From the IMG/VR virus record IMGVR_UViG_3300020416_000693, positions 1-36,150 of that record: DNA of 36,150 nucleotides, one strand, 5' to 3'. Below the pieces are notes generated by a model. That model saw nothing but the letters and a program-made list of their open reading frames with translations. It did no database searches and was not told the DNA's origin. Origin of the DNA: a virus. Shown one piece after another: positions 1-36,150 of this stretch (position 1 is its first letter; each line of letters begins with the position of its first letter). Both the position numbers and the translations under genes were made by a program.

Positions 1-2589
1 TGTTCTATCTGCTGTAGGGTCTGTAACTTGTAAAGTTGTTTCGTGTGCGTCATCTGTAGCACCTTCAAATACAATTGCACCATCTCTAATTTGTAGACCT
101 GTTACGTTAGGTGCTGTTAGAGTTTTATTAGTTAACGTTTCTGATCCTGTTAATGAAACAAAACTATCGCCTTGTAGAGCAGTATTAAATTCAGCAAGTG
201 AACCTGTTAAAGTATTATCTCCTAAATCAATAGTTTTGTTTGTTAACGTTTGAGAACTTGTTAATAATGCAATAGCACTTGTGTTAGATAAATCAGTTGA
301 AGCGATTGTGATGTTTGCACTTCCGTCAAATGATTGACCAGCAATTGTTCTTGCAGTAGCCAGAGTAGTTGCCGTATCGGCATTACCTGTTACATCACCA
401 GTAATATCACCAGTAAATGTTCCTGCGATTGCACCTGTACCTGTAATAGTAGGTGACGTTAAAGTTTTGTTCGTTAATGTTTGTGTTGCAGTTAATAAAG
501 CAATTGCAGCTGTATTTGATAAATCAGTTGACGCAATTGTAATATTAGCACTACCATCAAACGATTGTCCTGCTATTGTTCTAGCAGTTTCTAATGCAGT
601 TGCTGTGGCAGCGTTACCACTTGTATCTTGGTTACCAGAAGTATTAACACCTGGCAGATTGATATTTGCACTACCGTCAAAAGATACACCACCGATATTT
701 CTAGCATTTGCTAAAGTAGTTGCTGTTGAAGCATTACCTGTTAATGCACCTTCAACGTTTGCAACAAGTGTACCAGTTGTAATAGTTAAGTTACCTGTTG
801 AAGCACCAGTAAATGAACCAGTACCTACTATAAACTTGTCGGCACTTTCATCAAAACCTATAAATGCGTTATCTGAATCACCTCTCTCCATGACAATACC
901 CATGTCATTACCAGGAGTACCTGTAGTGCCTGTGCCTAATTCTATTAATCTATCTTCAATAGTTGAGTTAGTTGTTGATAGTGTTGTTGTTGTTCCGTTT
1001 ACGGTTAAGTTACCTGTAATTACAGCATTACCACCAACTGATACATTACCATTAAATGTAGCTGCACCAGCGTCTGACATATCTAAAGTTAATGCTGTGA
1101 TAGCAGAACCACCATCATCACCTATAAACTTAATGTCTTTATCTTGTGTAGAAACTTTTATCTCAAAGTCAGTTGAGCTGTTTGAAAATCTACCAAATTC
1201 TGTACCGCCATCTTTTAATATGATGTCAGCACCATCGGCGTCTAAATTAATATCTCCTGCACTATCTAAAGTGATTGTAGAACCATCTATTTCTTCTATT
1301 ACAGGAGTTGTAAGTGTCTTATTAGTTAAAGTCTGTGAGCCTGCTAATGTTGCAACCGTAGAATCTATTGCAATTGAAATCTGATTATCTGAAACGGTAG
1401 TATCAACTCCTGTGCCACCAGCAAAAGTAAGTGTATCTGTACCTACAACAACCGTATCGTTTGAACCACTATCAGCAGCGATAGTGAATGATGTAGATAT
1501 AGCATCCACATATGCCTTAATACTTTGTTGAGAAGCAACAGCAACAGCAGAATTAGAACTTAAATCATCTTCATCTAAAAATGCAGTACCACTTAATGAA
1601 CCATTTAATACAGGACTTGTTAATGTTTTATTTGTTAAAGTTTGTGAAGCAGTTAACAATGTAATTGCAGCTGTATTAGATAAGTCTGTACTTGCAATTG
1701 TTATGTTACCTGTACCATCAAAACTTTGTCCTGCAATTGTTCTAGCAGTTTCTAAAGCCGTAGCAGTAGCTGCGTTTCCTGTAGTTGATCCTGAAGAACC
1801 TGATACGTTACCAGTTACGTTACCTGTGATATTACCAGTAAATGTACCAGCAATTGCACCTGTGCCTGTAATCGTAGGACTAGTTAAAGTTTTGTTTGTT
1901 AATGTTTGAGTACCTGCTAATGTAGCAACCGTAGAGTCTATTGCAACCGTTAGTGTGTTGCCAGAACCAGACGTATCTATACCAGTACCACCAGTAAACG
2001 TCATTGTTTCTGAATCTAAATCTATTGAAAGAGCACCACCAGAGTCTCCTTGAAAATCTAAATCAGAAGCAGTTACTTGTGAATCTACGTATGCCTTAAT
2101 TGATTGTTGCGTTGCTAGTGACGTTGCACTATTAGATGACATATCATCTTCATCAGCAATCGCAGTTATACCATCTAATAAGTTTAATTCTGTAGAAGTA
2201 GCTGTTAGTGCTACATTCTCATTGAACTTAGGAGATGTAAGAGTTTTGTTTGTTAGTGTAGCAGTTGTACCAGAAAATAAAGTATCTAATTGAGCAAGTG
2301 TAACACGACCTTCGGTACCACCATCTGACAACATAAGAAGGTCAGTAGTTTGAAGTGTAGCACTTGTTAAGTCTGTTGCGCCATCAATGTTTATGATTGC
2401 CTCAACAGCACCAAATTCTATTGCGTTACCAGCACCGTTTACTTTTAAAACCTGTCCTGCAGAACCTATAGATAAAGAAGCCCCTAGACCACCATGCGTT
2501 AGAGGTACAAATTCGCCTGATTGATATTCTGCTAATCCTGTTACGTTTGATCCTGAAAACGTTGCACGAACTGGTACTTTACTTGTCAT
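1..2589 (-). CDS. Repeat-rich tail-fibre protein, C-terminus cut by window edge
   Basis: The frame is open from the ATG at 2589 to the window edge, giving at least 863 residues without a stop. The protein is low in complexity, rich in Thr, Ser, Gly and Ala, and contains about seven TLTNKTL-type repeats separated by segments such as TARTIAGQSFDG. This composition is typical of trimeric beta-structured tail fibres in marine T4-like phages. The N-terminus (MTSKVPVRATFSG) is non-repetitive and probably attaches to the virion. Near the window edge it carries a FEGAT-DAHETT-DPTADR module also found in the protein at 32675-33505. The gene lies 3 bases after the previous stop, in the same operon. The receptor-binding C-terminus is not visible. 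Fibre identity rests on repeats and context. Confidence 0.85.
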   Translation of the reverse strand, partial: MTSKVPVRATFSGSNVTGLAEYQSGEFVPLTHGGLGASLSIGSAGQVLKVNGAGNAIEFGAVEAIINIDGATDLTSATLQTTDLLMLSDGGTEGRVTLAQLDTLFSGTTATLTNKTLTSPKFNENVALTATSTELNLLDGITAIADEDDMSSNSATSLATQQSIKAYVDSQVTASDLDFQGDSGGALSIDLDSETMTFTGGTGIDTSGSGNTLTVAIDSTVATLAGTQTLTNKTLTSPTITGTGAIAGTFTGNITGNVTGNVSGSSGSTTGNAATATALETARTIAGQSFDGTGNITIASTDLSNTAAITLLTASQTLTNKTLTSPVLNGSLSGTAFLDEDDLSSNSAVAVASQQSIKAYVDAISTSFTIAADSGSNDTVVVGTDTLTFAGGTGVDTTVSDNQISIAIDSTVATLAGSQTLTNKTLTTPVIEEIDGSTITLDSAGDINLDADGADIILKDGGTEFGRFSNSSTDFEIKVSTQDKDIKFIGDDGGSAITALTLDMSDAGAATFNGNVSVGGNAVITGNLTVNGTTTTLSTTNSTIEDRLIELGTGTTGTPGNDMGIVMERGDSDNAFIGFDESADKFIVGTGSFTGASTGNLTITTGTLVANVEGALTGNASTATTLANARNIGGVSFDGSANINLPGVNTSGNQDTSGNAATATALETARTIAGQSFDGSANITIASTDLSNTAAIALLTATQTLTNKTLTSPTITGTGAIAGTFTGDITGDVTGNADTATTLATARTIAGQSFDGSANITIASTDLSNTSAIALLTSSQTLTNKTIDLGDNTLTGSLAEFNTALQGDSFVSLTGSETLTNKTLTAPNVTGLQIRDGAIVFEGATDDAHETTLQVTDPTADRT
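1882..2262 (-). repeat. Duplicated fibre block, copy 1
   Basis: Approximate limits. This stretch encodes a block of about 120 residues (TLTNKTLTSPKF, then NLLDGITAIADED, QQSIKAYVDSQVTA, DLDFQGDSGGAL) that is nearly identical in amino-acid sequence to one encoded at about 4096-4478 in the neighbouring fibre gene. Many bases differ at synonymous positions, so the copies are old or held alike by selection on the protein. Confidence 0.75.
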
Positions 2590-2592
2590 CTA

Positions 2593-3039
2593 TTAAATCT
2601 CCGATAACTCAGGCATATGTCCTGGTCTTATTGTTGTTACTGCTGTGCCACCTGCATTTGTAAATGGCAGATAATATGATTGACTTACAACGTGATCTAA
2701 AAATCCATTGATCTTTGTTAAATCTTTATTGTTAACCAAGGCAACAGCAACTGCTGTGCCATCAGTTTTTACAAAAGGAACTTTCTTTGCAAAGTTATGA
2801 TAGTAATCGTTTACCCATGCAGAACCATTGTAAACAAGAAATTGTGAATCTACTGAATTTGAAACCGTTACATCATTTAAAGATGTTAAGTTACTAGAAC
2901 TAGCACCACCTATTTCTTTAATAGTACCACTATCATTAATATAGAATTTTTGAGCAGAGGTATCAATCGCAACCTCACGTGACTCAATATCACTAGTAGA
3001 GGGTGTACTTGTACCTGTTTTAAGCTTTATTACCGTCAT
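2593..3039 (-). CDS. Small tail-fibre/baseplate-associated structural protein
   Basis: A 148-residue protein. Its N-terminus (VIKLKTGTSTPSTSDIESREVAIDT) follows the pattern of phage receptor-binding N-terminal modules, in which a Lys/Arg-rich strand is followed by a 'GE-A-DT-KLYI' strand; here it reads AIDTSAQKFYIND. The rest holds SLNDVTVSN and FLVYNGSAWVN, motifs common in fibre-associated proteins of marine myoviruses. The start at 3039 has an AGAGAGAT purine stretch just upstream. It lies between two larger fibre genes and is probably translated with them. A virion role is inferred from these motifs and the position; the exact place in the tail is unknown. Confidence 0.7.
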   Translation of the reverse strand: MTVIKLKTGTSTPSTSDIESREVAIDTSAQKFYINDSGTIKEIGGASSSNLTSLNDVTVSNSVDSQFLVYNGSAWVNDYYHNFAKKVPFVKTDGTAVAVALVNNKDLTKINGFLDHVVSQSYYLPFTNAGGTAVTTIRPGHMPELSEI

Positions 3040-3061
3040 TATATCTCTCTATATAAAACGA

Positions 3062-5113
3062 TTAGTAAGTTCCGCCGTCAATGTCGCCGTATGTTATATT
3101 ACTACCGTTTGATTGTAAAATTTTACCACTTGCACCTAAAGATAATTTAGCAAGAGTATTTGATCCACTTGCATGTAAAATATCACCAGTAGTGTAAGAT
3201 GATTGTCCTGTACCACCATATACTTCATCAATTACCGTACCATTCCATGTACCAGTTGTAATTGTTCCCAATGTAGTGATTGATGTTTGACCAGGATAAG
3301 TTGTTTTAATTTGTAATTCGTCACTTGATACTTCAATAGTAGTGTCATCTACAGCAACGTTTAATGTGTTACCTGATTTAGTTAAAGCTGAACCAGCAGA
3401 TATTTGACCAGCACCAGAGAATTGTTCAACCGTTATGTCAGTTGTTCCTAATGTCGGAGTACCATTGTGTGTAAATACGTAACCATTGTCAGCATTTGCA
3501 GTACCTTGTTCAACGAATACGAAAGCACCACCAGTTATTTCAGCAGCTGCGTCAGCGTCTGGTGTTCTTGTTAATACGTATGCAGTTGAACCATCACCAA
3601 CCGTTGTAACTAAATATAAACCATTTTCAGTTGCGTCTGTTTGATCTTTTAATAAGATTCTATCACTTGCAGATGGTGTAACACCGTCTATAGATAATGC
3701 ACCGTTTGATCCTGCAGTTATTGTACCAGCACCGTTATTGTATGTACCAGCAACGTTTGCTGTTGAAGCTAATTTTGCAGAAGCTTTTACATCTAAACCG
3801 TTTGCAACACTATCAACATATGCTTTTGTAGCAGCGTCTTGTGCTGAAGACGGATCAGTTACGTTTGTAATTCTACTTGAATTAACATCAACCGTACCAG
3901 AACCTTTAGGGTCAAGTATTAAGTTAATGTTTGCGTCACCACCAGCAGATCCTATTTTTACACCATCACCTGTGGCAGCATTTGTAATCTCAACAGCGTT
4001 TACAGCATTTGCAGTTTGTTGAAATATAATCTGTTCATTACCACTTGCGTCAGCGATATGACCATCATCAGCAATTCTAGGTGTTGTTAATGTAGGACTT
4101 GTTAGTGTTTTATTTGTTAATGTTTCTGTTCCTGTTTTTGTAACAACAGATGAGTCTATTGCAACCGTTAATGTGTTACCAGAACCAGATGTATCAATAC
4201 CAGTTCCTCCAGCGATTGTAAGTGTTTCAGAGTCTAAATCTATGTTTAATGCACCACCCGAGTCGCCTTGGAAGTCTAAATCTTGTGCCGTTACTTGTGA
4301 GTCAACATATGCTTTGATTGATTGTTGAGTTGCAAGTGCTGTGGCACTATTACTTGACATATTGTCTTCATCAGCAATAGCAGTAATACCATCAAGTAAA
4401 TTTAATTCAGTTGATGTTGCAGTTAAGGCAACGTTTTCGTTAAATTTAGGTGATGTTAGAGTTTTGTTTGTAAGTGTTTGTGTACCAGCTAATGTAGCAA
4501 CCGTACTATCAATAGCAAAAGTTAATTCGTTGTCAGAAACGGTTGTGTCAATACCAGTACCACCAGTAAACGTTAAAGTTTGACCTGTAGTAAATGTATC
4601 ATTTGAACCACTATCAGCAGCAAGTGTAAAGTTACTTGAAGCTGGGGCAGCGAATGATAGGTTACCAGAACCGTCTGTAGTTAGTAAGTGTCCACTAGAA
4701 CCGTCTGCACTAGGTAAAGTAAATGTAACTGAACTTGCAACACTATTGGGAGATTTTAATGCTACAAAGTGTGCACCGTTATTGGTACCTTCGTTAAATT
4801 TAATAGTACCGCCAGTTGTGGCACTATTACCTATGAATAATTCGTCTATTGCCTTATTAGAATCTACAATTACAGCAGATGAAGCTGTTAATGCACCATG
4901 TGTGTGATCTAATAATAATTTATAATATTGACCACCAATTTCTATTGCGGCGTTTGATGTTGATGTATGATCTCCAATGAATAGTCGTAGACCATTACCA
5001 CCAGCACCTGTGCTGGCGTTTGATGTATCGTAAACGTAAGCAAGTTCCCCTTGCTCTAAACCTGAAGGTGCCGAAGAACCTGTGGTTCGTTTAATCTTTA
5101 TAATTGTTGCCAT
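3062..5113 (-). CDS. Tail-fibre protein with TLTNKTL repeats
   Basis: A 683-residue protein. Residues 1-60 form an attachment-type module (IKIKRTTGSSAPSGLEQGELAYVYDT, then LRLFIGD). The middle has TLTNKT repeats and the block shared with the gene at 1-2589. Around residues 410-435 is DPSSAQDAATKAYVDS, a motif widespread in phage fibre proteins, followed by a segment reading SASDRILLKDQTD. The C-terminus reads TTLGTITTGTWNGTVIDEVYGGTGQ, another motif common in fibre and tail proteins. The start at 5113 is preceded by a GGGAGAA ribosome-binding site. No catalytic motif is visible. It is probably a trimeric fibre or fibre-connector protein. Confidence 0.85.
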   Translation of the reverse strand: MATIIKIKRTTGSSAPSGLEQGELAYVYDTSNASTGAGGNGLRLFIGDHTSTSNAAIEIGGQYYKLLLDHTHGALTASSAVIVDSNKAIDELFIGNSATTGGTIKFNEGTNNGAHFVALKSPNSVASSVTFTLPSADGSSGHLLTTDGSGNLSFAAPASSNFTLAADSGSNDTFTTGQTLTFTGGTGIDTTVSDNELTFAIDSTVATLAGTQTLTNKTLTSPKFNENVALTATSTELNLLDGITAIADEDNMSSNSATALATQQSIKAYVDSQVTAQDLDFQGDSGGALNIDLDSETLTIAGGTGIDTSGSGNTLTVAIDSSVVTKTGTETLTNKTLTSPTLTTPRIADDGHIADASGNEQIIFQQTANAVNAVEITNAATGDGVKIGSAGGDANINLILDPKGSGTVDVNSSRITNVTDPSSAQDAATKAYVDSVANGLDVKASAKLASTANVAGTYNNGAGTITAGSNGALSIDGVTPSASDRILLKDQTDATENGLYLVTTVGDGSTAYVLTRTPDADAAAEITGGAFVFVEQGTANADNGYVFTHNGTPTLGTTDITVEQFSGAGQISAGSALTKSGNTLNVAVDDTTIEVSSDELQIKTTYPGQTSITTLGTITTGTWNGTVIDEVYGGTGQSSYTTGDILHASGSNTLAKLSLGASGKILQSNGSNITYGDIDGGTY
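4096..4478 (-). repeat. Duplicated fibre block, copy 2
   Basis: Approximate limits. This is the partner of the block at about 1882-2262. The encoded residues differ at only a few places (DEDN versus DEDD, TAQD versus TASD, GGALN versus GGALS), whereas third codon positions differ often. Confidence 0.75.
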
Positions 5114-5126
5114 TTAATTCTCCCTA

Positions 5127-5402
5127 TTAAAATGTGCCACCGTTTAATATTAAATTACCACTTTCAGTTTTTATTTCAGTCCTTGTTACAAATTTTTTAC
5201 TAGTATCATCATATTGAATCATTGCACCATCGTCTAGCGTTGACGCATTAACATCGCTCAATCCAACGAACTTGTTTACGTTACTTTGAAGTTGAGCTAC
5301 AGATGGTGAAGTTACAGAAACGTTTTTCGGTCCTGTAGTATTATTATTAATTGTAGCAGTTGTATTAGTACCTGTACTATACGTTGCAGTAATATTTGAC
5401 AT
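5127..5402 (-). CDS. Small structural protein
   Basis: A 91-residue protein, rich in Thr, Asn and Ser at the N-terminus, then FVGLSDVNASTLDDGAMIQYDDTSKKFVTRTEI and a C-terminal LILNGGTF. The 'LDDGA-IQYD-T-KFVTR' stretch is a recurrent unit in small virion-associated proteins encoded next to fibre genes in marine T4-like phages. The start at 5402 has an AAGG ribosome-binding site (AATAAGGTAAGA) and a consensus late promoter 33 bases upstream, so this gene begins a late transcription unit that continues into the fibre genes. The precise function is unknown. Confidence 0.7.
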   Translation of the reverse strand: MSNITATYSTGTNTTATINNNTTGPKNVSVTSPSVAQLQSNVNKFVGLSDVNASTLDDGAMIQYDDTSKKFVTRTEIKTESGNLILNGGTF

Positions 5403-5435
5403 TCTTACCTTATTAAAATTTTGTTGTTATAACAA

Positions 5436-5443
5436 TATTTATA
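5436..5443 (-). promoter_or_regulatory. T4-type late promoter (TATAAATA)
   Basis: The plus strand reads TATTTATA, which is an exact TATAAATA on the minus strand. It lies in an 83-base gap 33 bases upstream of the ATG at 5402, leaving room for a leader with a ribosome-binding site. T4 late promoters consist essentially of this -10 box read by the gp55 sigma factor. The rest of the gap (5403-5485) shows nothing else recognisable. Confidence 0.7.
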
Positions 5444-5485
5444 ATAATTAAGGCTTTCCTATCAAGTACAATTATGTATTTTCAA

Positions 5486-5770
5486 CTACTTTTTGTCTGC
5501 TTCAGCGCCTGTTGAAGAAGAATTAGGTTCATCTTTTTTCATTTCTATGCCTAATTCTTTTGCGATAGCGTTATCATAGTGAGCTTGTAGAATTGCAATC
5601 TTTTCTAACTCTAAAGAAAGTTTGATTTTAGTTGCTTGCAAATCTTGTCTTACTATAATAGAATTGTAAGTTTTAGTTGACAATTCACTTTTCTTATAGT
5701 CTTTACCGTCTATAGTAAAAGTTGGTTCTGTCGCAGGTGCTGTTGTTGAGTTGATATTTTCACTACTCAT
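5486..5770 (-). CDS. Small DUF6447-like phage protein
   Basis: A 94-residue charged protein. After a Ser/Thr-rich N-terminus it has PTFTIDGKDYKKSELS and then a predicted helix (LQATKIKLSLELEKIAILQAHYDNAIAKEL). An 'I-IDGK-Y---LS' strand followed by a helix of this length is the pattern of DUF6447, a small family common in marine T4-like phages; I make that match from memory at moderate confidence. A strong ribosome-binding site (AAGGAG) precedes the ATG at 5770, and a near-consensus late promoter overlaps the end of the upstream gene. The function is unknown. Confidence 0.6.
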   Translation of the reverse strand: MSSENINSTTAPATEPTFTIDGKDYKKSELSTKTYNSIIVRQDLQATKIKLSLELEKIAILQAHYDNAIAKELGIEMKKDEPNSSSTGAEADKK

Positions 5771-5784
5771 GTTATATTTCTCCT

Positions 5785-5792
5785 TATTTATT
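5785..5792 (-). promoter_or_regulatory. Possible late promoter (AATAAATA)
   Basis: The minus strand reads AATAAATA, seven of eight bases of the T4 late consensus. It spans the stop of the 5791-6126 gene, 14 bases before the ATG at 5770. That is close, but an AAGGAG ribosome-binding site still fits in the leader. AT-rich sequence makes a chance match possible. Confidence 0.35.
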
Positions 5793-6126
5793 ATACGTTA
5801 GGTCTAATCGTCATTAGACCTTCAATTATTCTTGTTACCGTACCTGAAGCATCCGTTATGTCTAAATCATAAACGTATCTTGCAGGCGCTTCTAAAGCAG
5901 CCGTTTGTGTTGCAGTTAGTGACATTGTAACATTTCCTGTTGTTCTATCACTATCAAACACAATAGTTAAATCTGTTCTTGTTCTTGTTGAACTAAATCC
6001 CAAAGCCATCTTTGCAGAAGCCGTATAACCCGTTAAATCTAACGGATCTCCGCTGTTATCCTTTACGGTTACGGTTGAACTGAAAGTTGTTCCTTGGTCT
6101 ATATTGTAGTTAGCTGTAGCTGCCAT
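5791..6126 (-). CDS. Small beta-rich virion protein
   Basis: An 111-residue protein starting MAATANYNIDQGTTF. It continues with DNSGDPLDLTGYTASAKM and ends with TRIIEGLMTIRP. The pattern 'IDQG-TF--T-TV-D--G-P-DLTGYT' belongs to a recurrent phage family of small beta-sandwich structural proteins encoded near baseplate and fibre genes. The frame stays open upstream to 6303, but that part overlaps the plus-strand gene at 6178 and has a different composition, so the ATG at 6126 is chosen. No ribosome-binding site is visible, and the late promoter sits only 5 bases before the ATG, so the transcript may be leaderless. It is the first minus-strand gene left of the accessory block. Confidence 0.75.
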   Translation of the reverse strand: MAATANYNIDQGTTFSSTVTVKDNSGDPLDLTGYTASAKMALGFSSTRTRTDLTIVFDSDRTTGNVTMSLTATQTAALEAPARYVYDLDITDASGTVTRIIEGLMTIRPNV

Positions 6127-6128
6127 AG

Positions 6129-6152
6129 TATTATTTATACGTATAAATAATA
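6129..6152. promoter_or_regulatory. Palindromic bidirectional late promoter
   Basis: A perfect 24-base palindrome (half-site TATTATTTATAC). It contains TATAAATA on the plus strand at 6142-6149 and again on the minus strand at 6139-6132. The plus copy would start a transcript about 23 bases before the ATG at 6178, with an AAGAAGG ribosome-binding site in the leader. The minus copy would start at or next to the ATG at 6126. One element therefore serves both the virion genes to the left and the accessory genes to the right. The palindrome and motif matches are seen directly; promoter function is inferred from T4. Confidence 0.7.
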
Positions 6153-6177
6153 GTATTATTCTAAAGAAGGTAAAAAA

Positions 6178-6570
6178 ATGACTATTGACACACAATGGAG
6201 ATACAGAAATACTGCTGTTCCTACACAGACTTTTGAAAATCCAGAAGATTTTTTTGATAATCTTTATACAGGCGCTATAGACGCTAAAGACGTAAAGGAT
6301 CATAAAGATAATAATCTAAAAAATGTAGAGGCATTTGACTCATATCTACTTGCAGATAAGAAGACCGTTATTACATGTAGAAGATTTAAAAGTATGAATG
6401 AATACAATGAATGGAAAAGAGTTAGAGCATTACTGCCGAAAGTAGATTTTCATGTGTCGGAAGAAGAAGGTGATTTTATAAATGTACAACCAGGTACAAA
6501 CGTTGTAACAATACCTCCTATAGATACAGAATTGTGGGAACAAAATCATAGAGATGAGGAGTATAACTAA
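6178..6570 (+). CDS. Unknown small protein, paralogue of the next gene
   Basis: A 130-residue, hydrophilic, acidic protein that I do not recognise. It shares a pattern with the next gene: F-(N/S)-(P/V)EDFF, then AK-----H---N--N, then L--DKK-VI--R-F, then YN-W---R. The two are tandem paralogues of one small fold. It has no signal peptide or membrane segment. The ATG at 6178 follows AAGAAGG at suitable spacing and lies 28 bases after a consensus late promoter. Its stop overlaps the next start as TAATG, which suggests translational coupling. It may act with its paralogue and the downstream ATP-grasp enzyme. Confidence 0.7.
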   Translation: MTIDTQWRYRNTAVPTQTFENPEDFFDNLYTGAIDAKDVKDHKDNNLKNVEAFDSYLLADKKTVITCRRFKSMNEYNEWKRVRALLPKVDFHVSEEEGDFINVQPGTNVVTIPPIDTELWEQNHRDEEYN

Positions 6571-6893
6571 TGACACAAGTTGTTAAAAAATATAAACTAG
6601 AAAACATAGACGCTTCAAAGACATTTGATTCAGTTGAAGATTTTTTTAATCATTCATCTTCAGTAGAAGTAGATTCAGCAAAACTAAATGCCCATATTGA
6701 AAATGATAATGCAAACAGCACAGGCAAAGAAGGTATATTAGGCGAAGACAAAAAACATGTTATCATTTTGAGAGAATTTGCTAATGTTGAAGCGTACAAT
6801 ACATGGCATGCTAAAAGAAAAGAGTTGGGTGATATTGATGATTTGATAAAAGAAACTGATATACCAATGCACCAAAATAATATTGAGTTTTAA
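6570..6893 (+). CDS. Unknown small protein, paralogue of the previous gene
   Basis: A 107-residue hydrophilic protein, not recognised. It has SVEDFFNHSSSVEVDSAKLNAHIENDN, then LGEDKKHVIILREFANVEAYNTWHAKRKEL, which aligns with the upstream gene through most of its length but lacks that gene's Pro-rich C-terminus (TIPPIDTELW). It starts at the TAATG overlap and ends 20 bases before the ATP-grasp gene. The conserved DKK-VI--R-F strand and YN-W helix mark a compact alpha/beta domain. The function is unknown. Confidence 0.7.
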   Translation: MTQVVKKYKLENIDASKTFDSVEDFFNHSSSVEVDSAKLNAHIENDNANSTGKEGILGEDKKHVIILREFANVEAYNTWHAKRKELGDIDDLIKETDIPMHQNNIEF

Positions 6894-6913
6894 TTGTAAT
6901 CTATATATTATGA

Positions 6914-8242
6914 ATGAATGTAATTATATTATCACATAAAAGAAGTCTTAACAAGTCCGAAGGACTTATCACAGCGAATTTAAATAACCACATCACATTG
7001 GTTTGTGATGTGGTGCCTAACAAGTCAGGTGATCGCTACAAACCTTTCATAGAACACATAGACGATTTAGTTGTATCAAAGAAGTTTGATATAATAGAAA
7101 TTACACAAAAAATTTTATCGTGTGATAAAGTATATTGTGTATCAGAAAATTTATTTCCTATACAAGCACAATTAGAAAGTTACTACGGCATACAGAATAT
7201 ATCTGCTTTTGCAGCTGAAGTCTTTGCAAATAAACAAAAGATGGATGATTTTTGTAGAACAATAGGTCTAGGTCATAATGTACCTAAAAGTGTTACACCT
7301 ACCTTTCATACTCAATTAGATATATTTGAAGGCGATGAATTTTTTACAAAACCTGATATAGGTACAGGCAGTAACTCTTTCTATCCTAAATCTGAACAAA
7401 ATGTACCTACTATAGAATATAGAAGATGGAATAATAAACATCATTTTTTAGATCATCTTACTAAACTAGAACACAATAATAAATTTTTTGAGATAAACAA
7501 AAAAGGTATACAGAATGAGAATTTTAATAATGTGCCTTGTAAGATTATGGCACAAGAATATTATTGGTCTGAAGAACCATCTATATCGCCATATGGTTAT
7601 GTTAAGAATGGTAAAGTAGATTGTTTGTTCTATGTTAGAAATGCAAAAGTTAAATACGGCGATATACTAGACTTTAATAAAAATCCTATAGATCAACACT
7701 CAATCAGTAAGAAAAGTGATATTGCAAAAGATATGGCTGTATGGTCTATACCTGTTAGTCAAGTAGATGAAGAACAACATAAAATAATGTGTGGTTTTGT
7801 ACAGACTATTGTTGACAAATTAAAAGTAAAAGAAATGTACTTTGCAGGACCTGACTTTCATATATCAGGTAATAAATTAATTGCAATAGATTTTAACACA
7901 CGTATAGGTCAGTTTATTAATATATTAGATAAGTTACCTGGCAACAATATATTCAATAATATAGGTAACGAAAAAGAACCAGAGATTACAAATCATTTAC
8001 TTTGGGGTTGTACACAATTAAAACCTGGCATAGTAAAAGATATAAAAAATATAGAAGTAGTTGAAAAGTATTTAAATTATTTAAATGATAAGATTAAAAT
8101 AGGTATGAAGATACCTGAATTTCAAAATCTACAAAATAAGAAGTTTAGTGTTAATTTAAATATTACTGGAAGAGATCAGCAAGAGCTGTTTGACAACTAT
8201 AAGGATGCCAACCAGCTCTTACATAATTGTATTATTTACTAA
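6914..8242 (+). CDS. ATP-grasp ligase
   Basis: A 442-residue cytoplasmic protein with ATP-grasp signatures: KPDIGTGSNS at about 146-155 (glycine-rich ATP loop with Lys146), QEYYWSEEPS at about 214-223 (nucleotide-binding segment), and GPDFHISGNKLIAIDFNTRIG at about 312-332, where Asp314, Asp326, Asn328 and Arg330 fit the Mg-ATP and phosphate positions. The fold activates a carboxylate as acyl-phosphate and joins it to an amine or thiol, as in amino-acid ligases; the substrate cannot be read. The ATG at 6914 is used because the one at 6910 opens a nine-codon frame. No clear ribosome-binding site is seen. Its 3' end overlaps the convergent tctC-like gene by 11 bases. Confidence 0.75.
   Translation: MNVIILSHKRSLNKSEGLITANLNNHITLVCDVVPNKSGDRYKPFIEHIDDLVVSKKFDIIEITQKILSCDKVYCVSENLFPIQAQLESYYGIQNISAFAAEVFANKQKMDDFCRTIGLGHNVPKSVTPTFHTQLDIFEGDEFFTKPDIGTGSNSFYPKSEQNVPTIEYRRWNNKHHFLDHLTKLEHNNKFFEINKKGIQNENFNNVPCKIMAQEYYWSEEPSISPYGYVKNGKVDCLFYVRNAKVKYGDILDFNKNPIDQHSISKKSDIAKDMAVWSIPVSQVDEEQHKIMCGFVQTIVDKLKVKEMYFAGPDFHISGNKLIAIDFNTRIGQFINILDKLPGNNIFNNIGNEKEPEITNHLLWGCTQLKPGIVKDIKNIEVVEKYLNYLNDKIKIGMKIPEFQNLQNKKFSVNLNITGRDQQELFDNYKDANQLLHNCIIY
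8181..8220. terminator. Inverted repeat at convergent gene ends
   Basis: AAGAGCTG at 8181-8188 pairs perfectly with CAGCTCTT at 8213-8220; three further pairs extend the stem inward after one mismatch. For the minus-strand operon it lies just after the stop at 8232, in the position of a terminator or 3' stabilising hairpin. For the plus strand it lies inside the end of the ATP-grasp gene. No T-run follows on either strand, so a classical intrinsic terminator is not shown. Confidence 0.35.
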
Positions 8243-9014
8243 AGTTAGCAACAGCTTCTTCAAACATATCTATTGTTTGATTAGTACCATTCCCAACATA
8301 AGTAACAGAGCCTTTGAATTTACTATTCCACTCGGTAGTAGTAGAGAGGTTTGTTACCGTAGAACGTAATTCGTTTGTTAAGGCGTAGTTAGCATTAATG
8401 GTGATGATTGCGTCAACAAATCTAAAACCTAATTGACCTTTTTCTGAAAAGGCAATACATTTAGATCCATCTTCCTCTAATGCGGCTTGACGTGAAGTAA
8501 TCGTAAAGACCGTATCGGCATCCTTGCCAACATAACCTTTAGTAGTACTTCCGCTGCCAGAATAAGGTACAACTACAAAATTTACATTATATTTTGCACC
8601 TAAATTTTTTAAGAATTTTGCAACTGGTTCTGATCCCCATGTCGCAATCTTAACCGTTTGTCCACTCATATCTTCAAGTGAATTGTATGCTCTACTACAC
8701 ATAAGAGTTTCATATGTCATTAAAGCAACAATATTATCTTTAGATACTTTCGGACTTTTTAAACTATCGTCACCTGGCCATTCACTAGACCATATCGTTA
8801 AGATAGGTTCTGTGCCACCTTCAGCACCTTCTATATAAGTGTATGCAGTAACTGGATTGTCTGCCTGAACAAAGTTATGGTCAGTTGAATCACCTATTGT
8901 AGAAAGAATTTGTCTGAAGACACCTTCTTGTGAACCAGGGTTGATAATTTGCACTTGTGCGTATGCCATCGTACTGAATAACATACTCATTAATATTAAC
9001 ATTATTTTTTTCAT
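8232..9014 (-). CDS. TctC-like periplasmic substrate-binding protein
   Basis: A 260-residue protein with a signal peptide at residues 1-19 (MKKIMLILMSMLFSTMAYA, cut before QVQ). The mature part fits the solute-binding proteins of tripartite tricarboxylate transporters: an opening IINPGSQEGVFRQIL strand and phosphate-loop-like segment, a central SLEDMSGQTVKIATWGSEP hinge, and a C-terminal helix. Such proteins bind citrate or other carboxylates in the periplasm and deliver them to TctA/TctB. At 260 residues it is shorter than the usual 300 or so and diverged. The ribosome-binding site is strong (AGGAGATAAAATG). It is the last gene of the minus-strand operon, directly after tctA. The ligand is unknown. 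Confidence 0.7.
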   Translation of the reverse strand: MKKIMLILMSMLFSTMAYAQVQIINPGSQEGVFRQILSTIGDSTDHNFVQADNPVTAYTYIEGAEGGTEPILTIWSSEWPGDDSLKSPKVSKDNIVALMTYETLMCSRAYNSLEDMSGQTVKIATWGSEPVAKFLKNLGAKYNVNFVVVPYSGSGSTTKGYVGKDADTVFTITSRQAALEEDGSKCIAFSEKGQLGFRFVDAIITINANYALTNELRSTVTNLSTTTEWNSKFKGSVTYVGNGTNQTIDMFEEAVANFSK

Positions 9015-9022
9015 TTTATCTC

Positions 9023-10309
9023 CTATAAGATTATTAATGTTCTAATTAAATTTTCATAAAATAGATCGCTTAGAAAGTATCCGTAAATTATAGGACTTGT
9101 GTCCCAGCGTCTAATTAAGAAACCGATTATAGACAAAACAAATATACAGATAATCATCCATTCGTGTATGGCGAATATTGAAATACTTGCAATGCTAATT
9201 ATTGAGAGAAGTAAGATATTTGCAATGTTTCTATATGTCTTATAGTAATATGCAATCTTACCTAACAGATTAAAACCGTACCAGCTTAACCATAAACAGA
9301 ATACGGTCACAAAAGGAATAATATAGATTATATCTTTTAAGTGATTGACCGTGTTGTCTGCGTTGAATACGAATCCATCTTCTAACATAATATAATAAAT
9401 CAAAACTTCACTTCCCGTTATGGGTATCGCTAGTATAAGCAAAGGCAATAGTGATGATAAGGCGCCACTATTATTTGCTGCCTCTGCGGCTGCTATGCTT
9501 TTAAGTACAGGTTTTTTGAAAAACCTTTTAACAATATTTGCACTTGCATAACTGCCAAGAATATTTGTTACACCAGGTATGAGACCACACCAGAACCCTA
9601 CAAAACTCCCTATGAGTGTAGGTGTTGTAGTATCTTTACCTATTGTAAAATTATTTATACGTTTAGGTACTTCAACTTTAAAACTATTTAATTTTGTTAG
9701 TTCAGGCACGATATATAAACCTATCATAACACTTGCAAAGGGTATGCCTATAGCAAGATATGAATTACCAAACGTTAGAAAACTATCAAACGTTATAGGG
9801 TCTATACCTACTTTTGCAATCATACCACCAAACAAGAACAATAGTATTGTAAACAATTTATTTTGTTTTGTCAATAGTGTAATCATTACAATTGCAGCTG
9901 CAACTATGATTGTCTGTAATACACTATTATAAAATCTAAAGACTTCTATAATTGTAGGCAATACTAATATAAATGCTGTAGTAGCAAATATAACTCCTAT
10001 AGTACTACTAACAGCGTTAGAAGCAACTGCTAAATTACCGAAACCTTTTAAGAATAATCTATGACCATTTCTTGCAGTACTGATTGCTGTTGCGTCACCA
10101 GGTATACCATACAGAATAGCAGTTACACTATTTGTATAATTTGTTGCAATCAATACCGTGATGTAATACATCATAACATTGACAGGTTCTATGTGCGTTA
10201 AGAAAGGATATAAAGTTGCAGTTGCAACAAAAGGTCCTGCACCTGGTATTACACCAAAGATAACACCACTTAAAGTGCCTATAACAGCCCAAAATATTGT
10301 ATCAAACAT
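9023..10309 (-). CDS. TctA-like large membrane subunit of a carboxylate transporter
   Basis: A 428-residue, strongly hydrophobic protein with roughly ten membrane segments. It has the duplicated family signature: GVIFGVIPGAGPFVATATLYP near the N-terminus and GLIPGVTNILGSYASAN near residue 240, plus ILYGIPGDATAISTARNGH after the first, matching the 'Y-GS-PGD' region of TctA. TctA forms the sodium-coupled permease of the tripartite tricarboxylate transporter in the inner membrane. It is shorter than the usual 500 or so residues. A canonical TctB gene is missing; the only small membrane protein in the operon is the DUF6580-like one. Its start overlaps the receptor gene's stop (TAATG), and tctC follows after 8 bases. 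Confidence 0.8.
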   Translation of the reverse strand: MFDTIFWAVIGTLSGVIFGVIPGAGPFVATATLYPFLTHIEPVNVMMYYITVLIATNYTNSVTAILYGIPGDATAISTARNGHRLFLKGFGNLAVASNAVSSTIGVIFATTAFILVLPTIIEVFRFYNSVLQTIIVAAAIVMITLLTKQNKLFTILLFLFGGMIAKVGIDPITFDSFLTFGNSYLAIGIPFASVMIGLYIVPELTKLNSFKVEVPKRINNFTIGKDTTTPTLIGSFVGFWCGLIPGVTNILGSYASANIVKRFFKKPVLKSIAAAEAANNSGALSSLLPLLILAIPITGSEVLIYYIMLEDGFVFNADNTVNHLKDIIYIIPFVTVFCLWLSWYGFNLLGKIAYYYKTYRNIANILLLSIISIASISIFAIHEWMIICIFVLSIIGFLIRRWDTSPIIYGYFLSDLFYENLIRTLIIL

Positions 10310-12075
10310 TAAAAGTATTTTCTAAAGCCTAGATTAAAAGTTCTATCGTATTGATTATAACCATCTGGTCTTTCGTAAGACTTATCAAAGACGTTGTTTA
10401 TACTCCAAAAGAAAGTAGTATTGTCAACATCAATGTTGTAACCTATATCAAATGTTTCAACAGCAGGCATATCTTTTCTTGCATATGTTGAAGCGTCTAT
10501 GTCTTTATGTTTACCAAAGTAATTAAAATCAACATAGAAGTTATCATAATATATCGTTGATGTATTTTGCCAGTTAGGTCTTCTTAACATGTCTTTATCA
10601 TCACCATCTTTAGATACGGTATAAGATAGACTATTATTTAATTGTATCTTGCCATATGTAAATGTATTATTCAATTCTAAACCATGTTGATTACTTTGTT
10701 TCGTATCGTTAACGTATGTGTTTGTATCATACTTTAAAAGATTATCTATTTCTGATTCAAAGTAAACAATACTATGACCGTCTGTTTTGTATCCTATTTC
10801 CCATGTTTTAGATTTTTCAGGTATAAGATTTTTATTACCTAAAAACCCATAGTTGTTTTTACCATACATCTCATAGACCGTAGGTGCTTTATAACCTGTA
10901 GAGTAACTTAAATGTACACCATTATTTTCTACAGCGATTCTATGTGTGTATTGATCGTCAAATGTATTAGGTGTATCTAATCTGACACCACCATGTACAA
11001 AGACACCACTATCAAGTTGTTTATCTAAATTAATATAGTAACCATGATTGTGTCTTTCTTTATCTACGTTTGAGTCATAACCTGCAATGTTAGTATCAAA
11101 ATCTATCTCTTGTAGATTATGTTCAAATCCTGTAGTTAAATCTAAACTATCTTTTAAATGAAAGGTATGACCTGCAATAAAAGTTTCTTGGTCTGAATTG
11201 TAAATATCTTTTGTACCCTTGTCGTCATATGTTCTTTTGTGTTTAGATTTTTGAAAAGAAAACTCGGTATCTTTACTTTGTAAAGAAATGTATTGATTGT
11301 TAAATTGCCATTTAGATGTATAATCAGTATAGTCTGTAGATTTATCTAAATCAGATTTGTTTACCGTCTGTATAATATTTGATTTTAACATCCACTTACC
11401 TAAAAACTTTTCTACTTGAAAGATATAATTTCTATCAGCAATACCATCTTTTTCTGTGCCATCTACTACAGATATACCATCAGCAGTTTCATTCTCAACT
11501 CTAAAGTCTATGATAAAACCCTTTGAGTAATCTGCTTTACCAAGTTTTATTATTTGTGTTTTCTGACCAAAACTACCACCAGATAACTCAATATAATTTA
11601 AACCATTTGCCTGTGTAACCATGTTGATAACGCCACCTATTGCATTAGGTCCATAGATACTACCCATAGGTCCTTTGATTACTTCAACTCTATCTACACC
11701 AAGAAAACTATGAGCAAATAAGTCTTCAGTACCATTCGGTGTTGAGTGATCTTGTATAGCAATACCATTAAGTGTAATAAGAGTATGGTTTGAATTTGTA
11801 CCTCTCATAAATGTAGAAGTTAACTGACCATCAGGACCAGATTGTACAACGTTTAAAGAAGATACTTTTTGTAGTTCGTCTTTGTCTGCTGATACAACTT
11901 CATATGAATATGTTTTATGAGTTAGATCGCTTGAGTTTCTAATAAATGATTTGCAGATATAGATAATCATAGTGCCATCTTCATCAAATTGTGGCCTATC
12001 ACCTCTACAATCATCTGCTTTAGCGCTTGTAAAACTAATTAGTAATACAAATAATGTGAGTAATATTTTATACAT
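10309..12075 (-). CDS. TonB-dependent outer-membrane receptor, BtuB/CirA-like
   Basis: A 588-residue protein. The ATG at 12075 is preferred over the upstream 12096 start because it has AGGAAA before it and opens a clean signal peptide (residues 1-20, MYKILLTLFVLLISFTSAKA). The plug domain is clear: FMRGTNSNHTLITLNGIAIQD, then VDRVEVIKGPMGSIYGPNAIGGVINMVT, the BtuB/CirA pattern. A beta-barrel follows and ends NLGFRKYF, with the terminal Phe needed for outer-membrane assembly. Its length is close to BtuB, so cobalamin or a small iron chelate is a likelier cargo than a large glycan, but the ligand is inferred. It would depend on host TonB-ExbB-ExbD. It overlaps the DUF6580-like gene by 37 bases. 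Such receptors are not standard phage genes. Confidence 0.88.
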   Translation of the reverse strand: MYKILLTLFVLLISFTSAKADDCRGDRPQFDEDGTMIIYICKSFIRNSSDLTHKTYSYEVVSADKDELQKVSSLNVVQSGPDGQLTSTFMRGTNSNHTLITLNGIAIQDHSTPNGTEDLFAHSFLGVDRVEVIKGPMGSIYGPNAIGGVINMVTQANGLNYIELSGGSFGQKTQIIKLGKADYSKGFIIDFRVENETADGISVVDGTEKDGIADRNYIFQVEKFLGKWMLKSNIIQTVNKSDLDKSTDYTDYTSKWQFNNQYISLQSKDTEFSFQKSKHKRTYDDKGTKDIYNSDQETFIAGHTFHLKDSLDLTTGFEHNLQEIDFDTNIAGYDSNVDKERHNHGYYINLDKQLDSGVFVHGGVRLDTPNTFDDQYTHRIAVENNGVHLSYSTGYKAPTVYEMYGKNNYGFLGNKNLIPEKSKTWEIGYKTDGHSIVYFESEIDNLLKYDTNTYVNDTKQSNQHGLELNNTFTYGKIQLNNSLSYTVSKDGDDKDMLRRPNWQNTSTIYYDNFYVDFNYFGKHKDIDASTYARKDMPAVETFDIGYNIDVDNTTFFWSINNVFDKSYERPDGYNQYDRTFNLGFRKYF

Positions 12076-12428
12076 AATTTTCCTATCATAACACATATCA
12101 AGGTAGATACCAAAAGATTAAAATCAAAGGGTACTGCTTGTATGTAAGTTTGTAATAAATTGCCACCGTATGAGTACCATACAGCGAAGTTAACAACAAC
12201 GTGCCAAATCAAAACGCCTAAAAACGTTGCTGTTATACTATTACTTATATGTCTGCCTAGTAAGACAAAAATTGCCATACAACCATAGACAGGTATCATT
12301 AGGCCATGAAAACCTAAAAATACATCTTTAAATAACATTAAAGATAATGGTATGCCATATTGTATTCTTTGATTACTTGTAATACTAGGTAGTAATATTG
12401 CAATAGCAAATAAAGGCGTTATATTCAT
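12039..12428 (-). CDS. DUF6580-like small membrane protein
   Basis: A 129-residue protein with about four membrane segments. It shows the pattern I associate with DUF6580, a putative transport family: ITPLFAIAILLPS, then KDVFLGFHGLMIPVYGCMAIFVLLG, then VVVNFAVWYSYGG, then YIQAVPFDFNLLVSTL. In bacteria such proteins are often found next to TonB-dependent receptors; this is recollection, and no search was possible. It lacks the extra N-terminal helix of longer relatives. It begins at an ATGA overlap with the oxygenase gene upstream and overlaps the receptor gene downstream, so the pair probably acts together in uptake. TctB also has four segments, but the motifs fit DUF6580 better. Confidence 0.6.
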   Translation of the reverse strand: MNITPLFAIAILLPSITSNQRIQYGIPLSLMLFKDVFLGFHGLMIPVYGCMAIFVLLGRHISNSITATFLGVLIWHVVVNFAVWYSYGGNLLQTYIQAVPFDFNLLVSTLICVMIGKLCIKYYSHYLYY

Positions 12429-13081
12429 AATAATTTTTTATACTTTTCTGTTTGTTTGCCAGTTATCTTGGCAATAGTTCTAGGCCATGGTCCTGTGTTT
12501 GCAGTACTATGAGGAATATTTGCCCAATCAAACCATACTACATCACCTGCTTTCCATGGTGGTACATATGTATTCCCGAATTGAATAATATGTCCTGGTT
12601 TCCAATCTTCTAACATAACAAAAACTCTACCCCATTCAGGATCAGTTGCTCTGCTTGATGATTGATCTTTTCTTTCTTTTCTTAAACCTGTTAAACTATC
12701 AATATGTAAATGTAACATCATACCAGTAGTTTGAGTTTGTATATTAACTTGTGCGTCTTCTAAACCTAACTTATCTGCTAAACCACATAATATAGGACAC
12801 TCTTTCTTTGTTGCAGTCCACATTCTATAGATTACAAAATCTTTAGGTATGCCCCAATCTTCTACTAGTTTATTTTCATACTCGTAATCAAAATGATCGC
12901 CACCTGGTTTTACAGGACTAGGCCAATAGAAATCATATTGTTGCTTGTTTGCATATTCTAATTCCTTTGACCAGTCCTCGTAAATGTTTGTAACCGTTTT
13001 AAAGTATTTACCATGATCGCTTTCTCTAAAAGGATTGAAATCATAATTACTTTGTTTAACGGTTATATCCCACCTGTTCAT
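12425..13081 (-). CDS. 2OG-Fe(II) oxygenase-like protein (sixth in operon)
   Basis: A 218-residue protein. The iron facial triad appears as H126-I-D128 (in GMMLHLHIDSL) and H191 (in WANIPHSTANTGPWPR), with Arg201 ten residues later as the likely 2-oxoglutarate anchor. Between them lie RVFVMLEDWKPGHIIQFGN and PPWKAGDVVWFDW, typical strands of the double-stranded beta-helix. Such enzymes use O2 and 2-oxoglutarate to hydroxylate, or otherwise oxidise, an unactivated carbon. An upstream TTG start at 13093 exists, but the ATG at 13081 forms the ATGA overlap usual in this operon. It is the most distinct of the six homologues. The substrate is unknown. Confidence 0.75.
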   Translation of the reverse strand: MNRWDITVKQSNYDFNPFRESDHGKYFKTVTNIYEDWSKELEYANKQQYDFYWPSPVKPGGDHFDYEYENKLVEDWGIPKDFVIYRMWTATKKECPILCGLADKLGLEDAQVNIQTQTTGMMLHLHIDSLTGLRKERKDQSSSRATDPEWGRVFVMLEDWKPGHIIQFGNTYVPPWKAGDVVWFDWANIPHSTANTGPWPRTIAKITGKQTEKYKKLL

Positions 13082-13644
13082 GCCATGCTCCAAAATGCTT
13101 TGTTATTTGTAAATAGTGTGCCTTCGTAGTATTTAATTTTTACTCTCTCAAACCAAAACTTTAAATCTACTACTAAAGTTATTCTATCGTTTTTATTTTT
13201 CAATGATTTAGCAGTTCCGTGCATGTAATTCGCACTATAAATTATAGGCGTATCATTTGTATGTTCTACCCTTTCTACTATTTGGTCAAATTGATCTATC
13301 ATTAAGATAGGTGTTTTAGACCAATCGTTATCAGGTTCATCACATATAACAGGAAATTGTAATTTAGTAAAGTTCTCAAAGTCCCAATGATTAGGTATAC
13401 CACCAGGGTGTACTCTACTAAAATATATTCTTTTCTCATCTACATCAACATTAATATTGTTTATTAGATGTTTGTAAAATTCATGGTTACGATCAAACGT
13501 ATTGTTCTCATCTATAGGCCAGTATTGTGGTAACTTATCTTGTCTATGTACCCACTTTGTTTGATCTATAGTATTATAAAAATCTACTATCATCTCTTTA
13601 TCAAACTTTAGTGTCTTGGCTTCTACAGAATAAAAATCAGTCAT
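13078..13644 (-). CDS. 2OG-Fe(II) oxygenase-like protein (fifth in operon)
   Basis: A 188-residue protein with the aspartyl/asparaginyl-hydroxylase-like pattern PGGIPNHWDFENF (H86-W-D88), LQFPVICDEPDNDWSKTPILMID, then IIYSANYMHGTAKSLKNKNDRITLVVDLKFWF with H142 and Arg154 twelve residues later. All iron ligands and the likely 2-oxoglutarate arginine are present. It aligns with the gene just upstream and with the one at 16797-17330 through the PGG--NH-D motif. The start overlaps the previous stop by 8 bases and the next gene starts at an ATGA overlap. No signal peptide is present, so it is cytoplasmic. Protein, peptide and small-molecule substrates all remain possible. Confidence 0.75.
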   Translation of the reverse strand: MTDFYSVEAKTLKFDKEMIVDFYNTIDQTKWVHRQDKLPQYWPIDENNTFDRNHEFYKHLINNINVDVDEKRIYFSRVHPGGIPNHWDFENFTKLQFPVICDEPDNDWSKTPILMIDQFDQIVERVEHTNDTPIIYSANYMHGTAKSLKNKNDRITLVVDLKFWFERVKIKYYEGTLFTNNKAFWSMA

Positions 13645-14245
13645 TTGATACTCCTATGTTTTCTGTATTCTTACTTAACCATGTACCGTTCTTTGCTCTC
13701 TCGTACATTTCTGTAGGATGTGTGTGTATGTTTACAGAAAACACTACACGTTCCTCTTCATCATCTATAGGTGTAGGTACAGCATGTAAAACTCTGCTAT
13801 CAAAAAATACAGGCGTACCATTATCATGTATCTTACTTTTCTCAAAGTTAAATCTTTCTATTTCTGTATAGTTTTCTGTTGCAAATATTTGAGGCGTTAG
13901 ATGAAACTTACCTTTTACAGGAAACAATACAGCACCCCAACGTCTATGGTCATAATGTAAATTGATACCACCTGGTGGTAATTTAGAAAAGAAACACCAA
14001 GGTTTCTTTTTCTCAACTCCTCTTTCACTACTACCTACAAAATCTAACGTGCTATTTTCTACAATATCTTTCCACATATTCTCGTATGGTATATTTCTAC
14101 ACTCATTAACAGTCCACGTTACACCAGTTACACTTGTACCATCAACCCAATCACTAGGTTTTAAACTTTCAAGCACGTCAACTAACCATTGTTGATTGTA
14201 ATAAATGTTATGACATTTGACAAAGAAGTTACCTTGTTCAAACAT
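13637..14245 (-). CDS. 2OG-Fe(II) oxygenase-like protein (fourth in operon)
   Basis: A 202-residue protein. The motif PPGGINLHYDHRRWGAVLFPVKGKF gives H97-Y-D99. PVFFDSRVLHAVPTPIDDEEERVVFSVNIH gives H154 and Arg166. This is the aspartyl/asparaginyl beta-hydroxylase-like layout, and it closely matches 16797-17330, including TPQ-F between the two halves and LHAVP around the distal His. The ATG at 14245 lies in an 8-base overlap with the methyltransferase gene. It is predicted to be a cytoplasmic hydroxylase. Paralogy within the operon suggests successive oxidations or several related substrates. Confidence 0.8.
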   Translation of the reverse strand: MFEQGNFFVKCHNIYYNQQWLVDVLESLKPSDWVDGTSVTGVTWTVNECRNIPYENMWKDIVENSTLDFVGSSERGVEKKKPWCFFSKLPPGGINLHYDHRRWGAVLFPVKGKFHLTPQIFATENYTEIERFNFEKSKIHDNGTPVFFDSRVLHAVPTPIDDEEERVVFSVNIHTHPTEMYERAKNGTWLSKNTENIGVSND

Positions 14246-15143
14246 GACTCATCTCCGTAAATATTCTGTACATAGGTGGTCTGTATAAATTACAATGGTC
14301 ATAATCAACTTTGTTTATTTTTAAACCTACATGTCCTGCAAGTGTATTTACAGCATGTTCAGTCCAGTTAAAGTACCATGTGTACTTCCAGTTTCTATCG
14401 TAGAAATAAAACGCACTATTTTTTTGTGCGTGTTCTAAATCGCCATGTATCCAAGTGTGACCATGTGGGTGATCTGGTTGAAATACTTTATAGTAATTAT
14501 GAACATGTGACCATAATAGTAAACCACTAGGTGCTAAACATTTCTTTAACGTCATAAAGTTTCTATATTGTTCATCATACGTATACCAGTTTTGAGGACC
14601 AAAACATATAATTACATCCCATTTTATATCATCAGCAGGTTTAAAATCTGCTTGACTACACAATATATCTGCTTCTTTTCTGTAAGGGTCAACACCTGTA
14701 ACATTGTTTAAGTGTTTCTTATATTCGTTTACACCACAACCCATATCTAATATTGTTAGATTAGGTCTTTCTTTTTGCATTGCTTGTAATCTTTTAACAA
14801 GAGCGTCACCTCTTATATTCCATTTGTTCGTAATAGGTTTATCGTTTACATCTTTTATTTCACCTACGACACCTGTTGTACTTGTACCATTTTCTGCTAC
14901 AAAGTAATTGTGTTGATATTGTTTGTCTATTTCTTTTACGAAATCACCCATTGTTTTATCATGCCAATCCATAATACCACCAAGACGTATGGGATATTCT
15001 TTATCTCTTACTTTCATTGAAAATTCTTTTTGACAAGTAAGAATAAAGTCCATTGTAAAAGGTAATTGATTGATAGGGCTATCTACTGATATGTTCCAGT
15101 AAAATAATTCTTCTACTTTATTCCAGATTAATTTGTTTATCAT
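14238..15143 (-). CDS. SAM-dependent methyltransferase
   Basis: A 301-residue protein. Methyltransferase motif I is TILDMGCGVNEYKKHL at about 130-145, followed by VTGVDPY with the acidic residue Asp152 that binds the SAM ribose, and WDVIICFGPQNWYTYDEQYRNFMTLKKCLAPSGLLLWSH as the motif III/IV region. About 125 residues precede the Rossmann core, and an aromatic-rich C-terminal part (NWKYTWYFNWTEHAVNTL) probably shapes the substrate site. The ATG at 15143 is chosen because it overlaps the previous stop as ATGA and follows GGAGAAAA. It lies between a cobalamin radical SAM gene and three oxygenase genes, so its acceptor is probably an intermediate of the same pathway. Confidence 0.8.
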   Translation of the reverse strand: MINKLIWNKVEELFYWNISVDSPINQLPFTMDFILTCQKEFSMKVRDKEYPIRLGGIMDWHDKTMGDFVKEIDKQYQHNYFVAENGTSTTGVVGEIKDVNDKPITNKWNIRGDALVKRLQAMQKERPNLTILDMGCGVNEYKKHLNNVTGVDPYRKEADILCSQADFKPADDIKWDVIICFGPQNWYTYDEQYRNFMTLKKCLAPSGLLLWSHVHNYYKVFQPDHPHGHTWIHGDLEHAQKNSAFYFYDRNWKYTWYFNWTEHAVNTLAGHVGLKINKVDYDHCNLYRPPMYRIFTEMSHV

Positions 15144-16804
15144 ATTTTTCTCCAAGACTCACTAAATCTACCTCTAACGTGTATATCTCTGAGCCATTCC
15201 ATCTTATCGTCAATAGGTCTGAAATCATTTTTGTTGCGATCAATAATCTCATCATATTCAGGATACATTTCTTTGAATACATCAAATATATTATTCTCGG
15301 TATAGAATAAGTGAGAATAAGCTGTATCTGTATAATAATTTATATCTTTATTAAGTATCTTATATCCAATGTCTTTGTAGTCATTAAGTGCTTTAAAATA
15401 ATGTTCTCTAACATCTAGTTTGTGTTTCATAAATGTTTTGTTCTTAAATAATTTAGAATATATGTCCATAAATAATTCACTTCTATTACCATTAATTTCA
15501 TAATAACAATCAGCATGATACTTTGCAAGACCATACCAGTACATTGGTATTAAGAAACTTCTACTATAAAAGAAACCTTCAAAGACTTGATCTCTTGTCA
15601 TCTTATCTGTTGCAACAGCGATCTCATCTATTACATCATTGTTATATGGCTTTGCTGTACCTTTTATATTCTGCCATATCATTTCAGGAAAACCTGTATT
15701 AAATTCTGTATTACTTAATCTACTTAAAGTATTAATCTGTATCATATCAAAAGGTGCAGGCATGTCAACTATTTCGTGTAGTCCATATTTAAATGTTTCT
15801 ATTGTATCGCCTGGTAGAGGAAATATTAATTCTGTATAAGAAGAAACGCCTTTGTCTTTTAAATCTTTTATTATAGGTTTGAAACTCTTAATATCAAACG
15901 CATTTTTTCTTTTTACATTTTTTAACGTTTCAGGATTTGTAGATTGTAAACTAAAACCAAAAGTGTCATCTACACTTGCGTCTTGTAATTTTTTTGCAAG
16001 TTTCATTATCTTGTCACCGTGTGTCTTTGCCCACGTAGGCATAAATCTACCATTAAAGTTACCTGCTTTCTTTTGTTCTACAACAAAATCTACAAGTTTC
16101 TCATCTCTAGGAAATATACCAAAGTTACTATCTGCAACATCAATAGCACTTACGTTTCTATCACACATCCACTTTAATTCTTTTATACATTTTTCTGTTT
16201 CAAACATTTGTATCTTTGTATATTTTTTATGTCCTATATCACAGAAAGAGCAAGTGTAAGGACAACCTCTATTGCCTTCAAATATTGCTCTAACTTTTTG
16301 ATTGTTGCCTTCTAGTAAACTATCAAAGAAACCATTAAGATAAGGACTAGGTATCATCTTTGGGTCAGCATATATTGCCTCAGCTGCATTATCAAAATCT
16401 TTTGTTACTACACCAGGTATATTGAAGTCATCATCTACCAGTATTCTTCTCATAGTTTCTTCACCATAATATGCTAAAACAGCGTCAACTTCAGGATGTT
16501 CTCTACACCATTCAGATGTATATTTTGGTTCAGGCCCGCCTACAACTATTTTACATTTAGGATACTTTTTCTTTACTTCTTTTAATACGTCATATGTTTG
16601 TTTCCAGTTCCACATATAACAACTTGCAGCTATGAAATCAGGATCAACAATATCAATCTCTTTATTCCACCACACACCTGCAAGTCTGTATTTGTCTTGC
16701 ACTTCTTTAAATTGATTACAATAGGACCATATTGTACCTACTGCTTGTGGCAGATAGGCTGCGTCTGTACCTAAAGGTATTTGTAGAAAATAGAAGTTAC
16801 GCAT
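15140..16804 (-). CDS. Cobalamin-binding-type radical SAM enzyme
   Basis: A 554-residue protein. Residues 1-125 form a Rossmann domain like the cobalamin-binding domain of class B radical SAM enzymes (DIVDPDFIAASCYMWNW, CKIVVGGPEPK, AVLAYYGEETMRRIL); the DxHxxG motif is absent, as is usual in that class. The radical SAM core starts at CPYTCSFCD with Cys181, Cys185 and Cys188 for the 4Fe-4S cluster, and TELIFPLPGDTIETF is a later core strand. A C-terminal helical extension of about 180 residues follows. Relatives methylate or rearrange unactivated carbons. The start at 16804 (MRNFYFLQ) matches the homologous start of the operon's first gene and overlaps the previous stop by 8 bases. The substrate is unknown. 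Confidence 0.85.
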   Translation of the reverse strand: MRNFYFLQIPLGTDAAYLPQAVGTIWSYCNQFKEVQDKYRLAGVWWNKEIDIVDPDFIAASCYMWNWKQTYDVLKEVKKKYPKCKIVVGGPEPKYTSEWCREHPEVDAVLAYYGEETMRRILVDDDFNIPGVVTKDFDNAAEAIYADPKMIPSPYLNGFFDSLLEGNNQKVRAIFEGNRGCPYTCSFCDIGHKKYTKIQMFETEKCIKELKWMCDRNVSAIDVADSNFGIFPRDEKLVDFVVEQKKAGNFNGRFMPTWAKTHGDKIMKLAKKLQDASVDDTFGFSLQSTNPETLKNVKRKNAFDIKSFKPIIKDLKDKGVSSYTELIFPLPGDTIETFKYGLHEIVDMPAPFDMIQINTLSRLSNTEFNTGFPEMIWQNIKGTAKPYNNDVIDEIAVATDKMTRDQVFEGFFYSRSFLIPMYWYGLAKYHADCYYEINGNRSELFMDIYSKLFKNKTFMKHKLDVREHYFKALNDYKDIGYKILNKDINYYTDTAYSHLFYTENNIFDVFKEMYPEYDEIIDRNKNDFRPIDDKMEWLRDIHVRGRFSESWRKI

Positions 16805-17330
16805 TTTTGAAATTCTTTGTGTCTGTCCATATAGTCTTCTTGTCAATCTTATCAAACAACTTATCAACCCACTCAAATAAATCCATCATCAATACCCAAC
16901 GAGGTCCTGTATCAGTTAATTGTCTAGGCACAGCATGTAACATACGTGTGTTAAATATAACAGGACTATCAACTACAAATGACTCTACTGGATGATTGAA
17001 TTGATCGTAGAAGTATTGAGGTGTATTTTCAAAATCACCTTTCAAAGGTATGCCTAGATTACCCCACTTGTTGTGGTCAATATGATTTACTAACCCACCA
17101 GGTTTCACATTACTAATAAAGAAAGATGGTCTTTTAAATTCTGCATTAAGACCTTCATATAATTCATTTAGTATAGGAAATTGTTTAGGACTTAAAGGCA
17201 GTTCTTCAACATTCCAAAGTAAACCATTTTGATCGTACCCTTGTCTCCATGTTGCTCTTTCAGCATATTCAATTATCTCATTAAAAACGTTAGTGTCGTA
17301 TTGTAATTTAAATTTTTTATGATACCACAT
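16797..17330 (-). CDS. 2OG-Fe(II) oxygenase-like protein (third in operon)
   Basis: A 177-residue protein with KPGGLVNHIDHNKWGNLGIPLKGDF (H83-I-D85), TPQYFYDQF, then PVIFNTRMLHAVPRQLTDTGPRWVLMMDLFEW (H132, Arg144). It is a complete aspartyl/asparaginyl-hydroxylase-like double-stranded beta-helix in compact form, closest within the window to the gene at 13637-14245. It starts at a TAATG overlap with the previous gene and overlaps the following radical SAM gene by 8 bases. The direct coupling to a radical SAM gene suggests that the two enzymes act on a shared substrate. Confidence 0.8.
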   Translation of the reverse strand: MWYHKKFKLQYDTNVFNEIIEYAERATWRQGYDQNGLLWNVEELPLSPKQFPILNELYEGLNAEFKRPSFFISNVKPGGLVNHIDHNKWGNLGIPLKGDFENTPQYFYDQFNHPVESFVVDSPVIFNTRMLHAVPRQLTDTGPRWVLMMDLFEWVDKLFDKIDKKTIWTDTKNFKNA

Positions 17331-17983
17331 TATGCAAACCTATATTGTTCTATTAGTGTTTTAAAACATTCCTCATCAAACTTCAAACAGAATACACACA
17401 TAATTATATCTTCAGCAGTACTGAATACAGAATGTCTTTTGTTTGCGTTGAAATAATACAAGGTGCCATCTTCTACATCTCGTACCGTATCTTCATATAT
17501 AAACTTTAAATCTTTTTTATTACAATTATTAATAAACGCAATCAATCTTATTTCTTCGTAACCAAATTCTATTTTGTTTATATCATAATGTTCAGGAAAA
17601 TATCCACCTGTGTTTAGTTTTAGAAAGTGACATCTACCTAACCATGGTTTCCATGGTGCAATAAGTTTTTGTATTTCTTCAGATTGTTTGTATACCTCGG
17701 TGTATTCTTTTATATGATGATTTGTAATACTTGTGCCATGTATCTTATTGTATTGTAGTAAACTATCTAAATCAGGCACGCCACTTAACTTGCCATCTAA
17801 ACTTGTTATACTCAAACCCCACCTGTTGTTTGGGTTTCTTAAATTGTAAGGTTTCCAATGATGTTTAAATCCTTCAATGTCTTCCATTATCTGTCTAGTG
17901 TTGATCTTTTGTTTCATTTGTAACCAATCACCCATAAAAGAAAGTCTTTGAAGTGCCTTGTTTGTTCTATCTACACTACTCAT
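17330..17983 (-). CDS. 2OG-Fe(II) oxygenase-like protein, distal arginine missing (second in operon)
   Basis: A 217-residue protein. LNTGGYFPEHYDINKIEFGYEEIRLIAFINN gives H132-Y-D134 and Arg146, and DGTLYYFNANKRHSVFSTAEDIIMCVFCLKFD gives H184. The iron ligands are kept. The arginine found 10-12 residues after the distal His in its five relatives is absent here; that place reads EDIIMC. Either Arg146 anchors the co-substrate or the protein no longer uses 2-oxoglutarate in the usual way. It starts at an ATGA overlap and ends at TAATG. Five cysteines in the C-terminal half are a second oddity. Confidence 0.7.
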   Translation of the reverse strand: MSSVDRTNKALQRLSFMGDWLQMKQKINTRQIMEDIEGFKHHWKPYNLRNPNNRWGLSITSLDGKLSGVPDLDSLLQYNKIHGTSITNHHIKEYTEVYKQSEEIQKLIAPWKPWLGRCHFLKLNTGGYFPEHYDINKIEFGYEEIRLIAFINNCNKKDLKFIYEDTVRDVEDGTLYYFNANKRHSVFSTAEDIIMCVFCLKFDEECFKTLIEQYRFA

Positions 17984-18624
17984 ACAAATTTTATCCTTTT
18001 ATTTTTTTCATTTTGTTCCCAGTTTACTAAAGTACCATCTAGTAATCTTTTCTCTATATCTTCATAACTATTATGTCGCCAAGCACAAGTTATAATAATT
18101 CTATTCTTTTCTGTTTTGTTTTCAACACCATGTATTTCAGGACCTTTAAATATCCAAGGTGCAAATTCATTTGTTATATCATTTTTTTCGTATGTCATTC
18201 TATACTTTTCTGTACTTCTATCAAAACTATCATAGAAGACTTGAGGACTTGTATCACTAAACTCACCTCTAATTGCAAAGTTTAAAGCAGTAGGTCTGTT
18301 TCTATCTTGGTGTGGTGGTGCACCACCTATTGCTGTTTGTGTGTACAATACGGTATCAAAAGATATTGCAGGCGTAAAAAGTTTTATCAACTCATAATGA
18401 AACTCACTAAAAGGATAATTTTTACATTCCCGTCTAGCGTTAAATGCCTCTTGTACGGTCCATCTTATGTGACCACAATCAAACAGATACCAATTGTTCT
18501 CGCTTATATTCTCTAAATGATTTAATAGATATTCTCTATCATACCAAAGAGATTTAAGTTCCCGACAATACGGTGCTGATCTTGTTTCTTCCAAGGACGT
18601 CAACCTTATCTCTGGCGTCATCAT
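17980..18624 (-). CDS. 2OG-Fe(II) oxygenase-like protein (first in operon)
   Basis: A 214-residue protein when started at 18624. GGAPPHQDRNRPTALNFAIRGEF gives His105 and Asp107; APWIFKGPEIHGVENKTEKNRIIITCAWR gives His165 and Arg175. SDTSPQVFYDSFD between them matches TPQ-F in its relatives. The start is uncertain: ATGs lie at 18636, 18624 and 18621, and GAAAGG favours the second. Any of them overlaps the redoxin-like gene by about 70-80 bases, far more than other junctions in this operon, so an alternative start such as the TTG at 18594 is possible. The stop overlaps the next gene as ATGA. Confidence 0.75.
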   Translation of the reverse strand: MMTPEIRLTSLEETRSAPYCRELKSLWYDREYLLNHLENISENNWYLFDCGHIRWTVQEAFNARRECKNYPFSEFHYELIKLFTPAISFDTVLYTQTAIGGAPPHQDRNRPTALNFAIRGEFSDTSPQVFYDSFDRSTEKYRMTYEKNDITNEFAPWIFKGPEIHGVENKTEKNRIIITCAWRHNSYEDIEKRLLDGTLVNWEQNEKNKRIKFV

Positions 18625-19144
18625 TAAACCTTTCATAATTTGTTTGTATAATTTCTAAATACTTTATCATTGTATCAGCGTCTGATACTTGAAAACACGT
18701 CATAGGATTGTGTGTAAAGTCTTCATACTTACAATGTTTCATAATTAGATTGTCTATAATCATAGCGTATCTATGACTACAATTTCCTAATCCCTCTTTA
18801 CTCATACTCTCTAACATACCTATAGATGTAGCCCAATCACCATTAGGGTCAGGTAAGTTTTTTAAGTATGATAAATTTTCTGATTTGTGATATGCGTTTT
18901 GTACGTAACAATTATCAACACTTGTAAAATATACTTCATCAATACCTAGTTCTCTTATCTTGCTGTAATAGAAGTCGTATGCTTTTAAATGTGTGGCTGC
19001 ATACTCAACAAGAAATACGCCAGGCAATCCTATTAGTAATATTTTTTTATCTTTAAATAATTCGTGTGTAGAATACCAGTTTGTGGCTGCACTATCTTTG
19101 TGCATAGTTTTTACGTCTGGTATTATATCGCCAACTCTTATCAT
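18554..19144 (-). CDS. Redoxin-fold (peroxiredoxin-5-like) protein lacking the peroxidatic cysteine
   Basis: A 196-residue protein. The N-terminus MIRVGDIIPDVKTM, then STHELFKDKKILLIGLPGVF, matches the Prx5/AHP redoxin fold, as do GIDEVYFTSVDNCYVQNAY, LPDPNGDWATSIGM and HRYAMIIDN. In active enzymes the loop reads PxxxTxxC; here it reads PGVFLVEY, so both the catalytic Thr (Leu45) and the peroxidatic Cys (Tyr48) are replaced. It is therefore unlikely to be a peroxidase by the standard mechanism. Four cysteines remain elsewhere. The ATG at 19144 is chosen over the longer frame from 19195 because it overlaps the previous stop as ATGA and opens the domain at its usual place. It may be a binding or scaffold protein. 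Confidence 0.75.
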   Translation of the reverse strand: MIRVGDIIPDVKTMHKDSAATNWYSTHELFKDKKILLIGLPGVFLVEYAATHLKAYDFYYSKIRELGIDEVYFTSVDNCYVQNAYHKSENLSYLKNLPDPNGDWATSIGMLESMSKEGLGNCSHRYAMIIDNLIMKHCKYEDFTHNPMTCFQVSDADTMIKYLEIIQTNYERFNDDARDKVDVLGRNKISTVLSGT

Positions 19145-20991
19145 AACATAATCTCCTTTGATTTCAAAAAACATCTCTTGGCTTTTCTTCCCCACCAGAA
19201 TAAATGCTTTGAGTGGTCTACTATATCTTTATATTTATAAACGGCTACAGATACGATATTGTTAACAGCGACTAATGGTTTGTTATCATAGAACCAACTA
19301 TACCAGTTTTTGTTAAATTGTTTTTCTGTATCATCTCTTTCGTATGTGTCAATAATGTGCTTGTTAAACTGGCACGCTTCTGATACATCAACATTATATT
19401 CTTTCTTACATATGTCTATAATTTCTTTATGTACCTTGTCTATGTTTCTATATAAAAATGAAGCTGTTGCACCATTATCTTGTATATGAAAATCATCACC
19501 ACCTTCTATAGTTCTTCCCCATGTCTTATCTTCAAACAAACTTTCTTTTAAACTATTTGTGTGATTTATATATTCTTCATTTAGTATACCATCGCCATCT
19601 CTACTATACTTAAATAGTTTTTTATAAAAATCAATAAATGATATATTATGTTCTCGGTTTAAATATGTGGCTGCAACTTGACTAACGCCATGATAGTGAT
19701 GAGGTATCACAAGACCTTTAGCAAAAAAATACATGTCTATATAATCTTGTTTACTATAACTTTTACTTTCATATGCAACATAATCAATCTCACCATTACT
19801 ATCTTTAGGATAAGTATTACCACCTGCAGGTGCAGCTGTCTTTGTATATTTGTATCCGTATTTGTTTTTATATTCAGGTTCAGAAAAAGGAGTATTAGGC
19901 ACAATACTCAAAGGGTGTACCGTCAACGCATGGTCACTTCCTAATTCTAGTATCTTACCTATTCCTTCTATCCATGTTTCTAATGTTTCTTCAGGTAGAC
20001 CTACAATCAGTTCACAATAATTATCAACGCCTGCCTTGTTATAGTCGCCTACAATTTGTTCTAATTTTTCATTTGCAAGATTAATTCTTTTGATTGCTTT
20101 TAGTGTTTTAGGATTCATACTTTGTAAAGCAATTGTAACACCACGTCTTATCTTTGCTTCTTTGTTAAGTATTTCACCTAACTCTACAATACGTTTTGGT
20201 TGTTGTTTTGCTGTACTATAATCTATCTGTCTAGGATAACCAGTTTCATTTCTACGTTTAGCGATGTGTCTTATAAAGTCAACATCTCTATTAAACATAC
20301 CTACATTACTATCGCCAAAGTATAAGAAGTCAATTTTATTTTTTACAATCCAATCTATCTCACCTATTACTCTATCATAATCAAACATAGCAATCTTATT
20401 ATAATATAAATCTTGTTGATCGCAGAAAGAACAACTATATGGACAACCTCTATTTGTTTCTATGATAGCACTATATTGTTTACCAGGTTTCATAAGACTA
20501 TCCATCAACCCACTTAAATAAGGACTAGGTATATCGTTTAACTCTCTATCTGGTTTAGGTGGCGTATAAGATTCTTTTGTCATTACGCCTGGGTATGTAT
20601 AGTTACCTTTTAGTATTTCAGCAAATGCTCTTTCACCTGCATATGTAACTATAATATCGCATAGATCAGGATTGTCTTCTAACCAACTTTGTTTGAATGG
20701 CACTTGTGGTCCACCCATTACTATTTTACAATTAGGATATTTCTTTTTGACTGCTCGTGCTAACTGACAAGTTATGTCCCAGTTCCACACGTATGTTGAT
20801 AGTGCTAAAATGTCAGGATTGTCAATCTTCTTTAGATAGTCCTCTACGGATTCTCTCTCAAAGAAGATGTCGCCTAGTTCCCAATCTGTTACCTGTGTCT
20901 TACAATATTCCCAAATATATGCAACACTTAATGGTAAGAATATTGCGTCAGCAATTAGATTGTTTATTTGTGTAAAATATACCTTTTTCAA
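19141..20991 (-). CDS. Cobalamin-binding-type radical SAM enzyme, first gene of the operon, TTG start
   Basis: A 616-residue paralogue of the gene at 15140-16804. The N-terminal Rossmann domain has NPDILALSTYVWNWD, CKIVMGGPQVPF and IIVTYAGERAFAEIL; the radical SAM motif is CPYSCSFCD with Cys183, Cys187 and Cys190; NYCELIVGLPEETLETW is a core strand; the helical C-terminus is longer than in the paralogue. An in-frame stop lies two codons upstream and no nearby ATG is in frame, so TTG at 20991 is the start. It aligns with the paralogue's ATG (KKVYFTQ versus RNFYFLQ) and has AAGGA upstream. It is the first gene after a late promoter. The substrate is unknown. Confidence 0.85.
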   Translation of the reverse strand: MKKVYFTQINNLIADAIFLPLSVAYIWEYCKTQVTDWELGDIFFERESVEDYLKKIDNPDILALSTYVWNWDITCQLARAVKKKYPNCKIVMGGPQVPFKQSWLEDNPDLCDIIVTYAGERAFAEILKGNYTYPGVMTKESYTPPKPDRELNDIPSPYLSGLMDSLMKPGKQYSAIIETNRGCPYSCSFCDQQDLYYNKIAMFDYDRVIGEIDWIVKNKIDFLYFGDSNVGMFNRDVDFIRHIAKRRNETGYPRQIDYSTAKQQPKRIVELGEILNKEAKIRRGVTIALQSMNPKTLKAIKRINLANEKLEQIVGDYNKAGVDNYCELIVGLPEETLETWIEGIGKILELGSDHALTVHPLSIVPNTPFSEPEYKNKYGYKYTKTAAPAGGNTYPKDSNGEIDYVAYESKSYSKQDYIDMYFFAKGLVIPHHYHGVSQVAATYLNREHNISFIDFYKKLFKYSRDGDGILNEEYINHTNSLKESLFEDKTWGRTIEGGDDFHIQDNGATASFLYRNIDKVHKEIIDICKKEYNVDVSEACQFNKHIIDTYERDDTEKQFNKNWYSWFYDNKPLVAVNNIVSVAVYKYKDIVDHSKHLFWWGRKAKRCFLKSKEIML

Positions 20992-21028
20992 GTTTCATTT
21001 CCTTAATCTCTCTACTCTACACTATTGT

Positions 21029-21053
21029 TATTTATACATAAATATGTTATAAT
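21029..21053. promoter_or_regulatory. Divergent late-type promoter region between the two large operons
   Basis: TATTTATA at 21029-21036 is an exact TATAAATA on the minus strand, 37 bases before the TTG of the radical SAM gene. CATAAATA at 21037-21044 is a seven-of-eight match on the plus strand, and a sigma70-like TATAAT lies at 21048-21053. The two late boxes abut in an imperfect palindrome. The plus-strand leader to the ATG at 21059 would be at most about 9 bases and has no ribosome-binding site. One short region therefore appears to drive 14 genes leftward and 12 rightward. Confidence 0.6.
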
Positions 21054-21058
21054 TAGTT

Positions 21059-21934
21059 ATGAAAAACGTAAATATAGTATGCACTAGTAAGCCTGGCGAT
21101 GGCCTATTACATTATAGTTATGAACATTGTTGTTTTCTCAATGATCTAGGTATAAACACTAAACTCATAATCGTCAAAAACAAAAAACATACAGATCAGG
21201 ATTACATTGACGCAATAAATGAGTGTTATACTAAATTTGAGAATGTAATATTTGATGACTATATGCCAAAGTCAGATGATATAACTTTGATTATGGGTAG
21301 AAGTATGTTGACACTTGCATACCTAGATTATAATAGTTATACCGAAGAACAAAAACTAACATTACATAGTTTGTTTGGTGGTAAACTCATTTCTGTTTAT
21401 TCAGAAAATCACGTCAAAGAATATCCTATTGCGTTAAATCATTTTAATTTTACACCAGAAAAAGTTGTTGATCTATGCGACCACGAAGTTTACGTAAATG
21501 GTGTAGGCAAACAATTTGAAAAGATAATAAATTTTAGTATATATAAACCAGTAGTTGATGATATAAAAGTTAAGCATTTGTTTTTAGGAACGAATAGAAC
21601 ATACTATAGAGAAGTTGAAAGACACATAAAAGATTATCCAGATCATGGTATTTTAGCATATAAAGACAAGTATATAAATGAAAAACGTAATCACTTATTT
21701 GTACCTGTTAAAAATTTACTAGGAATATTTGACACATATGTTTACACTAAACCTAATTTTGATCCTGCACCTAGAATAATACAAGAATGTAAATGGTTAG
21801 GTAAAAAATTTATATACGCAAGAAGTAAAGATTTAAAAGATGGCGGTCCTGTTTATGTAGATAGACCTGCAAAATGTCTAACTGAACAAAAAGATAAAAT
21901 AGAAAATTTACTAAAATGGATAGAGAAACTATAA
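21059..21934 (+). CDS. Probable GT-B-like glycosyltransferase
   Basis: A 291-residue protein. MKNVNIVCTSKPGDGLLHYSYEHCCFL looks like an N-terminal nucleotide-fold strand and helix. The C-terminal part, KPNFDPAPRIIQECKWLGKKFIYARSKDLKDGG, resembles the donor-binding end of phage GT-B-like transferases, where a 'D-APR-IQE' segment faces the sugar nucleotide. No DxD motif is evident, which fits GT-B better than GT-A. It is the first gene of the plus-strand operon, starts at an ATG with almost no leader, and overlaps the next gene by 19 bases. The family assignment comes from a few motifs and could be wrong. Confidence 0.5.
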   Translation: MKNVNIVCTSKPGDGLLHYSYEHCCFLNDLGINTKLIIVKNKKHTDQDYIDAINECYTKFENVIFDDYMPKSDDITLIMGRSMLTLAYLDYNSYTEEQKLTLHSLFGGKLISVYSENHVKEYPIALNHFNFTPEKVVDLCDHEVYVNGVGKQFEKIINFSIYKPVVDDIKVKHLFLGTNRTYYREVERHIKDYPDHGILAYKDKYINEKRNHLFVPVKNLLGIFDTYVYTKPNFDPAPRIIQECKWLGKKFIYARSKDLKDGGPVYVDRPAKCLTEQKDKIENLLKWIEKL

Positions 21935-22590
21935 GCGATACAAGTCCTATTTCTTTCTTTAGGCGTCCTAGAAATGGTATTAACGTTGATATTAGTTTTA
22001 GATGTCCTTTAGAATGTATGAGATGTCAAAGACAAACTAACTTTACATTTCATGGTAGAAAAGTATATGGTAAAGACGCAACAATGGACGAAGTGAAAAA
22101 ACTAGCAGCTCACTTTACACAATTAAATTTTTGTGGTCAGTTATCTGATCCTGTACATCATCCTAAATTCCCAGAGATATTAGAGTATTTGTATAAGAAT
22201 GGTAATGAGGCTTCAATACATAATGCGTCATCAGCTAAATCAGAAAAATTTTATATAAAATGTTTTGAGGCACATCCTGACGCAAAATGGATATTTGGTA
22301 TAGATGGTATGCCAGAAGAAAGTAGTATGTATAGAGTTAACCAAGATGGTGAAAAACTATTTAAAATAATGTTAAAGTCAAAAGAGTATCTAACAAAATC
22401 ACCATCATGGCAATATATCGTCTTTAGTTATAATGAACACAATATACAAAAGGCAAAAGACCTTGCAAAAAAACATGGTCTTATGATGATTATGTTACAC
22501 TCGTCAAGGTGGATGGCTGAAAGTGATCCATTAAGACCTAAATCAACAGAATACAATTTACAATTTCAAGGTTATACTAGAGATGAGTAA
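21916..22590 (+). CDS. Radical SAM core protein lacking its C-terminal cluster domain
   Basis: A 224-residue protein. NVDISFRCPLECMRCQRQ carries Cys30, Cys34 and Cys37 for the SAM-binding 4Fe-4S cluster. LNFCGQLSDPVHHPKFPEIL stands in the place of the GGEP-like SAM strand, and WIFGIDGMPEESSMYRV is a later core strand. The chain stops just where SPASM/Twitch proteins normally continue into an auxiliary-cluster domain; that part is the next ORF, which overlaps by 8 bases (ATGAGTAA). Together they would make an enzyme of usual size that oxidises or rearranges a sugar, peptide or small molecule. It has no signal peptide. Confidence 0.75.
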   Translation: MDRETISDTSPISFFRRPRNGINVDISFRCPLECMRCQRQTNFTFHGRKVYGKDATMDEVKKLAAHFTQLNFCGQLSDPVHHPKFPEILEYLYKNGNEASIHNASSAKSEKFYIKCFEAHPDAKWIFGIDGMPEESSMYRVNQDGEKLFKIMLKSKEYLTKSPSWQYIVFSYNEHNIQKAKDLAKKHGLMMIMLHSSRWMAESDPLRPKSTEYNLQFQGYTRDE

Positions 22591-22951
22591 GTATAAGGGC
22601 AAATTTGTTGCTCAATGTATGAATGGTAAAATGCAATTGGCTATGAACAATAGAGGTGTGTTAATGCCTTGTTGTTGGTGTGACCATGAGCATACGTTAA
22701 GTACGCCTTTGTTTAAGAAGATGGAAAAAGTTAGTAAAGTAGCAGAAGCAGATAGTATAGAAGATATATTATTTTCAGATGAATGGTTAGATTTTGAAAA
22801 GATAATGAGAGAAGGTGAGGCAGGCGATACAAGTAGAGTGCCTGAAAATTGTATGTATCATTGTAGTGGTAGAGGTGAAGATGAGGAAAAAGTTAAGATA
22901 GAACATCATATAGATGAAGTAGGCGAATCAATTAATAAACATAAAGCATGA
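22583..22951 (+). CDS. Separate SPASM/Twitch-like auxiliary-cluster domain
   Basis: A 122-residue protein with a cysteine pattern typical of the C-terminal part of SPASM/Twitch radical SAM enzymes: Cys12 in VAQCMNGKMQLAMNNRGVLMPCCWCDHEH, then Cys30, Cys31 and Cys33, and later PENCMYHCSG. The sequence before PCC is the strand that in such enzymes precedes the auxiliary 4Fe-4S ligands. It follows the radical SAM core in another frame with an 8-base overlap, so the pair is either a natural two-subunit enzyme or a single gene broken by one frameshift. The next gene starts at an ATGA overlap. Confidence 0.65.
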   Translation: MSKYKGKFVAQCMNGKMQLAMNNRGVLMPCCWCDHEHTLSTPLFKKMEKVSKVAEADSIEDILFSDEWLDFEKIMREGEAGDTSRVPENCMYHCSGRGEDEEKVKIEHHIDEVGESINKHKA

Positions 22952-23688
22952 AGAAATATTTAATAGTAAGTGGTTGTAGTTGGGGTGATCCTAACTTTAT
23001 TTCAGCAGAACATCCTGATATGGATACGTCTTGGAAAATGTGGCCTGAAATATTAGCAGAGAAGTTAGATATGCAACTTATAAATCTTTGTAAATCAGGA
23101 CAAGGACAAGAATATATCTATAGTTCATTGGTTGATAGATTACAAACTACACCTATTAATCAAATAGGATTAATGATAGCTGCATGGTCAACAGCACCTA
23201 GACGTGATTATCAAATGTCAGGATTTCAAACAAGAAAACAATTGTGGACTGCCGATCAATTTGATTGGCGTGGTTGTATTGAATATTGGATAGATAGAAG
23301 TATGAGATATTATTACTCGTTTCAATCTGTTATGGAATTACACCGAATACCTTACAAACAAATACAAATGGTTCACTTGTACACAGGTTATATGTGGGAA
23401 CAATTAAGAAAAAGATCAAATAATCCTACACATAAAGATAATGAAGACAATTTAGAAGGTGATGACTATGTATTTAAACAAGAGTATAAAAAAATGTGCG
23501 AAGAACAAATATTAAGTAATCCTTATTATAATAAAATAAATAAAAACTTTATAGATTTTTATAGAGTTGCTAAACCATCAGAAATTTATGGTGCTAAGTC
23601 TATAGAAAGAATATCGGAAAGAGATAAACACCCAAGTGAAAAAGGGCAACAACAAATAGCGAGGTTAATATATGACGGGTTGGGATAG
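22948..23688 (+). CDS. SGNH/GDSL-like hydrolase
   Basis: A 246-residue protein. LIVSGCSWGDPNF has the nucleophile block with Ser11 and Asp14; NLCKSGQGQEYIYSSL fits the block with Gly and the oxyanion Asn; RDKHPSEKGQQQIA near the C-terminus has Asp226 and His228 of the catalytic triad. SGNH enzymes are esterases or acetyltransferase-like hydrolases acting on lipids, acetylated sugars and similar esters. No signal peptide is present, so it acts inside the cell or on the virion. In this operon, removal or transfer of an acyl group on a sugar is a reasonable guess. It overlaps the next gene by 17 bases. Confidence 0.65.
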   Translation: MKKYLIVSGCSWGDPNFISAEHPDMDTSWKMWPEILAEKLDMQLINLCKSGQGQEYIYSSLVDRLQTTPINQIGLMIAAWSTAPRRDYQMSGFQTRKQLWTADQFDWRGCIEYWIDRSMRYYYSFQSVMELHRIPYKQIQMVHLYTGYMWEQLRKRSNNPTHKDNEDNLEGDDYVFKQEYKKMCEEQILSNPYYNKINKNFIDFYRVAKPSEIYGAKSIERISERDKHPSEKGQQQIARLIYDGLG

Positions 23689-24727
23689 AGAATATCTAGC
23701 AAATAAAAATGAATACTTGAAACTTTTTGATAACGTTATGCAAAAAGAAAATGAAAGAAATGTAGAATTTTTAGAAAAACGTATTGCAAAAACTATCGGT
23801 AGAAAATTTGCAGTTGCAGTAAATAGTGGTACAGACGCCTTACACTTTTCACTTATCATAAACAATATAGGACCTGGTGATGAGGTATTAGTTACAAACT
23901 TCTCTTGGATATCTTCAGCGTCTGTTGTATCAATGGTAGGTGCAACACCTGTATTCTGTGATGTAGATTTAGAAACAAATCATATATCAGTTGATAGTAT
24001 GAAACGTATGTATTCAGATAAAGTAAAAGCAATTATATATCCACACTTGTTTGGTAATATATCTGACATGCAATATATTCAAAAGTTTTGTGAAGAAAAA
24101 AATATAAAACTTATAGAGGATGCTTGTCAATCGTTTGGTGCAAATAGAGATGGTCAATACGCAGGTACGTATGGTGATGTTTCAACATTAAGTTTTAACG
24201 CAAACAAACCAGTTGCAGGATTAGCTGGGGGTGGTGCGTTTCTTACAGATAACAAAGAAGAAGCGAATTTAGTTAGAAAGTTAAGAAGACACGGCAATAA
24301 TGAAGTATTAGGTTATAACTCTAAAATGTTAGCAATCAATGCTGAATTTATAAACTTTAGAATGGATAAAATGCACGAATGGCAAGATATGAGATTTAGA
24401 ATTGCAAAAAGATATACTAACAATCTAAAAAACTTACCTGTTATTATACCACATGTTGATGAAATTGTAAATCATTGTTATCACAAATATGTAATAAGAT
24501 TAGAAAACAAAGAAACTAGGGACAAACTACAAAAAAGACTTAACGCTAATGTACACTATCCTAATCCTATATCAGAAAACCCTATGTATAAATCTATTCT
24601 AAATAGGAAAGATAACTGCTTGAATAGTCAGTTAATATGTGATACAATATTAACATTACCTATTCATCCATATTTAACAAATGATGAAATTGATAAAACT
24701 TGTACAAGTATAATGATGACGGTATGA
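23672..24727 (+). CDS. DegT/DnrJ/EryC1-family PLP aminotransferase
   Basis: A 351-residue protein of normal family length. VAVNSGTDALHFSL is the cofactor phosphate-binding segment, PGDEVLVTNFSWISSASVVSMVGATPVFCDVD the typical core, EDACQSFGA carries Asp150 that pairs with the pyridine nitrogen, and LSFNANKPVAGLAGGGAF carries Lys179 for the Schiff base. GGG--T-N follows as usual. These enzymes transaminate keto-sugar nucleotides to amino sugars. The ATG at 23672 has GAGG upstream. Its neighbours include glycosyltransferases, a carbamoyltransferase and an SGNH hydrolase, so it probably makes an amino sugar for a phage-directed glycan. It ends in an ATGA overlap. Confidence 0.9.
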   Translation: MTGWDREYLANKNEYLKLFDNVMQKENERNVEFLEKRIAKTIGRKFAVAVNSGTDALHFSLIINNIGPGDEVLVTNFSWISSASVVSMVGATPVFCDVDLETNHISVDSMKRMYSDKVKAIIYPHLFGNISDMQYIQKFCEEKNIKLIEDACQSFGANRDGQYAGTYGDVSTLSFNANKPVAGLAGGGAFLTDNKEEANLVRKLRRHGNNEVLGYNSKMLAINAEFINFRMDKMHEWQDMRFRIAKRYTNNLKNLPVIIPHVDEIVNHCYHKYVIRLENKETRDKLQKRLNANVHYPNPISENPMYKSILNRKDNCLNSQLICDTILTLPIHPYLTNDEIDKTCTSIMMTV

Positions 24728-25041
24728 AAATAATAATTAGTCCTGACATAACCACATTTTGTTACATTGATGAACATGATAATATGGTTGATATAACAGA
24801 TCAGATACCATACAGATTAAGAGAATTTGTAAAACGAATGAAGTTTATCTTTGACGATAAAATAATCATAGACAGGTCTTATACAGAAAAAGAAAATGAA
24901 GATGTTTACGAGTACCTTATAGAAAAGGCCTACGAAACAAAAGATTATTGTTTTAAAAAAACTAAATTTAAACCTAAGCCTAAAGAAAAAATGTTAATAG
25001 CATTTAACAAATTGTTCTTTAACAAATATGACAATAGATGA
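24724..25041 (+). CDS. Unknown small protein
   Basis: A 105-residue protein, not recognised. It starts MKIIISPDITTFCYIDEHDNMVD, continues with a charged helical part, and ends KTKFKPKPKEKMLIAFNKLFFNKYDNR, which is strongly basic. There are no membrane segments or metal-binding cysteine clusters. The ATG at 24724 overlaps the aminotransferase stop as ATGA and is preferred over a start at 24700. The next radical SAM gene starts at another ATGA overlap, so it is embedded in the operon. A small partner or substrate protein for one of the radical SAM enzymes is possible, but nothing in the sequence shows this. Confidence 0.55.
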   Translation: MKIIISPDITTFCYIDEHDNMVDITDQIPYRLREFVKRMKFIFDDKIIIDRSYTEKENEDVYEYLIEKAYETKDYCFKKTKFKPKPKEKMLIAFNKLFFNKYDNR

Positions 25042-25892
25042 TTAATTTAAAAGAAATACAACAAAATTATTTAGCGATAGATTTTTTTATGTCTATGTCT
25101 TGTAATAAAGATTGTCATTATTGTACATCATATACTTTAGAGATGAGAAACTTAACGGTTGACCTTGACTTTTTAAAACGAGTATTACATTATTTAAGAC
25201 ACTACAAAATACGTGTTTGTTTACTAGGTGGTGAACCAGGTCTAATAAAAAATTTAGATGATGTCATTGCTGAAGTAAAAAAGAATCCTAATCACGTGCC
25301 TTCAGTACTATCAAACTCTTTTGTACGTAAAAGATATCCACATATACTAAAAGATCCTGATATACTTTATGTTGAACATAACATATTAGATTTTTATGAA
25401 GACGGTATTAAAAAACTAGGTAATTTAGATAAGTTACCACCTTATGGTTTTATACAACCAAATGAATACAACAATTATAATCTATGTGTAAAAACACCTA
25501 ACTTTTTTAAATACAAAGATAAGTTTCCTGAAGAACTGAAACAATTAGAACACAAGAATACAATGTGGAAATCATTTAATGGTAGAACACCTAATAAAGA
25601 TGATGTATTGGCAGTACATAAACAGGCTGCAGAAATAGATAGGAAGATGTGTGCTGCTTTTCCTATGGTTCCTGTTATTGATTTTGAGAAAAGGCATATA
25701 GTACATTGTAGTAAAAAGTTTGCTAACAATCCTATTGTTTCAAGGAACTTTGAGATCACACAAGAAAATATAGACAAGATGATGAATTTTAGATTATTTA
25801 AATATGAGAACTATTGTAAAACATGTATGGAATGGGTTGAACCTAAAGGTCATTTTCCATTATCAAAATATGAGGCCATACTAAATGAATAA
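25038..25892 (+). CDS. Radical SAM enzyme with C-terminal auxiliary cysteines
   Basis: A 284-residue protein. AIDFFMSMSCNKDCHYCTSY gives Cys22, Cys26 and Cys29 for the radical SAM cluster, and VCLLGGEPGLIKNLDDVI is the GGEP SAM-binding strand. The C-terminal part carries further cysteines (RKMCAAFP, HIVHCSKK, ENYCKTCMEW) spaced like an auxiliary cluster site. It is distinct in sequence from the split radical SAM pair upstream and from the two cobalamin-type enzymes. It overlaps both neighbours (4 and 8 bases). The reaction is unknown; sugar dehydrogenation and peptide modification are both known for small radical SAM enzymes with extra clusters. Confidence 0.78.
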   Translation: MINLKEIQQNYLAIDFFMSMSCNKDCHYCTSYTLEMRNLTVDLDFLKRVLHYLRHYKIRVCLLGGEPGLIKNLDDVIAEVKKNPNHVPSVLSNSFVRKRYPHILKDPDILYVEHNILDFYEDGIKKLGNLDKLPPYGFIQPNEYNNYNLCVKTPNFFKYKDKFPEELKQLEHKNTMWKSFNGRTPNKDDVLAVHKQAAEIDRKMCAAFPMVPVIDFEKRHIVHCSKKFANNPIVSRNFEITQENIDKMMNFRLFKYENYCKTCMEWVEPKGHFPLSKYEAILNE

Positions 25893-27399
25893 AATATATG
25901 CAGTTGCTTTAAATCTACACGATCATAATACATATGATGGTGAACACCACAATCAAAGAGAAAGACACACACGATTTAAACATAATCTGCCATACAAAGC
26001 AGAGGCATATGCTCATCAATCAGATATTCTAAACGTAAGTGATTATAGATTAAATGATGAGTTTACAAGCAAATATTTTCACAAAGCACCTGGAGAAGTT
26101 TTAGCATTTACATATACGTTTGGTGGTATTAGAAAATCAAAAGAAGAATTACTAGACACAATACTAAAAGGCCATGATGAAATATTTAATTACGATCCTA
26201 AGAAACTATGGGACCATTATTACAAGAATGGTATATACTTTATAGATCATCATCAATCACATGCTGCTTATGCGTTTCTTAATTCAGGTTATGAAGAATC
26301 TGATATACTTGCGATAGATGGTATAGGTTCTAAATTTAGATGTGTATTTTTTGATAAAGAACAAAACTTAATTGACCTATCAGACAAACTACCTATAGGA
26401 TGGTTGTGGAATCATATGTCAGGTCTTACAGGTTTTGGCACGCTAGGTGCAAGTAAACTTATGGGTAAAGTAGGGTATGGTAAATTTAGTAGATATTATT
26501 ATAATATGTTTGAAATAATATTAGATGGTCCTATTACTGAAAGAAAACAAGATCATTTTAAAATGATTGATATAGATACACATGGTGTAGATGACCTAGC
26601 ATATACATTACAAAAATTTACTTTAGATAGAATTAGAGAACATGTATATCCATTAAAGACTTGTGATAATTTATGTATTGCTGGTGGTGTTGCCTATAAT
26701 GGTTACATGAATGAAGAATTTACTAAACATTATAAAAATGTATTTGTACCACCTGCTGTGGGTGACGAAGGGCAAGCTATTGGTACATATCAACACGCTG
26801 ATTTTGTTATAAATGAAAATGTACATATATCTAAACTATATGCTGGTAAAGAATATGATTACGTAGGAAAAGAAAAGGTAAACTATAAAGAAGTTGCACA
26901 AGCGATTGCTGATGGTAAAATAGTAGGTTGGTTTCAAGGTAAATCAGAAAGTGGTAATCGTGCATTAGGTAATAGATCAATACTTGCAGACCCACGTAAT
27001 CCTGATATAAAAGAAATTATTAATAGTACAATAAAATTGAGAGAAGACTTTAGACCTTTTGCACCTGTGGTATTAGAAGAACATTATAAAGATTATTTTG
27101 ATACAAGAGGAGGTCCTAGTCCTTACATGTCTAGGATATGTAACGTGAAAACTAAACTAGTACCTGGCGTTACACACGTTGACAATACGGCTAGAATACA
27201 GACTATAAATAGGAATGATAATGAAAAGTTTTATGATATAGTGAACGAGTTTTATAAGATAACAGGCATACCTATGTTACTCAATACGAGTTTCAATTGC
27301 CAAGAGCCAATCGTAGAAGCACCTCATCACGCATTAAGAACTTTTAGAAGAACTGCTTTAGATTTGCTCGTAATAAATGATTGGATTATAAGAAAATGA
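25885..27399 (+). CDS. NodU/CmcH/TobZ-family O-carbamoyltransferase
   Basis: A 504-residue protein. The N-terminal Kae1-like domain has YFIDHHQSHAAYAFLNSGY with metal-binding His122 and His126, and ILAIDGIGSKFRCVFFD. LCIAGGVAYNGYMNEEF is the ATP-fold strand. The C-terminal domain is very characteristic: GWFQGKSESGNRALGNRSILADPR, REDFRPFAPVVLEE, MLLNTSFNCQEPIVEAPHHALRTF. These enzymes make carbamoyl-adenylate from carbamoyl phosphate and ATP and move the carbamoyl group to a hydroxyl, commonly on a sugar. It is somewhat shorter than many relatives, but both domains are present. In this operon a sugar target is likeliest; carbamoylation of a hydroxymethylated DNA base is an alternative. It overlaps the next gene as ATGA. 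Confidence 0.92.
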   Translation: MNKIYAVALNLHDHNTYDGEHHNQRERHTRFKHNLPYKAEAYAHQSDILNVSDYRLNDEFTSKYFHKAPGEVLAFTYTFGGIRKSKEELLDTILKGHDEIFNYDPKKLWDHYYKNGIYFIDHHQSHAAYAFLNSGYEESDILAIDGIGSKFRCVFFDKEQNLIDLSDKLPIGWLWNHMSGLTGFGTLGASKLMGKVGYGKFSRYYYNMFEIILDGPITERKQDHFKMIDIDTHGVDDLAYTLQKFTLDRIREHVYPLKTCDNLCIAGGVAYNGYMNEEFTKHYKNVFVPPAVGDEGQAIGTYQHADFVINENVHISKLYAGKEYDYVGKEKVNYKEVAQAIADGKIVGWFQGKSESGNRALGNRSILADPRNPDIKEIINSTIKLREDFRPFAPVVLEEHYKDYFDTRGGPSPYMSRICNVKTKLVPGVTHVDNTARIQTINRNDNEKFYDIVNEFYKITGIPMLLNTSFNCQEPIVEAPHHALRTFRRTALDLLVINDWIIRK

Positions 27400-28229
27400 T
27401 AGAAAGAGAAGATTTAAAATATCTGAAAAATATTGTTGACTTACAAAATAAAAATGTAAACTATAGAACACTTGACGATATTGTTTATTGTATAAAAGAG
27501 GACGATCAGTTTGGTTTTATGCACAATATTTTAAGTGCTACAAATGATAAACTAGATTATAGATTACTTGACAATGTATTGACGGTTATGAAAAAAGAAC
27601 CAGAGGTTGAGAATATTCTTATGGATTCATTTAGTACACCACAAGTAAATGCTAAAATGAATATTATAAATCACGTAGATAAACTAGGTTTAATAAATGA
27701 ACAATCTGAAATAGTTATATTTGCAGGTTGGTTTGGTAGTATTTTTGTACCAGCGCTAGCGCCAAAGGTTAAAAAGATAACTTTAATTGATATGGATGAA
27801 AGAGTTATTAATGTTGCAAAGAATAGATTATTTATGGACTATGAAAACGTAGAGTTTATAGTAGGTGATATATTTGAAACATTTAAAAAAGAATATGAAA
27901 CTACTGATCTATTCATTAATACTTCTTGTGAACATATGAGACCTATGTCTGAATGGGGACCTAAAGGACCTAGATCATTATACAAAGACTCGCCATTTGG
28001 CGAACCAGTTACACGTAAAGTACCATGGTGGACTAGAATGAAAAAAGGTGCTCATTTTGCTTTTCAATCAAACGATATGTTTAATATTGATACACATATA
28101 AATTGTGTAAATGATATAGATGAGTTTGAAAGACAATTACCTGAAAATGCAAAAGTTAAAGTTAAAGATGAAATTAATGATGAAAGAGGAACAAGATTTA
28201 CGTTAATAGGTGAAATATGCAAAGAGTAG
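27396..28229 (+). CDS. Probable SAM-dependent methyltransferase
   Basis: A 277-residue protein. IVIFAGWFGSIFVPALAPKVKKITLIDMDERVINVAKNRLF is a Rossmann motif I to motif II region, with Gly-rich AGWFGS in place of the common GxGxG and Asp in LIDMDE as the ribose-binding acid. VEFIVGDIFETF is motif III-like and DLFINTSCEHM the motif IV strand. About 100 helical residues precede the core. The ATG at 27396, overlapping the previous stop as ATGA, is preferred over the TTG at 27381. It follows the carbamoyltransferase and precedes glycosyltransferases, so methylation of a sugar or of the shared product is plausible. Confidence 0.65.
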   Translation: MIEREDLKYLKNIVDLQNKNVNYRTLDDIVYCIKEDDQFGFMHNILSATNDKLDYRLLDNVLTVMKKEPEVENILMDSFSTPQVNAKMNIINHVDKLGLINEQSEIVIFAGWFGSIFVPALAPKVKKITLIDMDERVINVAKNRLFMDYENVEFIVGDIFETFKKEYETTDLFINTSCEHMRPMSEWGPKGPRSLYKDSPFGEPVTRKVPWWTRMKKGAHFAFQSNDMFNIDTHINCVNDIDEFERQLPENAKVKVKDEINDERGTRFTLIGEICKE

Positions 28230-29170
28230 TTTATAGTTTATACATTGATATACCGAAAGAAGAAATAGATATATTTGATAAAAATTTACTTAAAAAAGGT
28301 GATACACCTATCAATGTAAACACTAAAAATCAATTTAAAACACATTACGCTGATCTTTGTGCTTGCAAAGAATATTATGCTAAAGAAATAGGTGCCGACT
28401 TTAAAATGTTTGAGTATGGTCCTGATTATATTGTATATGCAAATCAACTAAAAGAAAAGTATCCTTATCTTACAACCTACAACATAATAAACTTTTACAA
28501 AATACATTTGTTATATGAATTAGGTAAAACTTATGATGAAATTTTATATTTAGATTTTGATGTAGTTCCTATAGAGAATGAAAACTTTTTTGAGCATTGG
28601 GATTTAACAAAAGGTATTGCTGTTTTAAATAATAACGATAGAACAATACCTATTGAGAGAGTCACAGATACATCACAAACTATAAGAAGTCCATCGTCAA
28701 AATATTTTAACGCTCAGGCAATGTTGTTTGAAAAAGGCTTGAGTACAAAAAATGATGTTATCAATACAGGTATAATAGGTATCAATAAAGATCATTTAAA
28801 TAAGTTAGATTACTTTAATCATTTTGAAGATAATCTTACATTGATGAAACATTTAAAAATACAAACAAAAGAAGAAATAATTATTCCTGATTACGAACAA
28901 TATACAAATAATAAAAAAGAAGTTGAGTTTATGACTCATAACGATAAGTATGTTACTAATATATTTCCTGATAAGGTAAGACAATATTTTGGTTGGGATA
29001 ATGAAACTTTATTTTCAGTTAAGTTAAAAGAAAATAATGTACCTGTACAATGGTTAGACGATAAGTGGCATTACTTCTTATACAGCCAAGGCTTTATACC
29101 TAAAGGAACAATTCTATGCCACGCTATCAATAAAGATTTTGATCTTGTGTGGAGAAGACTTAATGCTTAA
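28217..29170 (+). CDS. GT-A-type glycosyltransferase
   Basis: A 317-residue protein. The segment NIINFYKIHLLYELGKTYDEILYLDFDVVPIEN carries the DxD motif (Asp113-Phe-Asp115) that binds the metal and nucleotide sugar, in the layout of GT-A enzymes with a 'K---L-----Y--ILYLD-D' approach helix (GT8/GT32-like). VINTGIIGINKDHLNKL is the acceptor-side strand often seen downstream. LCHAINKDFDLVWRR near the end gives a possible second metal-ligand His. The start at 28217 overlaps the methyltransferase by 13 bases. It is the first of three adjacent transferases. Donor and acceptor are unknown. Confidence 0.75.
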   Translation: MQRVVYSLYIDIPKEEIDIFDKNLLKKGDTPINVNTKNQFKTHYADLCACKEYYAKEIGADFKMFEYGPDYIVYANQLKEKYPYLTTYNIINFYKIHLLYELGKTYDEILYLDFDVVPIENENFFEHWDLTKGIAVLNNNDRTIPIERVTDTSQTIRSPSSKYFNAQAMLFEKGLSTKNDVINTGIIGINKDHLNKLDYFNHFEDNLTLMKHLKIQTKEEIIIPDYEQYTNNKKEVEFMTHNDKYVTNIFPDKVRQYFGWDNETLFSVKLKENNVPVQWLDDKWHYFLYSQGFIPKGTILCHAINKDFDLVWRRLNA

Positions 29171-29882
29171 AATATGTACGGTATACTTTGATGGTTTTTA
29201 TACACCTGATTACGTTGAAAGACTACATGATAGTTTACGTAAACACTCATCAATAGACTTTGAGTTTGTATGTTTAAGTGATACAGATGTCAAAGCAGAT
29301 GTAGTCCTACCTTATAATCATAATAGTAATATAGTTAAACATTGGCACAAACTAAAATTCTTTAGTCCTCAATTTGCATATCAAAATCCAGGTGATGATA
29401 TAATCATTATGGATATAGATCAACTCATAGTAAACAATGTTGATGAATTACTAGGTCGTCCTGTATCAGATAATGAACTATTAACATATGGTCAATGGTG
29501 GGAAAACAAACTAGGTATCAATGGTGGTTTCTATAAGTTTAAATCAGGCAGTTTAAAATATGTGTGGGATGAGTTTGCACTTAATCCTGAATATTGGCAA
29601 TTACATTTCTATAACGAGGGCACCGTACATAAGAAATATTACGGCGAACAAAATTATGTCAAGTGGAAAATATTAGAACATAAAGCAAAATTATCTAAAA
29701 CACCTAGTCAATGGATAGCAAAATATACAGATGACTTTGCAGAAAACTTAAAACTAAATCAAATGTACATGCAAAAATTTAATACTGATTTTATGATATT
29801 AGATAAAGAAGTCAACGAAAAACTAAAAGTTATACATTTCACAGGAGTAGGAAGAAAAATAAATGCGGATTATTTGTTGTAG
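29163..29882 (+). CDS. GT-A-type glycosyltransferase
   Basis: A 239-residue protein. HWHKLKFFSPQFAYQNPGDDIIIMDIDQLIVNNVDEL holds the DxD motif (Asp84-Ile-Asp86) in the same setting as in its neighbours, and KLKVIHFTGVGRK near the C-terminus supplies the late His common in GT-A enzymes (IHF-G). GQWWENKLGINGGFYKF is the acceptor-facing strand. The ATG at 29163 is used because it forms an 8-base overlap with the previous stop; the longer frame from 29139 only adds sequence inside that gene. It resembles the following gene more than the previous one. Confidence 0.75.
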   Translation: MLKICTVYFDGFYTPDYVERLHDSLRKHSSIDFEFVCLSDTDVKADVVLPYNHNSNIVKHWHKLKFFSPQFAYQNPGDDIIIMDIDQLIVNNVDELLGRPVSDNELLTYGQWWENKLGINGGFYKFKSGSLKYVWDEFALNPEYWQLHFYNEGTVHKKYYGEQNYVKWKILEHKAKLSKTPSQWIAKYTDDFAENLKLNQMYMQKFNTDFMILDKEVNEKLKVIHFTGVGRKINADYLL

Positions 29883-30429
29883 ATTTGGCAATAAGTTTAA
29901 TCAATGGCATGTTGATAACTTAAAACATATGATAGATGAATACTCTGGTCTAAAATATGATAGTTTTGAAGTTATAGAAGACGACCTATATGGTAATTGG
30001 TTTAACAAATTTCAGATGTACGATAAGTTCCGAGATGGTGAAAACCTCTATTTTGATTTAGATATGGTAATATATGATAAGTTACCTAATCTTGTAAGAA
30101 AAGATTTTACGTTATTAGATGATACGTGGTGGAGAGAACCTGCTCATACACCTTTAAACTCATCTATAGTATCATGGACTGGTGATGTATCTTATATATG
30201 GGATAAGTTTAAAGAACAAGACTCTTTCTACGTGGATACCTACACTAGAGGTAGTGATGAATGGTACTTTAAATTCATTGACTATAAAACGTATGAAAGA
30301 GTTTGTCCTTCAATTAAAGACTATATGTATAACAAACCTCCACAATTTAGTATATGTACATTAGGTCAAATGCAACATATTATGGAAGAAGGTTGGACTG
30401 GTTGGTATTCAGACTATTTTTTAAGATAG
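29863..30429 (+). CDS. Short GT-A-like glycosyltransferase
   Basis: A 188-residue protein starting MRIICCRFGNKFNQWHVDNLKHMI. WFNKFQMYDKFRDGENLYFDLDMVIYDKLPNL has the DxD motif (Asp65-Leu-Asp67). LNSSIVSWTGDVSYIWDKF aligns with the 'INGGFYKF----YVWDEF' part of the previous gene. The C-terminal IHF-G motif of that gene is absent, so this is a shortened paralogue that may be inactive alone or act as a partner. It overlaps the previous gene by 20 bases and is the last plus-strand gene; its stop overlaps the convergent gene by 9 bases. Confidence 0.7.
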   Translation: MRIICCRFGNKFNQWHVDNLKHMIDEYSGLKYDSFEVIEDDLYGNWFNKFQMYDKFRDGENLYFDLDMVIYDKLPNLVRKDFTLLDDTWWREPAHTPLNSSIVSWTGDVSYIWDKFKEQDSFYVDTYTRGSDEWYFKFIDYKTYERVCPSIKDYMYNKPPQFSICTLGQMQHIMEEGWTGWYSDYFLR

Positions 30430-30909
30430 TATTTCACAAACAGCAGACAATACATCTATTTTATTTTTAGATTGTCTTAACTTTTTCTTTAAGTCTTCTT
30501 TATCTGAATCTTTAACTTTGTCTAATTCAAATACTGCTAATTTTAAAGCAAACAAGTGATCTGCGTTTTCTTCATCATTGAATAATGCGTCAACAACTTT
30601 TGGATAAAACTTCGTATCAATCTTGGCAGAATCCATAATGATACCATCTTTTTTAGCAATTCTTAAAACTGATTCTTCAAATAGTTTTCTTTCTCTCTTA
30701 ACTTTTTGATATGTGTACTCATGTAATTGATCCACAGTAATCATTGTCATAAGAGCTTTAAACGAAGGATGTTCCTCGTTGTATTCTATTATAGTTGGAA
30801 TAGTTTGTGTCTTTTCTTCGTTAGTGCTTAATATCTCAATGTGTTTTCTTTCATTGTCAATAAAATAAGCTGTTATAAAATTATCTTTTAAATATTCTTC
30901 AGTTATCAT
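30421..30909 (-). CDS. Unknown protein downstream of the epimerase gene
   Basis: A 162-residue, charged, mostly helical protein starting MITEEYLKDNFITAYFID. It has a mixed N-terminal part (IEILSTNEEKTQTIPTIIEY), a helical middle (QKVKRERKLFEESVLRIAKKDG) and a Lys-rich end (KDSDKEDLKKKLRQSKNKIDVLSAVCEILS). No enzymatic motif, signal peptide or membrane segment is seen. The ATG at 30909 follows AGGAGAACAG and overlaps the epimerase stop by 11 bases; the open frame to 30933 is not used. It resembles conserved small proteins of unknown function near the tail genes of marine T4-like phages. Confidence 0.65.
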   Translation of the reverse strand: MITEEYLKDNFITAYFIDNERKHIEILSTNEEKTQTIPTIIEYNEEHPSFKALMTMITVDQLHEYTYQKVKRERKLFEESVLRIAKKDGIIMDSAKIDTKFYPKVVDALFNDEENADHLFALKLAVFELDKVKDSDKEDLKKKLRQSKNKIDVLSAVCEILS

Positions 30910-31627
30910 TTCTGTTCTCCTTAATATAGTCATATAAGTTTATTTTAGGTGACCAACCTATTTTATTTAGTAGTGTATTATCAGCAAGGTTATCTAATCT
31001 CTCGGATTGTTCTCCCACAACACGTTCACAATCAATACCAAAGTATTCAATTAATTCTACGAGATTATTTGTAGTACCAGAACCTATATCTGTTACACCT
31101 CTTAAATTTGATTTCATCAAAGTATCTATCGCTCTCACTAAATCGTCAACGTGTAAAAAATCTCTACTATGATTTGTGTTGATATAAGGAACATCATTTC
31201 TTAATATTCTAGGTATCAACATTGTTTCTCTAGCATTAGGACCATACACGGTTGTAAATCTCATACCCATACTATTAGCAGGAGCAATACGTTCTAAACT
31301 ATATTTGCTCATTGCATATGGATTTTTCCATGGCTCGTGTGCTGTTGATGAACTTGCGTATAAGATTCTTGTGTCTTTGAAGAAATCAAAAAGTCTTTGA
31401 CCTGCGATTACATTTTGTACCCAATATTCTTCAGGTCTACCTAGACTATCTCTAACACCAGATAAACCAGCAAGATGTATTACTAAATCTACAGAATGTT
31501 TGAGATCACAGGATAATAAATCATTACCTGTTTCTTTGTCTATACAAATTACTTTATGATTTGTTTTTAAAAAGTTATGTAAGTGTCTGCCTATAAAGCC
31601 ATCACTACCTGTTAATAATATATTCAT
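30899..31627 (-). CDS. NAD-dependent sugar-nucleotide epimerase/dehydratase (extended SDR)
   Basis: A 242-residue protein. MNILLTGSDGFIGRHL is the Gly-x-x-Gly-x-x-Gly NAD-binding loop (Gly7, Gly10, Gly13), VDLVIHLAGLSG the next strand, RILYASSSTAHE carries the catalytic Ser region and YAMSKYSLE the Tyr-x-x-x-Lys pair. TTVYGPNARETMLIPRIL and RDFLHVDDLVRAI are the usual sugar-nucleotide segments. It is shorter than the common 310 or so residues but keeps the active site. It could supply an epimerised or dehydrated nucleotide sugar to the glycosyltransferases on the opposite strand, although it is transcribed with the virion genes. Only a weak ribosome-binding site is seen. Confidence 0.85.
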   Translation of the reverse strand: MNILLTGSDGFIGRHLHNFLKTNHKVICIDKETGNDLLSCDLKHSVDLVIHLAGLSGVRDSLGRPEEYWVQNVIAGQRLFDFFKDTRILYASSSTAHEPWKNPYAMSKYSLERIAPANSMGMRFTTVYGPNARETMLIPRILRNDVPYINTNHSRDFLHVDDLVRAIDTLMKSNLRGVTDIGSGTTNNLVELIEYFGIDCERVVGEQSERLDNLADNTLLNKIGWSPKINLYDYIKENRNDN

Positions 31628-31640
31628 AATTCATAATATA

Positions 31641-31666
31641 GTAACTTCGGGAGGAAACGAAATTAC
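31641..31666 (-). terminator. Hairpin between structural gene and epimerase gene
   Basis: GTAACTTCG (31641-31649) and CGAAATTAC (31658-31666) form a nine-pair stem with one G-T wobble around an eight-base loop. It covers the stop codon of the 31663-32598 gene and lies 14 bases before the epimerase ATG. No clean T-run follows, so it may attenuate transcription or separate two messages. Confidence 0.4.
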
Positions 31667-32598
31667 GATTTAATAATTCTCAAAAAATATGTATTTGCTG
31701 TTGTAGCAGAACCATTAGGAAACTCTTGCGCCCTATAATCATCATTGTTTACTTGTCTTGTTTGATAATTACCAGAACCATTTAAAATTGTATCTGCCAT
31801 ACCAGAACCTCTAGTGTTACCAGTTGCAGTTGTTCCTAGTGAATAACTAATTGCATATCCATCAGATGAATCAGCAGCAGTCTTTTTGATCCAACCTAAC
31901 ATCAAAGAATTCCAATTGGCAGTTGTAAATTCTTGTATGTTGTTAGATCCATCTAAAAAGTATGGTTCAGTATATGAAGCAGAAGCACCGTTTACTCTAT
32001 GTAAAAAATAGTTTGTAATAGTAGTAGGTTGATCTTGTGTTTCAGGAATTGAACCTGCTGAATAAGCAGATGTATCTGCTCTTGTATCTGTGAATATTGC
32101 TGTTGTACTTACGTTTGTAAAACCAGAAGCGGCTGTTGATGAAGTTGTTACCGTATATGTTCCACCTTGTTGCGTTCCTGTTGATCCAGATGTAAGTAAA
32201 TCAATTGCTGGGTGCAAAAAAGTATCTTTTACATCTTGTAAATTCATCGCCTGTATTTGTCCTGATGAATTGTAATAAACTGGGAATGTTTTTCCTGTAT
32301 CAGCAGTTGGCGTTCCGCCTGTCGCTGTTGATGTTACTTTGTTGTATGATACGGTTACCGTTTGTGGTTCTTGTGTAGTTCCTTCATTTGGGAATGAACT
32401 TGCACTTGTTGATTGAGCACCAGCTGATTTTCTCGTATCGTTAATAGTACCGATGTTACCAGATGATCCAACCGTTAAGACCACAGATGGGTCTTGTGAA
32501 TATTGATAGATTATACCATCAACTATCTCGTCTACCATAGCTGTCGTCATCTCTTGTAGATTTCCGCTGCTGACGAATAAAGGTTTTCTTACTGCCAT
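31663..32598 (-). CDS. Conserved virion structural protein of marine T4-like phages
   Basis: A 311-residue protein. The N-terminus MAVRKPLFVSSGNLQEMTTAMVDEIVDGIIYQYS and the segment GTINDTRKSAGAQSTS match a structural protein that I recognise from cyanophage and pelagiphage T4-like genomes. KTFPVYYNSSGQIQAMNLQDVKDTFLHPAIDLLTSGSTGTQQGGTY is its most conserved part. The rest is Thr/Ser-rich and predicted beta-strand. No enzymatic motif is present. The gene has its own upstream gap with a doubled late promoter, so it starts a new late transcription unit. It is probably tail- or baseplate-associated; the exact position is unknown. Confidence 0.8.
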   Translation of the reverse strand: MAVRKPLFVSSGNLQEMTTAMVDEIVDGIIYQYSQDPSVVLTVGSSGNIGTINDTRKSAGAQSTSASSFPNEGTTQEPQTVTVSYNKVTSTATGGTPTADTGKTFPVYYNSSGQIQAMNLQDVKDTFLHPAIDLLTSGSTGTQQGGTYTVTTSSTAASGFTNVSTTAIFTDTRADTSAYSAGSIPETQDQPTTITNYFLHRVNGASASYTEPYFLDGSNNIQEFTTANWNSLMLGWIKKTAADSSDGYAISYSLGTTATGNTRGSGMADTILNGSGNYQTRQVNNDDYRAQEFPNGSATTANTYFLRIIKS

Positions 32599-32656
32599 AA
32601 TTTCCTCATTTTTCTTTATCTGGTACCACTCTTTTCAGTAAGTACCTCTCTTTACT

Positions 32657-32670
32657 TATTTATATTTATA
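32657..32670 (-). promoter_or_regulatory. Two overlapping late promoter boxes
   Basis: The minus strand reads TATAAATATAAATA: two exact TATAAATA boxes sharing two bases (32670-32663 and 32664-32657). They lie in the 76-base gap 32599-32674, 58 bases before the ATG at 32598. The doubled box could give two start sites six bases apart. Nothing else is recognised in the gap. Confidence 0.65.
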
Positions 32671-32674
32671 CTAA

Positions 32675-33505
32675 TTAGGCACCTGCCGCAAACATTGTTT
32701 TTACAACGGTCCCATTAGAGTCTAAAATTCTTAATTCTACTACACTTTTTAGTTGATCCTGACCTATTGCGTCATCGGCCATATTTGCCTCAGCGATAGT
32801 ATCCGCGGCAATCATTGTACCTGTAATAGTTCCAGTATCACCTGTAGTTATTACCGTACCTGAAACGTTAGGAAAATTGATCGTTCTATCTGCTGTAGGA
32901 TCTACAACATTTATAGTAGTTTCGTGTGCGTCTGCTGTTGATCCTTCAAATATTAGACCACCAGTAGATTTTGTTGTATAGAAGAATCCGTCAGTTGATA
33001 CGTTTTTACTTCCAAAATCAACAAATGTTGTATTACTTGAAATTTTGTCTACCGTTAACGTTTTAGCAGATGGCATTGTTACATCATCACTCATTGTGAT
33101 AGTAGAACCTGAACTTGCAATCGTACTACCTGTAAATGATAACTCACCTAATGTGTGAGCACCAGTACCTGAAGCAGTAAACTCACCAGCGATTGTTACA
33201 TCATCAGGTAATGCCAAAGTTACTTTATCAGTTGCACTTACCGTTGCTGTAACTTGATTTGCTGTACCTTGAAATAATAATGTATTACCATTTACTAGTG
33301 TTTGAGTATTTGATCCATCTGAAACCGTAAAAGATAATGCACCTGAAATGGCAGCGTATAACTCATTTACAGCACCAATTACAGATGTTGCAGAAAGGTT
33401 AGAATCAAGTGTTGCAATATCGCCAAAATCATTAGCAGACAGAGCATTAAATTCTGTTCTAAAGTCTTCTAACGTTTGTGTAGCAGTTATTTGTCTTGCA
33501 GCCAT
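32675..33505 (-). CDS. Tail-fibre-like structural protein
   Basis: A 276-residue protein. MAARQITATQTLEDFRTEFNALSANDFGDIATL and AVNELYAAISG form a helical N-terminal attachment region common in marine phage fibre-associated proteins. The centre is Thr/Ser/Gly-rich beta sequence. LIFEGSTADAHETTINVVDPTADRTINFPNVSGT matches a module in the large fibre protein at 1-2589. The C-terminal part (VVELRILDSNGTVVKTMFAAGA) resembles the end of other short fibre proteins. Its start overlaps the upstream stop as TAATG. It is probably a short tail fibre or fibre connector. Confidence 0.8.
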   Translation of the reverse strand: MAARQITATQTLEDFRTEFNALSANDFGDIATLDSNLSATSVIGAVNELYAAISGALSFTVSDGSNTQTLVNGNTLLFQGTANQVTATVSATDKVTLALPDDVTIAGEFTASGTGAHTLGELSFTGSTIASSGSTITMSDDVTMPSAKTLTVDKISSNTTFVDFGSKNVSTDGFFYTTKSTGGLIFEGSTADAHETTINVVDPTADRTINFPNVSGTVITTGDTGTITGTMIAADTIAEANMADDAIGQDQLKSVVELRILDSNGTVVKTMFAAGA

Positions 33506-33723
33506 TAGTTTTTAATTTCCTTTAATAGTTTCTTTATTTCAAATAATTCTTGTTTTAAAGTATTTATCTCTTTTACGGTATCTCTTAAAACATCACTTTG
33601 TTTCTCTCTAGCAGTATACCTTGACATGTAAAGTTGATATTCACTTTTATTTACGTTGACGATAGCGTTTGAGTCGGTATCTCTTACTAAACTAGAAAAT
33701 CCCTCTACTCTTAATTTGCTCAT
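33505..33723 (-). CDS. Small coiled-coil structural protein
   Basis: A 72-residue protein: MSKLRVEGFSSLVRDTDSNAIVNVNKSEYQLYMSR, followed by a heptad-like helix (LRDTVKEINTLKQELFEIKKLLKEIKN). The short N-terminal domain followed by a coiled coil is a form I know from small proteins beside tail genes in cyanomyoviruses. It lies 1 base from the upstream structural gene and overlaps the next by one base, so it is expressed with them. A GATAAATA at 33568-33561 inside it could be a weak late promoter. The function is unknown; an oligomeric virion or assembly role is inferred. Confidence 0.7.
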   Translation of the reverse strand: MSKLRVEGFSSLVRDTDSNAIVNVNKSEYQLYMSRYTAREKQSDVLRDTVKEINTLKQELFEIKKLLKEIKN

Positions 33724-33724
33724 C

Positions 33725-36150
33725 TTATACCGCCAATGCTATTCCTCTTAAATCTCTTAATACAGGTGGATAAGATGAAATTGTTCCTTTCATAACAACT
33801 TTTAGTTGGAATGAAGTAAAATCATTTATATCACTTGCCGTGTATTTGTATTCTTTAAATGTTGTATCATCTTCAGCAGGCACAATAGATGAGTCTGGAC
33901 TACCATCTGAATTGAAAGGTGTCCAACTTAATTCATCTAATTTATCGCCGTCTGTTGAAACTCTAAAATACATTTCTACTTCAGATGTTGATCTTATATT
34001 TGCAGTTAATCTAATGTCTAATGCTTTTGAGTTGTTTTCTAGTAATATAGGTTTTGTACAATATACAGCAGCAGATGATGTACCTGTGTTTGCTGTATCA
34101 TCAACAAAACTTGGTGTGTTACTAGATGTAGGACTATTTAATCTGTTTTGAATTGTAAAGGCACTCATTCTTTGAGTATCTAATACAGGAGAAAGTTTTG
34201 TATTTGTAGTTGTCATTTCTAATATTGTATAGAAAGATTTACCACCAGATATACTTTCGTTTGTTGCGTTTATATCACTTGCAACCATTTGAGGTGCTGT
34301 GAAAGCAATATTGTCGTTATTAATTACAGCAAGTTTATTTGTTGCTGATGTTAATGTAAATTCTGTTTCTGATCCGTGTACTGATCTACCAGTTGTTGTT
34401 CTTACAAAGTAATCAATATTTGTATCAGGTAAAGTCATAGTTTGTATACCACCTAGATTTAATACATCAAAGACTCTGTTTTGTGTTGCTGTTATAGCAG
34501 TACCACCAACATCACCTGTTGCAGTAGCATTTGATGAACTGCCTGAAGTTATATCGTAACTATCTAAAGTTACGTTTGAAATACTTGTATATGTACCATT
34601 AATATCACTATGAGCAATACCATTGTGTGTACCACTTGGCACACCAGCAATTGTTACGTTATTACTTGTACCGTGCATACCATGGTTAGGATGGAATACT
34701 CTAATTACTTTAGAACCATTTGTTGTTCTTAAAGCATTTTGTTTAAGTGTTCTTGTTCCTAATGAATCGTTAGTCAATGTTACTTCACCTGTAACATTAC
34801 TAAATTCTGCTCTTCTTAATAAGAATTTCATATCTTCATTTTGTTCAGCAGACCATGTCATACCATTTTGTGATTTGAATAATACACCAGCATATGGTTG
34901 AGCAGATATTGTTCTATTTGTATCTAAAGATGTTTCACCTATTCTTGCCACATAAGCATTGTAGTCTTGTGAGTTTGCCATTACAACAAAACAATACTCT
35001 ATGTTTGATTGTATGTAAACAGGACTTGAAAATGTAAATTTAGTTGCAGTTGTACCATCTGTACTTGTATTTACAGCACTAGGATTCAAAGTTACTTCCG
35101 AGAATGGCAATATCTTTTGACCTGGATATCCATTGACCGTATTTCTTAATTGAACCGTTACTGGTATAGCAGCGTCTTTTGTACTAAAGAATACATCAAT
35201 AGATGTTAAGAATACACCACCTTCGTCATCAATTAAGAAAGTTTGAGCAAGTGGGTCATGGTAACCAACTTGTCTTTCTTCCGTTCTTGTAGATGTTCTT
35301 GTAATAGTTTGACTTTCTGTTACACTTCTCATCTCAACTTTTGCTTCTCTACTTGAAATGATTGTTTCTCTAACCGTTTCTAATAAACCTCTTGCAACGT
35401 ATTCAGTATTTGCAGCTGTTTCTACGTTTGCGTTTGTTAAACTATTTGTTGATGAACTTGTTAATCTGAATAATCTTTGACCTGTTCTCCATCTAGGATT
35501 TGAACTAGTTTTAGGATCAGGTATTGCAAATGTACCTTCAACTTTACCATTAGCGTCTGTAACTAGATTACCACCCAATGCACCACCTGATGGTGTTACG
35601 TAAGATGTAATATCAATATTATCAAAGTAAGGATAAACTCTAGTATTAGGTTTTAATCTTGTTGCAGTAAATGATAATGTTCTACTTCTAATAAAAGGAA
35701 CAAATGCGATTGAAACTACTCTATCACCGACAGATGTTCTTACCGTTTCAGGTACAGCAACCGCTCTAATTCCTGTTCTTGTTTGTGATACTTGTTGAGC
35801 AGTAGTTACTTCTTGTTTTGCCATTACTCTCCAACCATGACCACCTCTTTTTCTATACGTACCTACGTTTCTTCTTTCTGTTTCAACAGGTCTTCCTGTC
35901 CATGTATCTTGCCATGAGTTCCACACCGTTGACATAGGAAATTCAGTTAGTTGACCAGAGTTACCAGAGTTTTTAGTTAAGTTATCCCAACTACCGTTCG
36001 GGTTGTTGATAACTAATTCTGGTGCTCTTTCTGTTTCTTTCCATTCATCACCTGGAGGTGTTAATTCTATTGCACCTATCCATGTAAATACACCAAATGG
36101 GTTTACATTGATAGCCTTACTTGCATAAGGTTGATCTATTAGTGTTGTTT
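33725..36150 (-). CDS. Large tail/baseplate structural protein, N-terminus beyond window edge
   Basis: The frame stays open from the stop at 33725 to the window edge, giving at least 808 residues. An internal Met at 35935 is not the start, because the sequence upstream of it (PYASKAINVNPFGVFTWIGAIELTPPGDEWKETERAPELVI) continues a conserved pattern of this family in marine T4-like phages. Further conserved parts are VSIAFVPFIRSRTLSFTATRLKPNTRVYPYFDN, DPLAQTFLIDDEGGVFLTSIDVFFSTKD and IPVTVQLRNTVNGYPG. It is one of the large structural proteins of these virions, with fibronectin- and carbohydrate-binding-like beta domains. An exact T4 counterpart cannot be assigned from sequence alone. Confidence 0.85.
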   Translation of the reverse strand, partial: TTLIDQPYASKAINVNPFGVFTWIGAIELTPPGDEWKETERAPELVINNPNGSWDNLTKNSGNSGQLTEFPMSTVWNSWQDTWTGRPVETERRNVGTYRKRGGHGWRVMAKQEVTTAQQVSQTRTGIRAVAVPETVRTSVGDRVVSIAFVPFIRSRTLSFTATRLKPNTRVYPYFDNIDITSYVTPSGGALGGNLVTDANGKVEGTFAIPDPKTSSNPRWRTGQRLFRLTSSSTNSLTNANVETAANTEYVARGLLETVRETIISSREAKVEMRSVTESQTITRTSTRTEERQVGYHDPLAQTFLIDDEGGVFLTSIDVFFSTKDAAIPVTVQLRNTVNGYPGQKILPFSEVTLNPSAVNTSTDGTTATKFTFSSPVYIQSNIEYCFVVMANSQDYNAYVARIGETSLDTNRTISAQPYAGVLFKSQNGMTWSAEQNEDMKFLLRRAEFSNVTGEVTLTNDSLGTRTLKQNALRTTNGSKVIRVFHPNHGMHGTSNNVTIAGVPSGTHNGIAHSDINGTYTSISNVTLDSYDITSGSSSNATATGDVGGTAITATQNRVFDVLNLGGIQTMTLPDTNIDYFVRTTTGRSVHGSETEFTLTSATNKLAVINNDNIAFTAPQMVASDINATNESISGGKSFYTILEMTTTNTKLSPVLDTQRMSAFTIQNRLNSPTSSNTPSFVDDTANTGTSSAAVYCTKPILLENNSKALDIRLTANIRSTSEVEMYFRVSTDGDKLDELSWTPFNSDGSPDSSIVPAEDDTTFKEYKYTASDINDFTSFQLKVVMKGTISSYPPVLRDLRGIALAV

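Follow-up and report, generated by a model that had tools for sequence, protein, structure and literature searches.

We wanted to know whether the uptake proteins encoded in a phage operon could supply the cofactors of the enzymes encoded beside them. The window analyzed here is the whole 36,150-nucleotide stretch of IMG/VR record IMGVR_UViG_3300020416_000693. Positions 8232-20991 of its minus strand contain 14 same-strand ORFs that form one operon (Table 1). As the first-pass annotation had stated, nearly all of these genes overlap (12 of the 13 junctions, by 1-83 bp), the sole gap being 8 bp between the genes for TctA and the protein that we write as 'TctC'. That annotation had counted all 14 genes but left a redoxin/peroxiredoxin gene unnamed, and it had placed the receptor gene ahead of the DUF6580 gene, which in fact comes first in transcription order and overlaps the receptor gene by 58 bp. 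The 14-gene operon is real and conserved, and because the block recurs in a large number of further contigs, an assembly artefact is excluded. Bacterial contamination was also rejected, given the virion genes on both flanks and the recurrence of the cassette in phage contigs of 129-171 kb.

Table 1. Features of the operon, in transcription order, and of its borders in the window.
Feature	Position	Strand	Evidence
TATAAATA, T4-type late-promoter-like motif	21029..21036	-	~37 bp upstream of first operon gene
rSAM1, B12-binding radical SAM, TokK/CysS/KedN5-type C-methyltransferase (by family)	19141..20991	-	PF04055 + PF02310; CPYSCSFC
Redoxin/peroxiredoxin-like protein	18554..19195	-	PF08534 1.3e-11; phrog_2281 1.8e-30
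oxA, putative 2OG/Fe(II) oxygenase, paralogue of oxC/D/E	17980..18636	-	H109QD...H169 + R
oxB, putative 2OG/Fe(II) oxygenase, Asp/Arg-hydroxylase-like	17330..17983	-	H132YD...H184
oxC, putative 2OG/Fe(II) oxygenase	16797..17330	-	H83ID...H132 + R
rSAM2, B12-binding radical SAM, TokK/CysS/KedN5-type C-methyltransferase (by family)	15140..16876	-	PF04055 + PF02310; CPYTCSFC
SAM-dependent methyltransferase-like protein	14238..15155	-	PF13489 3.7e-5, under curated cut-off; phrog_24759 0.0019
oxD, putative 2OG/Fe(II) oxygenase	13637..14245	-	H97YD...H154...R166
oxE, putative 2OG/Fe(II) oxygenase	13078..13644	-	H86WD...H142 + R
oxF, putative 2OG/Fe(II) oxygenase	12425..13093	-	H130ID...H195...R
DUF6580, inner-membrane S-component-like, proposed B12 permease	12039..12428	-	PF20221 2e-17, profile 27-147
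BtuB-like TonB-dependent receptor	10309..12096	-	595 aa; signal-peptide-like N-terminus
TctA-family membrane transporter	9023..10309	-	PF01970 1.1e-58
'TctC', secreted protein, tentative TctC-like solute-binding	8232..9014	-	260 aa; signal-peptide-like N-terminus
ATP-grasp-like protein (motif only)	6914..8242	+	convergent; IDFNTR motif

The virus is a T4-like pelagimyophage, and the operon forms part of its hypervariable "host recognition cluster". The assignment to the pelagimyophages (Kyanoviridae) follows from T4-like virion genes that are related to, and collinear with, those of Pelagibacter phages. It is a marine virus that probably infects SAR11 bacteria. Its nearest isolate is Pelagibacter phage Mosig, whose VrlC-type baseplate protein is 62% identical to that of the window (next best match, 42%). 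Mosig (EXVC030M) and the pelagimyophage host recognition cluster described previously (PMC7029224) share the island position and a collinear right-hand half with the window. Mosig carries an oxygenase and peroxiredoxin operon at the place matching the window's operon, but it has neither B12 radical SAM, no receptor and no Tct genes; other records of the phage collection gave only distant matches. Radical SAM cassettes have already been noted in this cluster, in a report that makes no mention of TonB, tricarboxylate transport or cobalamin (PMC7029224). The motif TATAAATA is found at the same place in 6/6 near relatives inspected and is missing in three distant cassettes. Its count was rejected as evidence by itself, being at chance level in the window (9 found versus 9.0 expected).

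The first-pass annotation had recognized two proteins with cobalamin-type domains, and our profile searches agree: rSAM1 and rSAM2 both contain a B12-binding domain, a radical SAM domain and a CxxxCxxC motif. The matches of rSAM1 include TokK (7e-71), CysS (1e-57) and, as its best NCBIfam match, NF033712 (KedN5; 8.5e-56), and rSAM2, which is 32% identical to rSAM1, also matches TokK/CysS by profile. Judged by these domains, motifs and profile matches, which they have in common with TokK, CysS and KedN5, both are TokK/CysS-type enzymes, methylcobalamin-dependent by family. They differ from the known enzymes in standing in a phage operon and in scoring under the curated KedN5 cut-off.

All six proteins that had been proposed to need Fe(II) and 2-oxoglutarate contain the HxD...H iron triad, and five of them a distal Arg; residues H97/D99/H154/R166 are invariant across the four paralogues oxA, oxC, oxD and oxE. 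No curated family backs the proposal: Pfam and PHROG gave no match for any of the six, NCBIfam none for the two that were tried, and a profile of the paralogues yielded only chance matches against the PDB. OxB is 39% identical to a Mosig protein annotated Asp_Arg_Hydrox, and the C-terminus of oxF weakly resembles the structures of phytanoyl-CoA dioxygenase and AtsK (E 0.04-0.5). The proposed methyltransferase was recovered as a weak family match (Table 1).

The TonB-dependent receptor had been described as BtuB/CirA-like and as a possible importer of cobalamin or iron. Its plug (PF07715, 6.1e-15) and barrel (PF00593, 1.2e-23) both exceed the Pfam cut-offs. Among PDB profiles, BtuB matches over the full length (1e-47 across 527 positions), whereas CirA matches the plug only (3.5e-17). 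The match to TIGR01779 (NCBIfam TonB-B12) has an E-value of 2.5e-51, its 174.9 bits lying far under the equivalog cut-off of 599.7. The phage receptor also resembles BtuB in length (595 versus 594 aa) and in the RGTN..H plug stretch that is present in E. coli BtuB; unlike BtuB, it is phage-encoded, lacks a riboswitch and lies beside DUF6580, and it is only ~27% identical to Salmonella BtuB. No clear TonB box consensus was seen by eye at its N-terminus. Among the matches listed, its nearest cellular homologues are largely from SAR11. The receptor is therefore well supported as BtuB-like and is predicted to bind cobalamin. An iron or siderophore receptor was rejected because such receptors score far worse than BtuB. 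No riboswitch or other RNA was found across the window, and two other viral BtuB genes retain a B12 riboswitch.

The membrane protein annotated as DUF6580-like proved to be a member of that family, scoring over the Pfam cut-off. The window copy is 129 aa long, begins at profile position 27 and lacks the family's first helix, and a stop codon is present four codons upstream of its ATG. For a full-length phage homologue (L030), a confident model was obtained (pLDDT 90) that has the ECF S-component fold. The top Foldseek matches of this model are the S-components 4huq_S, 5d3m_C and 8c7p (BtuM), with the highest TM for BtuM containing cyanocobalamin (0.63, probability 0.99). Since the best E-value was 0.05 and none was under 0.001, the support for the fold is that of probability and TM. 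BtuM (PMC6072759), besides being the best structural match, is reported to be co-localized with btuB, as DUF6580 is with a BtuB-like gene, and the solitary state of BtuM-like S-components has its parallel in Pelagibacterales, the presumed host order, in which no ECF module was found. DUF6580 differs from BtuM in the lack of a sequence match, of helix 1 in the window copy, and of the axial cysteine that ligands cobalt in BtuM, there being no invariant cysteine in 24 DUF6580 sequences.

The same gene pair is present in SAR11, where DUF6580 is located directly downstream of BtuB in 23 loci. An AdoCbl-II riboswitch precedes BtuB in 9/11 SAR11 loci scanned, and of the 44 AdoCbl-II riboswitches in a set of 147 Pelagibacterales genomes, 42 are followed by a same-strand DUF6580 gene at a distance of 2.0-2.5 kb. 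SAR11 is a B12 auxotroph by genome prediction, and the B12 regulation of its btuB has been stated as unknown (PMC9296465); in the genomes scanned here, a B12 riboswitch is seen ahead of it. A FecCD/BtuC search of the host order gave weak matches of 18-31 bits, mostly to ORFs of ~267 aa, and no clear BtuC, and CbiQ/EcfT was detected in 0/58 Pelagibacterales genomes. This leaves DUF6580 as the candidate permease.

An operon that encodes both a two-membrane B12 import route and B12-using enzymes suggests that the virus may bring in its own cofactor. We think it fairly probable that this SAR11-type myophage encodes, in the operon, a tailoring pathway equipped with a vitamin B12 supply of its own. 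The BtuB-like receptor would carry cobalamin across the outer membrane, powered via host TonB, and DUF6580, as a solitary BtuM-like permease, would carry it across the inner membrane to the two radical SAM C-methyltransferases, whose product may also be modified by the 2OG oxygenases and the methyltransferase. Cobalamin supply, one of the roles first proposed for the uptake genes, is supported by the BtuB match, the SAR11 riboswitch and DUF6580 pairing, the S-component/BtuM fold and the methylcobalamin family of the enzymes. As the phage pair lacks a riboswitch and lies in a (probably late) phage operon, repression by B12 in the host would be by-passed. The more specific proposal, in which riboswitch-free import by BtuB and DUF6580 feeds the phage methyltransferases and DUF6580 is also SAR11's own B12 importer, has in our judgment about an even chance. 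If true, a virus would import an enzyme cofactor through both membranes, which goes beyond only boosting host pathways; a function would be proposed for DUF6580, a family without known function; and the missing B12 step would be filled in very abundant marine bacteria that have BtuB but, in the genomes searched, neither a clear BtuC nor an ECF module. In the ocean B12 is a scarce vitamin, and a limitation of SAR11 by its supply has been reported for some places (PMC9296465).

The relatives do not tie uptake to enzymes strictly, as the receptor pair and the enzyme cassette each occur without the other; the first-pass annotation had named such separation as refuting its link, and for the receptor this applies in part. 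For sister cassettes with one or both radical SAMs, on contigs of 65-257 kb, the entire contig is free of TonB receptor genes, so the enzymes do not need the receptor. These enzymes that manage without it fit a surface role, in which a BtuB variant displaces or mimics the host receptor, blocking superinfection or shifting adsorption, and the B12 chemistry is coincidental. TonB receptors are known as phage receptors, the operon lies next to tail fibres in the host recognition cluster (PMC7029224), and the TonB receptor gene in the Skadi genome has been taken as a hint of an adsorption receptor (PMC10504331). We nevertheless judge a surface role unlikely: the receptor has an intact plug and an intact barrel, its partner is an S-component-like inner-membrane protein, as in the riboswitch-linked B12 genes of SAR11, and a tree shows that two distant BtuB lineages occupy the same operon slot in sister phages. 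No DUF6580 lies beside the type-2 receptor gene, which counts against the B12-supply proposal, as do the missing first helix of the window DUF6580, the lack of an invariant cysteine, the Foldseek E-values and the absence of a recognizable TonB box. Conversely, many viruses have the BtuB-DUF6580 pair but no TokK-like radical SAM in the neighbourhood covered, which, together with the predicted auxotrophy of SAR11, would suit a pair that boosts B12 for host metabolism (e.g., methionine synthesis) while the B12 enzymes are merely co-housed in a hypervariable island. This we consider quite improbable, because the window pair is in a tight operon with two methylcobalamin-type enzymes, and because B12-binding domains were found on 10/21 receptor-bearing viral contigs versus 1/13 receptor-free controls, the contigs being unequal and related. 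In the association test based on carbamoyltransferase genes, the 10-kb flanks stop short of the receptor. A class II (B12-dependent) ribonucleotide reductase was rejected as the motive for B12 import: the phage RNR scores about half the NrdJ cut-off, as does that of Mosig, and hence does not explain a B12 need. Marine phages Mar_Mega_1 (SusC-like; PMC9723777) and Skadi (PMC10504331) likewise have a TonB-dependent receptor gene, but, unlike for the window, the passages of their reports considered here connect it neither with B12 nor with a partner in the inner membrane or an operon of enzymes.

In the remaining explanation, proposed in the first-pass annotation, 2-oxoglutarate or citrate enters through the Tct pair as a co-substrate of the six oxygenases, or the receptor supplies iron. 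The six 2OG-type triads and the true family membership of TctA (25-28% identity to SAR11 TctA) are in its favour, as is the finding that TctA/'TctC' occur only with the enzyme cassette, wherever the contig reaches (30 contigs, some too short for all neighbours). Against it, the iron half conflicts with the receptor's much better match to BtuB, cassettes L300, L301 and L311 have oxygenases without Tct genes, 2-oxoglutarate is a central metabolite in any host with a TCA cycle, and the identity of 'TctC' is unproven. The first-pass call of TctC found no significant match in the PDB, Pfam, NCBIfam, SAR11 genomes or hhalign, even with 60%-identical relatives included; hhalign gave a collinear alignment to TctC with a probability of 4%, and an AlphaFold2 model from six close sequences was unusable (pLDDT 35). 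No TctB-like ORF was found in the operon, and nothing points to either 2-oxoglutarate or citrate as the Tct cargo. We thus regard this explanation as very improbable; under the B12-supply proposal, TctA and secreted 'TctC' would belong to the same pathway, most likely transporting a carboxylate substrate or product. The 'TctC' gene directly follows TctA in every contig with coverage, and the ATP-grasp-like gene, whose product has no Pfam match, is a constant neighbour, being adjacent in 30/30 'TctC' contigs.

The operon (8232-20991) comprises 14 minus-strand ORFs that overlap at 12 of their 13 junctions, in agreement with the first-pass annotation, which had described fourteen, nearly all overlapping genes. 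The six Fe(II)/2-oxoglutarate-type proteins proposed there were also recovered as putative oxygenases (oxA-oxF), since the HxD...H triad is present in six ORFs; oxA, oxC, oxD and oxE are paralogues in which H, D, H and R are invariant. A redoxin gene was not named in that annotation. The two radical SAM proteins, rSAM1 and rSAM2, share 32% identity. The radical SAM profile matched the methylcobalamin-dependent methyltransferases TokK (7e-71) and CysS (1e-57), and the top NCBIfam model was KedN5; by family, rSAM1 and rSAM2 require B12. Family matches are solid for the TonB receptor, DUF6580 and TctA, as had been claimed, but the 260-aa protein called TctC lacks a solid match to that family. This protein ('TctC') has a signal-peptide-like N-terminus, its gene comes after TctA, and its alignment to SAR11 TctC, though almost full-length, had a probability of only 4%. 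The small paralogous ORFs beside the neighbouring ATP-grasp-like gene (Table) are fast-evolving (~32% mutual identity) and could, as a guess, encode peptide substrates.

Features in the window and in compared contigs
Feature	Location	Strand
Two small paralogous ORFs	6178-6893	+
ATP-grasp-like gene	6914-8242	+
'TctC' gene	8232-9014	-
Redoxin gene	18554-19195	-
Divergent operon	21059-30429	+
Region with Mosig gene order	21059-36148	
Radical SAM and QueC/PP-loop-like genes, sister cassettes	L302:15453-18328	
AdoCbl-II riboswitch, viral BtuB	L167:3034-3120	
AdoCbl-II riboswitch, viral BtuB	L172:5279-5357	
Glutamine riboswitch, viral BtuB	L158:6466-6512	

The phage receptor profile matched BtuB at 1e-47 over 527 aligned positions, versus 3.5e-17 for CirA, over the plug only. 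NCBIfam also favours BtuB, but with a score far under the strict cut-off. On these profile matches the receptor is classed as BtuB-like. In a genome scan, its best homologue (84% identity) lay in a Flavobacteriaceae bin (L050, PACV01000025.1), followed largely by SAR11 genomes (26-31%). The former contig carries phage tail-fibre genes together with the phage receptor pair and looks like a mis-binned viral contig.

For DUF6580, the structure of L030, a full-length phage homologue, was predicted from a 24-sequence alignment (pLDDT 90). A Foldseek search of the PDB placed S-components of ECF transporters in the first eight positions, the highest TM score being that of BtuM with cyanocobalamin (0.63, probability 0.99); the E-values were weak (best 0.05) and bear on the fold level only. 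At that level, the model supports an S-component fold. BtuM, a solitary S-component predicted on the basis of btuB co-localisation, needs no ECF module to transport B12 (PMC6072759). The DUF6580 of the window lacks the first helix and its ORF cannot be extended upstream; this shortened form is what most weakens the inner-membrane step of a B12 import reading.

The same gene pair occurs in SAR11 genomes, where DUF6580 lies directly 3' of the BtuB homologue in 23 loci. An AdoCbl-II riboswitch was found just 5' of the BtuB homologue in 9 of 11 loci scanned (L052, L054, L057, L059, L061, L064, L066, L070 and L071). Among 147 Pelagibacterales genomes, 42 of 44 AdoCbl-II matches are located 2.0-2.5 kb upstream of DUF6580 on the same strand; only eight passed the gathering score, but because the position is so constant, chance placement is unlikely. 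In Pelagibacterales, FecCD gave only weak matches, mostly to ORFs of ~267 aa that look like another permease type, and EcfT was found in none of 58 genomes of this order. By association, this leaves DUF6580 as the remaining candidate for the inner-membrane B12 step. The order riboswitch, btuB, DUF6580 in Pelagibacteraceae (L051-L122) bears on the reported open question of whether B12 regulates SAR11 btuB. A relative of the phage B12-type radical SAM proteins was found close to BtuB in three SAR11 loci (L069, L074 and L077).

Many of the viral contigs compared are near copies, so counts over them are not independent. The complete cassette with DUF6580 and the type 1 receptor was found again in many contigs. 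A second set carries in the same slot a different BtuB (type 2, ~25-32% identical) that lacks an adjacent DUF6580; in a tree with an arbitrary root and bacterial sequences sampled by similarity, type 2 joins SAR11 BtuB (support 100/100) and type 1 forms a separate viral group. Receptor-free cassettes with rSAM1, mostly rSAM2, oxygenases and usually Tct genes occur on contigs of 65-257 kb that lack a TonB receptor over their entire length, and in G001 (171 kb) DUF6580 is accompanied by one radical SAM protein of the rSAM1/rSAM2 type, without a receptor. Conversely, L010-L014 and other viruses carry the DUF6580-receptor pair without the cassette; in L010-L013 it adjoins a radical SAM protein with a weakly indicated B12 domain (tested in L010). 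DUF6580 adjoins 49 of 81 viral receptors (manual count). B12-binding domains were present in 10 of 21 receptor-bearing viral contigs (one weak) versus 1 of 13 receptor-free controls, groups unequal in length and kinship. The receptor pair resembles an optional module for B12 supply, open to exchange or loss. The Tct genes look like a fixed pathway component: 'TctC' was found in 30 contigs, with the ATP-grasp-like gene adjacent in all 30, and TctA and the pathway enzymes accompany it wherever the contig extends far enough. Pathway enzymes are present without Tct genes in L300, L301 and L311. Sister cassettes carry, between oxF and TctA, radical SAM (one SPASM-like match) and QueC/PP-loop-like genes in place of a receptor.

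The window is an IMG/VR virus record of 36,150 bases, and both its ends carry T4-like virion genes. Among the matches listed, Pelagibacter phage Mosig EXVC030M has the closest VrlC-type baseplate protein (62% identity; next best ~42%), and Mosig gene order is kept to the right of the operon with identities mostly of 41-78%. The operon itself sits in the pelagimyophage island for which Zaragoza-Solas et al. introduced the term "host recognition cluster" (PMC7029224). On these grounds a SAR11 host is likely; in the study of that island, the hosts of most groups were not assignable by gene similarity (PMC7029224), and OM43 is the host of the related phage Melnitz (PMC9004378). The divergent operon, also kept in Mosig, contains radical SAM, aminotransferase, carbamoyltransferase, methyltransferase and glycosyltransferase-like genes.

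In the phage collection, the receptor, TctA and radical SAM proteins have distant matches only, and no record matched 'TctC'. Two papers already report phage-linked TonB receptors (PMC9723777, PMC10504331); the open-access literature searched yielded neither a phage B12 import system nor a mention of DUF6580 by name.

A TATAAATA motif 5' of rSAM1 suggests late expression of the operon; it is kept in close relatives, yet occurs at chance frequency overall. No riboswitch was found in the window, which suggests that the phage receptor pair may be freed from B12 repression. Its absence is not a general viral trait, since two other viral BtuB genes retain an upstream AdoCbl-II riboswitch. A glutamine riboswitch lies shortly upstream of a further viral BtuB gene.
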